Source: a virus
Length of the DNA: 42,426 bases
IMG/VR virus record: IMGVR_UViG_3300021437_000038
Span: 1 to 42,426 of that record
Direction: 5' to 3' (one strand)
Shown here one piece after another: positions 1 through 42,426 of the stretch (position 1 is its first letter; the number at the start of each line of letters is the position of its first letter). A model generated the notes under the pieces. That model was given only the letters and a program-made list of their open reading frames with translations. It was not told the origin of the DNA and made no database searches. The position numbers and the translations under genes are program-made.

Positions 1-28
1 GGCTCGGGAGGGGGGTGTCGGCCAATGA
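1..28 (+). CDS. Likely 3' end of the gene truncated at the right edge
   Basis: If base 42426 joins base 1, the reading frame of the gene beginning at 41741 continues through bases 1-28 and stops at TGA 26-28, adding a short tail ending GGVGQ. The stop overlaps an ATG at 25 as ATGA, the junction used by most neighbouring genes here. Frame agreement alone would occur by chance about one time in three, so this is inference. Confidence 0.45.
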
Positions 29-180
29 CTCAATGGGTCGAGATGACCGAGGTTTTGGCGCAAAGGCGCCTTCGCCGGAGGCGCACCCGTGAGCGCGACC
101 ACCATCCAGGGCCACCCAGCGCCCAAAAGCGAGCCGGATCAAGGCGCAGGAGCAGCGCTGCCGGCTGTGGCGAGCGCTGA
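25..180 (+). CDS. Small Arg-rich ORF of uncertain reality
   Basis: A 51-codon frame starts at ATG 25, about ten bases after a GGGAGGGGGG purine run that could act as a ribosome binding site. The start overlaps the stop at 26-28 as ATGA. The product is very basic (a run of Arg around residues 20-25) and unrecognised. It overlaps the next gene, which starts at 89 in another frame, by 92 bases. Either the two genes overlap deeply or this frame is spurious; the second is more likely. Confidence 0.25.
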   Translation: MTQWVEMTEVLAQRRLRRRRTRERDHHPGPPSAQKRAGSRRRSSAAGCGER

Positions 181-385
181 CACCCAAAAAACCGCGCCGC
201 CTGCGCCGCGCCCGTGGCGCCGGGTGCGTTTGGGAACGCTCGCCGTCCGCACCGAGGGCACGCGGGCCTGGCAGTGGATCCGGATCGAGGAAAAAGGGCG
301 CATTACGCCGGGCGTCCTCAGTCCGCGCGGTCGCAGGTACCAACTTCGGATGAATTCACGCGGGGTTTGGCTCAAAAAACTATGA
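89..385 (+). CDS. Small basic protein upstream of the replication initiator
   Basis: 98 residues from GTG 89. GGAGG at 77-81 lies seven bases upstream and supports this start. The N-terminal half is low complexity (Ala/Pro rich). The C-terminal half (about residues 40-98) is basic and aromatic, with RAWQWIRIEE and SRGVWLKKL, which could be a small nucleic-acid-binding fold. No family is recognised. The TGA at 383-385 overlaps the ATG of the next gene at 382 (ATGA), indicating translational coupling to the replication genes. It is probably an early phage protein. Confidence 0.55.
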   Translation: MSATTIQGHPAPKSEPDQGAGAALPAVASADTQKTAPPAPRPWRRVRLGTLAVRTEGTRAWQWIRIEEKGRITPGVLSPRGRRYQLRMNSRGVWLKKL

Positions 386-1050
386 AAGTGGAATCGGAAA
401 TCGTCCATCATCCGAAGTATCTACTCCTCAAAAAGAGGGTCGGCGATTACAGCCTGGAAGCCCTGGTCCGGATCTGGGGACACTGCGAACAGTGCCTCAG
501 AGGCGAATTTTGGAGGGGTAAAGGAGCAGAGCATTTGGAAGCGGTTGCGGGCTGGTCAGGAGCGCCCGGCGAGCTGTTTAGCGCACTGGTCGATACCGGA
601 TGGGTAAAAACCTGCCCCAACGGAATCCGCATCCACGACTGGGAAACCCACAACTGGCGCAGGGTTTTGAACTGGTCGCTCGGAAAAAGACCCAAGAAAA
701 CGAAGTCCATTCAAGGCTCAAGCCAGAGTGAAGCCACAGATAAGCCTAGGCTTAGCCAAGGATCAGCCACAGCTAAGCCAGAGGGTAAGCCGTCTGATAT
801 GAATGATCTGAATGAACTGAGTACAGTACAGGGAAAGAAGAATGGGGCGCGGACTTCCGGGGCCGGCCCGGATCAAAACGCGTCGCTCCAGGCCAGCCGG
901 ACCCGGTTTGCGGCGCTGCGCGATCTCCTGGCGCGGCATCCGGGCCGGGAAGCCGACGCTTCCGCGGAGGAGCGGCGGGAGTATCGCGAAAAAAAACGCG
1001 AGCTCGATGCCCTGCAAAAAAAACAAGCCGCGGGAGACTTTGAATCATGA
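382..1050 (+). CDS. Putative replication initiator / helicase loader (lambda O-like organisation)
   Basis: 222 residues from ATG 382, which overlaps the previous stop; a longer frame to 214 exists but lacks this coupling. Residues 1-105 look like a winged-helix replisome-organiser domain: VHHPKYLLLKKRVG, then ALVRIWGHCEQCLRGEFW, then VAGWSG. Residues 112-150 are a polar linker rich in Ser, Lys and Pro, and the DNA encoding it carries iteron-like repeats. The C-terminus is a charged helix (REYREKKRELDALQKKQ). The stop overlaps the DnaB-type helicase start at 1047 (ATGA). Wing-helix domain, linker with repeats, and an immediately downstream helicase recall lambda O/P or DnaD-type initiators. 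The function is inferred from context, not from a matched family. Confidence 0.6.
   Translation: MKVESEIVHHPKYLLLKKRVGDYSLEALVRIWGHCEQCLRGEFWRGKGAEHLEAVAGWSGAPGELFSALVDTGWVKTCPNGIRIHDWETHNWRRVLNWSLGKRPKKTKSIQGSSQSEATDKPRLSQGSATAKPEGKPSDMNDLNELSTVQGKKNGARTSGAGPDQNASLQASRTRFAALRDLLARHPGREADASAEERREYREKKRELDALQKKQAAGDFES
722..791 (+). repeat. Iteron cluster and palindrome, candidate replication origin
   Basis: Four direct repeats of the form AGCCAsAGntAAGCC lie at 722-736, 732-746, 765-779 and 776-791. The two best copies (732 and 765) differ at one base in fifteen and start 33 bases apart. A perfect 14-base palindrome TAAGCCTAGGCTTA sits between the doublets at 741-754. The stretch after the cluster (about 793-845) is richer in A and T than its surroundings and could unwind. 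The cluster lies in the linker-coding part of the putative initiator gene, as lambda ori lies within O. Confidence 0.5.
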
Positions 1051-2636
1051 GCCGCGCCAAATCCCAAGCCGGTTCTACCGCCGATCGCCTGCCGCCGTAT
1101 GCGCCGGAGGCGGAGCAAGCCGCGCTCTCGTGCATCCTGGGCGGGAATCCTGAATCCGCGGCCTCGTGCCTCAACACTTGCGAGGAACGCGGCGTGAGCG
1201 AGGCGTGGTTCTACGATTTACGGCACCAGGTGATCTGGTGGGCGATGGCGGACATCCACAAACGCGGGCTGCTCGTCGAAAGCACGATCGTGTACCAGTG
1301 GTTGCTGGACTCGCAGCGCGCGGCAGACGCCGGCGGGCTTGATTACCTGATGGAGACGGCGAACAAGCTCGGGATACCGTCGATGCTGCCGCAATTCCTG
1401 GACACGCTCGAGGAGAAATGGCTCCAGCGGCGCATCATCCAGACGGCCACGGGCGCCACGGCGTCGGTTTACGAGGGCACGATCCCGACGACGCAGATTA
1501 TCGCCCAGGTCGAGAAGGAAGTGCTCGCGCTTTCCGAGGATCGAAGCGGCGAGCGCGAGCGGCCGATCAAAGAGCTGGTGGTGGAGCGCATTGACGAGCT
1601 CGAACATTACCACCGCGGCCAGGTGCAGATGCGCGGCATGTTCACCACGGGCCTGGACTACACGGACAAGCTCCTGGGCGGCATTGGCGGGCGAAATGGG
1701 AACTTCTTCGTGATCGCGGGCCGGCCGGGCACGGGAAAAACCACGCTGGCGCTGCAGGTGGCGGCGCATGTGGCCATCGAGGCCGTCTGGTGGGAGCCGG
1801 AAATGGGCGCGGACGGCAAGCTGGCGATCGCCGAGGATGGGTCGCCCAAGTTCGTGCGCCACGAGACCGCGCCGGTAGGCATTTTCTCGCTCGAAATGGC
1901 CAGCGAATCGCTCGTCGAGCGGATGATGTTCATGCGCGGCGGGGCGGACATGCAACGCTGGCGCACGGGCTTTGCCGAGAAAGCGGACCTGGCGGGCCTG
2001 GTGAAGGCCTCGAGCGAACTTGGCAAGTCCGCGATGTGGATCGACGACACGGGGGCCTACGTGCTCGACCAGTTGCGCGCCCGGGCGCGGCGCATGGCGC
2101 GGCAGTATGGGGTGAAGCTGTTTGTGATCGATTACATCCAGCTCATGGACGCGGGCCGCACCGGCAAACCCGATCGCGTGCAGGAGCTAATGGAGATTTC
2201 CAAGGGCATCCGGCGATTGGCCAAAGAGCTGAAAGTGCCGTTCATCGTGCTGGCGCAGATGAACCGGGATTACGAGAAGGAGCCCAACCGGGACCCGCGC
2301 CTGGCGGACCTGAAGGATTGCGGCGCGATCGAGCAGGACGCGGATGTGGTGGGCTTTCTGCACACGCCCCGGCTGAAGGACGAGACCAAGGCCGAGACGG
2401 AGGACATGCTGACGCAGGTTTACGGCGAGGATTGGAGCAAACATCCGCAGCGGGTGAACCTGCTGGTGGCCAAGAACCGGTTCGGCCCGACCGGCAAAGC
2501 GGAGATGCTCTTCCAGAAATCGAGCACGCGGTTCTATTGCTGGAACGCGTGGAAGGTGGAGCACGGCTTCCGGCAGGCCAGCGCCGGGGAACGGCAGCCG
2601 GTGCTGCCGAGCAAGGAGGAGCTGGGCGTTGAATGA
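1047..2636 (+). CDS. dnaB: Replicative DNA helicase, DnaB family
   Basis: 529 residues, slightly longer than typical DnaB (about 450-480). The N-terminal collar domain includes PPYAPEAEQAALSCILGG. The RecA-like motor has Walker A GRPGTGKT (residues 225-232), SLEMASESLVERM, Walker B VIDYIQL (360-366) and the conserved DLKDCGAIEQDADVV. An extra segment of about 30 residues (WWEPEMGADG onward) sits between Walker A and the SLEM motif. It unwinds DNA 5' to 3' at the fork as a hexamer. ATG 1047 overlaps the initiator stop (ATGA), so it is translated with its presumed loader. No phage primase or polymerase is visible, so host enzymes probably complete the replisome. Confidence 0.93.
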   Translation: MSRAKSQAGSTADRLPPYAPEAEQAALSCILGGNPESAASCLNTCEERGVSEAWFYDLRHQVIWWAMADIHKRGLLVESTIVYQWLLDSQRAADAGGLDYLMETANKLGIPSMLPQFLDTLEEKWLQRRIIQTATGATASVYEGTIPTTQIIAQVEKEVLALSEDRSGERERPIKELVVERIDELEHYHRGQVQMRGMFTTGLDYTDKLLGGIGGRNGNFFVIAGRPGTGKTTLALQVAAHVAIEAVWWEPEMGADGKLAIAEDGSPKFVRHETAPVGIFSLEMASESLVERMMFMRGGADMQRWRTGFAEKADLAGLVKASSELGKSAMWIDDTGAYVLDQLRARARRMARQYGVKLFVIDYIQLMDAGRTGKPDRVQELMEISKGIRRLAKELKVPFIVLAQMNRDYEKEPNRDPRLADLKDCGAIEQDADVVGFLHTPRLKDETKAETEDMLTQVYGEDWSKHPQRVNLLVAKNRFGPTGKAEMLFQKSSTRFYCWNAWKVEHGFRQASAGERQPVLPSKEELGVE

Positions 2637-3153
2637 TTTCGGTAAACAACAAAACCATGACCATGACATGAAACTACACATCCAGGAAACCCTCAACGAA
2701 ATAGACGATAGCATAAGAATGCTCGAGTTTGCGCGCGGCGCGATTCTGACTCTGCTGGGCACCGGCACCGAAACGACGACCGCGGCGGCGTGTCCGGCGA
2801 GGACGCCGAACACAGCGCGCGAGACGCGCGCGCTCCCCGGGAATCAAGACACACCCGCGCTCCATAAGCGCCGGCGCCGGGGTGGCGTGCCGGGGTCGCT
2901 GGGCAATATCATCGACGCCGTGCGGCTGTTGGCTGAGCCGTTCGAGTCGGGAGTGATCTCCAAGGCGGTTCGTTGTGAGGACATCCAGGCACAGCGGTGG
3001 ATGAATCGCGCGGCGAAACACGGGTGGATCGTCAAGCTGGGCCATCGCCAGTGGAAACGCACGGGCAATTACCCGCCGCCGCTGACGAACACCGAGGAAA
3101 CCCTGGCCGCCATTCACCAGCGCATCGGCGTCAAAAGCGCGGACGAGGACTGA
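2629..3153 (+). CDS. Winged-helix-like protein of the replication operon
   Basis: 174 residues from TTG 2629, which has AAGGAGGA at 2613-2620 eight bases upstream and overlaps the helicase gene by eight bases. ATG 2668 is an in-frame alternative without a ribosome binding site. Residues 15-45 form a helix (IQETLNEIDDSIRMLEFARG). Residues about 55-72 are encoded by a dispersed 54-base palindromic element. Residues 88-150 look like a winged helix (GSLGNIIDAVRLLAEP, then HGWIVKLGHRQWKRTG). It is probably a DNA-binding accessory protein; no specific family is recognised. Confidence 0.6.
   Translation: MNDFGKQQNHDHDMKLHIQETLNEIDDSIRMLEFARGAILTLLGTGTETTTAAACPARTPNTARETRALPGNQDTPALHKRRRRGGVPGSLGNIIDAVRLLAEPFESGVISKAVRCEDIQAQRWMNRAAKHGWIVKLGHRQWKRTGNYPPPLTNTEETLAAIHQRIGVKSADED
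2790..2843 (+). repeat. Dispersed in-frame palindromic element, copy 1
   Basis: A 54-base unit begins GTGTCCGGCGAGGACGCC and ends CGCTCCCCGGGAA. Its centre is a stem AGCGCGC/GCGCGCGCT around GAGAC. It encodes CPARTPNTARETRALPG in the host gene. Further copies are at 4844-4897 and 29828-29880, all read in the same frame. The stem bases differ from the other copies in a paired manner. Confidence 0.75.
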
Positions 3154-3156
3154 GCC

Positions 3157-4815
3157 ATGCAAACGATCACCTTACCCATTGAGGCTATTGCGCCGTGCCC
3201 GTTCAACCGGCATGACGCCAATGGCGTGGCCGCCCTGGCCGAGAATATCCGACAGTTCGGGCTCCTGCAGCCGCCGCGCGTGCGGCCCTGGCCCAAGACG
3301 CCCGGCTACCCGCCGGCGCCCAAGGGCGCCACGCACGAGCTCATCTGCGGCGAGCGGCGCTGGCGCGCGTTTGGCGAGCTCGACCGCAAAGAAATGCCCG
3401 TGATCCTGGACGCCGCGGCGGACGATCTCCAGGCCACCCTCGCCCGGCTCAGCGATAACGCCCAGCGCGAGGACCTCGATGCGTTCCAGGAAGGCGATGC
3501 CTACCGCGACGCCATCAGCCGGACTGGCGTCACCGTCGAAAAGTTGGCCGAGCAGATCGGGCGCAAACGGAGCCATATCTTTGCCCGGATGCGGGCCGCG
3601 GCGCTGGGGAAAGCCGTGCGGGCGCGGATCGTCGAGCTGCAGATCCCGGCCAGCATCGCGGAGAAGATCGCCACCATCCCGCAGGAAGCCGCGCAGTTGA
3701 AGGCGGCCAAGGAAATCGGGCTCAACCAGGAATGGGATTACGACGACGAAGGCCACGGCAGCAGTAAAAGGTCCTGTATGTCGGCCCGCGAGGCGGAACA
3801 GCACATCGAGCGCAATTACCGCAAGAACTTGAAGAACGCGCCGTTCGAGGTCAATCACGCGGCCCTGGTCAAGGGCGTGCCGGCGTGCGCCGGCTGCCAC
3901 AAGCGCAGCGGCAACCTGGAGCCGGACACCCAGAGTCCAAACGTTTGCACCGACCCGGCCTGCTTCCTGGCCAAGCAGGAGGCCTGGGTGGCCCTCAAGC
4001 TGGCCGAAGCGAAGGCGAAGAAGCTGAAAATCATCCCCGAGGCCGACGCCAAGGGCTTGTTCCCTTACCAGGGCGAATTGCGCTCGAATGCCGCCTACGT
4101 GGACCTGGGCGCGACGTGCGAGCCGCTGGGCTGGGACGTGCGCAAGACGTGGAAGACCGCCCTGGGCAAACACGCGCCCGCGCCCGTGATCGCGGTGGAT
4201 CCACAGGGTAAAGTCCACGAGCTGCTGCCCAAGGCAGCCGCGGCCGAGGCGCTCAAAGCGGCCGGCGTGAAGGTTGCCGAGCCCAACCGCGGCGGCAAGC
4301 CGGTGGACCGCAAGGGCGTCATCGAAGAGAACAAGACCGCGCGGGCCATCACGGCGGCGCTGGTCGAGGGGACGCTGGCCCTGGCGCTCAAGGTGAAGCC
4401 CGAGAAGTTCTGGCCGCTGGTGCTGGTCCACATGTGCCAAAACTATAAGTTCGGCGAGCAGCTCAAGGAGGGGCTCGGCATGCCGGACGAAGATGACACG
4501 AACGCGCTGGCCGCAGGGCTGGCCCGGCTCCCGTTTGAACTGCAGAACCAGGTGATTCTCAAGGCGTGGCTCACCGATGGTGAGAACGGCTGGAACGGCT
4601 ACGAGGCTGAGGAAGTGGGCAGCCTGTTCGGCGTCGATCACGAGAAGATCGAGAAGGAAGTCCGGGCCCGGCGCAAAGAGGAGATCGCGGCCAAAGAGGC
4701 GAAGGCCGAGGCTAAGAAAAGCAAGGGCGAGAGCAAGCTCACGCCGATCACAAAGGCGCGGATCCAGGCGGCGGCAGAGGCGCGGTGGGCCAAAGCCAAG
4801 GCTACAAGCAAGTGA
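3157..4815 (+). CDS. ParB/Spo0J-like DNA-binding protein with long C-terminal extension
   Basis: 552 residues. The N-terminal ParB/sulfiredoxin-like domain includes NIRQFGLLQPPRV and the box-II-like GERRWRA (residues 65-71), followed by LSDNAQREDLDAFQEGDAY. A helix-turn-helix is at about 127-145 (VEKLAEQIGRKRSHIFARM). Four cysteines at about 244, 247, 264 and 269 suggest a small zinc-binding insert. The C-terminus is Lys/Ala rich (ITKARIQAAAEARWAKAKA). Phage ParB-like proteins act in partition, regulation or packaging; no parA is present, so classical partition is unlikely. Its stop overlaps the candidate GTG start of the terminase gene (GTGA at 4812), suggesting a packaging or late-switch role. 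Confidence 0.8.
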   Translation: MQTITLPIEAIAPCPFNRHDANGVAALAENIRQFGLLQPPRVRPWPKTPGYPPAPKGATHELICGERRWRAFGELDRKEMPVILDAAADDLQATLARLSDNAQREDLDAFQEGDAYRDAISRTGVTVEKLAEQIGRKRSHIFARMRAAALGKAVRARIVELQIPASIAEKIATIPQEAAQLKAAKEIGLNQEWDYDDEGHGSSKRSCMSAREAEQHIERNYRKNLKNAPFEVNHAALVKGVPACAGCHKRSGNLEPDTQSPNVCTDPACFLAKQEAWVALKLAEAKAKKLKIIPEADAKGLFPYQGELRSNAAYVDLGATCEPLGWDVRKTWKTALGKHAPAPVIAVDPQGKVHELLPKAAAAEALKAAGVKVAEPNRGGKPVDRKGVIEENKTARAITAALVEGTLALALKVKPEKFWPLVLVHMCQNYKFGEQLKEGLGMPDEDDTNALAAGLARLPFELQNQVILKAWLTDGENGWNGYEAEEVGSLFGVDHEKIEKEVRARRKEEIAAKEAKAEAKKSKGESKLTPITKARIQAAAEARWAKAKATSK

Positions 4816-6767
4816 CCGGCGAAATTCCAGCGACCGCAGAGATGTGTCCGGCGAGGACGCTGGACACAGCGACCGGGACGGTCGCGCTCCCCGGGAAGGG
4901 GGTATCGTGGACTGCGCATCCGGTGTATGACCGGATCATGCCGCCGATCACGGATGAACAGATGGTGACGCTGGCGCGCAAGCTGGGCGTCCAGGCGGCG
5001 GCGTTCGAGGTGCAATCGTATCGCGCCAAACGCGAGGAGTTGATCCAGCTCGAAGCGGCGGACCCGCTGCGCTATGGGTTCGATCTGCCGCATTGGAAGG
5101 ATGCGCGCAGTTTCCTGTCGAACCGGGACGAGCTGGTGGCGCTCGGGGGCAACGGCAGTGCCAAGACCGAGTTCGGCGGGAAACTGGTGAACGAGATCAT
5201 CAGCCGGCCGAACAAGTTCGTGCTGTGCGTCACCACGAATGAGGATCTCTCGAAGCAGAAGCAACAGGCGGCGGTGAACAAATACCTGCCGCCCGTGTAT
5301 CGCCGCGTGGCGGTCGGCCCGCGCAAACGCAACTCGGTGCAGAACGTGAATTACTCGCAGAAAGGCGGGTTCACCGAGAACACGTTCGTGCTGGCCAACC
5401 GCAGCCAGGTCTGGTTCAAAACGGTCGAGCAATACCTGCGCGCACCGACGTCGTTCGAGGGTCCCGAGTATGATTTGATCTGGCTGGATGAGCCGGTGCC
5501 GATAGCACTTTTGAACACCTTGCGGCTGCGCGCCGCGAAACGGGCGGGCAAGATCTTCCTCTCCTTCACGGCGGTGAGCGGGTTCGATGCGGTGTGCGCC
5601 GACGCGCTGACGGGCGCCAAGCTGGTGCGCTCGTTCCCGATCGATTATTGCTGGCCCGGGTTCGAGACCAAGGTGGTGGTGCCCGAGCTGACCCTGACCG
5701 AGGAACTGGTGCGGGATTGTCCCAGGGGGCATATGCCGTATCTCCTGCAGCCGCTGAACCCGCGCCAGGCGGTGATCTGTTTCTGGACGCATTGGAACAT
5801 GTTCCTGCCCTGGCAATCGCTCTTCGACAAAATGAAGGGCAAGCCCAAAGCGGTGGTGAAGTGCCGGCTCTTTGGCTGGGCCGAGAAAATGAGCGGCACG
5901 CAGTTCCCGGCGTTTAATCCGAACGTCCACGTGGTGCCGGTCGAGAAGGTGCCGGCCGAGGGGTCGGATTTCATGGCGGACGATCCGGCGATCGCTCGAA
6001 GTCATTTCATCCTCTGGTGTCGCGTGGATCATCTCGGGCGCAAGTTCATTTTCGACGAATCGCCGCGTTACGAGAGCGAGGGCGAATGGGTGAACGCGGA
6101 CGGCGAGCGCGGGGACGGGCAACGGATGTATGCGGGCAAGGGCGTGGACTGGTACCGGGAATATATCCGGGCGAGGGAGGAGGAACACCGGAGGGAGCGT
6201 CGAGGGTCGAAGGTCGAAGGTCGAAGGCCGGAGGTTAGGCGCGAGTTTGCTGGCTCTGGACTCTCGGCTCTCGGCTCTCGACCCATTTCAAGTGTCGAGG
6301 GTCGAGGGCAGGATGCGGGTGCCAACTTTTCGGCGTTCGACTTTCGACTCTCGGCTCTCGACTCCGATTACGTGGAGCCGGAGCGGGTGGGCGATCCGCG
6401 GGCGTTTGCGACGCAATCCGCGGCGGCGGGTGGGGGCAAGAGTTTATTCGAGCTGTACGAGGATGGCGAGAATCCCATGTTCTTCCGCGCGGCGCCGATT
6501 CGGCAGACGGTGGCGCTGGATATCGAGATTATCAACGACTGGCTCTCGTATGACGATGACAAGGATCTCTCGGTCGAGAACGAGCCGAAGCTGTTCATCA
6601 GCGAGCGGTGCCAGAACTTGATCCGCGCGCTGTCGAATTGGAACCCGGAACAGGGCGGGGATTCGCCGTGGAAAGATCCGATCGATACGCTGCGGTATTT
6701 GGCGGTGGGGGATCCGCAGTATAGCGATCCCAAGGCGCCCGAAGTGGTGGGAGGGAGGGGATTTTGA
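4812..6767 (+). CDS. terL: Terminase large subunit
   Basis: 651 residues from GTG 4812, which overlaps the ParB-like stop as GTGA. GTG 4785, ATG 4842 and ATG 4939 are in-frame alternatives, and 4939 would exclude the repeat-derived N-terminus. The ATPase has a Walker A-like GGNGSAKTE (residues 112-120) and Walker B DLIWLDE (221-227), followed by FLSFTAVSGFD, a coupling-motif-like segment. The C-terminal half (from about HFILWCRVDHLGRKFIFDE) should hold the RNase H-like nuclease that cuts concatemers. Two repeat insertions interrupt it: a 54-base element near the start, and about 55 codons of heptanucleotide repeats at 6199-6363. No small terminase subunit is recognised next to it. Confidence 0.85.
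   Translation: MTGEIPATAEMCPARTLDTATGTVALPGKGVSWTAHPVYDRIMPPITDEQMVTLARKLGVQAAAFEVQSYRAKREELIQLEAADPLRYGFDLPHWKDARSFLSNRDELVALGGNGSAKTEFGGKLVNEIISRPNKFVLCVTTNEDLSKQKQQAAVNKYLPPVYRRVAVGPRKRNSVQNVNYSQKGGFTENTFVLANRSQVWFKTVEQYLRAPTSFEGPEYDLIWLDEPVPIALLNTLRLRAAKRAGKIFLSFTAVSGFDAVCADALTGAKLVRSFPIDYCWPGFETKVVVPELTLTEELVRDCPRGHMPYLLQPLNPRQAVICFWTHWNMFLPWQSLFDKMKGKPKAVVKCRLFGWAEKMSGTQFPAFNPNVHVVPVEKVPAEGSDFMADDPAIARSHFILWCRVDHLGRKFIFDESPRYESEGEWVNADGERGDGQRMYAGKGVDWYREYIRAREEEHRRERRGSKVEGRRPEVRREFAGSGLSALGSRPISSVEGRGQDAGANFSAFDFRLSALDSDYVEPERVGDPRAFATQSAAAGGGKSLFELYEDGENPMFFRAAPIRQTVALDIEIINDWLSYDDDKDLSVENEPKLFISERCQNLIRALSNWNPEQGGDSPWKDPIDTLRYLAVGDPQYSDPKAPEVVGGRGF
4844..4897 (+). repeat. Dispersed in-frame palindromic element, copy 2
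   Basis: 54 bases at the 5' end of the terminase frame, encoding CPARTLDTATGTVALPG. The central stem is AGCGACC/GGTCGCGCT around GGGAC. It is in the same frame as copies 1 and 3. If terminase starts at 4939, this copy lies in the leader instead. Confidence 0.75.
6199..6363 (+). repeat. Heptanucleotide repeat hairpins inside terL
   Basis: Runs of seven-base units (TCGAAGG, TCGAGGG) are followed by units of the opposite strand (CTCTCGG, CTCTCGA). This happens twice in about 165 bases, giving two foldback structures. The stretch adds about 55 low-complexity residues (VEGRRPEVRREF, then LSALGSRPISS) to terminase without breaking the frame. Confidence 0.8.
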
Positions 6768-6985
6768 TGAAGGCGGAAGGAGGAAACTTGAAGGCTGAAA
6801 TGGAAAGCCGAATCGACGCGGCGCGGGCGCAGGTGCGACGGATTTCCGAGGCGCTGGCGTACGACCATGCGGGCGAGGGGAAAGATTTGTGGATTTGCAC
6901 GTGCGGCCGGATCACCCGGCATGACGCGTGCCCGAACTGCGGGAAGCCTTTTCCAAATGGGACCAACGGAACAACGGGAGGTTGA
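6767..6985 (+). CDS. Small zinc-ribbon protein
   Basis: 72 residues from ATG 6767, which overlaps the terminase stop as TGATG; a GGAGGGAGGGG run lies just upstream as a strong ribosome binding site. The first dozen residues (MKAEGGNLKAEME) come from TGAAG-type heptanucleotide repeats. A helix follows, then a zinc ribbon CTCGRITRHDACPNCGKPF with cysteines spaced C-x-C and C-x2-C. Such mini-proteins usually bind nucleic acid or a partner protein; the role here is unknown. It lies between terminase and an HTH gene within the head operon. Confidence 0.65.
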   Translation: MKAEGGNLKAEMESRIDAARAQVRRISEALAYDHAGEGKDLWICTCGRITRHDACPNCGKPFPNGTNGTTGG

Positions 6986-6989
6986 CTTT

Positions 6990-7250
6990 ATGAACGGACA
7001 CGCTGAGAAGGTGAACGAAAGCAGCCCGGATACCATGAGGCTGGGCGAAGTCATGCAACGGACCGGTTGGGACAAGCGCTACGTCCGCAAACTCGTGGAT
7101 GCGGAGGTGCTGCACGTGTTCCAGCCGCCGGGCATGCAGCGCCGGTTCTTCCGCAGCGAAGTCGAGCAGCTCATGCGGCCGACGGTCACCGTGCTGCGGG
7201 TGGGGACACCCGCGCTCCGGGCGCAAATCAAGTCAGTGCAACCGTCCTAG
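6990..7250 (+). CDS. Small MerR/excisionase-like helix-turn-helix protein
   Basis: 86 residues from ATG 6990, with GGGAGG about eight bases upstream; an upstream in-frame extension to 6867 overlaps the zinc-ribbon gene and is not needed. Residues 15-55 fit a winged HTH of the excisionase/HTH_17 type: MRLGEVMQRTGWDKRYVRKL, then VLHVFQPPGMQRRFFRSEVEQL. It is probably a DNA-binding regulator or structural adaptor, possibly a diverged small terminase partner given its place between terL and portal. Confidence 0.6.
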   Translation: MNGHAEKVNESSPDTMRLGEVMQRTGWDKRYVRKLVDAEVLHVFQPPGMQRRFFRSEVEQLMRPTVTVLRVGTPALRAQIKSVQPS

Positions 7251-7280
7251 TCCGAACGTTAAACCAAGTCCAAACGTATG
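7249..7280 (+). promoter_or_regulatory. Paired AGTCCrAACGT motifs before the portal gene
   Basis: AGTCCGAACGT at 7249 and AGTCCAAACGT at 7267 lie 18 bases apart; the second runs into the portal ATG. The same 11-mer occurs at 3933, 38124 and 41753. No Shine-Dalgarno sequence is visible for portal, so the spacing may matter for regulation, but the function is unknown. Confidence 0.3.
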
Positions 7281-9587
7281 AACGCCAATCAAGCCATCCA
7301 GGAAACCTCGGGCGCCAATAGCCGCACGGAGGGGTTCGTCGATCCCATCCTCAATTACGGGCCGGACCCGGACGTGCCGGCGCTGCAGCAGGAATACCAG
7401 TTCGCCTGGACGCAGGATCCGAACACCTATTCGCGCCTGGTCGGCGCCGAGAACGTGCGGTTCAACCGCTGGTACGGCCAGCATCCGGATGGCACGCGGC
7501 ATGCCGACTTGCAGTCGCCGGACGATTTGCCGGTGCGGCCGTGGGATCGCTCGAGCGATTGCCGGGTGCGCCTGGCGGATAAGCAGGTGAACTGGATCGT
7601 GGACATGCAGGTGGCGGCGTTCTGGAATGCGCGGGTGCAGACCTCGCCCGTCTCGGCCAGCAAACTCACGGCCACCGAGGCGGCCGAGATGCGGAGCATG
7701 CTCTCGTGGATCATTCACGGGGCGCTGCGCGAACGGCTCATTGATGAAGTGGAGCTGGCCAGCCAGGTGGCCAATACGCTGGGCTGGGTGGTGCTGCATC
7801 CCACGTGGCAGCGCGAGCAGGCGCAGCGGCTCCAGAAACTCACCATGGAGCAAATCGGCGAGATGGCCAGGAATGCAATGGTCGAAGGTCGAGGGGCGAG
7901 CGTCGAGGGCCAGGCGGGGACGCTTGCTGAGCTGCTCGCGTCGTTGCCGGGGCTCATTATGAACCCGGATGCGGTAGACGAGGCGGCGGCGGCGCTGATG
8001 CAACTGGTGCCCACGCTCAAGACGCCGCGGGCCAGGCAGGTGGTGCGCGAACTGCGCGAGGAGGGCGCGGCGAGTTTCCCGGTGCCGGAGATCGCCATCA
8101 ATGCGCCGCGGCTCGAGGTGCTGATCCCGGGTCAGGATTTCTTCACGCCGGCCGAGACGACCGAGATCCAGAAGCAGCGGTGCTGTTTCCGGCGCGCGTT
8201 CTTCAACGAAGCGCAGCTCGAAGCGAAGGTGGCCAACGAAGGATGGGATCCGGATTTCGTGGCGGCGGTGAAACACACGGCCGGCTTGCAGAGCGAGGCC
8301 TTCGTGAGCGAGGAGGCGAATACGGATCTGAACCGGCGGTTGATCGAGATCATTTACGGTTACGCGCGCCAGGTGGACGAGGACGGCGTGCCGGGAATCT
8401 GGCTCACGATCTTCAGTCCGCACGTGTTTCCGCAGAACCACACACCGTTCACGGATGCCCAAACGAGCAAGTTAGGGGCTCGTGGAACTCGCCCCTCCAG
8501 CGAGCAACGGCTCGTAGGCTCGCAGACGAGCAATGGCAACGCCTACGCGCTGCATGAACTGGTGGATTACGCGCATGGCGAATACCCGTTTGTGCCGTAT
8601 CGCTGTGAAGTGACGGGGCGGCATCCGGGCGATTCGCGGGGCGTGCCCGAGATCGTTTCGACGGATCAGCAGGACATCAAGCGGCATCGGGACGGACTGA
8701 CGAATCGGGCGCAGATCGAGGTGTTGCCGCCGTTGACCAAGCGCGGGGCGCGGGCGAGCAAGCTGCCGCCGGAGATCGGGCCGGGCGGGGTGATCAACAT
8801 GGGCACCACCAACGAGTGGCAGTGGTTCATGCCGCCGTTGGGCAATCCGCAGCTCTCGGTGGAGTTGATCGAGCGGCTCGAAAAGGATACGGATGATTAC
8901 TTCGGGAGAATCCGGCCGGACCTGCATCCCACGCCGTCGCAGTTGCGGCAGCAGCGGCTGGTGAACCGCTGGCTTCTGTGCAACGGGCAGGCGTTCTGGC
9001 AGCTCACGGTGTTGGCGTACCAGTTCCTCTCGCCCGAGGAGCTCACGGATCTGCTGGGCGCGCCGCCCACGCTGACGGCGGAGCGACTGGCGCGGCATCG
9101 CATCGTGCTGTGGTTCGACGTGCGGACGCTCGATAACGATTACGTGATGAAGCTGCTCGAGGCCATCAACCAATTCGTGTTGCCGGCGGATGCGGCGGGG
9201 GTGATTGACCGGGCCAAGCTGGTGCAGTTCGCCATGGCGTATCTCTCACCGACATTGGCCGAGGAGGTGACGATGGATCAGCAGGCGGCCGCGCAGAGTG
9301 TGTTCCTGAAGGTGCGGCAGGATATCCAGGGCATGGCGCTCGGAGACGAAGCGATCTACGTCGAGAACGATGCCGCGGCGCCGATGAAGCTGCAATTTGC
9401 GCAGCAGGTGCTGGCCAATAACCCGAACTACCAGCAGCTCGGGCAGACCAATGCGCGGTTTCAACTGCTCTTGCAGAAATACATGGCGAACCTGACGCAG
9501 AGCGCAGTGCAACAGCAGAACAAGATCGTGGGTCGCCTGGGCGTGGCGCCGCAGAACATGAGCAGCCAGGGGGCGGGGGGGCGATGA
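7278..9587 (+). CDS. Portal (head-tail connector) protein
   Basis: 769 residues, in the range of podovirus portals such as P22 gp1 (725). It lies after terminase and before scaffold and capsid genes. Features include an N-terminal FNRWYGQHPDGTRHADLQSP segment, WIVDMQVAAFWNARVQTSPV, a middle DYAHGEYPFVPYRCEVTGRH and GVPEIVSTDQQDIKRHRDGL, and a Gln-rich C-terminus. It would form the dodecameric ring through which DNA is packaged and ejected. A short heptanucleotide-repeat insertion (VEGRGASVEGQ, about residues 202-212) and a second repeat type (8475-8500) interrupt it in frame. The identity rests on size, position and general composition. Confidence 0.8.
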   Translation: MNANQAIQETSGANSRTEGFVDPILNYGPDPDVPALQQEYQFAWTQDPNTYSRLVGAENVRFNRWYGQHPDGTRHADLQSPDDLPVRPWDRSSDCRVRLADKQVNWIVDMQVAAFWNARVQTSPVSASKLTATEAAEMRSMLSWIIHGALRERLIDEVELASQVANTLGWVVLHPTWQREQAQRLQKLTMEQIGEMARNAMVEGRGASVEGQAGTLAELLASLPGLIMNPDAVDEAAAALMQLVPTLKTPRARQVVRELREEGAASFPVPEIAINAPRLEVLIPGQDFFTPAETTEIQKQRCCFRRAFFNEAQLEAKVANEGWDPDFVAAVKHTAGLQSEAFVSEEANTDLNRRLIEIIYGYARQVDEDGVPGIWLTIFSPHVFPQNHTPFTDAQTSKLGARGTRPSSEQRLVGSQTSNGNAYALHELVDYAHGEYPFVPYRCEVTGRHPGDSRGVPEIVSTDQQDIKRHRDGLTNRAQIEVLPPLTKRGARASKLPPEIGPGGVINMGTTNEWQWFMPPLGNPQLSVELIERLEKDTDDYFGRIRPDLHPTPSQLRQQRLVNRWLLCNGQAFWQLTVLAYQFLSPEELTDLLGAPPTLTAERLARHRIVLWFDVRTLDNDYVMKLLEAINQFVLPADAAGVIDRAKLVQFAMAYLSPTLAEEVTMDQQAAAQSVFLKVRQDIQGMALGDEAIYVENDAAAPMKLQFAQQVLANNPNYQQLGQTNARFQLLLQKYMANLTQSAVQQQNKIVGRLGVAPQNMSSQGAGGR
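7883..7914 (+). repeat. Heptanucleotide repeat insertion in portal
   Basis: GTCGAAGGTCGAGGGGCGAG and a further TCGAGGG unit, in frame in the portal gene, encoding VEGRGASVEGQ. This is a single arm without its inverted partner. Confidence 0.6.
8475..8500 (+). repeat. GGGGCTCG...CGCCCCTCC palindromic repeat, copy A
   Basis: GGGGCTCGTGGAACTCGCCC followed by CTCCAG matches the repeat at 20880 and 29358. It folds as an imperfect hairpin (GGGGC-GAG pairing with CTC-GCCCC). It is carried in frame in portal (GARGTRPSS). Confidence 0.55.
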
Positions 9588-9628
9588 ACGCAGAGGTCAG
9601 GCACGGCGGCGGAGAACCTAAACTATGA
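9584..9628 (+). CDS. 14-codon mini-ORF bridging portal and the next gene
   Basis: ATG 9584 overlaps the portal stop (ATGA) and its own TGA (9626-9628) overlaps the next ATG at 9625 (ATGA). The peptide is MNAEVRHGGGEPKL. It may be a coupling device, or the remaining start of a gene displaced when the cassette-like insertion arrived. Confidence 0.3.
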   Translation: MNAEVRHGGGEPKL

Positions 9629-10236
9629 GCAATCTCAACAACATTCGAGCAATCTGTGGCATGCCGCCGTTGCCTGAACCGTCGGGTTCGGTGGTCGGGT
9701 GTGAGTATCAGCACATCAGCACCAAAAGGATGGCCCTAGTCCTCGAAGTACTCCACGACGGCTGCGACTGGCGCTACATACTGATGCGGGAGGCCAACGG
9801 GCACAGGTTCATCCAGACCCGCGAATGCCTAGCGAAGAACTGGATTCCCAAAGAGAACACCGCGCCTCTTGAATCAGCCGAGATCGAACGGAGAAATGCA
9901 ATTTACTGGCGGGACCAGTGCGCGGACGAAAACCTGAAGCGCGGCGAGGCGGAATGTGCGCTCGGGCAGGCCGAGGTGAAACTGGACAGTTGGATAAAGG
10001 CGGCGGGGGATGCCGCGCGCGAACGTAACCTAGAGCGCGAAAAAGTGTTCTGGCTGGAGTGCGCGATGGATGCGATCTACCGGCTCAATATCCCAGCGGC
10101 CAACACAATTGCAAGGCGAGCCTTGGCCGAAGTGAGGACGCACCCGATTAATGCACAGAACGGTGAAGTGAGCCACGCCGGGCCGGACGGCGTGAACCCG
10201 AAACCCAAGCGCGATCCCGGCGTTGCGCTCGACTGA
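9625..10236 (+). CDS. Hypothetical protein, possible first cassette gene
   Basis: 203 residues with no recognised family. Residues 1-75 look globular (SVVGCEYQHIS, then VLHDGCDWRYILMREANGHR), and residues 85-170 are helical and charged, probably coiled coil (ESAEIERRNAIYWRDQ, then DAARERNLEREKVFW). Its base composition is visibly less GC-rich than portal and capsid genes, suggesting acquisition. Its last 27 codons lie inside an attC-like palindrome (10155-10246), as is common for cassette genes. It starts by ATGA overlap with the mini-ORF at 9584. Confidence 0.6.
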   Translation: MSNLNNIRAICGMPPLPEPSGSVVGCEYQHISTKRMALVLEVLHDGCDWRYILMREANGHRFIQTRECLAKNWIPKENTAPLESAEIERRNAIYWRDQCADENLKRGEAECALGQAEVKLDSWIKAAGDAARERNLEREKVFWLECAMDAIYRLNIPAANTIARRALAEVRTHPINAQNGEVSHAGPDGVNPKPKRDPGVALD

Positions 10237-10246
10237 ATTGTTATGC
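10155..10246 (+). repeat. attC-like recombination site 1
   Basis: The right core GTTATGC (10240-10246) faces the left core ACAGAAC (10155-10161). Between them the arms pair as GAGC, then ACGCCGGG, with unpaired bases between the two blocks and 8-9 unpaired bases next to the cores. This is the R-spacer-L layout of integron attC sites. The left core is imperfect. The extra bases lie in the right arm, opposite to the canonical + orientation. Confidence 0.55.
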
Positions 10247-10434
10247 GCTTCAGACTTATCCCGCGAATCTCCTACACGAACTACCGAACATTCTACCCTC
10301 AAACCCAAGCGTTCCAGCGATGGTTTGTGGCGCAACGGGCATGGTCTGGCCTGCTGTGGATCGTCGGCATCAAGCATCATGTGGTGAAGCTGGATTGGCG
10401 GCGCGACTGGGTGCGCGACATGCTCGACGCATAA
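10243..10434 (+). CDS. Small basic hypothetical protein, cassette 2
   Basis: 63 residues. The ATG is embedded in the GTTATGC core of attC-like site 1, and the TAA in the GCATAAC core of site 2, so the ORF fills the interval between the two sites, as gene cassettes do. The protein is aromatic and basic (YTNYRTFYPQTQAFQRWF, then GIKHHVVKLDWRRDW). No family is recognised. A related reading is that it modifies or binds a host factor, but nothing in the sequence decides this. Confidence 0.55.
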   Translation: MRFRLIPRISYTNYRTFYPQTQAFQRWFVAQRAWSGLLWIVGIKHHVVKLDWRRDWVRDMLDA

Positions 10435-10536
10435 CGAGAAAGGTGAGCCACAGCCATGAGCGCCGCCGAAGACATCCGACTGCAACCAGATGCCAGCCCG
10501 GCGCTCATGGCTGTTGGCTCGACCGTCTTGTTATGC
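10429..10536 (+). repeat. attC-like recombination site 2
   Basis: The left core GCATAAC (10429-10435) is the exact complement of the right core GTTATGC (10530-10536). Next to each core lie nine non-pairing bases, then GAGCCA pairs fully. One extra base in the right arm is then unpaired, and CAGCCATGAGCGCCG pairs over 15 bases. Cores, unpaired central spacer, L box, one extrahelical base and a variable terminal region match the fold of integron attC sites. The extra base is on the arm expected if the site is read on the - strand. Confidence 0.7.
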
Positions 10537-10665
10537 GTCCGTTGCGACTTCATCGAGGAATACTACGGGTGGCGCTGCTCAAAGTGCGGGCGCTTCTACC
10601 CGAACACCGCCCCGCTCGAAAACTGGCTGCTGAACGAACCGTATGAAAACCCTGACCGATACTGA
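10507..10665 (+). CDS. Small zinc-ribbon protein, cassette 3
   Basis: 52 residues from ATG 10507; an upstream ATG at 10456 is also in frame, and both lie in attC-like site 2. The cassette-borne part begins after the core at 10530. Two CxxC pairs (CVRC, then CSKCGRFYP) form a zinc-ribbon or rubredoxin-like knuckle around FIEEYYGWR. The function is unknown. It overlaps the DUF3820-like gene at 10643. Confidence 0.45.
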   Translation: MAVGSTVLLCVRCDFIEEYYGWRCSKCGRFYPNTAPLENWLLNEPYENPDRY

Positions 10666-10840
10666 CCCGATGCCGTTCGGGAAACACAAAGGCGAACCGA
10701 TGCAGGACGTGCCCGCAAGCTACCTGCACTGGCTTTGGAGCAACGGCAAGAAAGACGACAGGCAATGTCCCGTGGCTGACTACATCCGAAGAAACCTGAA
10801 CGCTCTGAGACAGGAGCACACGGATGGGCTGTGGGTCTAG
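10643..10840 (+). CDS. DUF3820-family protein, cassette 3
   Basis: 65 residues. MPFGKHKGEPMQDVPASYL and HWLWSNG match the signature of DUF3820 (putative quorum-sensing-regulated virulence factor family), small proteins often encoded beside or fused to exonuclease genes. The TAG at 10838-10840 is followed two bases later by GCATAAC, another attC-type core, so the gene closes its cassette. Its molecular role is unknown; nucleic-acid metabolism is a reasonable guess. Confidence 0.75.
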   Translation: MKTLTDTDPMPFGKHKGEPMQDVPASYLHWLWSNGKKDDRQCPVADYIRRNLNALRQEHTDGLWV

Positions 10841-10842
10841 AC

Positions 10843-10860
10843 GCATAACAAGTAGTTATA
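10843..10860 (+). repeat. Collapsed or truncated attC-like core pair
   Basis: GCATAAC at 10843-10849 and GTTATAC at 10854-10860 are separated by five bases. The left core is identical to that of site 2. The usual palindromic body is missing, as if deleted or as if the array was cut here on joining phage DNA. Confidence 0.4.
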
Positions 10861-10873
10861 CGATTTCAAGCAC

Positions 10874-11176
10874 ATGCCACGCGATTGGAAAGGGCCGTTT
10901 AGCAGGAGGTTGCAGGTCCGCGCCTCGGAACGCGGAAGGGCTATGGCAAGGCGCCGATGGGAACTGGAACGCGAGCGGCGCACGAAGCTCGCGGCGCTCA
11001 CTGCTGACCAATACCCGGCGAAGATCGTCCGCAGAATCATCGTGATCGATGCCGAGCGCACGGTGCGCGAGGCGGTGATCCGGAATTGGGATTCTGATCG
11101 CGAGGCGAGACGCAAGACACGATGGGTGCTGGAGATTGGCGCCGAGAAGTCAGGGGAATGTAGGTCAAGGGAATGA
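10874..11176 (+). CDS. Basic, helix-rich hypothetical protein
   Basis: 100 residues, strongly basic, starting 14 bases after the collapsed attC-like core. RASERGRAMARRRWELERER is followed by PAKIVRRIIVIDAERTVREA and DSDREARRKTRWV. It looks like a single extended helical or nucleic-acid-binding protein. The last few residues run into an inverted repeat. No ribosome binding site is evident. It could be a fourth cassette gene or an ordinary phage gene. Confidence 0.45.
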   Translation: MPRDWKGPFSRRLQVRASERGRAMARRRWELERERRTKLAALTADQYPAKIVRRIIVIDAERTVREAVIRNWDSDREARRKTRWVLEIGAEKSGECRSRE

Positions 11177-11228
11177 AGGCAATTCCAGCCAACCTCTTAT
11201 TCCCCTGACCCACATTCCCTTGACTCCC
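11148..11228 (+). repeat. Long imperfect hairpin of duplicated GTCArGGGAATG units
   Basis: Two 15-base units (GTCAGGGGAATGTAG and GTCAAGGGAATGAAG) form the left arm. Their complements (CTTATTCCCCTGACC and CACATTCCCTTGAC) form the right arm, around a short loop. It has the same architecture as the heptanucleotide foldbacks with a longer unit. It could act as a transcription terminator, but no U-tract follows. Confidence 0.65.
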
Positions 11229-11244
11229 TGCCCTATACCAATTT

Positions 11245-11565
11245 ATGACACGAACAACTGCTAACCTCTTCGATTGGCTCCTGCCGGCGTTCATGCGCTC
11301 GAAACCGATCGCGCCCGTCATCGCCGATGAACAGGCGGACCAGGTGATCCGCAACGCCGGCGAGAACGACCCGCTCTTGCGCGCCCTGGTCGGCTTGGCT
11401 TATGACCAGTTTGTGCAGGATAACTACGAGGCGCTCAACGAATCGCCCACGCCCGAGAAGCGCGAGCGCGCGGCGGCCCGGGCCAGTGCGATGATGGATT
11501 TCTTGCTAGAGGTGCAGCGGATCAGGGCGGAGGGACAAAAGCAGTCGAAGGTCGCTAGTCGCTAG
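11245..11565 (+). CDS. Hypothetical helical protein between portal and scaffold
   Basis: 106 residues; no family is recognised. It is predominantly helical (PVIADEQADQVIRNAGENDP, then LLRALVGLAYDQFVQDNYEA, then RERAAARASAMMDFLLEVQR). Its C-terminus (QSKVASR) runs into heptanucleotide repeats. Its position before the scaffold and major capsid genes suggests a head-assembly accessory protein, by context only. Confidence 0.5.
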   Translation: MTRTTANLFDWLLPAFMRSKPIAPVIADEQADQVIRNAGENDPLLRALVGLAYDQFVQDNYEALNESPTPEKRERAAARASAMMDFLLEVQRIRAEGQKQSKVASR

Positions 11566-11697
11566 TCGAAGGTCGAAGGTCGAAGGTCGAAGGTCGAAGG
11601 TCGAGGGCCGGAGGTTAGGCGCGAGTTTTCTGGCTCTCGGCTCTCGGCTCTCGACTCTCGACTGTCGGCTTTCGGCTTTCGGCTTTCGGCTTTCGAC
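11543..11697 (+). repeat. Heptanucleotide foldback between head genes
   Basis: Several tandem GTCGAAG units, then a GCGCGAGTTTTCTGGCTC centre, then tandem CTCTCGG, CTCTCGA and TTTCGGC units. The arms are complementary and could form a long stem. The spacer to the scaffold gene (11698-11897) also carries three GGTTCCTGG repeats, at about 11793, 11848 and 11873. Confidence 0.85.
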
Positions 11698-11897
11698 CGC
11701 CCGAAACGGGCCATTCCGGGGCAGTCCGGGACTATCCGGACAACAGGCCATTGACGGTTGGTAAGGAGAGGGGGATAAACGCCATAGCGAGCGGTTCCTG
11801 GGTGGATCGCGCGCCGAGATCCACAGACGCCCTGCCACAAAGACACGGTTCCTGGACCGTCCAAAACCTTGCGGGTTCCTGGACCCACCACAACACC

Positions 11898-13088
11898 ATG
11901 CCACAGATCGCAAGTCCCAAGGGCCACGTGAAAGCCCCGCTGTCAGCCGGAAATGCACAGCCAAACACGGAGGGGTCAGCGCCGTTTAACGGTCTGCCCC
12001 GCGAGGCCCTGGCCAACTTTCTGGAGCCGATCGAGAGCCAAGAGCCCGCGCAAACCGAATCCCGATCGCACGCCGCGGCTCCCGTAGCCGCAGCCGCCCC
12101 TCCCGTAAGTCCTCCGGCGGAGGCAGGAGAAGGCGAAGAGACTCCGCCGGACGCTCAGCAGGCAAATGCCGGCGAAGCGGAATCCGTTCTTTCACAATCC
12201 GAAGCTGAAGCGGAAACGCCCGCAGCGGAAACCGAGGCCGAAGCCGAAGCCCCGACCGAAACCAAGCCCGACGAGGAATCCGAAGGCGCGGAAGCGGACG
12301 AGGACGAGGACAAAGGCAAGGATAAGGATCTGCCGCACGGGGTAGCCAAGCGCATCGGGAAACTCCTGGGCCGTATCGAGCAGCTCGAGAAGCAGCTCGA
12401 AGGCAGGGAGTCGAAGGCCGAGGGGCGAGAGGCGAAGGCCGAAGAAGGCCCGCAGGTCCTCGACAAAGTGACCGATGTCGCGCAGGTGCGCCAGTTGGCC
12501 GAGAACGCCGAGCAGGGCCTGGCCGAGGTGGACGAACAGATCGCCAACCTCAGCGTAGCGCCCGAGGAAGTGGAAGCCTACTTCCGACAAAACGGCGTGA
12601 CTCCCAAGCGGGAGGATGGCTCGGAAGATTGGAGCGCCAAGACGATGCTCGGGATTTTGCGCAAGGCGCGCAGTCACTGGCAGGGCATCGCCAAAGCGGC
12701 CCCCAAACGCGAGCAGTTCCTGGCCGAATACCAACGGCAACATCAGTTCGTGAAGGGGCTCGTGCCCTGGATCGACCAGCCGGATAACGCAGACGCCGCC
12801 GCGATGCAGAGCATCGCCGCAGCTATGCCGGGCCTTAAGAGCCGGCCGGACTGGGAATACTGGGCCGCCGCGGCGGTGGTGGGTCACAAGGCGCTCATGG
12901 CGCAGCAGCAGCAGGCCAAGAAGAACCCGCCCAAGATCGCCCCGCGAGTGCCGGCTACGGCCGGTAACAGCGTGGCGGGCCGGGCGCGGGTGAGTGACCC
13001 GAGAGCCGCCAAACAGTTAGCCGCCAAGCAGAGGATTGAGAAGGGAGACCGCGACGCGCTGGGCGAGTTTCTGGAACCAGGATCGTAA
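11898..13088 (+). CDS. Scaffold-like protein upstream of the major capsid gene
   Basis: 396 residues from ATG 11898; the frame stays open to TTG 11751 but that part is repeat-derived. Residues about 35-145 are Ala/Glu rich and very acidic (repeated EAEAE and TETKPDEESEGAEADEDEDK). Then comes a coiled coil (GKLLGRIEQLEKQLEGRESK) and a globular C-terminus with basic residues. A long, acidic, helical protein immediately before the major capsid gene fits a head scaffold, which directs shell assembly and is then removed. No protease signature is seen. No ribosome binding site is obvious. Confidence 0.6.
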   Translation: MPQIASPKGHVKAPLSAGNAQPNTEGSAPFNGLPREALANFLEPIESQEPAQTESRSHAAAPVAAAAPPVSPPAEAGEGEETPPDAQQANAGEAESVLSQSEAEAETPAAETEAEAEAPTETKPDEESEGAEADEDEDKGKDKDLPHGVAKRIGKLLGRIEQLEKQLEGRESKAEGREAKAEEGPQVLDKVTDVAQVRQLAENAEQGLAEVDEQIANLSVAPEEVEAYFRQNGVTPKREDGSEDWSAKTMLGILRKARSHWQGIAKAAPKREQFLAEYQRQHQFVKGLVPWIDQPDNADAAAMQSIAAAMPGLKSRPDWEYWAAAAVVGHKALMAQQQQAKKNPPKIAPRVPATAGNSVAGRARVSDPRAAKQLAAKQRIEKGDRDALGEFLEPGS

Positions 13089-13090
13089 GG

Positions 13091-13127
13091 CAGTCGAGAG
13101 TCGAAAGACGAGAGTCGAAAGGCCGAC
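13091..13127 (+). repeat. Short heptanucleotide repeat run
   Basis: Units GTCGAGA, GTCGAAA and GTCGAAA in the spacer between the scaffold and capsid genes; one arm only. Confidence 0.6.
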
Positions 13128-13153
13128 GATCCGCAGCGAGAAAGATTCGTGGT

Positions 13154-14266
13154 ATGGCACTGACATTGGAACCGACCCTCCGGACAAACAAACTCCCGTT
13201 TGAGGATTTCATGGACGTCATCGACCGCGTGGACCAGGCGGAAACGCCGCTCTACACGATGGCGAAACGGGAGATCGACCTCAACAACACCGATTTCGCG
13301 TGGACCGTGGATACCTGGCCGACCGTGGCCGGCGCCCAGGGCGTGGCCGACGGCGTACCCGTGGCGGATGGCGATATCGCCGACAATTCGACCCGGCGCC
13401 GCAAGATGGGCAACGGGGGCCAGGCGTTCCGGCGCGTCTATGGCGTGGGCTGGATCGCGGATCGCGTGCCCAAGCTGCCCGGGACGGGCAAGGGTGGCGA
13501 GATCGGCCGCGCGGCGGCAGACGCCATGGTGGCCATTAAGCAGGACATCGAGGCGGCGTTCTGCTCGGAAGACCAGGTGTACGCGCAGGATGACGGCACG
13601 GACGGCGGCACCATGGCCGGCCTGGGCCAGCTCACCAACCGCTCGAACACTTACACCGGGGCGTCCAGCTACGCCATCGGCAAGATCCCGAACACGTACG
13701 TGCCGCCCGCGGCGGCCGCGTTGAGCGGGGCCATCGGCACCAACTTCAACCTGGCGGCCATCCGCACGATGGTCAAAGCCCTGCGCCGAGTGGTGAAGCG
13801 GAACCGGGATTATGTGCAGCTCTGCGGGCTCGAGCTGCGGCAGGCCTTCACGGGCCTCACGGACCCGGCCACGGTGACCGTGCAATCGACCAACACGGGC
13901 GTGGCGGCGACGCAGACGCGCAGCTTCACGCAGCAGCTCGCGGATGCCGAGCTGGGCATCACCATCGACGTGGTGCGGACGGATTACGGGCGGCTGCTGA
14001 TTGTCCCGACGGACTTCATCGGCACCACCACCACCAAGAGCGACAGCACGAGCGCCAGCACGCGCGCGGACCGGGCGTTTGTCGAGGACGGTTACGCCGG
14101 CTACACCATCCCGCGCGAGAAGATCGCCAAGCGCTGGGGCGTGCCGTTCACGGTGAACGAGCTGGCGCAGACGGGCGCCGGCACGCGGAAGGAGATCAAG
14201 TGTTACCTCGGGCTCGTGGTGTATAACCCGAGCGCGTTCGGCAGCCAGTTGTTCACGGCCAGCTAG
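13154..14266 (+). CDS. Major capsid protein, SU10/DUF5309-like
   Basis: 370 residues, a normal length for an HK97-fold capsid protein. The N-terminal signature LPFEDFMDVIDRVDQAETPL, then FAWTVDTW, resembles DUF5309 (SU10-type major capsid), where a region on TP-type proximity is followed by a W-D motif. ALRRVVKRNRDYVQLCGLEL and IDVVRTDYGRLLIVPTDF fit the spine-helix and beta-domain pattern. It would form the icosahedral shell. It lies directly after the scaffold-like gene and just before another repeat cluster. Ribosome binding site: a weak GAGAAAG upstream. Confidence 0.85.
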   Translation: MALTLEPTLRTNKLPFEDFMDVIDRVDQAETPLYTMAKREIDLNNTDFAWTVDTWPTVAGAQGVADGVPVADGDIADNSTRRRKMGNGGQAFRRVYGVGWIADRVPKLPGTGKGGEIGRAAADAMVAIKQDIEAAFCSEDQVYAQDDGTDGGTMAGLGQLTNRSNTYTGASSYAIGKIPNTYVPPAAAALSGAIGTNFNLAAIRTMVKALRRVVKRNRDYVQLCGLELRQAFTGLTDPATVTVQSTNTGVAATQTRSFTQQLADAELGITIDVVRTDYGRLLIVPTDFIGTTTTKSDSTSASTRADRAFVEDGYAGYTIPREKIAKRWGVPFTVNELAQTGAGTRKEIKCYLGLVVYNPSAFGSQLFTAS

Positions 14267-14273
14267 GATATGC

Positions 14274-14531
14274 AGTCGAGGGTCGAGAGGCGAGAGTCGA
14301 GAGCCAGCACGCTGGCGCTCGGCTTTGGCTCCGGCCCTCGACCCTTAACCCAACGGAAATGAAGTCGAGGGCCGAGAGGCGAGAGTCGAGAGCCAGCACG
14401 CTGGCGCTGATTTCCTGCCTTCGACCTTCGACCCTTGAAATGAGTCGAGAGCCGAGAGCCGAGAGTCGAGAGCCAGAAAGCTCGCGCCTAACCTCCGGCC
14501 TTCGACCTTCGACCTTCGACCCTCGACCCTC
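14274..14531 (+). repeat. Cluster of three heptanucleotide foldbacks
   Basis: About 258 bases without a gene. Arms of GTCGAGA/GTCGAGG units and complementary CTCGACC/TTCGACC units flank GCCAGCACGCTGGCGCT-type cores. Three foldbacks are joined head to tail. The last arm ends just before the ATG of the following gene. Confidence 0.85.
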
Positions 14532-14933
14532 ATGAGTGTCATTCATACGCCGGCGGATTTCCTCGAGGCCCTGGGGCTGCCCATCACGGTGCTGCCCGAG
14601 TTCTGCGAGGAGCTGGTGAACCGTGAGAAGGCGGCCAAGGTGGCCTACGACGTGCAGCAGCAGCGCCTGGCGGGGGCGCCGGGCTCGGACCGCATCCCGC
14701 TGCTCGATGAGGACGGCGAGGAGTTCGGCCGCGTCGAGGCGCGGATCCCGGCGGCGTTGTTCTTCAACATGGAACAGCGCTACGGCCAGGAGGCGTGGAG
14801 CGAGGACTCGGATCTCTTGAAATACGCGCTGCGGGAGCATCCGCAGTTCCGGGTGAACACCGTGCAACCGTTTGGACGGGTGGTGACGGGGTACCGCGGC
14901 GCGGCGCGGACGGTGGTGAAACGGTATGCCTGA
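14532..14933 (+). CDS. Hypothetical protein downstream of major capsid
   Basis: 133 residues. IHTPADFLEALGLPITVLP is followed by a helix (CEELVNREKAAKVAYDVQQQ), then an acidic loop and QFRVNTVQPFGRVVTGYRG. No family is recognised. Its position after the capsid gene suggests a head-completion or connector function. The ATG directly follows a repeat arm, with no ribosome binding site. Confidence 0.6.
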   Translation: MSVIHTPADFLEALGLPITVLPEFCEELVNREKAAKVAYDVQQQRLAGAPGSDRIPLLDEDGEEFGRVEARIPAALFFNMEQRYGQEAWSEDSDLLKYALREHPQFRVNTVQPFGRVVTGYRGAARTVVKRYA

Positions 14934-14966
14934 CGCCAGGCAGCCCAACTGGAGAAGAATTGATTT

Positions 14967-15347
14967 ATGCAAATCGTCAATGTGCTCGGGGCCGACAACA
15001 AGGCCACCAATCAAAGCGAGGGGGATTATGTGGCCAAAGTGCAGGTGGCCACCGCCCGCTGCAAACTCTACAAAATCACCGTGAGCGTGCCGACGGCCAC
15101 CGGGGCGGACGTGATCGTGTGGCTGTTCGATACGGCGGCCGGCACGGACAACAGCACCGGCCCGGATGCCATCTTCACCGTGCCGTATGGCCAAACGGCG
15201 ACGCTGGATTTCCCGGACGGCTCGATCTTCCACGCCGGGCTGTACGTGGTGGCGGCGTCCAATGCGCCCACCGATGCGGATGAAGATACTCCCACGCCGA
15301 TTGCCGCCAACAAAGCCTTGATCAAGGTCGATTACCGGGTGCTCTGA
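14967..15347 (+). CDS. Beta-rich hypothetical virion protein
   Basis: 126 residues with alternating beta patterns (YVAKVQVATARCKLYKITVS, then GADVIVWLFDTAAGT, then ATLDFPDGSIFHAGLYVVAA), consistent with a jelly-roll or Ig-like decoration protein. TGGAGAAG lies upstream at a slightly long spacing. No family match is claimed. Its context is late structural, between the capsid-proximal gene and the first fibre-like gene. Confidence 0.55.
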   Translation: MQIVNVLGADNKATNQSEGDYVAKVQVATARCKLYKITVSVPTATGADVIVWLFDTAAGTDNSTGPDAIFTVPYGQTATLDFPDGSIFHAGLYVVAASNAPTDADEDTPTPIAANKALIKVDYRVL

Positions 15348-15370
15348 AAGCCAAAGCTGAAAGCTGAAAT

Positions 15371-16912
15371 ATGAAAGCTGAAATGAAGCCCAAGACACTC
15401 GCGCACGGCAGAGGGATGCAGTTAGTTCTGCTTTCTGCTTTCTGCTTTCTGCTTTCCCCGCTCTGCCCCGCCCAGCCCACTCCCATCCCCACCACGCCCT
15501 ACATGCGCACCGTGTTGCGGGCCACCAACGCGGCCGACGCGCGGGTGTTGCTGGGAGTAACCACCAATGGCGAGGTGATCGTTTCCGGTATCACCAATAA
15601 CCTGGTGCTGTGGCTGGATGCGACCAATGGCAGCGACGCGACCGGCGTAATTGGGGTCAGAGAGAAGCCCTTCAAGACGTTGGCGGCGGCCGCGGTGAAG
15701 CAGAAGCCCGGGATGCTGTTTAGCTTGCTGCCTGGAGTTTACGACGAAGCGGCATCGATTCCGATCGCGTTGACAAATATCACACTCAGCGCGGAAGGGG
15801 CCACGATTCTTGGTGGAAGTTCCACGGCTACGGCCACTTTGGAAACTCACGGAGATTTCACGATGTATGGCGGTAGCATTACCAGCGGAGTGCCCATCGC
15901 AACGCTCTATGATTCTGGGGACCTCTCTCTCTACAATGTGAAGATGCGAGCGATGGGGGACATTGTGATTTTCAACGGCACCAACGCGGTTGATATCTCC
16001 ATTGTCGGCTGCCAGTTGACTGGAGCCTACGATGGTGTGGCGCTGATACCCGATGGCGGGTTCGGTTCCTTTAAGAATGGACACAACAGCCGGGTGCGGA
16101 TCATGGGTTCAACCATCCGAGTGGCCTATGACTCCACGGTTACCGGCAGCGGCGTAGGGCAACATGCTTTGATGAGCGCGGGGTGCGCTGTCGATTTGAT
16201 TGGTTCGGTTCTGGAGTCGATCGACGCCTCATCAGAAACGATGGCGGCGCAAGTGTGGGCGGGTGGGCTCATTCGGGCTTCCGGCAGCCGGCTCAGCGCG
16301 ACGAGCACGCGCGGCGGAACGGTATTGGCGGTTAGTGGGGATACATCGGTGTACAGCACTATCGCAGGAAGCATTCTAACAGGAGCTGTATCCGGCAAGG
16401 TTCAGTTTGAAAATCCGCGAGGGCTCGCGGCGGGAAGCAATATCACACTGACCACCAATACCGATGGAACCGTAACGGTTGCTGGGACAAGCGGTGGGAC
16501 GAACTTCGATTCGATGGCCGTGGGAACACTGGTGGTGAGCAACCCGCCCGTGCGCCAGGTGTCCAGTGCCTTCACTCCGCTGAGCTATGGCACCAACTGC
16601 CTGGTGGACCTGGCTATCCCCAGCGGCCAGTTCCACAATCCTATCTTTGAATTCTCTTGGGGCACCAACATCTGCTGGCTGGGTGCCACGAACTGCGGCA
16701 CGGGCGAGTATCGGGACACGCTTTACCGCATCACGGTCACCAATGCGTTCACGATGAGATTTCCCGCCGGCGCCACGCTGGAAGGCTTTGCCACCACCAA
16801 CGGCGTCACGCTGGGCGTCTCCAATGGCGTTTACCAGGTGGCGGCCAGTTGCTCGGGATCCAACCTGCCGGTCTCGCACGTGACCTATGCGCTCATTCAG
16901 CCAAATGATTAG
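15371..16912 (+). CDS. Tail-fibre-like beta-helix protein with signal peptide
   Basis: 513 residues. Residues 16-35 (MQLVLLSAFCFLLSPLCPAQ) form a signal peptide with AQ at the cleavage region; the hydrophobic core is encoded by tandem TTCTGCT heptamers. Then comes ATNAADARVLLGV, a sequence typical of phage fibres. A repetitive beta-helix-like stretch follows (about 90-350), then GSNITLTTNTDGTVTVAG, also fibre-like, and a beta-rich C-terminus. ATGs at 15371, 15383 and 15416 are possible starts; none has a clear ribosome binding site. It may be a receptor-binding fibre, or a protein exported from the infected cell. Confidence 0.65.
   Translation: MKAEMKPKTLAHGRGMQLVLLSAFCFLLSPLCPAQPTPIPTTPYMRTVLRATNAADARVLLGVTTNGEVIVSGITNNLVLWLDATNGSDATGVIGVREKPFKTLAAAAVKQKPGMLFSLLPGVYDEAASIPIALTNITLSAEGATILGGSSTATATLETHGDFTMYGGSITSGVPIATLYDSGDLSLYNVKMRAMGDIVIFNGTNAVDISIVGCQLTGAYDGVALIPDGGFGSFKNGHNSRVRIMGSTIRVAYDSTVTGSGVGQHALMSAGCAVDLIGSVLESIDASSETMAAQVWAGGLIRASGSRLSATSTRGGTVLAVSGDTSVYSTIAGSILTGAVSGKVQFENPRGLAAGSNITLTTNTDGTVTVAGTSGGTNFDSMAVGTLVVSNPPVRQVSSAFTPLSYGTNCLVDLAIPSGQFHNPIFEFSWGTNICWLGATNCGTGEYRDTLYRITVTNAFTMRFPAGATLEGFATTNGVTLGVSNGVYQVAASCSGSNLPVSHVTYALIQPND
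15423..15458 (+). repeat. GCTTTCT heptamer run encoding a signal peptide core
   Basis: Tandem TTCTGCTTTCTGCTTTCTGC units in seven-base register, translated as VLLSAFCFLLS. The complementary arm (GCTGAAAGCTGAAATATGAA and nearby) lies at about 15350-15385, so the two can fold on each other. Confidence 0.75.
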
Positions 16913-18167
16913 CCGCGGACGCCAGTCCGCAGCCACGCTGGCTGTGCTGCTTTCAGCCGTCAGCTTTCAGCCTTCAGCTTTGGCCCAGGACTGGTTTGCC
17001 GACCCGGCACACCTGGCGCTGCTCACATCGCCTCCAGTCTCCAGCGCGCCGGTTTACACCAACACGCTCAACCAGGGCCTGGTGGCGTATTGGCCCAATG
17101 ACGAGGCCAGCGGCTCGCACGCGGACGCCACGGGTAATGGGCATACGCTCTCCAATGTCGGCACGCTGGCGGACACCACCGGCCAGATCACCAACTGCGC
17201 CAACTACACCGGTCACCAGCAGTTGACGCGATCGGACGCGGCGTTTGTCTCCGCGCAATCGTTCAGCTTTTCGATGTGGGTGAGCCTGGGCAGCACGTCA
17301 TTGAGTGGCAACTTCGGCACCTGGGACCCGGCGGATGGCTCGTTTAATTGGGTGTTCGAGGAGAACACCGATAGCGGCCACGCCGGCCGCTGGAGCTTTG
17401 TGGTGACCGGCGCCTCGACGGCCCTGTACGAAGCGGCGGCCAGCAGCACGGTTACGGCCAATACCTGGCACCTGGTCGCCGGGGGATACGACTCGACCAA
17501 TCAAGTGGTGTGGATCTCGCTGGATGGCGGCACCAAGGCCACCACGGCCATGACGGAAGCCCCGGAAACGGCGAGCATCCCGATCAACTTCGATTCCATG
17601 AGTGCCTCGGGCGGAGCGGATCAACTGCAAAAGCTGGACGATGCCGGGTATTGGAACCGGGTGTTGAGCGCGGCGGAGCTGGCTGACCTGTTTAATCGCG
17701 GCAAGAACGGCACGCAGGGCTATCCTTGGGACGGGGATGCGCCGACGCCTACGCTGTTGGTCCAGAACAGCGGGTATTTGGCAGAATCAGCGGCAAACAC
17801 GTCTTCCACCAAATCACAGTCGATTGTTAATTCAACTGCTTATACCATCTACTCTGTTGCATTCTTGACAGAAGACAATGGGGCCACAGCGCATGTCGAA
17901 ATATGGGATTCTGAAAATTTTGGAGGCACGAAACACGGAGGCAATTCTGATAGTCAGGCGACCTACAATGGCTACGGAATGTCAACCTTCACATGGAGCA
18001 GCAATGCGCCACAGGTGACCGGGTCCTTCTGTGCGCATCTGGTTGTCGAATCGGGATCGACGTATGTAGTTTACACCGCAGATGCGATATCCGGGAACGG
18101 GTATTCAAATGCGAGCCAGTTGCCATCGGGCAGGGATTGGGGAATCGAGATTTACGTGCTGCCATGA
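16905..18167 (+). CDS. Exported LamG/concanavalin-like protein
   Basis: 420 residues from ATG 16905, which overlaps the previous stop by eight bases (ATG 16887 is in frame too). MISRGRQSAATLAVLLSAVS followed by FQPSALAQ is a signal peptide with an ALA-Q cleavage site, its core encoded by heptamer repeats. A LamG-like domain follows: LVAYWPNDEASGSHADATGN, FSFSMWVSLG, and the closing DDAGYWNRVLSAAELADLFN. The C-terminal about 140 residues form a second beta domain (SGYLAESAANTSSTKSQ onward). LamG domains bind glycans, so host surface adhesion is likely. The ATGA overlap at 18164 couples it to the next gene. Confidence 0.7.
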   Translation: MISRGRQSAATLAVLLSAVSFQPSALAQDWFADPAHLALLTSPPVSSAPVYTNTLNQGLVAYWPNDEASGSHADATGNGHTLSNVGTLADTTGQITNCANYTGHQQLTRSDAAFVSAQSFSFSMWVSLGSTSLSGNFGTWDPADGSFNWVFEENTDSGHAGRWSFVVTGASTALYEAAASSTVTANTWHLVAGGYDSTNQVVWISLDGGTKATTAMTEAPETASIPINFDSMSASGGADQLQKLDDAGYWNRVLSAAELADLFNRGKNGTQGYPWDGDAPTPTLLVQNSGYLAESAANTSSTKSQSIVNSTAYTIYSVAFLTEDNGATAHVEIWDSENFGGTKHGGNSDSQATYNGYGMSTFTWSSNAPQVTGSFCAHLVVESGSTYVVYTADAISGNGYSNASQLPSGRDWGIEIYVLP

Positions 18168-19504
18168 GACTCGCACTTTGCATCCTGCTGCTGCTGCTGG
18201 CGCATTCTACCAGAGCGGCCACTTACTACGTGTCGTCGGGTGGTGATGACGGAAATCCGGGCACCTATGCCTCTCCATTCGCCACACTTCAGGCCGGATT
18301 TAACGTGGTTTCCGCAGGGGATACGGTCGTCCTATTAGCAGGCACGTATTCAGCGGACGCGACAACTGCCGCCAACGGCACCGTGTTATATCCGATCACC
18401 ATTTTGGGGAGCAACGCGCCTGTTGTCACTGGCAGCGTGACGCTGCAAAACAGTTATTATGTTGTTAAGGATGTTTCCTGGCAATGTGCGAATCCGGCGT
18501 TTACTGGCAGGATCAACTTCTCAACGACGAACTGCCATGATAACCTGATACTTAGCAACAGGTGGTCTGCTATTTACAACGGCATCAATTTTGGAGGCGA
18601 CAGTCCGCAGTGGACGAACGGCTGCCACAACAACACGGTGCGCGGCTGCGTTCTGAGTAATTGCATAGATCAGGAGATGATCTCATGGGCCGGATACAGC
18701 AACACGGTTGAGCAGTGCCTACTCGTTGACTCTCACGGGTGGGACGCCCTGAGGGTATTCGGCGCTCGCCACATCATTCGCAGCAACACTTTCAACAACA
18801 TTTCGACCGACGGAGGAAACCCGAACCATTGCGACACGATCCAGACGTTCTCAAATAACGGAGAGGAGTGCCACGAGATCGTCTTCGAGCAGAACACCCT
18901 GACCAACTGCAACGCCCAACTTGGAAACCTTGAGGACACGAACACCAACAACGCCGTGCATGATATTGTGTTCAGGAATAACCTATTCATTGGCGGGGAA
19001 ATGCAAATGAATGTCTGCGCGCCAAGAACCATGTTTTACAACAACACTTGGGTTGGTTGCGGGTCCTCCACCATTGTCGCGTTCCGAAACGACCGCGGTG
19101 GTAGCGCGGGGAGCCAGTTCTATAACAATATCCTGTTCGGCTGTGGGAGCCCTGCCACCTCGGCAAATCAAGGCATCATTGGAGACATGGACAACGCCGG
19201 CGAGGATCATGACTACAACTTTTACGCAGGCCCAAGCGGTGAAACAAAGAGCATCAGCGAGGGGCACGGGATCAATGGTGGATTTCCTGGACTGGTGAGC
19301 ACGAATAGCCCTTACGACCCGCACCTGCAATCCGGAAGCGTGTGTATTGGTGCTGGGATGAATCTTTCGTCACTATTCACGGTGGATAAGGACGGGAAGC
19401 CGCGCGGTTCGATGTGGGACATCGGCGCGTATCAGTATGCAACTCCCGCGCCGATCACCCTGCGCGCCACCACGCTGCGAGTGGGGCAGATCATCAGCCG
19501 CTAA
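18164..19504 (+). CDS. Exported right-handed beta-helix protein
   Basis: 446 residues from ATG 18164 (ATGA overlap). Signal peptide: MRLALCILLLLLAHSTRA, cleaved before ATYYVSS. GGDDGNPGTYASPFATLQAG, then VSAGDTVVLLAGTY, is the opening typical of DUF1565-type parallel beta-helices. Many NNT/SNN turns follow (NTVRGCVLSNC, NNLFIGGEM, YNNTWVGC). It ends in GSMWDIGAYQY, common at the end of such helices. The fold is shared by tail spikes and polysaccharide lyases; no catalytic residues can be assigned here. It may be a spike depolymerase or a surface protein. Confidence 0.7.
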   Translation: MRLALCILLLLLAHSTRAATYYVSSGGDDGNPGTYASPFATLQAGFNVVSAGDTVVLLAGTYSADATTAANGTVLYPITILGSNAPVVTGSVTLQNSYYVVKDVSWQCANPAFTGRINFSTTNCHDNLILSNRWSAIYNGINFGGDSPQWTNGCHNNTVRGCVLSNCIDQEMISWAGYSNTVEQCLLVDSHGWDALRVFGARHIIRSNTFNNISTDGGNPNHCDTIQTFSNNGEECHEIVFEQNTLTNCNAQLGNLEDTNTNNAVHDIVFRNNLFIGGEMQMNVCAPRTMFYNNTWVGCGSSTIVAFRNDRGGSAGSQFYNNILFGCGSPATSANQGIIGDMDNAGEDHDYNFYAGPSGETKSISEGHGINGGFPGLVSTNSPYDPHLQSGSVCIGAGMNLSSLFTVDKDGKPRGSMWDIGAYQYATPAPITLRATTLRVGQIISR

Positions 19505-19528
19505 CTCAACGACTGACTCAACTCATTC

Positions 19529-19834
19529 ATGAACTACGACACCAAACCGAAACTCTGGAGCACGCTGAGCAATGGGCTTATCGGCATCTTCATCGGCCTG
19601 GCGGTCGCGTATTTCACCAGCGTGGGGCAGCTCGCCAAACATGAGGTCGAGATCCGCCAGCTCTCCAAGACAGACGAGGACCTGCGCGTGTTTGTGACCG
19701 TGACGGATTCCGCCACGCGCCAGCAGATGTCCATGCTCAACGACCAGGCTAACGAGCGGGTGCGCAATATCACCGATCTGCTGAAGACCATGATCAGCCA
19801 GAACGAGATCCTGATCCGGAGCCTGAAGCCGTGA
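19529..19834 (+). CDS. Single-pass membrane protein with coiled coil
   Basis: 101 residues. One N-terminal membrane segment (LSNGLIGIFIGLAVAYFTSV) is followed by a long charged helix (residues 32-95, KHEVEIRQLSKTDEDLRVFV onward). The shape resembles an inner-membrane spanin or a phage envelope-stress protein. It opens a run of small membrane genes that is probably the lysis module. No ribosome binding site is clear. Confidence 0.55.
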   Translation: MNYDTKPKLWSTLSNGLIGIFIGLAVAYFTSVGQLAKHEVEIRQLSKTDEDLRVFVTVTDSATRQQMSMLNDQANERVRNITDLLKTMISQNEILIRSLKP

Positions 19835-19893
19835 GGGTGAAGGCGGAAACCTGAAACCTGAAGGCTGAAATATGAAATATGAAAGGCTGATAT
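19833..19893 (+). repeat. TGAAACC-type heptamer run
   Basis: GAAGGCGGAAACCTGAAACC, then TGAAGGC and TGAAATA units in seven-base register, filling the spacer between two small membrane genes. One arm only. Confidence 0.7.
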
Positions 19894-20179
19894 GAGTGAT
19901 TCTGTAACACCAATCCCCGCGCCGGAAGCGGCGTGCGACGATCCGTCTCACAAGAAGGGATATCTCGAAGCGCTGTCGAATTTCGTGCAGATGACCTTTG
20001 CGGACCTGGTGTGTGTGATGGTGCTGGCCACCATGTGCTGGATGGCCTTGCAGGGGCTCGAGGTGAAGGACCCGCTCTACTCAGTCACGCTCATTTGCAT
20101 TGGCTTTGTCTGCCGGGGCGTGGTGGGCAGCAAGGTGCCCGACCAAAGCGCCAACGGTAACGGAGGGCCGCCCAAGTGA
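19892..20179 (+). CDS. Holin-like membrane protein
   Basis: 95 residues with two hydrophobic segments (about 36-55, ADLVCVMVLATMCWMALQ, and 62-80, PLYSVTLICIGFVCRGVV). The N-terminus is soluble, and the short C-terminal tail is Gly/Pro rich and ends in Lys. Size and topology match class II holins, which make inner-membrane holes at the time of lysis. The GTGA overlap at 20176 couples it to a 32-residue membrane peptide. Confidence 0.5.
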   Translation: MSDSVTPIPAPEAACDDPSHKKGYLEALSNFVQMTFADLVCVMVLATMCWMALQGLEVKDPLYSVTLICIGFVCRGVVGSKVPDQSANGNGGPPK

Positions 20180-20274
20180 ACCTGTTGGCATCATTGATCT
20201 GCTTGGTCGCCGTGTGCGCTGTCCTCTACCTGGGATGGCAGACGATCAAGTATTGGTGCCGGAGAAAACCATGA
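20176..20274 (+). CDS. 32-residue single-pass membrane peptide
   Basis: GTG 20176 overlaps the holin-like stop, and its TGA (20272-20274) overlaps the next ATG at 20271. Nearly the whole peptide is one membrane helix (NLLASLICLVAVCAVLYLGW) with a basic tail (WCRRKP), so it is N-out or N-in anchored with positive residues inside. Overlaps at both ends argue that it is translated. It could be a holin partner, an antiholin or a spanin component. Confidence 0.6.
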   Translation: MNLLASLICLVAVCAVLYLGWQTIKYWCRRKP

Positions 20275-20624
20275 AAATGAAAACGAATTCATTCCTTGCC
20301 CTGCTGGCTGGCTTAACGCTGGCCATCGCAGTGGCTATCGGCGCCGGGTGCGCCAACCAGAACCGCGTCACGTACCAGACGCTCTCGGGCGTCTACACGG
20401 CCACCAGCGGCGCGCTGGATGTTTACCTGGACCTGGTGACGCATGGCCAGGTCAAGACCAATGGCGTGCCGGGCGTGCTCCGAGCATGGGACGGCTTCCG
20501 CGTTGTCTGGGGCCAGGCGGTCGCGCTGGCTTCCTTCAACACCAATGCGCCGGCCACCGGCATGGTGTTGACGGCCAGTTCCAACGTCGTTTCCACCATC
20601 AACCTCGCGAGGACACAGCCATGA
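20271..20624 (+). CDS. Putative lipoprotein of the lysis-like module
   Basis: 117 residues from ATG 20271. The N-terminus MKMKTNSFLALLAGLTLAIA, then VAIGAGC, is a lipoprotein signal with a non-standard lipobox (G-A-G-C). The mature part is short and polar (RVTYQTLSGVYTATSGALDV). An outer-membrane lipoprotein beside a small membrane protein fits an o-spanin, though it is longer than typical. It overlaps both neighbours by ATGA. Confidence 0.55.
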   Translation: MKMKTNSFLALLAGLTLAIAVAIGAGCANQNRVTYQTLSGVYTATSGALDVYLDLVTHGQVKTNGVPGVLRAWDGFRVVWGQAVALASFNTNAPATGMVLTASSNVVSTINLARTQP

Positions 20625-20857
20625 GCATCGCCGCCATTATCGCCCTTATCCAGGAGTTTGGCCCGACGGGCATCGCCATCGGGGAGCAGCTTTACAAGAT
20701 GTTCTCCGGCGGCGCCGCTCCCACCCAGGCGGACTGGGACCAGCTCAAGGCGCTGGCCAATGTCTCGGCCCGTCAGAAGATGCTCGACGCCCTGGCCCGG
20801 GCCGGCATCGACCCGAATAGCGACCAGGGCAAGGCCCTGCTCGGACTGGCCACATGA
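20621..20857 (+). CDS. Small helical protein, lysis-like module
   Basis: 78 residues from ATG 20621 (ATGA overlap). IAAIIALIQEFGPTGIAIGE is followed by WDQLKALANVSARQKMLDAL and AGIDPNSDQGKALLGLA. It resembles small phage proteins encoded beside holins and has no recognised enzymatic motif. The role is unknown. Confidence 0.55.
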   Translation: MSIAAIIALIQEFGPTGIAIGEQLYKMFSGGAAPTQADWDQLKALANVSARQKMLDALARAGIDPNSDQGKALLGLAT

Positions 20858-20879
20858 AAACGAAGTGGGGATTAAATCA

Positions 20880-20950
20880 GGGGCTCGCGGCGCTCGCCCC
20901 TCCAGATGATCTCGCCCTTCCAGTGGAGGGCGGAGTGCCACGACGCCCTG
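20880..20950 (+). repeat. GGGGCTCG...GGAGGGCGGAG palindromic repeat, copy B
   Basis: GGGGCTCGCGGCGCTCGCCC with CTCCAG is followed by GGAGGGCGGAGTGCCACGAC and GCCCTG. Both parts recur inside the polyvalent protein gene (29313-29396), and the first in portal (8475). This copy is mostly intergenic. Confidence 0.65.
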
Positions 20951-20954
20951 GATT

Positions 20955-21233
20955 ATGGCAGCCATGAGTCTCGCATACGCCATTCGCACGGTGAGCATGC
21001 TGCCGGTGATGAACGTGGCCGTGACGCAGATCGCTGAGGACGGGACGGGACTGGATATCGCCCAGTTCTATTCCGAGGCGGATGCCCAGTTGTTCATGGC
21101 CGTCAAACGCCACGGCGGGGCTATCCCGCCCGGCGATTGGCAGCGCGTGTGCGAATGGCTGGCGCAGAAGAGGGCTGAAGGCGAAAACCTGAAACCTGAA
21201 ATTCAGCCCTCAGGTTTCATCCCTCATCCTTGA
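20955..21233 (+). CDS. Hypothetical protein with repeat-derived C-terminus
   Basis: 92 residues from ATG 20955 (ATG 20964 is also possible). The core reads AYAIRTVSMLPVMNVAVTQI, then DIAQFYSEADAQLFMAVKRH and DWQRVCEWLAQKR. The last about 20 residues (EGENLKPEIQPSGFIPHP) are translated from a TGAAACC-type repeat foldback. No family is recognised. Confidence 0.5.
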   Translation: MAAMSLAYAIRTVSMLPVMNVAVTQIAEDGTGLDIAQFYSEADAQLFMAVKRHGGAIPPGDWQRVCEWLAQKRAEGENLKPEIQPSGFIPHP

Positions 21234-21236
21234 TCA
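21174..21236 (+). repeat. TGAAACC/TTTCATCC foldback
   Basis: GAAAACCTGAAACCTGAAAT is followed by its complement (CCCTCAGGTTTCATCCCTCA). The right arm ends just before the ATG at 21238. Confidence 0.8.
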
Positions 21237-21237
21237 A

Positions 21238-21849
21238 ATGAAAACGATCACTTACGCGCAGTTGCTCAATAAGGCGGTCGAGCTGGCGGGCAGGACCCGG
21301 GATAAGATCCTGCTCTCCGAAGCGGCCATGCTGCGCGGGTTCTTCGATACCGAATTGCGCTCGATCTGGAATACCCAGATCTGGAGCGATCTGCGCGTGG
21401 ATCCGGAAGCCATGACGCCCACCGCGCGGGTGCTCTCCCGCCGCGAAGGGGCGTCGAACGAGATCGGGGATATCCTGGGGATCTACACCGGCAACCCGCT
21501 CACACACACGGTCTGGCGCGACGTGGCGTGGGAGGAGGGCAATAACACGTTCACCGTAGCCGGGGACGTGGCCACCGTTTGGGTGGAATACCTGAAGCCG
21601 TGCCCGAGCCTCGATAGCGTGGCGGATGCAGATCTGCCGGCATACGCGGTGCCGGCGGTGTTTGTCCCTTACCTGGCTTACAAGGGCGCTGGCGAACTGC
21701 TGGCGACGGAGAATGACACCCTCTCGGCCCGGCGCATCGGGCAGGCGGAGGAGAAGCTCGAGGAAGCCATGATGCGCAACGTGGTGCCGGAGCGGCTGCG
21801 GCGGATGCGGATCCGAACGGCCAGGCCGGCGTTTTCGAGCGTGATGTAA
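21238..21849 (+). CDS. Tail adaptor / tail-tubular A-like protein
   Basis: 203 residues. TYAQLLNKAVELAGRTRDKI, then LRGFFDTELRSIWNTQIWSD, fit a helical head-tail adaptor. Its size and its place directly before an 835-residue protein mirror T7 gp11 (196) and gp12 (794). It would attach the nozzle to the portal. The C-terminal half has LTHTVWRDVAWEEGNNTFTV and YLKPCPSLD. The call rests on synteny and size, not on a family match. Confidence 0.55.
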   Translation: MKTITYAQLLNKAVELAGRTRDKILLSEAAMLRGFFDTELRSIWNTQIWSDLRVDPEAMTPTARVLSRREGASNEIGDILGIYTGNPLTHTVWRDVAWEEGNNTFTVAGDVATVWVEYLKPCPSLDSVADADLPAYAVPAVFVPYLAYKGAGELLATENDTLSARRIGQAEEKLEEAMMRNVVPERLRRMRIRTARPAFSSVM

Positions 21850-21853
21850 CTAT

Positions 21854-21941
21854 GAAGTCGAGAGCCGAAAGTCGAGGGTCGAGAGCCAGCGGGCTGGCGC
21901 GTTCTCCGGCCCTCGACGTTCGACCTTCGACCTTCGACCAT
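21854..21941 (+). repeat. Heptanucleotide foldback before the nozzle gene
   Basis: AAGTCGAGAGCCGAAAGTCG units, a GCCAGCGGGCTGGCGC core, then CCTCGACGTTCGACCTTCGA units. Intergenic; it ends three to four bases before ATG 21946. Confidence 0.85.
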
Positions 21942-21945
21942 TCTA

Positions 21946-24453
21946 ATGCCTAACACCATTCCAGAGCTCAATGACGGCGATAAGGCGTTCACGGGCGTGG
22001 ACGCCCGGCGCCTGCCAACTGAGCTGGAACCGGGCTTGGTGAGCGAGGCGCTCAACCGCACGTTCGAGCGGACGGGCGTCAGTAATCGGCCGGGGATCGC
22101 GCAGCCAACCGAGGGGCAGATCAATGCCAATACAAAAGTGTTCCCGGGCACCGTCCGAGCGTTTGGACGGTGGCAAGATCCCGAGGGGTTCGATTGCAAT
22201 CTCTGGGTGAGCGACGCGGCGACGACGGCCGGCGGCCGAGGCCGGGCCTGGCGGCTGCAGGATGGCAATGCGCCGCTCGAAATCGCGCTCAATGGCTTCG
22301 ATGTGTGGGGGCCGGCTCGGCTGGTGCCCTGCCTGCGCGGGTTATTGCTCCTGCGGCAAGGCAATGCCCGCGCTTACTTCAAAACCGCGGACGTGAACGG
22401 CACGGATCACACGATCACGCTTCATGCCGCAGCGCCGTTCGCTACGGGCGACCGGGTGCGGTTCGTGAGCGAGGACGGCAACCTGGCCAGCCTGGTGACC
22501 AACACGGATTATTACGTGGCGCTGACGTCGGCCACGGTGCTCACGCTGCGGGCCACGGCAAGCGGGGCGGACCTGGCGATCGACGAGGGGACCGTGGACG
22601 GTCATTTCTATCTCGAGCTGGATAACGTGAACCCGGGGCCCTACGGCAACGGGGCGCCGCCGTTGATCCTGCAGCCGGATGTGGGCAAGACAGCGTGGCA
22701 GAACGGATTCGCGGCGGCGCCCGTGGTGCTGTCGTTTGCCTACAATAGCACGAGCAAGGTTTACACGCTGGCCAATCATCGGCTGGCGCCCGGCGACCAG
22801 GTGACGTTTCTCACCGGCACGAATTCGAGCACGAACAATTACGTGGGGCCGATCGATGACAATCATTTCAAGCTCTACACCAGCGCGCTGGCGGCACTGG
22901 CCAAGGATAGCGGGGCGCTCGAAGCGAATGCTTCCTCGACGGGCACGCTGCAGCGCAAGGGCGCGAGTGCCATGCCGATTGCGCCGGCGCGCGAGGGGTG
23001 CTGGTACGCGCAGCGGGCGGTGCTGGTGAACGAGCGGGATACGCTGCTGGTGAGTGACCCGAATGATCCGGTGCATTTTGAGCCGTTTGCCAACTCGATC
23101 ACGGCCAACCTGGGCGAGGCGGACCCGATCATGGCGGTGATCCCCCACGGGCCGGGCACGTTGATCATTGTCAAGCGGCTCAGCGTTCTCTCGTTTCTGA
23201 ATCTCGAAGACACGGCGGATAAATGGCAGCTCACGGAGATCACGCGCGAATGGGGCGGAACGTCGCCGCTGGCGGTGGTGCCGGTGGGGGCGGATGTGTG
23301 GATCCTGGGTCGGCGGGGCGTCATGACGATGGCGCAGACGCAGTATGGGACCTGGCGCGGCGCGGCGGTGCCCGAGAGCACGCCCATGCAGCCGTATATC
23401 GACCAGGTGGACTGGTTGAATGCGGAGATCGCGTGCGGGGCCTCGTGGCAGAATAAGATCTTCTTTGCCGTGCCGATGGCGGGACAGGGGTCGGAGGTCG
23501 GAGGTCAGAGGTCAGAGGTCAGGAACAATGCGGTGCTGGTGTTCTCGACGCAGACCAATCAGTGGATGGGGATTTGGCAGGGGGATGGGCTGCAGCCGGT
23601 GCAGTTCGCCAGGATGATGCTCGGGGGCGTCGAGACGCTGGCGTGGGCCAATGCGGATGGCACGTTGCGAGCCTTTGCGCCCGAGATGCTCGATGACTCG
23701 GGCACGCCGATTGCCACACGGCTGGTGACGCGCGGCTACGATTGCGGGCAGCCGTTCCAGAAGCGCTTCCTGGCAGGCGAACTGGCGGTGGCGGGGTGGA
23801 ATCCGCTCTGGGCGCTCAAGGTGCGGCGCGAGAGTGTTTATACCGAGGAGGCGCTGTGGAGCAATCGCGCGGCGGATCCTGCGAAGTATATCACCTGGAA
23901 CCAGCCGGACTATGACACCACCAATGTGAATGGGGATTTCGCGCGAGCCGAGCGCGAGGATTACAGCCTGGTGGTGCCGCCCGGAACTGAACTGGTGCCG
24001 GGAGGGGCGCAATACAGCCAAGGCCAATACATTCTGACCATCCCGACCGATGGTCTGTGGACCGTTATCCCGGGTGCCAATGAATATGCGCTGGCGTTGG
24101 TGGGAGACAACATTCCGACGTTCGGGCAGGGCTCCTGGACGCTGTGCGCACCGGGCACGCCGATCGTTCTGAACGTGACCCGAGCGGCATATCGACTGGT
24201 GCTGGCCATGACTCCCACGTTCCCGGCCTCAAGCGGTGCGGTGACGGCCAGCGTGATGACGTCCGGCACTGGCATCCAACTCGGGAGCGGGGTGCCGGTG
24301 GACCTGCACCAGGAAACGGTGCAGACGTTCCGCATGCGCGAGGAAAGCCGATTCCTGCAACTGGTGATCGAGACCAGCCAGGGGGAATTGCGCGTGCTCT
24401 CGAGTGTGATCAGCGCCGTGCCCGGACGACGGGCGGCGAGCGTGAAAGACTAA
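21946..24453 (+). CDS. Tail nozzle / tail-tubular B-like protein
   Basis: 835 residues, close to T7 gp12 (794), and directly following a gp11-sized adaptor. GVDARRLPTELEPGLVSEAL, then NRPGIAQP, is a typical opening of podovirus nozzle proteins. Repeated beta motifs (HTITLHAAAPFATGDRVRFV; KLYTSALAAL; TQTNQWMGIWQGDG; TLAWANADGTLRAF) suit a propeller-like nozzle. It forms the tube end that opens for DNA exit. A heptamer insertion at 23487-23521 adds GSEVGGQRSEVRN in frame. Confidence 0.65.
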   Translation: MPNTIPELNDGDKAFTGVDARRLPTELEPGLVSEALNRTFERTGVSNRPGIAQPTEGQINANTKVFPGTVRAFGRWQDPEGFDCNLWVSDAATTAGGRGRAWRLQDGNAPLEIALNGFDVWGPARLVPCLRGLLLLRQGNARAYFKTADVNGTDHTITLHAAAPFATGDRVRFVSEDGNLASLVTNTDYYVALTSATVLTLRATASGADLAIDEGTVDGHFYLELDNVNPGPYGNGAPPLILQPDVGKTAWQNGFAAAPVVLSFAYNSTSKVYTLANHRLAPGDQVTFLTGTNSSTNNYVGPIDDNHFKLYTSALAALAKDSGALEANASSTGTLQRKGASAMPIAPAREGCWYAQRAVLVNERDTLLVSDPNDPVHFEPFANSITANLGEADPIMAVIPHGPGTLIIVKRLSVLSFLNLEDTADKWQLTEITREWGGTSPLAVVPVGADVWILGRRGVMTMAQTQYGTWRGAAVPESTPMQPYIDQVDWLNAEIACGASWQNKIFFAVPMAGQGSEVGGQRSEVRNNAVLVFSTQTNQWMGIWQGDGLQPVQFARMMLGGVETLAWANADGTLRAFAPEMLDDSGTPIATRLVTRGYDCGQPFQKRFLAGELAVAGWNPLWALKVRRESVYTEEALWSNRAADPAKYITWNQPDYDTTNVNGDFARAEREDYSLVVPPGTELVPGGAQYSQGQYILTIPTDGLWTVIPGANEYALALVGDNIPTFGQGSWTLCAPGTPIVLNVTRAAYRLVLAMTPTFPASSGAVTASVMTSGTGIQLGSGVPVDLHQETVQTFRMREESRFLQLVIETSQGELRVLSSVISAVPGRRAASVKD
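23487..23521 (+). repeat. Heptamer insertion in the nozzle gene
   Basis: Five seven-base units (GGTCGGA twice, GGTCAGA twice, GGTCAGG), encoding EVGGQRSEVR. Single arm, in frame. Confidence 0.75.
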
Positions 24454-24456
24454 CAT

Positions 24457-24667
24457 GAAGTCGAGAGTCGAGAAATGGTCGAGAGTCGAAAGTCGAAAGT
24501 CGAGGGCCAGCAGGCTGGCGCTGATTTCCGGCCCTCGACCTTCGGCCTTCGACCATCGACTCCTGACCCGACTAACATGAAGTCGAAAGTCGAAAGTCGA
24601 GAGTCGAGGGCCAGCAGGCTGGCGCTTCCTTCCGGCCTTCGACCTTCGACTATCGACTATCGACCAT
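24457..24667 (+). repeat. Two heptanucleotide foldbacks between nozzle and fibre genes
   Basis: Tandem GTCGAAA and GTCGAGA units, GGCCAGCAGGCTGGCGC cores, then TTCGACC, TTCGACT and ATCGACT units. Two foldbacks of about 90 bases each are separated by CTCCTGACCCGACTAAC. A 68-codon frame here is pure repeat translation. Confidence 0.9.
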
Positions 24668-24671
24668 TCCT

Positions 24672-25616
24672 ATGGCTCTAAGCATTCAACTCATTCCCGG
24701 CTACGTGTTCGCGCCTGGCGAGAAGACGGACGTGGCCAAACTCAATCAACTCGGCCGGCCAACGGTGGTCGTCTCGGGCACGGTGGATGGCGCCACGCCC
24801 ACGGCGATCGGCGATGACACGATCACCGGCGCCAAGCTGGTAGGCAGCGGCGGCACGGGCGCGGTGTGCGATGACGTGACGATCGAGACCAATGCCGGCA
24901 GCGGGGCCAAGGTGCTGCGCGTCAAGGAGGGGAGCATCAAGCTCTCGCACTTGAGCCCGAGCGACCTGGCGGCGCTTCTCACGGCTGATAGCACGGGGCG
25001 GGCGATGATGGCGGATGGCTTTGTGACGGGCAACAAGCTGGCCGATAGCGTGGCCGGCACGGGCCTGGGCTGGAACGCGGCCAGTCCGCGGGGATTGACC
25101 TGGCTCATTAGCGCTCTGACCAGCAAAGCCACGCCGGTGATGGCGGATTCGCTGGCGCTCCTGGATAGCAGCGACTCATCCAACAAACGGGCCACGATCA
25201 CGGCCATCGCGGGGCTCATCCTGGGGTCGAAGGTGCAGGCGAGCCGTTACGGGCTGCTCGGCTATCTCACGGCGGTGGACCTCGAAACGGCGTATTTGAC
25301 GGATCTCTCGGTGACCATGCTGGCGACCCGCTACCTGATCAAAGAGATCTTCTTCGAGGCGGTGTCGCCGATCGCTTACGGCAACTTTGCGTTTGGGTAT
25401 CAGATCCGGACGGCGGCGGCGGGTGCGGGCACGCTCCTGGCCGCGGCGACGGTGGGGCCGAACTACAGCGATGGCGATATGGTCTGGCAAAGCACGCTCC
25501 AGACGGCCGCCAGCGCCAAGACGCGGACGGAGAGCACGCTTTACCTGCGGGTGATGGTGCCCAGCGTGTTCGTGAGCACGGGGAACTTGTGGGTGTTTGG
25601 GGAGGTGCTGGCGTGA
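24672..25616 (+). CDS. Putative tail fibre protein
   Basis: 314 residues, rich in Ala, Thr, Gly and Ser. GYVFAPGEKTDVAKLNQLG is followed by TAIGDDTITGAKLVGSGGTG and SIKLSHLSPSDLAALLTADS, a repetitive pattern like fibre shafts (ITGAKL-type repeats). The C-terminus (YQIRTAAAGAGTLLAAATVG onward) is beta-rich and may form the tip. It lies after the nozzle gene, where podoviruses encode fibres. No signal peptide, unlike the fibre-like genes at 15-19 kb. Its stop overlaps the next start (GTGA at 25613). Confidence 0.6.
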   Translation: MALSIQLIPGYVFAPGEKTDVAKLNQLGRPTVVVSGTVDGATPTAIGDDTITGAKLVGSGGTGAVCDDVTIETNAGSGAKVLRVKEGSIKLSHLSPSDLAALLTADSTGRAMMADGFVTGNKLADSVAGTGLGWNAASPRGLTWLISALTSKATPVMADSLALLDSSDSSNKRATITAIAGLILGSKVQASRYGLLGYLTAVDLETAYLTDLSVTMLATRYLIKEIFFEAVSPIAYGNFAFGYQIRTAAAGAGTLLAAATVGPNYSDGDMVWQSTLQTAASAKTRTESTLYLRVMVPSVFVSTGNLWVFGEVLA

Positions 25617-26068
25617 ATAACGCAGTCGAGAGTCGAGAGGCGAGGGTCGAAGGCCGGCCTGGGAACGGCAATGGCGATGGGCATGCTGCGCTTACGCTGC
25701 CGTTTATGCCGTTGCTGCCGTGGTTGCGGAAGATCAGCAGCAAGGAAGAAGTGGCGGCGCTGGCCAAGGTGGCGGCGGAAGATCAACACCAGATCGTGGG
25801 CGCTACGCATTTGGCGGAGAAGAATGGGCAGATTATCGGCTACGCCTCGATCGGGGCCATCACGATGCTCAACGTGTGGGCCGATTCGAAGAACGTCCAC
25901 GCGCGAGAGAGCGCTTATCTCTTGAACCTGGCGGAATGCACGGCGGCGGCCATGGGGCTGCGGACGATTTGCCTGCCTTGCGCGGCGGAGAGTCCATTCC
26001 TGCCTTACATCGACAAGCTGGGATATCACCGGCTGGGCTCGGCAACGTTTAACCTGAAACAACTGTGA
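25613..26068 (+). CDS. GNAT-like acyltransferase-fold virion protein
   Basis: 151 residues from GTG 25613 (GTGA overlap). The first about 20 residues come from heptamer repeats (VESREARVEGRP). LLPWLRKISSKEEVAALAKV and GQIIGYASIGAITMLNVWAD, then SAYLLNLAECTAAAMGLRTI and LPYIDKLGYHRLG, follow the strand-helix order of small GNAT proteins, with the V-strand and C-terminal helix visible. Podovirus tail regions often carry a degenerate GNAT protein of unknown role. The acetyl-CoA loop (Q/R-x-x-G-x-G/A) is not clear, so it may be non-catalytic. Confidence 0.55.
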   Translation: MNNAVESREARVEGRPGNGNGDGHAALTLPFMPLLPWLRKISSKEEVAALAKVAAEDQHQIVGATHLAEKNGQIIGYASIGAITMLNVWADSKNVHARESAYLLNLAECTAAAMGLRTICLPCAAESPFLPYIDKLGYHRLGSATFNLKQL

Positions 26069-26178
26069 AAACGAAGGCTGAGGGCGGAAACTTGAAACCT
26101 GAAAGGAAGGCTGAAGGCGGAAACCTGAAACCTGAAATTTCAGCCCTCAGGTTTCATCCCTCATCCTTCATCCTTCAA
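26064..26178 (+). repeat. TGAAACC/TTTCATCC heptamer foldback
   Basis: Left arm: GGCGGAAACTTGAAACCTGA, then a second GGCGGAAACCTGAAACCTGA. Right arm: CAGGTTTCATCCCTCATCC followed by TTCATCC and TTCAACC. Seven-base register in both arms. Confidence 0.85.
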
Positions 26179-26190
26179 CCACTCTGACTT

Positions 26191-27045
26191 ATGGGATGCT
26201 TCGGACCTGATCAACCGGCGCCGCAGAACATCGGGCAGCAAACGCGCGATACGCTGCAGGCACAAATCGACCTGGCACCCAAGCAATTGGCGGCCGCTCA
26301 GCAGGTGCAGCCCGGCTACACAGCGCTGGATATCCAGACGCTGGGCCAACTGCTCCAGGGCCAGAATGGCCAGGGCGGTTTGCTCGATCTTTATGGCAAG
26401 GTGGCGCCGCAGCTCCAGCAGCTCCAGGCCGACAGCACCCGGGCGAACCTGGCCAGCAACATCAGCAACGTGCAGCAGCTCGCGCCGCAGGCCTCCGCGG
26501 CGCTGGCGGCTGCCAATCCGCAGCAGAAGGCGCTGGTGGACGCGTTGAACAGCTCGGCCATGCAAGGGCTCGCCGCCGGCACGCAGCTCCTGCCCCAGGA
26601 CGCGGCAAATATCAGCAAGAGCGTCAATTCCTCGTGGGCGAACCGGGGACTCGGTGGCACGAATGCCAATCAACTCGGCCTGGCGATGCAGCTTTACGGG
26701 GGCGGCCAGCAAGCGCTGGCGCAGCGGCAGCAGTTCGGCACGCAGATGACGGGTGTGAACCAGCAGGTGGTGGGGAACCCGATGCTGGCGCTGCTCGGTC
26801 AGCAGGGGACGGGGCTCCAGAACGCGCTGGGCACAGTGGGCCAGGCGAACCAGAACGCGACGACGATCGGCGGCGGGGTGCAGAGCATGTTCAACCCGTT
26901 CAACAGCTACGCTTCGAATCTGTACAACCAGAACCAGAACGTGCAGTGGCAGTATAACCAGAGCCAGCCGAGCACGATGGGCGTGATCGGCCAGATTGGC
27001 AGCACGGTGGGCAGCGTGGCTGGCGGGTTGCTGGGGGCGATTTAA
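26191..27045 (+). CDS. Gln-rich putative ejection (internal virion) protein 1
   Basis: 284 residues, with high Gln, Asn, Ala and Gly and helical heptads (APKQLAAAQQVQPGYTALDI; QLQADSTRANLASNISNVQQ). It ends in a Gly-rich hydrophobic stretch (IGQIGSTVGSVAGGLLGAI) like a membrane-active segment. It is the first of three genes of rising size (284, 370, 2703 residues) after the tail genes, paralleling T7 gp14-gp15-gp16, the proteins ejected to span the envelope. The starting MGCFG resembles T7 gp14-like proteins. Confidence 0.55.
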   Translation: MGCFGPDQPAPQNIGQQTRDTLQAQIDLAPKQLAAAQQVQPGYTALDIQTLGQLLQGQNGQGGLLDLYGKVAPQLQQLQADSTRANLASNISNVQQLAPQASAALAAANPQQKALVDALNSSAMQGLAAGTQLLPQDAANISKSVNSSWANRGLGGTNANQLGLAMQLYGGGQQALAQRQQFGTQMTGVNQQVVGNPMLALLGQQGTGLQNALGTVGQANQNATTIGGGVQSMFNPFNSYASNLYNQNQNVQWQYNQSQPSTMGVIGQIGSTVGSVAGGLLGAI

Positions 27046-27047
27046 GA

Positions 27048-27079
27048 GGGCGGAGGGCTGAAACCTGAAACCTGAAAGG
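27048..27079 (+). repeat. TGAAACC heptamer run
   Basis: GGGCTGAAACCTGAAACCTG and AAAGG, in the spacer between the two ejection-type genes. Confidence 0.7.
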
Positions 27080-27087
27080 ACAAGACT

Positions 27088-28200
27088 ATGGGCGAAGGAT
27101 TAATGATGCAGGACCGGCAGATTGCCATGCAGGGCCTGAACACTCTCGGCGGCATGCTCGGGGGTGCCCTGGGCGGCGCGCTGCGGCCGGCGGGCACAGT
27201 CACGAGCTGGGGCGGGCGCGGGCGCGGGGCGAACATTCTCGAAGGCATCGGCATTGGTGGCGTGCCGGATTACGCGGCGGCGGCCACCAAGGCCAAGGCG
27301 CTGCGGCAAACGCTCAAAGCGTATGCGCCGGATGATGAGAGCGGCGATGCGCTAAGGCAGTTCGCGGACTCGGCCGGCCTGGCGGATCTCGAAGGCAAGG
27401 TGCAAGGGTTCGCGCTCAAGGCGGCACAGGCGCATCAACAGGCGCAAACGGAGGAAACTCGAGCGCGGACACAGGAACTCCTCGATGCCGGGCAACGCTA
27501 CAGAGCCCAGGCGGCGCACGCAAACGCGCTGGATATCGCGGCAGCCGAGGACGCCAATCACGAGCAGAATTTCCTGCAGCAATGGGTGCAGGCGGCACAG
27601 GGCGGAGTCGAAAGCCCAGGGTCGAATGTCGAAGGCCAGCCCTCGACCAGCGGCGCTCGACCTTCGACCGCTGTCAATCCACTCCTGGCGGCGATCAATG
27701 CCAGCCCGCGCGGAGCGGCGGTGGCGTTCCGGCGCAATCCCTCGCTCCTGGTGCAAGCGCTGCACATCGTGCCGAATGTCGGAGCCCCGGGCGACGTGGG
27801 CACGGCACAGGAAGTGCAAGATTCGGATGGGAACGTGATCGGCCACAATATCCCGATCGGCGGGGGCAAGTGGCATTACCAGCCCAAGCCGAAGGAGGCC
27901 AATGCCGGGTATCCCGAGGGGAGCAAGGTCGTGAGCGATCGCGGGGTGAACCTCCTCGTGGGTCCCGATGGCAGAATTATCAAGACGCTGGGCGCGCAGA
28001 GCGCGGGCGGCGCCTTGTCCGATTACCTGGGCGGTCAGTCCGGAGCGAAGCCTAACACCGCAACTCCGGCGGGTAAATCCCCATCCGCCCAGGCTTTGGC
28101 TTTGCCCAAGAGCAAGGCGGATCTGAAAGCGGGCCAGGCGTATATCACGCCGCGAGGCATTGCCACGTGGGATGGTGAGAAGTTCGTGACCCGCCAATAG
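27088..28200 (+). CDS. Putative ejection (internal virion) protein 2
   Basis: 370 residues. A Gly-rich N-terminus (LNTLGGMLGGALGGALRPAG) is followed by a helical centre with coiled-coil character (residues 95-165, ALKAAQAHQQAQTEETRART onward), then a repeat-derived linker (GVESPGSNVEGQPSTSGARP) and a basic C-terminus. It is the middle member of the three-gene ejection set. Its ATG is preceded by a TGAAACC repeat and GGACAAG. No specific family is claimed. Confidence 0.5.
   Translation: MGEGLMMQDRQIAMQGLNTLGGMLGGALGGALRPAGTVTSWGGRGRGANILEGIGIGGVPDYAAAATKAKALRQTLKAYAPDDESGDALRQFADSAGLADLEGKVQGFALKAAQAHQQAQTEETRARTQELLDAGQRYRAQAAHANALDIAAAEDANHEQNFLQQWVQAAQGGVESPGSNVEGQPSTSGARPSTAVNPLLAAINASPRGAAVAFRRNPSLLVQALHIVPNVGAPGDVGTAQEVQDSDGNVIGHNIPIGGGKWHYQPKPKEANAGYPEGSKVVSDRGVNLLVGPDGRIIKTLGAQSAGGALSDYLGGQSGAKPNTATPAGKSPSAQALALPKSKADLKAGQAYITPRGIATWDGEKFVTRQ
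27606..27669 (+). repeat. Heptanucleotide insertion in ejection protein 2
   Basis: GTCGAAAGCCCAGGGTCGAA and TGTCGAAGGCC face CTCGACCAGCGGCGCTCGAC and CTTCGACC. In frame, encoding a Ser/Gly/Pro linker. Confidence 0.65.
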
Positions 28201-28207
28201 CCCGGCA

Positions 28208-31200
28208 ATGCCCGAGACATTCACATTCGAGGAAGCCCTCGGACAGCCCATGGAGCAGCCGAGGGTCGAAGGTCGAGGGTCGAGCGGGACGGCTACGGCT
28301 ACGGCGCCGGACACGTTCACATTCGAGGAAGCGGCGGATCCGAGCAAGACGTTCAGCTTCGAGGAGGCGGACCGCGATCGCGCCATTCCGTTCTACGACA
28401 AAAGCTCGCCCGAACCGCAGCCGCCGGCAGACCAGCTTTTCCTGGCGCCTAAGACGATTCAATCGATCCGGCAGGGTGTCAATCCGGTGTCGCGGCCGGA
28501 GGGGAATGAGCCGGCTTACCAGGGGTTGGTGCAGGCGTTCAACGAGCCGCACGTGAAGCTGCTGCGCAGTTTCTCGGAAGATCAGAAGAAGCTGATTGAC
28601 GAGGAAGGGCCGACCTGGCTCAAGCAATTTGCCGGCGCCCACGAGAGCATTGCCAATTCGGTGAACTGGTTCACCTCGACGGCGGGGCTCGCCACGCTCG
28701 GCCTGGGCAGCGCGCCCAAAGTGGTGCAGAAAGCGGTCGCGCTGGCGTTTGCCATCGATATGGCGTCGCACCTGCCCGAGACGGGCGCGGCGATCGGCGA
28801 AGAGTTGGCCAAACCGCCCGGAGAACGCGACGAGCGCAAGCTGGCGCAGCTCAGCACGGATGCGCTGAGCACCATGGCCTTCGCCACCACGGCGGCCAAG
28901 CATGGGCTCCTGCCCACGCGCCAGGCGCCTCCGCCGGGGTCGCCGCGGCCTGATGGCCTGGTGCCCCAGGCCAGCGTGCTGCAGAAGGTTTTAAGCGCAT
29001 TGGGGCCGGTTAAACCGGGCGAGAAAGCGGCGTTCGATCCCGTGGCCGCGGCAGAGGAGCGGAACCAGGCGCGCGTGGCAATGGGACGCGAGCCGGTGCC
29101 GGTGACCGTGCCGCCGGAAGTGCCCGGGGATAAGCCGGTGCTGTTTCCTGGCGTGGTGGCCCTGCCGCAGACGGGACAGGGGCAATCGCAGCCGGTGCCG
29201 GATCTCCTGGCCCAGACGACGGCGCAGATCGAGGCGGCCAGGCTCCAGAACCAGGCCGAGGTGCAGGCGTTTGAACGGCAGAAGGCGGCGGAAGGTAGGG
29301 GATTGCCTCCTACTGTGGTGGAGGGCGGAGTTCCAGGACGCCCTGACTTGAATCAGGGGTTCGCGGCGCTCGCCCCTCCAGCGGTCGCCCCTCCAGTTCC
29401 CGAGCCGCCGGCCACTCTTGCGGCGCAGATCGAATGGCTGCGTAATGGGAAACGGGATGCGGTGCTGTTCACCCCAGGCGAAGCGTTGCCCGAGGGGGCC
29501 ACCCTGGCCGACTTCTCCAGCGTTGAGACGCCGCATGGCACTATCCTTTTCAACCCGCAGCGGATCAGCGGCACGGCCATTCTCGATGCGGTGGCGCAGA
29601 ATCGGCTGGGGGATGTGCTGGGCTATGGCATCAGCGCCAAGCCGGCGCCCGAGCAGGCCGCCGGCGTGGTAGTGGTGCGCGCGCCGGATGGCACAGAGAA
29701 GCAAGCGGTGGTGACCGACCAGGCCAACGCGCCCGCCGTGGTGCAGGCCGCCGCGAATGTGGCCGATCATGGAGACAAGATCGCCGTCGAAATGCCCGAG
29801 CAGGTGGTGCAGGGGAGAACGGCAGGAGTGTCGGGCGGGACGCCCAACACAGCGACCGGGACGGTCGCGCTCCCCGGGAAAGAGGGGGCGGGTGCGGTCC
29901 CCAGTGGTCCGCCCGTGTTCGCCCGGGATGCGGCGGCCAGTGCCATCGAGCGACTGCGCGCCAAGGCGGCTCAGCGGAATGCGCCGGTGGCTCCGCAGCG
30001 TGTGGCCATGGTGCAGACGCCCGAGGAGATTGCCGCCAATAAGGCGTGGTTCGAGGAACAACGCGCCCGCCAAGCTGAGGAGCTCCGCCGCCGTTCTCAA
30101 CCCTCAACTCCAAACGCGCAACCTGCCTGGACGCCGCCACGGGCCGAACCGGTGGTGCCGATCTCGGGCGAGGAGACAAGCGATCTTTATACGATTCGCG
30201 ATGCCGTGCGCGAGAATGGCGGACTGACAGGGCCGGACCTGGACGCCGCGCTGAAGGCCATGCGCGCCGGCCAGAAGCCCGCAGCGGTGGTGCAGGAATG
30301 GGCTGGAGGCGGTGAGCATGATGACCTGGCAAACATCCTCGAGCAAATCGCCGCCGTGCGGGATGAGGGGAACAGCGCCGAATACCGGCGGCTCCGGCAG
30401 GCGTATCAAAAGACATTCGTGCCCGGCAGGCCGAAAGTGGAGCTAACGCTGCAAGGGATCCAAAAGGCGCAGGAAAGCGGCGTGGTGCCCACGGGTGGCG
30501 TGCCGCAGGATGCCGGCGAGCTCATCTCGCGCGCTTGGGCGGACGCCAGCAAACCCGCCCGCATCGACCGCGAAGCGACGGCTGCCGCCCAGGCCGAGGC
30601 GGATCACCAGGCGTTTGTGCAGAGCCTGCAAGTGCGCGGCAAACAGATTTTCTCGGGAACCCAGCCGCTGGGCGAGATCCACACCGACCGAACGGGGCGC
30701 AGGATGCTGGTGCCCACGCCCGAAGCAGAGGCCCTGTCGCCTGAATTTCAGGCCGAAGTGCTGAACAAGGCAGGCATCGAGACTGAGCACGGCATGGACG
30801 CGGGTGAGCCGGTGCGGGACATGACGCCCGGCGAACTGGACGAACCCACCATCCGCGCCGCTCTTGACGAGATGGCAGGGCTGATTTACCGTAAATCCTA
30901 TGCCGAGCTCGGTGACATACAGCGTTACACCATCCGAACAGCGGTTGAAGACGAGCAGATTCAAGGACGGGAGCAGCGTGACCGAGCATCCGGACGGCAG
31001 CCTGGAGATCAGGGAGAACGACCTCGCGCAAAGCTGCCACCTGAGCGACTTGCCGAACAACCCACCAGTGCCAGCGGTCTGCCCGAGCAATACGAAGCCT
31101 GGCTGAGCCAGCGCTCGAATTGGGAACGCCGCATCCGCAACGGGCGGCTGGCGATCCAAACCGCGCCGCGCAACGCGGACGGCAGGATTCGCTGGAATAA

Positions 31201-34200
31201 GCTCCAGACCAGCCAGCTCAGCGCAATTTGGGATGGAGAACGCGCCGACTTGGAAAGGCGCGAGGGGCTTTCTTCGATTCTCAACGCCTCCTGGACCAGG
31301 TATTCCAAGAGTGCGGAGAGGGAATCCAGCGCGCGCCAACTCGAGGTTCTGGCAACCCAAGAAAAGGCCAAGGGCCACATTCCCGCCGTATTTCCCGAGA
31401 GTCAATGGAGCTTCCGCCGTTCCGTGCCGGGCTTTGGTGAAACCGAGCATGGCATGGACGCGGGCGACCTGGGCCTGGACGCCGGCGCGGGGATTCCGAA
31501 CTTCGACCCCTCGTTGCTGCGCGACTTGACGCAGGTGGCGGGCAACGTGATCGAGAGCGGTGCGGCGGATTTCCCGAGCTTTGCCCGGGCCATGGGGCAG
31601 GCCCTTGACGGTCAATTTGCCGAGTATTACCATGCCGCATACAACCAGGTGCGCGAGTTCACCGAGGCCGCACACCTCAAAGCGCGGATGACGCCGCGCG
31701 AGGAGACTGAACTTTATGACGCCCAAGGTAACCGAATCGCCACACCAGCCGGGCCGGCAGGACCTGGACTGGAATCGCAGCTTTCTGGAGCAGTTCGAGG
31801 AGGCGGCAGCCGTCCACGGCGGCCCGGACTTAGAGTGGTTGACGAGGGAGATTTACCAGCGGCCCGACCGATTGTCCGCAGTGGCGAATACACGGGGCCG
31901 GCCGGACTCGGCATCGATGAAACGCAGCGCAGCGCCGCCAACCTCGCCCTCACCGCGCTCGAAGACGGCAAGCCCGCGTTCCTCCTCGGGGACGGGACGG
32001 GCGTAGGCAAGACCGGCACGGAACTGGTGGTGGCCGCCCAAACGGCTCTGCGCACCAAGCTGCCCTCGTTGATCGTCACCTCGAGCAAGGAAGTCATCGA
32101 GAACCGGTTCAAGCAGGATCAAATCCGCTTTGGCATTCCCAGCCAGGGCATCGAATTCGCCACGTACAACGACCTGAGCCGTGGGACCGTCCCAAGCAAG
32201 AAGTTCGGCCTGGTGCTGTACGACGAGGCGCACAACCTCAAGAACGCGGATAGCACCCGGACCTGGAACACGCGGCTGATTGACGCGCGGCATAAAGTGT
32301 TCGCGACCGCGACGCCCATGGACAGCCCGCCGCACGCGGCCTATTTCCTGGCACAACTGACGGGCAAGACGGAAGCGGAGATCGCGCGGCGGCTGGGTTA
32401 CCATTACGAGGAGAAGATCATTAACGGGGAGATCCGTCAGCGTGCCGTGCTCGACAAAGACATGACGTGGGCGCGGGTGATCGACAACATCAAGGCCGAA
32501 CGCACATTGGCAGTGCGTAACGGGCAGCTCATCCGGCGCGAGTATCCGTTCTTTGGCGAGGTGAACTGGCGCAATGCCGAACCGCTGAACATCGACCAGG
32601 CGCAGGATCACCAGGCCATGCTCGAATACTGGGATGAGCGGATCGCCGCCACGCGGATGCCCGAAGCCCGCCGCAACCTGGCCGGCCAGAAGAGTAACGA
32701 GATATCCCGTTGGACCGAGGCGCAGAAAGCGCCTGCCGTCCTGCGCGCGCTGCTGAAGGACCTGGACCGCGGCCGGCGTGTGATCGTGTTTGGCGAAGGG
32801 GTGAACGAGACGGCCATCAAGGGACTCGAAGGCAAAGTGGTGCCGGGCATTCTGGGATACCTGGCGCGCGAGCTGGACCAGCGCGGGATTAAGTATGCCA
32901 AGATCTTCGGGCCGGACAGCGACAAGAAAGCCGCCGCGAACCGCGATTTCCAGAGCGACCATTATAAGGTGGCCCTGGCCACGCCCAAGAGCGGAGGCAC
33001 GGGGCTGGACATGGACGACATCGTGGGCGACCGCCCGCGCACGGTCCACCTGGCCACGCTGAACTGGGCGGGGGACACGTTTGACCAGATTCAAGGGCGC
33101 GTGAGCCGGCGCAACACGGCCAGCCCCTCCGAGTTCTACGTGTGGCGGCAGCCCGAAAGCTTCGGCGACCAGCGCAAACAGATCGTGGCGGACCGCAAGC
33201 TGCGCACGCTCCGGAGCATTCAAAGCGGCGAGGACTTGGACACAGGACAGTTTGAAACCAGCGCGGAGCATGGGATGGAGGAGGTGATTCACGAAATGGC
33301 CGCGGCCACTCCGGCTAGCATCGCTCCGGCGCCGCTTGTCGCCAGTTCCGAGCCTTCTCCTTCTGCCTTTGTCAAAGAGCTCGAGCACTTCCGAAGCGTT
33401 ACGGCGCCGCAGACGGCTGGCCCGCCAGCGCGTTTCGCCGCCAACCTCCTCCGCGAGCTGGGCGCGAAGATGGCCAACGAACTGGCCCGTGCCGACGTAA
33501 CGCTTAAGCCGTTCCGGCGCGACTTCGACCGCTCGCCCCTGCCCAAGGATTGGCAATACGACCCCAGCGCGCCCCTGCCACGCAACCTGGCATTCATCGA
33601 TGCGTACGAGGGCGGCGACGTCCAAACGCTTGGACCGATCGAGGCGCAGGCCGCCGCGGAATTCGCCCGGCAAAACCAGCAATGGCTGGACCGCATCCAC
33701 GCCCTGGGCACGGGTGCCTTGCAGCATGCCATCGAGAATTACTTCCCGCACCTGTGGGACAATCCCAAGCGCGCCCGCCAGGTGATCGCCGAAGCCCTAG
33801 CCAAGCGGCCGTTGGAAGGCAGCAAGAGTTTCCTCAAGCAACGGACTTACCAGCTTTTCCGCGAGGGCCTGGAGGCGGGGCTCAAGCCGGTGCATGACAA
33901 CCCGGTGGACCTGTGGATGCTCAAGAAGCGCGAGGTGGAACGCTACATCCTGGCCCGGTCGTTTATCAACGAGATGAAGGCCGCGGGGCTGATGAAATTC
34001 AATTACGTGTTCAGCCGCGTGCCGGAGGGCTGGCGCGCCGTCAAGGATCCCGCGTTCACGCAGTACGGGCCGCCGAGTGTGACGATCAAGGAAGCGTTCG
34101 ACGCCGGCATGCGGGCCAAGACGCTCGAGGTGCTGGAGCATTTGGGCGTTCCCCATAGCAGGCTGGTCAAAATAGGGGGAAAGCGCTGGGGCTTCGAACG

Positions 34201-36319
34201 AGACGTGCCCGGCGTACCGGGCACAGAGCGGATTGTGACCAAGTTCGGCGGGCCGGACTTTGTGATCTGGCACGAGCTCGGGCATGCGCTCGATAACCGC
34301 TACCGCGACCTGCGCGATACCATGACGGCCACGCCCGCCATGGAGCAGGAGCTGCGACGCCTGGCGGATCTGCGGTTCGAGGGCGAAAACATTTCGGAAG
34401 GCCGCAAGCGTTACATCCGCTCGATGCCCGAGAAGATGGCGGTGACGCTGCAGGCGTATCTCCACGCGCCGGATCGCATGGCCCAGGTGGCGCCTACGGT
34501 CAAGGCGGCGTTCGAGGGATTTCTGCGCGCGCATCCCGAGCTCAGCGAGATCAATGACATCCGCCCAAGCTTGCGCCTGGGCGTGGGCGAGGCGGAGATG
34601 CCGGTGAGCGGCTTGATCAAGCTGGGGGATTGGATCCTGCCCGAGGCGGCCACCCAGGTGGTGGATAATTACCTCTCGCCGGGCCTGAACCCGCGGCTCT
34701 GGTACCGCACGCTGCGCGAGTCGAGCAACTTGCTCAATGGGGTGCAGCTCGGGCTTTCGGCGTTTCACCTCGGGTTCACTTCGCTCGATGCCGCCACCTC
34801 GCGCCTGGCGCTGGGGCTCGAGGATGCTGTCCGCGGCGATCTGGGTCGCGCAGTTCGCACCATCGCCAGCGTGCCGGTTTCCCCGTTCACCAACATCGCC
34901 CAGGGCGCCCGGCTGCGCCGCGCGGTGCTGTCGCCGGCTTACGCGGCCACTCATCCCGAGCTGCAGCCGCTGGTGCATGCGCTCGAAGCGGCCGGCGGGC
35001 GTGTGGGGCAGGATCGGTTTTGGCGCACGGAGTTCACCCGGCGCATGCAGCGCGCGATCCGCGAGGGAACGGCCACGGGTTATCTGCGCGGCGCGCTCCA
35101 GGCGCCGTTCGCGCTGTGGGAACAGTCGATGCGGCCCATCATGGAATACGTGGTGCCGCGGCAAAAGCTGGGCGTGTTTGCCGACATGGCCAAGCGCGAG
35201 CTGCTCCGGCTGGGCCCCACGTCGGACGCGGCCACCACGCGCGAGGCGATGCGCAAGGCCTGGGATAGTGTGGACAACCGCATGGGGCAACTGGTCTATG
35301 ACAACCTGTTTTATAACCGGGCGGTGAAGGACCTGGCGTTGCTTACGTTCCGCGCCTACGGCTGGCAGCTCGGCAAATACCGCGAGGGCCTGGGCGCCGG
35401 CGTGGACGTGGCAAAAGCGGCCCGAGCGCTGGCGCGTGGCGAGAAACCCGAGTTTTCCCATCGCATGGCCTATGCCATGGCCTTGCCGATCATGGTCGGC
35501 ACGCTCGGGGGCGTGGTGAATTACCTGTTCACCGGCCAGCAGCCGCAGGAGAAAGACTGGTTCATGCCGCGCACGGGTGAGCAGGACCAGAACGGGAACG
35601 AGGTGCGCCTGAATTTCCCCAGTTACATGAAGGACGTGCTGGCCTATGCCAAGCATCCGGTGACGAGCTTTGGCCATTCGCTCAATCCGCTGCTCTCGGC
35701 CATGGCGGATGTGCTGGGCAATCACGATTTCTATGATGTGCGGATCCGCAATCCGGACGATCCGCTCTGGCAGCAGGGGAGCGACCTGGCGGCCTTTGCG
35801 GCGAAACAGTTCACGCCGTTCTCGGTGAGTGGCTTGATGAAGCTGCGCGACGACGCGGCGCCGGTCCAGAAGCAGATCATGCCGTTCTTCGGTCTCACGG
35901 TGGCTCCGTCGAGGATGACGATGACGCCCGCGCAGGCGTTGGCGGCTGAGATCACGCAGGGCTCGATGCCGCGCGAGCCGCGCACGCCCGAGCAGTTCGA
36001 CCGCGCGAAGCTCATCAAGCAGGCGGTGCAGCAGCTCAAGAACGGCAATGCGCCGGCGGCGGATGAGCTGCTCCGCGGTGGCATCGAGCGGCGCTTGCTC
36101 AACGCCGGCAGCGCGCAGGTGATCATCGATCGGCTTCGCTACAGCCCGCTGCAGTTCCAGGTCCACCACATGACGCCGGACGCGGCGATGCGCGTGTGGC
36201 GGGTGGCCAATGATGCCGAGCGCGCCCTGCTCAAGCCGATCATTGTCTCGAAGGTCGGCGGCAGCCGCACGCTGGCGCCCGAGACGGCCGCGCTTTACCT
36301 GCAGGAGCTGATGAAATGA
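28208..36319 (+). CDS. Giant polyvalent ejection protein: SF2 helicase and zincin domains
   Basis: 2703 residues. The N-terminus has three TFxFEEA motifs. A long Ala/Pro/Gln-rich region (about 240-850) is likely flexible. A superfamily 2 helicase (about 1230-1660) has Walker A GDGTGVGKT (1261-1269), DEAH box YDEAHNLK (about 1338), ATATPMDS (about 1365) and a GRVSRRN motif VI (about 1630); it resembles strawberry-notch or SNF2-like helicases of phage polyvalent proteins. A zincin-type site HELGHALD is at about 2022-2029. The C-terminal 450 residues carry hydrophobic helices and DLALLTFRAYGWQLGKYREG, as in large polyvalent-protein-associated domains. It is probably packaged and injected, remodelling DNA and cutting host or its own protein. 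EHGM motifs at about 859, 1080 and 1686 lie at module edges. Confidence 0.8.
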   Translation: MPETFTFEEALGQPMEQPRVEGRGSSGTATATAPDTFTFEEAADPSKTFSFEEADRDRAIPFYDKSSPEPQPPADQLFLAPKTIQSIRQGVNPVSRPEGNEPAYQGLVQAFNEPHVKLLRSFSEDQKKLIDEEGPTWLKQFAGAHESIANSVNWFTSTAGLATLGLGSAPKVVQKAVALAFAIDMASHLPETGAAIGEELAKPPGERDERKLAQLSTDALSTMAFATTAAKHGLLPTRQAPPPGSPRPDGLVPQASVLQKVLSALGPVKPGEKAAFDPVAAAEERNQARVAMGREPVPVTVPPEVPGDKPVLFPGVVALPQTGQGQSQPVPDLLAQTTAQIEAARLQNQAEVQAFERQKAAEGRGLPPTVVEGGVPGRPDLNQGFAALAPPAVAPPVPEPPATLAAQIEWLRNGKRDAVLFTPGEALPEGATLADFSSVETPHGTILFNPQRISGTAILDAVAQNRLGDVLGYGISAKPAPEQAAGVVVVRAPDGTEKQAVVTDQANAPAVVQAAANVADHGDKIAVEMPEQVVQGRTAGVSGGTPNTATGTVALPGKEGAGAVPSGPPVFARDAAASAIERLRAKAAQRNAPVAPQRVAMVQTPEEIAANKAWFEEQRARQAEELRRRSQPSTPNAQPAWTPPRAEPVVPISGEETSDLYTIRDAVRENGGLTGPDLDAALKAMRAGQKPAAVVQEWAGGGEHDDLANILEQIAAVRDEGNSAEYRRLRQAYQKTFVPGRPKVELTLQGIQKAQESGVVPTGGVPQDAGELISRAWADASKPARIDREATAAAQAEADHQAFVQSLQVRGKQIFSGTQPLGEIHTDRTGRRMLVPTPEAEALSPEFQAEVLNKAGIETEHGMDAGEPVRDMTPGELDEPTIRAALDEMAGLIYRKSYAELGDIQRYTIRTAVEDEQIQGREQRDRASGRQPGDQGERPRAKLPPERLAEQPTSASGLPEQYEAWLSQRSNWERRIRNGRLAIQTAPRNADGRIRWNKLQTSQLSAIWDGERADLERREGLSSILNASWTRYSKSAERESSARQLEVLATQEKAKGHIPAVFPESQWSFRRSVPGFGETEHGMDAGDLGLDAGAGIPNFDPSLLRDLTQVAGNVIESGAADFPSFARAMGQALDGQFAEYYHAAYNQVREFTEAAHLKARMTPREETELYDAQGNRIATPAGPAGPGLESQLSGAVRGGGSRPRRPGLRVVDEGDLPAARPIVRSGEYTGPAGLGIDETQRSAANLALTALEDGKPAFLLGDGTGVGKTGTELVVAAQTALRTKLPSLIVTSSKEVIENRFKQDQIRFGIPSQGIEFATYNDLSRGTVPSKKFGLVLYDEAHNLKNADSTRTWNTRLIDARHKVFATATPMDSPPHAAYFLAQLTGKTEAEIARRLGYHYEEKIINGEIRQRAVLDKDMTWARVIDNIKAERTLAVRNGQLIRREYPFFGEVNWRNAEPLNIDQAQDHQAMLEYWDERIAATRMPEARRNLAGQKSNEISRWTEAQKAPAVLRALLKDLDRGRRVIVFGEGVNETAIKGLEGKVVPGILGYLARELDQRGIKYAKIFGPDSDKKAAANRDFQSDHYKVALATPKSGGTGLDMDDIVGDRPRTVHLATLNWAGDTFDQIQGRVSRRNTASPSEFYVWRQPESFGDQRKQIVADRKLRTLRSIQSGEDLDTGQFETSAEHGMEEVIHEMAAATPASIAPAPLVASSEPSPSAFVKELEHFRSVTAPQTAGPPARFAANLLRELGAKMANELARADVTLKPFRRDFDRSPLPKDWQYDPSAPLPRNLAFIDAYEGGDVQTLGPIEAQAAAEFARQNQQWLDRIHALGTGALQHAIENYFPHLWDNPKRARQVIAEALAKRPLEGSKSFLKQRTYQLFREGLEAGLKPVHDNPVDLWMLKKREVERYILARSFINEMKAAGLMKFNYVFSRVPEGWRAVKDPAFTQYGPPSVTIKEAFDAGMRAKTLEVLEHLGVPHSRLVKIGGKRWGFERDVPGVPGTERIVTKFGGPDFVIWHELGHALDNRYRDLRDTMTATPAMEQELRRLADLRFEGENISEGRKRYIRSMPEKMAVTLQAYLHAPDRMAQVAPTVKAAFEGFLRAHPELSEINDIRPSLRLGVGEAEMPVSGLIKLGDWILPEAATQVVDNYLSPGLNPRLWYRTLRESSNLLNGVQLGLSAFHLGFTSLDAATSRLALGLEDAVRGDLGRAVRTIASVPVSPFTNIAQGARLRRAVLSPAYAATHPELQPLVHALEAAGGRVGQDRFWRTEFTRRMQRAIREGTATGYLRGALQAPFALWEQSMRPIMEYVVPRQKLGVFADMAKRELLRLGPTSDAATTREAMRKAWDSVDNRMGQLVYDNLFYNRAVKDLALLTFRAYGWQLGKYREGLGAGVDVAKAARALARGEKPEFSHRMAYAMALPIMVGTLGGVVNYLFTGQQPQEKDWFMPRTGEQDQNGNEVRLNFPSYMKDVLAYAKHPVTSFGHSLNPLLSAMADVLGNHDFYDVRIRNPDDPLWQQGSDLAAFAAKQFTPFSVSGLMKLRDDAAPVQKQIMPFFGLTVAPSRMTMTPAQALAAEITQGSMPREPRTPEQFDRAKLIKQAVQQLKNGNAPAADELLRGGIERRLLNAGSAQVIIDRLRYSPLQFQVHHMTPDAAMRVWRVANDAERALLKPIIVSKVGGSRTLAPETAALYLQELMK
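28261..28282 (+). repeat. Short heptamer insertion near the polyvalent N-terminus
   Basis: AGGGTCGAAGGTCGAGGGTC encodes RVEGRGS and separates the first and second TFTFEEA motifs. Confidence 0.6.
29313..29396 (+). repeat. GGAGGGCGGAG...CGCCCCTCC palindromic repeat, copy C
   Basis: GGAGGGCGGAGTTCCAGGAC and GCCCTGA, then GGGGTTCGCGGCGCTCGCCC and CTCCAG, with an extra CGCCCCTCCAG. In frame, giving VEGGVPGRPDLNQGFAALAP. It is the same pair of motifs as copy B but in the opposite order. Confidence 0.65.
29828..29880 (+). repeat. Dispersed in-frame palindromic element, copy 3
   Basis: 53 bases, GTGTCGGGCGGGACGCCCAA onward, with stem AGCGACC/GGTCGCGCT. It encodes GVSGGTPNTATGTVALPG in the same frame as copies 1 and 2. 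Confidence 0.75.
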
Positions 36320-36341
36320 TTTCCCGGCCCGCCGGGCGGGG

Positions 36342-36372
36342 GAAAACTGAAACCTGAAACCTGAAACCGAAA
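36342..36372 (+). repeat. TGAAACC heptamer run
   Basis: AAACTGAAACCTGAAACCTG and AAACCG, in the spacer between the polyvalent gene and the exported protein at 36378. Confidence 0.7.
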
Positions 36373-36377
36373 GACCT

Positions 36378-36983
36378 ATGAAACGATACCTGATCCTCCT
36401 GGCGGCCCTGGCCGCTGTTACCTTCACCCTCAGCGCCGTCGCTGCCACCGTGCAGCCGGTGCCGTTCCCGCCCATCAAAGCGGCCTCGATCGGCACGAGC
36501 GCGGGAACCAATCCCACCGTGGTGCTCTCGGCCAACGGTGTGCAGCCGGTGCCCGCAATCAACTATATCAACGCCAGCGCGACCGAGGACGCGGCTACCA
36601 TCGGTTTTCTGGCGGCAACCAATGGCTTGATCGTGTCCGGCAGTGCGACGTCGCGCGTATTCTTCGCTTCGACCAATGGCATTCGCAGCGGCACGGTGGT
36701 GCTGCGCCACGTGGCGAGCGATAAGTACGAGACGGCCACCATGACGGCCGGCGCCACGAACACGGCCACCTTTGCCAGCGCACCCGCGACCGCTCTGCTG
36801 GTTGGCGACCAGGTGTACGTGATGGACCTGGTGGCCACCCTGCCCGTGGGGAGTAATAGCGTGGCGTATGCCAATAGCCCGCTGGTGGTCGGCAAGCCGT
36901 GGTCGCCTGTCCTGGTGCAGATCACCGGCACAAATGCGCGCCTCTCAACGGTCACCTGGTCGTATCTGCCGCTCCAGCCTTGA
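36378..36983 (+). CDS. Exported beta-rich hypothetical protein
   Basis: 201 residues. Signal peptide MKRYLILLAALAAVTFTLSA, then VAA before TVQPVPF. The mature part is beta-rich with repeated VQPVP, ATNGL and STNGI, and a Cys-free sequence ending SYLPLQP. It is the last gene of the late operon and converges on the integrase gene, seven bases away. Its export signal suggests a role in the host envelope rather than the virion, unless the signal is exapted. No family is recognised. Confidence 0.6.
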   Translation: MKRYLILLAALAAVTFTLSAVAATVQPVPFPPIKAASIGTSAGTNPTVVLSANGVQPVPAINYINASATEDAATIGFLAATNGLIVSGSATSRVFFASTNGIRSGTVVLRHVASDKYETATMTAGATNTATFASAPATALLVGDQVYVMDLVATLPVGSNSVAYANSPLVVGKPWSPVLVQITGTNARLSTVTWSYLPLQP

Positions 36984-36990
36984 GCGAAGC

Positions 36991-38253
36991 TTATTTCGCC
37001 CAGGTGATCGGGATCTGATCGGGATCCGTGGTGCGGGATTTGATCAGGTAGAGGTAATGCTGCTCGGTCACCAGGACCGAGCTGTGCCGCAGGAAGCCGC
37101 TCGCGCTCCAGATGCCGTATTTCATGGCCACCTGGCCGCCGGCGTAGGCGCGGAGGGCGTGGTTCGTCTTGGTGGTTTCCCAGCCCAGCTCCCGCATCCA
37201 GGCGCTCACGCCACGCGTGACGCCTTCGCTTTTCTCGGTGTCGGTCCCTTGCAGGATGGTCTCCTCGGGCGCGCCGCGCCAGCCGTGTTTGCCGGCGATC
37301 CGGAGCAGGGTGCTCCAGTAGGGGTCGATGGGGCGAACCTCGAGGTAGCCACTTTGGTTCTTCACCTGGGCGGCGTTGCTCAGCATGGTGACGCCGCCTT
37401 GCTGCCGGATCCAGCCCCAGCAGACTTGTGGCAGCTCGCCGGCGCGCAGGCCGCAGGAGAGCATCAGGCCCACGGCGAGGAATTGATTGCGATCGGCCAG
37501 CTTCTTCCACTCCTCGAGCGTGCGCTGGACCAGTGCATCCGAGGGCAGCCGGTAGACCTGGCTCTTGACGCCGCGGAAGCCGTATTGCTTGAAAGCGTGG
37601 TGGAACGGGGCGAAGTCGGGCAGCGCCAGGCCGGTCTTGGCCAGCTTGGCGGCTATGAAGGGCGCCACGGCGCCGCGGGCCTGGTTGAACAGCGAGTTGG
37701 CGCTACGCTTGATCCGGACGGCTTCGCCCTGGTCGGGCGCGAGCTTGGCGCGTTCGGTGGCGAGCTCGAACCATTTCTCGGCCGTCGCCTCGTTGAGGAG
37801 GGTGGTCGAGAGCCGATCGGGCTCGGGGCCGTGGACGCGGGAGAGGACGTTGCGCAGGCAGTTGATGTAATCGGCGCGGGTGCGGTCGGCGATCTCCAGG
37901 CCGGGCAGGCGTTCGAGCGCGGCGATGAGCTGGCCCACGGTGGCGCGCTCGGGCTCGCCGGTGCGGGAGAGCAGGGCCTGGACGGCCGCCTGGTTCTGGG
38001 ACTCCACGGCGTCGATGTAAAGTTTGGCGGTCATGATGGCCGTCTCCTTGGCGTTGGTCTTGCACGAGTAGAGGTAGCGCCGCCGGCGCCGCTCGAAGTA
38101 GAGATACCAGGGCGCATCGCGCGAGTCCGAACGTTTGAACAGGCGATAATTGCGGCCGTGATGCTTGATGTAGAATTTGGGGAAGCCGGTGTCAGCAGGA
38201 GACTCAGTGGGTGACTCAGTGCTCGGCTCAGTAACCGCTGATGCAGTTGTCAT
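36991..38253 (-). CDS. int: Tyrosine recombinase (phage integrase)
   Basis: 420 residues. After an arm-binding and SAM-like N-terminal half (GRNYRLFKRSDSRDAPWYLY; RADYINCLRNVLSRVH), the catalytic domain has Arg in LSCGLRAGELPQ (about residue 268), His-x-x-Arg in TNHALRAYAGG (about 365), a second His in FLRHSSVLVTEQHY (about 390) and the nucleophile Tyr just after it (about 400). It integrates phage DNA at an attachment site, probably the tRNA-like sequence 160 bases upstream of its start. It lacks the extra alpha-I2 domain typical of integron IntI. The large + strand frame opposite is a shadow. Confidence 0.92.
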   Translation of the reverse strand: MTTASAVTEPSTESPTESPADTGFPKFYIKHHGRNYRLFKRSDSRDAPWYLYFERRRRRYLYSCKTNAKETAIMTAKLYIDAVESQNQAAVQALLSRTGEPERATVGQLIAALERLPGLEIADRTRADYINCLRNVLSRVHGPEPDRLSTTLLNEATAEKWFELATERAKLAPDQGEAVRIKRSANSLFNQARGAVAPFIAAKLAKTGLALPDFAPFHHAFKQYGFRGVKSQVYRLPSDALVQRTLEEWKKLADRNQFLAVGLMLSCGLRAGELPQVCWGWIRQQGGVTMLSNAAQVKNQSGYLEVRPIDPYWSTLLRIAGKHGWRGAPEETILQGTDTEKSEGVTRGVSAWMRELGWETTKTNHALRAYAGGQVAMKYGIWSASGFLRHSSVLVTEQHYLYLIKSRTTDPDQIPITWAK

Positions 38254-38300
38254 GGTGCTGCAGGATGCAGTGTTGATGCAGGAAAGTCAAGGTGAATTCT

Positions 38301-38322
38301 CCCGTTATATCCCGTCATATCC
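38301..38322. repeat. Tandem CCCGTyATAT repeats near attP
   Basis: CCCGTTATAT and CCCGTCATAT are adjacent (38301-38320), followed by CC. Three GATGCAG copies lie at 38240, 38264 and 38275. Short repeats between integrase and att core are where arm-type integrase sites are found. The rest of 38254-38412 holds no gene. Confidence 0.4.
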
Positions 38323-38412
38323 GAGGCCAAAAGGCGTGGCCGACTGGGCGGAATCGTGGTAATTGCCAATGAAAGCGGGGGAAACCTAATGATTGCAGGG
38401 CTGGGAGGGTTG

Positions 38413-38453
38413 TGGAGCCGAGGGGATTCGAACCCCTGACCTACTGATTGCGA
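38413..38453 (-). other. attP: Candidate attP: 3' fragment of a tRNA
   Basis: On the - strand these 41 bases read from an anticodon-loop-like TTCGCAA through a stem half TCAGT, variable AGGTC, T-arm AGGGGTTCGAATCCCCT and acceptor half CGGCTCC with discriminator A. The 5' half of the tRNA is absent. It lies beside the integrase gene, as expected for a phage that restores the 3' end of a tRNA on integration. If the loop is read conventionally the anticodon is CGC, and the T at position 70 fits alanine; this is tentative. Confidence 0.75.
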
Positions 38454-38526
38454 ACGATGGTTTTCGGGCCAAGAGACGTCGAATTTTCGGGGGGCGTGGG
38501 GTTTGGGATGCGGGTCCTAGCCATGC

Positions 38527-39051
38527 TCAACGGGATGGCGACGGTGCAAAAGGCGGCGGCTCATTCGTCCGCTGGAATTGCGCCGGCCGCGTAATGTTCG
38601 TAGCGTTGAAGCGTTGAATGGCCACTTCCATTTCCATGGCTTCATACTCTTCTCGCTGCTTTGGGGACCAGTACATTCGGGTCATGGCGTCGCGCAGTGC
38701 GTTCGTGGAGCTGTAGTAGTTTGTGATTGCGCCGCCAGATCCGACCATCATGCTCGCAAGGTAAAGGCTGATCTGAAAATCTTCGCCTATCGGAGTCCAT
38801 GCTTCAGCAAACTGCCCATCGGGTTTCTTTGGCCCCTTTAGCAGCCAACGGTTATAGAGCCACGTCTGACCTGTGGCGGTGTCGATGCGATATAGCGCAT
38901 TTCCAGTCCGAAGCCCGAAATCGCTGCCGCCCAAATCAATCGGCCCGCTGAAAAGCTGATATCGGCCAACCTGGTTCTCCATGGCTCCATCGCCGGCCAG
39001 GAGAACGGGTACGGCGCAGATCAGAAGCAACAATGGAGTCAGAGCTCTCAC
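38527..39051 (-). CDS. Exported cargo protein of the lysogeny operon
   Basis: 174 residues from GTG 39051, which overlaps the stop of the upstream RHH gene (GTGA). Signal peptide RALTPLLLLICAVPVLLAG. The mature protein has NQVGRYQLFSGPIDLGGSDF, then YRIDTATGQTWLYNRWL, a pattern seen in bacterial proteins of the form RIDT-x-TG-x-W. It also has EEYEAMEMEVAIQRF. It is expressed with the repressor genes, so probably during lysogeny; superinfection exclusion or host surface conversion is a plausible role, not shown. Confidence 0.6.
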   Translation of the reverse strand: MRALTPLLLLICAVPVLLAGDGAMENQVGRYQLFSGPIDLGGSDFGLRTGNALYRIDTATGQTWLYNRWLLKGPKKPDGQFAEAWTPIGEDFQISLYLASMMVGSGGAITNYYSSTNALRDAMTRMYWSPKQREEYEAMEMEVAIQRFNATNITRPAQFQRTNEPPPFAPSPSR

Positions 39052-39263
39052 TTCTCAACGGTAGGATCCGTTGCTGGTTTATCGTAAAGGGCCGTCGCCA
39101 GTGGAACCGGAGCAGGCGCTGCAGGTCCAAAGCGTTTCTCGTGCTCGTTCCGTATCAACTCCTCGATGAGCACCGAAAGGCTAGTGTAGCTCCTCAATTC
39201 CATCAGCGCCTCGGCCCGCTCGAGCACCTTCTTATGAAGCGTGAGGTTGACTGGCTTCTTCAT
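39048..39263 (-). CDS. Ribbon-helix-helix regulator 2
   Basis: 71 residues from ATG 39263; a longer frame to 39365 exists. KKPVNLTLHKKVLERAEALM, then SYTSLSVLIEELIRNEHEKR, matches the CopG/Arc RHH pattern: one strand and two helices with a small turn residue between. The C-terminus is Pro/Ala rich. It overlaps RHH gene 1 by 32 bases and the exported gene by GTGA, so the three form one operon. Confidence 0.75.
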   Translation of the reverse strand: MKKPVNLTLHKKVLERAEALMELRSYTSLSVLIEELIRNEHEKRFGPAAPAPVPLATALYDKPATDPTVEK

Positions 39264-39441
39264 TGGATCGCAAAAGGAGTCCTGAATCCAGACGAATTCG
39301 GGACTGAAAATAGTCTGACGGCCCGTTGAAGCCGTGCTTGTCGAGGAGCTGGTAAAGCGCGTCACAGAGTCTCGGGGGTAGAGTGATGTTTAAAGGCACA
39401 GCCGTGGTTTGGCGGTGCTTCTTCATCGTGTTAAATCTCAT
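39232..39441 (-). CDS. Ribbon-helix-helix regulator 1
   Basis: 69 residues from ATG 39441; ATG 39426 and frames to 39477 are alternatives. The 39441 start is chosen because it lies exactly seven bases after a -10 element, matching leaderless initiation. TTAVPLNITLPPRLCDALYQ and LLDKHGFNGPSDYFQSRI look like a CopG-like RHH. It is probably a repressor acting on the adjacent palindromes. Confidence 0.65.
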   Translation of the reverse strand: MRFNTMKKHRQTTAVPLNITLPPRLCDALYQLLDKHGFNGPSDYFQSRIRLDSGLLLRSNEEASQPHAS

Positions 39442-39457
39442 GCGCATACTATGCGCA
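39441..39457. promoter_or_regulatory. Operator palindrome O1
   Basis: TGCGCATACTATGCGCA: perfect 7-base arms around ACT. It overlaps the -10 element and the start codon of the leftward gene, so binding would block leftward transcription. Confidence 0.7.
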
Positions 39458-39477
39458 CAGTTAGTCCTGTTGGTCAA
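39448..39477 (-). promoter_or_regulatory. Leftward promoter
   Basis: On the - strand TTGACC (39477-39472), an 18-base spacer and CATAGT (39453-39448). Six bases separate the -10 from ATG 39441. Confidence 0.6.
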
Positions 39478-39480
39478 TAT

Positions 39481-39495
39481 CTTTCTGTCAGAAAG
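39481..39495. promoter_or_regulatory. Operator palindrome O2
   Basis: CTTTCTGTCAGAAAG: perfect 7-base arms around T, midway between the two -35 elements. Confidence 0.65.
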
Positions 39496-39498
39496 TTC

Positions 39499-39527
39499 TT
39501 GACGGTTATTTGTTTTACGCGTATTAA
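39499..39527 (+). promoter_or_regulatory. Rightward promoter
   Basis: TTGACG (39499-39504), a 17-base spacer and TATTAA (39522-39527): a strong sigma-70-type match. GTG 39534 is six bases further on, so the transcript would start at or next to the start codon. The inverted repeat GCGTATTAACGC (39519-39530, 4-base arms) overlaps the -10. Confidence 0.7.
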
Positions 39528-39533
39528 CGCGCA

Positions 39534-39776
39534 GTGAACACGTGTAGAACGAAGAACGGTGACAAGCGCGCCGCTAATTTGTGGTTGGCGGAACAGGTGA
39601 TTTCTAAAGCTGCAGATCTTCAGCAGAGGTTCCATCGGCCGTCGCTTTCGAACTTGGTGGAGTTTCTAATCATCGAGGCTCACGACCGACTGATGGCGTC
39701 TGGCGAGTCGAGTTCCCATGAACAGCGCGAGGAGGCCAAGCGCAAGCCGCAGTCTGAACCCCTGGAGGTGGCGTGA
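39534..39776 (+). CDS. Ribbon-helix-helix regulator 3, rightward
   Basis: 80 residues from GTG 39534, probably leaderless. KRAANLWLAEQVISKAADLQ, then RFHRPSLSNLVEFLIIEAHD, fit an RHH DNA-binding fold with the strand at residues 12-18. The C-terminus is charged and Ser/Glu rich. It faces RHH 1 and 2, giving a divergent switch like cI/cro but built from RHH proteins. Its stop overlaps the next start (TGATG). Confidence 0.65.
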   Translation: MNTCRTKNGDKRAANLWLAEQVISKAADLQQRFHRPSLSNLVEFLIIEAHDRLMASGESSSHEQREEAKRKPQSEPLEVA

Positions 39777-40027
39777 TGGCTGGAATTCCCAGTCTGCAGG
39801 CTGCTCAGGGTTCAATGGAGCGGTTGCACGCGCTCGAGGTGTCGGAGCCGTCGGTGACCGAGTTTATCGCGTTGCGCAATCATTGGGTCGAGCAGCTCCA
39901 GCGGGTGCATGCGGCCAAGGATCGGCTCCAGGCGGCCGAGCGCAAGGAGGCGACGTTATTTCATTCCCTTCAGGTGCTGCGCGGCAAGCTCAGCCCGGAG
40001 GCAAAACGGGTTTTGGAGGGCGCATGA
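39776..40027 (+). CDS. Small coiled-coil protein
   Basis: 83 residues from ATG 39776 (GTG 39773 is in frame). Mostly helix: FIALRNHWVEQLQRVHAAKD and RLQAAERKEATLFHSLQVLR. No family is recognised. It is part of the tightly overlapped rightward early operon. Confidence 0.6.
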   Translation: MAGIPSLQAAQGSMERLHALEVSEPSVTEFIALRNHWVEQLQRVHAAKDRLQAAERKEATLFHSLQVLRGKLSPEAKRVLEGA

Positions 40028-40134
40028 GATCGCGTGATTATCGATCTGAATGGGTGGCGGCTGGCGTGTTCACTTCCGCGTTGTTGGTGGTGACGGCGCT
40101 TTTCGTGGCGCTGGCGTTCATCCTGTATTTATGA
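40024..40134 (+). CDS. 36-residue single-pass membrane protein
   Basis: ATG 40024 overlaps the previous stop (ATGA), and its TGA overlaps the next ATG at 40131. A charged N-terminus MRSRDYRSEW is followed by one membrane helix (AAGVFTSALLVVTALFVALA, then FILYL). It could modulate the host membrane early in infection, for example superinfection exclusion. The overlaps at both ends support translation. Confidence 0.6.
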   Translation: MRSRDYRSEWVAAGVFTSALLVVTALFVALAFILYL

Positions 40135-40367
40135 GCGAGGATGCGGAAACGGTCTTGAGCCAGTTGCACGTGTGTCGCTCGCACGTGGCGGCGGTGCATG
40201 CGCATTTGTGTCATCTGCAGATGCTGGTGATGGCGGCCAGGGTGAGTGCGGCGCAGGAGGAGTTGACGCAGGCGATCGAGCTTCTGGCAGGTAAACCGAT
40301 CGATTCGTTTGCGAAGGAGCTGCCGATGGCGCGGCCGCCGAGGTTGAGGTTTCAACATGGCGATTAG
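40131..40367 (+). CDS. Small His-rich helical protein
   Basis: 78 residues from ATG 40131 (ATGA overlap). AETVLSQLHVCRSHVAAVHA and HLCHLQMLVMAARVSAAQEE carry His and Cys in one face of a helix, which might bind metal. It ends MARPPRLRFQHGD. No family is recognised. Confidence 0.55.
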   Translation: MSEDAETVLSQLHVCRSHVAAVHAHLCHLQMLVMAARVSAAQEELTQAIELLAGKPIDSFAKELPMARPPRLRFQHGD

Positions 40368-40432
40368 GTTGCACATTGATTTTCCGCGGCGGCCGGGTGC
40401 TGGTTATGAGCCTGAACCGGTCGCCGTCGGTC

Positions 40433-40507
40433 TGCGGGTAACAGCGCGGGGCGCTGGGTTGCCTCATAAGCAACACAAGGCAGGTTCGACTCCTGCACCC
40501 GCTACCA
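40433..40507 (+). tRNA. tRNA-Met-like (CAT anticodon)
   Basis: 75 bases fold fully: acceptor TGCGGGT/ACCCGCT (six pairs, 1-72 a T-T mismatch), D-arm CAGC/GCTG with loop GCGGGGC, anticodon arm GTTGC/GCAAC with loop CTCATAA (anticodon CAT), variable ACAAG, T-arm GCAGG/CCTGC with loop TTCGACT, discriminator A and encoded CCA. Position 8 is A rather than T, unusual. An unpaired 1-72 is a mark of bacterial initiator tRNA, but the three G-C pairs of initiator anticodon stems are missing. It could alternatively be an Ile-lysidine tRNA. Confidence 0.8.
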
Positions 40508-40511
40508 GTTT

Positions 40512-40565
40512 GGCTGGTGAGCCAGCCGGGCGGCAGTTATTAGGCGGCGCGCGACTGGGGTCGCG
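40512..40565. repeat. Two perfect hairpins downstream of the tRNA
   Basis: GGCTGGTGAGCCAGCC (40512-40527) and CGCGACTGGGGTCGCG (40550-40565), each with six-base perfect stems and four-base loops. The stretch 40508-40704 has no convincing gene. The hairpins may process or end the tRNA transcript. Confidence 0.5.
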
Positions 40566-40629
40566 GGCCGGCCGTCACGGACCGCACCAGCCAGTTGTTT
40601 TCCGGCGCGGCATAGAGTCGGCTTCAAGT

Positions 40630-40652
40630 CCCCATCCTCTGGGGCCTCTTTT
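40630..40652 (+). terminator. Weak candidate terminator
   Basis: CCCCATCCTCTGGGG hairpin followed by CCTCTTTT. Short stem and T-run interrupted, so only tentative. Confidence 0.3.
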
Positions 40653-40704
40653 CGACACCACTAACTCGTCCCTGCCGCGCTGGGATTCTTTTTGAGGAAT
40701 GCTT

Positions 40705-40809
40705 ATGAAACGTATCCTGCGAATTCTATTGGGCCGCACGCGCAACCGGCGCGGAACGCGGCTGGTGGTCGGGCTCCTGTCCACGGGCGCGCTGCGGAGG
40801 TGGGCGTGA
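40705..40809 (+). CDS. Small Arg-rich protein
   Basis: 34 residues from ATG 40705 with GAGGA about seven bases upstream. MKRILRILLGRTRNRRGTRL is a basic amphipathic sequence, followed by VVGLLSTGALRRWA. Its stop overlaps GTG 40806 (GTGA). It may be a nucleic-acid- or membrane-binding peptide. Confidence 0.45.
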   Translation: MKRILRILLGRTRNRRGTRLVVGLLSTGALRRWA

Positions 40810-41072
40810 AGGGCCAGGGTAAGGTGGCGCTGGCCTGGCTGGCGCGCCTGGTGTTCTTGCGGTCGCCTTTGCTGACCAAGCCGAAGGATCCGCCGCGGCT
40901 CCTCGGGAACGAAGCCGGTGCCGGGCCGGGATCGAGCCGGCGAAAGGTTTTGGAGCCGATCGCGTGTTATCGCTGGCGCATGGCGGCGTCGAGGCGGGCG
41001 CATCGGTGTCTGTGGAAGCCGGAGTTTCGGCGCGCGATGTGGCGGTGGTCGAATCGGAGGGTGACCAGGTGA
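40806..41072 (+). CDS. Basic hypothetical protein
   Basis: 88 residues from GTG 40806. GQGKVALAWLARLVFLRSPL is hydrophobic and basic. Then comes a Pro/Gly/Ser-rich middle and a very basic C-terminus (YRWRMAASRRAHRCLW, RRAMWRWSNRRV). No family is recognised. Its stop overlaps the next GTG (41069, GTGA). Confidence 0.45.
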   Translation: MKGQGKVALAWLARLVFLRSPLLTKPKDPPRLLGNEAGAGPGSSRRKVLEPIACYRWRMAASRRAHRCLWKPEFRRAMWRWSNRRVTR

Positions 41073-41476
41073 AGAAAGCAATCGCAAAACCGGAGGATCC
41101 AGCATTGCTGTCGCAGCTAAGCGCGCTCGATGCTGCTAAGGAACTGTCGGATTACGTGGCTGGCTTGAAGGAGAGCAACGCTACGCTGCTCGACAAGGTT
41201 GTAGAATTGAAAGCTGAAGTGTCTCGGCTGGAGGAGCGCCGCAAGGATGAAAGACAGGCTCAGGAGTGGGTTCGCAAAATGGCTATGGGGATGAATCGGA
41301 TGGCGGAAAAGGTGGCAGTAATCAATGGAAAGAGTGTGGCGTTTCCCTTGTTTGAAGACGTTAACGGCGGACCGCTTTTCTTTCACTATGACTGCCGATG
41401 TGCCGCAGAGGCCGAACTGTTGGCTCGGTCAGTGCGCGATAGAATGAGCTCACTTTGGTTAAAGGTCTCGCGATGA
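41069..41476 (+). CDS. Coiled-coil early protein
   Basis: 135 residues from GTG 41069, with GGAGGGTGACCAG upstream. A helix from about residue 10 to 75 (LLSQLSALDAAKELSDYVAG; NATLLDKVVELKAEVSRLEE) is followed by a C-terminal globular part with FHYDCRCAAEAELL. Base composition is less GC-rich than its neighbours. No family is recognised. The ATGA overlap couples it to the next gene. Confidence 0.55.
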   Translation: MKKAIAKPEDPALLSQLSALDAAKELSDYVAGLKESNATLLDKVVELKAEVSRLEERRKDERQAQEWVRKMAMGMNRMAEKVAVINGKSVAFPLFEDVNGGPLFFHYDCRCAAEAELLARSVRDRMSSLWLKVSR

Positions 41477-41715
41477 AAGTCCTAGAAGCCCATTACGCCC
41501 CCGCCCACGTGGCCGCGCTGTTGTTTCGGTCGGAGTCCTGGGTGATCAAGTCGCTCAAGAAGGGAGAGTTTGGCCGCTGCGTTTTTGATGGGCAGTGGTT
41601 GATCCCGGCCAGTGGCGTGAATGCCTGGATCGATCGCCACGCGATCGATTTCGATAACGGTGAGCATGCGCCCAGACCTGATGCGGTCCAGGTGCGAGGT
41701 CTCAAGCGTGGGTAG
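41473..41715 (+). CDS. Excisionase/HTH_17-like protein
   Basis: 80 residues from ATG 41473 (ATGA overlap). HYAPAHVAALLFRSESWVIK, then SLKKGEFGRCVFDGQWLIPA and SGVNAWIDRHAI, follow the helix-turn-helix and wing of excisionase/HTH_17 proteins. It may be the phage Xis, directing excision with the integrase, or a regulator of the early operon. Confidence 0.65.
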   Translation: MKVLEAHYAPAHVAALLFRSESWVIKSLKKGEFGRCVFDGQWLIPASGVNAWIDRHAIDFDNGEHAPRPDAVQVRGLKRG

Positions 41716-41740
41716 GTGTTTGTTTTTCGCGTGGTTTGTC

Positions 41741-42426
41741 ATGGATTGCCCAGAGTCCAAACGTTCGGAGTCAGAGGCGGAGAGTCAGCAGCCGGCGCTT
41801 TTTGCTGATGATGCCGTTGGGAATGCCCTGCTCCTCGACAACGCCCAGCTCGATCGGATCTGCACAGGTCGCAGCGCGGAACGTCTGAAGGGCCTGAGGG
41901 AGTTGATCCTGCTGGCGTTGGAGGCCGGCGTGGGCGTCGAGACGATCGCGACACGCGCGGGAGTGTCCGCCCAGGTGGTGCGGGCGCTGAAGTCCAATCA
42001 TTGGGAAAAAGTTGTGGGGGGTAAAAAAGAATTCGGCGCGTTGCTCCTGCAGACGGGGCTGCGCTGGATCGGGCTCGCGCGCTCGAAGGAGAACGAAGCC
42101 GAGTTCCGCGACCTGGTGATCGGCGCCGGGATCATGACGCAGCGCGGTCTGGAGGCCGCGGCGATGGGTGAGATCGTGGAGAAAGAAGATCCAAAAGAGC
42201 TGGTGGACGCCAGCCAGGTCATGGACCGCATGAAGCAGTTGTTGGCGGTCGAGGTGCCGGCTGAGGTGCCTCCGGCTGATTCTGGATCAGTTGAGAAGCC
42301 GTCAATTCCGTGCATTTCGGAGGCTGTTTCCGTGAGTGATGCAGGTCTGGATGCACGGATGCCCGGCCAGGTTGGCACGCTGGCGGTGGCGACGACCACG
42401 CCGGCCGCGGCGGCGAACCCGGTCCA
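41741..42426 (+). CDS. HTH protein, cut by the window edge
   Basis: At least 228 residues, open to the last base. A helix-turn-helix is visible at about residues 69-88 (VETIATRAGVSAQVVRALKS). EKVVGGKKEFGALLLQTGLR, LRWIGLARSKENEAEFRDLV and GIMTQRGLEAAAMGEIVEKE follow, then an Ala/Pro/Val-rich tail. The HTH-plus-helix layout would suit a small terminase subunit or a regulator; the distance from terL (about 5 kb on a circle) makes terminase less likely. It may end at base 28 if the map is circular. Confidence 0.6.
   Translation, partial: MDCPESKRSESEAESQQPALFADDAVGNALLLDNAQLDRICTGRSAERLKGLRELILLALEAGVGVETIATRAGVSAQVVRALKSNHWEKVVGGKKEFGALLLQTGLRWIGLARSKENEAEFRDLVIGAGIMTQRGLEAAAMGEIVEKEDPKELVDASQVMDRMKQLLAVEVPAEVPPADSGSVEKPSIPCISEAVSVSDAGLDARMPGQVGTLAVATTTPAAAANPV

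Follow-up and report, generated by a model that had tools for sequence, protein, structure and literature searches.

Gene order around the divergent region

IMGVR_UViG_3300021437_000038 is a 42,426-base IMG/VR phage record, analysed here over its full length (the window), and no terminal repeats were found in it. Rightward genes of the window code for a Rep-like protein, DnaB, a ParB-like protein, a probable TerL, the major head protein and a late protein of very large size. TerL and head-protein comparisons yield a single named relative, phage C75C1, whose annotation contains neither an integrase nor a repressor. Leftward genes lie near the right end, where a tyrosine integrase, a probable attachment site and three small genes face the early operon across a short intergenic gap. 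Two of the leftward genes and the first rightward gene encode proteins that resemble ribbon-helix-helix (RHH) regulators. The features discussed below are as follows.

36991-38253, minus strand: tyrosine integrase (phrog_1, E 4e-8; relatives at about 27-45% identity)
38410-38470, minus strand: truncated tRNA/tmRNA gene, 3' end only, probable attP (Rfam RF00023, E 8e-7)
38527-39051, minus strand: third leftward gene, 174 aa, with an N-terminal hydrophobic (signal-like) segment and an FDTATGRTW-like motif
39048-39263, minus strand: protein B, second leftward gene, RHH-like, 71 aa, overlapping the end of A
39232-39426, minus strand: protein A, first leftward gene, RHH-like, proposed repressor; 64 aa from ATG 39426, 69 aa from ATG 39441
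39441-39457: perfect 17-bp palindrome TGCGCATA-C-TATGCGCA, 8 of 8 positions paired, candidate operator O1
39448-39477, minus strand: leftward promoter, -35 TTGACC (39477-39472), spacer 18, -10 CATAGT (39453-39448)
39473-39503: central 31-bp inverted repeat GTCAATATCTTTCTG-T-CAGAAAGTTCTTGAC, 13 of 15 positions paired, candidate operator O2
39499-39527, plus strand: rightward promoter, -35 TTGACG (39499-39504), spacer 17, -10 TATTAA (39522-39527)
39518-39531: weak inverted repeat CGCGT-ATTA-ACGCG over the rightward -10, with 5-bp arms
39534-39776, plus strand: protein C, first gene of the rightward early operon, 80 aa, GTG start, RHH-like by model and weakly so by sequence
41455-41715, plus strand: HTH_17 / excisionase-like small protein of the early operon (Pfam HTH_17, E 0.002; phrog_1840 excisionase, E 0.01)
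15357-15383, 19838-19890, 21189-21201, 26087-26137, 27058-27077 and 36342-36372: 7-base tandem repeats
6199-6363, 11543-11695, 14274-14528 and 24459-24667: 7-base repeat arrays

The divergent region is flanked by the attP/int side and by the early genes. The fragment at 38410-38470 lies a short way upstream of the integrase, between int and the gap, and its match to the tmRNA family RF00023 scores under the Rfam gathering score. A tRNA or tmRNA 3' end that lacks its 5' part is the usual look of attP, and a similar fragment adjoins the integrase in a related phage (G010), so that this one is probably attP. If so, integration would leave the divergent region and int at opposite ends of the prophage. 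Together, the integrase and the attP-like fragment suggest an integrating phage. The integrase has no relative in the genome contigs or among the named phages searched. Proteins similar to the 174-aa product adjoin RHH genes in three related phages (L002, L021 and L028; 26-37% identity), and this gene is likely to be co-expressed with A and B. Counterparts of the HTH_17/excisionase-like protein occur in L002; a search with it returned one already known relative and nothing else.

Several other features of the window were recorded. The early region contains a tRNA with anticodon CAT (40433-40507, plus strand). The late protein (2,703 aa, 28208-36319, plus strand) has an apparent helicase-type ATP-binding stretch and no relatives among named phages or by close search of viral contigs. 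The 7-base repeats (CTGAAAC, GTCGAAG, GGCTCTC and variants) are numerous and often lie in short intergenic gaps; one form, CTGAAANCTGAAA, occurs 16 times in the window against 0.09 expected.

Promoters, start codons and palindromes

The rightward promoter, TTGACG-17-TATTAA followed after six bases by GTG 39534, is present exactly as originally predicted. It scores 8.9 with a sigma-70 matrix and is the top rightward site between the divergent genes; its -10 lacks the conserved final T. The leftward promoter, TTGACC-18-CATAGT, was likewise borne out (score 8.5), and is the only match in a simple consensus scan of 36300-42426. Only six sites in the whole window, both strands included, score at least 8.4, and the two opposed promoters are among them. 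The intergenic gap has 41% G+C against 63% for the genome; shuffles of the same AT-rich stretch give a score of at least 8.4 on both sides in 2% of cases.

The two start codons differ in how well they are fixed. GTG 39534 lies exactly 6 bases past the -10, where transcription would begin. An in-frame TAA (39525-39527) leaves it as the sole usual start that spares the predicted strand of C, since the next one, TTG 39579, would cut into that strand. The leftward frame is open to 39477 and offers starts at TTG 39477, ATG 39447, ATG 39441 and ATG 39426. Begun at ATG 39426 (MKKHRQ...), 21 bases from the leftward -10, protein A opens like its relatives (MKKHRQTTAVPLNITL compared with MEETQKRTDVRPTISL of L022). 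The leftward start is therefore ambiguous between 39441 and 39426, and equal six-base gaps on both sides, as had been proposed, are possible rather than established, because they hinge on ATG 39441 being used over ATG 39426. Of the predicted symmetry, the rightward half stands. A leaderless arrangement on both sides, as judged from these positions, is firm for the rightward gene only, and there as geometry only. The lambda cI transcript from PRM is leaderless. A missing Shine-Dalgarno sequence was considered as strong evidence for leaderless starts and rejected: about half of the window's long ORFs have no match of at least 4 at their first start, so its absence at the divergent genes says little.

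Three palindromes had been described in the gap, and two of them stand out. The central repeat (39473-39503) and the perfect palindrome (39441-39457) rank second and fourth among palindromes window-wide, and their scores, as best and second best, were reached in none of 300 shuffles (P about 0.003 each). Neither recurs elsewhere in the window, and the central palindrome is absent as such from the other loci fetched. The perfect palindrome spans the leftward -10 and the expected transcription start, and TTGAC forms both ends of the central one; the -35 boxes thus do not mirror each other independently of that palindrome. Both positions would suit operators, and the two palindromes may act as such. 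The repeat at 39518-39531, tried as a third operator, was rejected, being fourth-ranked, with 5-bp arms and at chance level.

The flanking proteins and their counterparts in related phages

None of proteins A, B and C has a Pfam or NCBIfam match that passes the curated cut-off. For B, three Pfam matches fall under it (DUF6364, E 0.005; CcdA, E 0.022; RHH_1, E 0.038); A and C have no Pfam match. Counterparts in related phages come nearer the RHH_1 cut-off, with 20.0 of 20.5 bits in L028 and 18.3 in L029. In a jackknife, an RHH profile built from relatives only was run against the 381 ORFs of the window: A ranked first of 381 (E 0.04) and B second (E 0.095), whereas C was not recognised (E 7.2). 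Of the profiles made from the RHH sets, A6 matches CopG and NikR chains by sequence, and A5 matches ORF56 and CopG chains; hhalign places C in register with A6, at a P of only 0.014. Single-sequence PDB searches with A or C returned nothing relevant, and a direct search of viral contigs with C found no match.

AlphaFold2 models were made of A and C. In A, helices at 18-31 and 36-57 follow an extended stretch (pLDDT 80), and in C, helices at 20-32 and 38-55 follow an extended segment (pLDDT 71). As monomer models, both fit the strand-helix-helix order, with helix lengths right for RHH proteins. Foldseek places NikR first for A, weakly (E 0.14), and gives nothing convincing for C. Proteins A and B are likely RHH proteins. 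For C an RHH fold is plausible, in view of its position, the extended-helix-helix model and its divergent relatives, and a Cro/Arc/CopG-like regulator is proposed. The expectation of RHH regulators on both sides is fairly supported on the leftward side and weakly on the rightward.

Relatives were gathered by integrase and TerL searches and are diverged phages (integrase identity 27-45%). In seven of them, RHH-like genes face each other or face an RHH-containing operon. Six contain divergent RHH-like pairs (L002, L022, L027, L028, L029 and L030) that adjoin the integrase or head the early genes, and in many cases one side carries a second or third RHH gene. In L021, a rightward RHH gene faces a leftward operon, a later member of which encodes an A-like RHH protein. 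Alignment of the switch-region DNA is uninformative because the regions have diverged.

The arrangement of the promoters recurs in part of this set. A mirror GTCAA...TTGAC is found in three of eight loci (the window, L021 and L030), a number that none of 4000 shuffle sets reached. The promoters of L021 are TTGACA-17-CATAAT leftward and TTGACA-16-CATAAT rightward, their -35 boxes form the ends of TGTCAAATTTACATTTGACA, and a second palindrome, TGCATAACCATTATGCA, lies over the leftward -10, its counterpart in the window being TGCGCATACTATGCGCA. The layout of L021 is the same as that of the window, in different sequence. In L030, the promoters are TTGACA-16-TACGCT leftward and TTGACG-17-TATCCA rightward, with -10 boxes ending 9 and 11 bases ahead of the start codons. 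When the best promoter was taken for each side of the eight loci, eight sides scored at least 8.4 against 1.97 expected, and five of these eight end 5-11 bases before a start codon against 0.15 expected; this placement is stable for thresholds from 7.5 to 9.0, in recurrence tests whose design and thresholds were set after the data had been seen and whose phages are to some degree related to each other. No strong promoter was found in L002 or L022, no outstanding palindrome in L022, L027, L028 or L029, and a marginal one (P 0.06) in L002. Leaderless or near-leaderless starts are thus supported as a trait of the group, to the extent that promoter placement can tell, and best for the rightward gene.

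Two further loci show repeats near RHH genes. In L029, the 11-mer TGTGGCACAAC lies at 9921-9931 and 9992-10002, near both divergent starts, and is a candidate repeated operator. In L032 (about 9025-9410), tandem RHH genes stand behind a palindrome, TTGACACGGTGTATTACACCGTGTTAGATT, placed between -35 and -10, and GGTGTATTACACC is repeated inside the second of these genes.

A probable divergent switch, its alternatives and its known counterparts

The sequences themselves show where the promoters lie, the two palindromes, and a divergent order of genes that recurs in relatives. Opposed promoters lie between a lysogeny-side and an early-side regulator, as in lambda, with candidate operators shared between them. 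The region is probably the bidirectional lysis-lysogeny switch of a temperate tailed phage, run by RHH proteins. One symmetric stretch of DNA would serve both as operator and as two-way promoter. From it, the leftward promoter would express A, B and the membrane or exported protein, taken as the lysogeny side because of their position beside attP/int, and the rightward promoter would express C and the early/replication operon, on the lytic side. Bound to the central palindrome, an RHH dimer or tetramer would mask both -35 boxes, and an RHH protein on the leftward palindrome would mask the leftward -10; the regulator of each operon could then shut the opposite promoter or its own. Proteins A and B would act as CI or Mnt, and C as Cro, Arc or CopG. 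Transcription of the rightward operon, and perhaps of the leftward, would start at or within a few bases of the start codon, and translation would proceed without a Shine-Dalgarno leader.

The relatives give good support to the original prediction of a divergent phage switch with RHH regulators, as does the lack of a detectable HTH_3- or S24-type repressor. A search for these two families, which detected its positive controls, gave no HTH_3 match above cut-off and no Peptidase_S24 in the record or nine relatives. The absence weighs less for the relatives than for the window, because some of the relatives are fragments.

The alternatives differ mainly in what they make of the early operon and of the missing repressor. 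In the first, which is unlikely, the region serves copy control or replication: C, like CopG or ORF56, would repress its own promoter, and A and B would autoregulate the leftward operon only. Joining the contig ends would place C ahead of the Rep-, DnaB- and ParB-like genes, a join that is inferred, there being no terminal repeat. Profile A5 matches ORF56 and CopG chains, and the rightward RHH protein of L029 has a match to the plasmid copy-control family ORF56 (E 2e-7, under its cut-off). However, an integrase and an attP-like fragment are signs of an integrating phage, neither ParA nor a plasmid backbone appears in the genes scanned, and an operator common to two opposed promoters is not needed for simple copy control.

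A secondary immunity module of the P22 immI kind is less likely still. Here the RHH pair would control antirepressor or accessory genes, and the main repressor would lie elsewhere, undetected. The precedent is P22 itself, where the C2/Cro switch is modulated by Mnt and Arc and lysogeny does not require immI (PMC11016777, PMC7549136). Yet immI consists of an RHH pair with an antirepressor beside C2/Cro, and the record has no HTH_3 or S24 repressor; Pfam and PHROGs scans of the neighbouring genes name no antirepressor in the operon, and the RHH genes head the early genes beside int rather than forming a late-region moron. Very improbable is a chance origin, with promoter-like boxes and inverted repeats falling in AT-rich DNA that happens to separate two ordinary small genes: the low G+C content of the gap, the missing final T of the rightward -10 and the ordinary third palindrome would suit it, but shuffles of the same stretch fail to give the two palindromes, and two diverged relatives have the mirror boxes as well.

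The RHH switch reading can be extended, tentatively and with rather less confidence, from this phage to a whole temperate lineage that would decide between lysis and lysogeny by RHH proteins only, with no CI-type repressor, its symmetric operator being the -35 region of two opposed near-leaderless promoters. Phage immunity switches that have been studied in depth rely on HTH repressors, and the RHH pair Mnt/Arc of P22 is accessory. No description of an RHH-only main phage switch was found in the open-access literature. If correct, an RHH-only primary switch would represent a separate, independent answer to the lysis-lysogeny decision, in a compact layout with two -35 boxes within one palindrome, and would give an annotation rule for the immunity regions of environmental phages that lack CI or Cro.

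Each known system shares part of this layout. Like the CopG and ORF56 systems, the window has a replication operon that opens with the gene of a small protein, RHH-like in the case of C, and a symmetric element at its promoter; it differs in having a second, divergent RHH operon and an integrase, and C itself has no significant match. With lambda (cI/cro, PRM, PR, OR) it shares regulators that face each other and divergent promoters that share operators, candidates only in the window. However, lambda's regulators are HTH proteins and those of the window RHH-like, the -35 boxes of the window are embedded in one palindrome, two RHH genes stand on the lysogeny side, and attP lies between int and the switch. 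The likeness to P22 immI (Mnt/Arc, with Ant and sar) lies in opposed RHH repressors, proposed for the window. In P22, arc and ant are repressed by Mnt, while Arc represses mnt and moderates ant (PMC11016777, PMC7549136). Beyond the fold, no sequence kinship of the window proteins with Arc or Mnt was detected. In P22, C2/Cro provides the main immunity and immI is a late-region moron, whereas the RHH genes of the window, where no C2-like repressor was found, lie between attP/int and the early operon. By analogy, the switch would resemble P22 immI, yet occupy the place of cI/cro.
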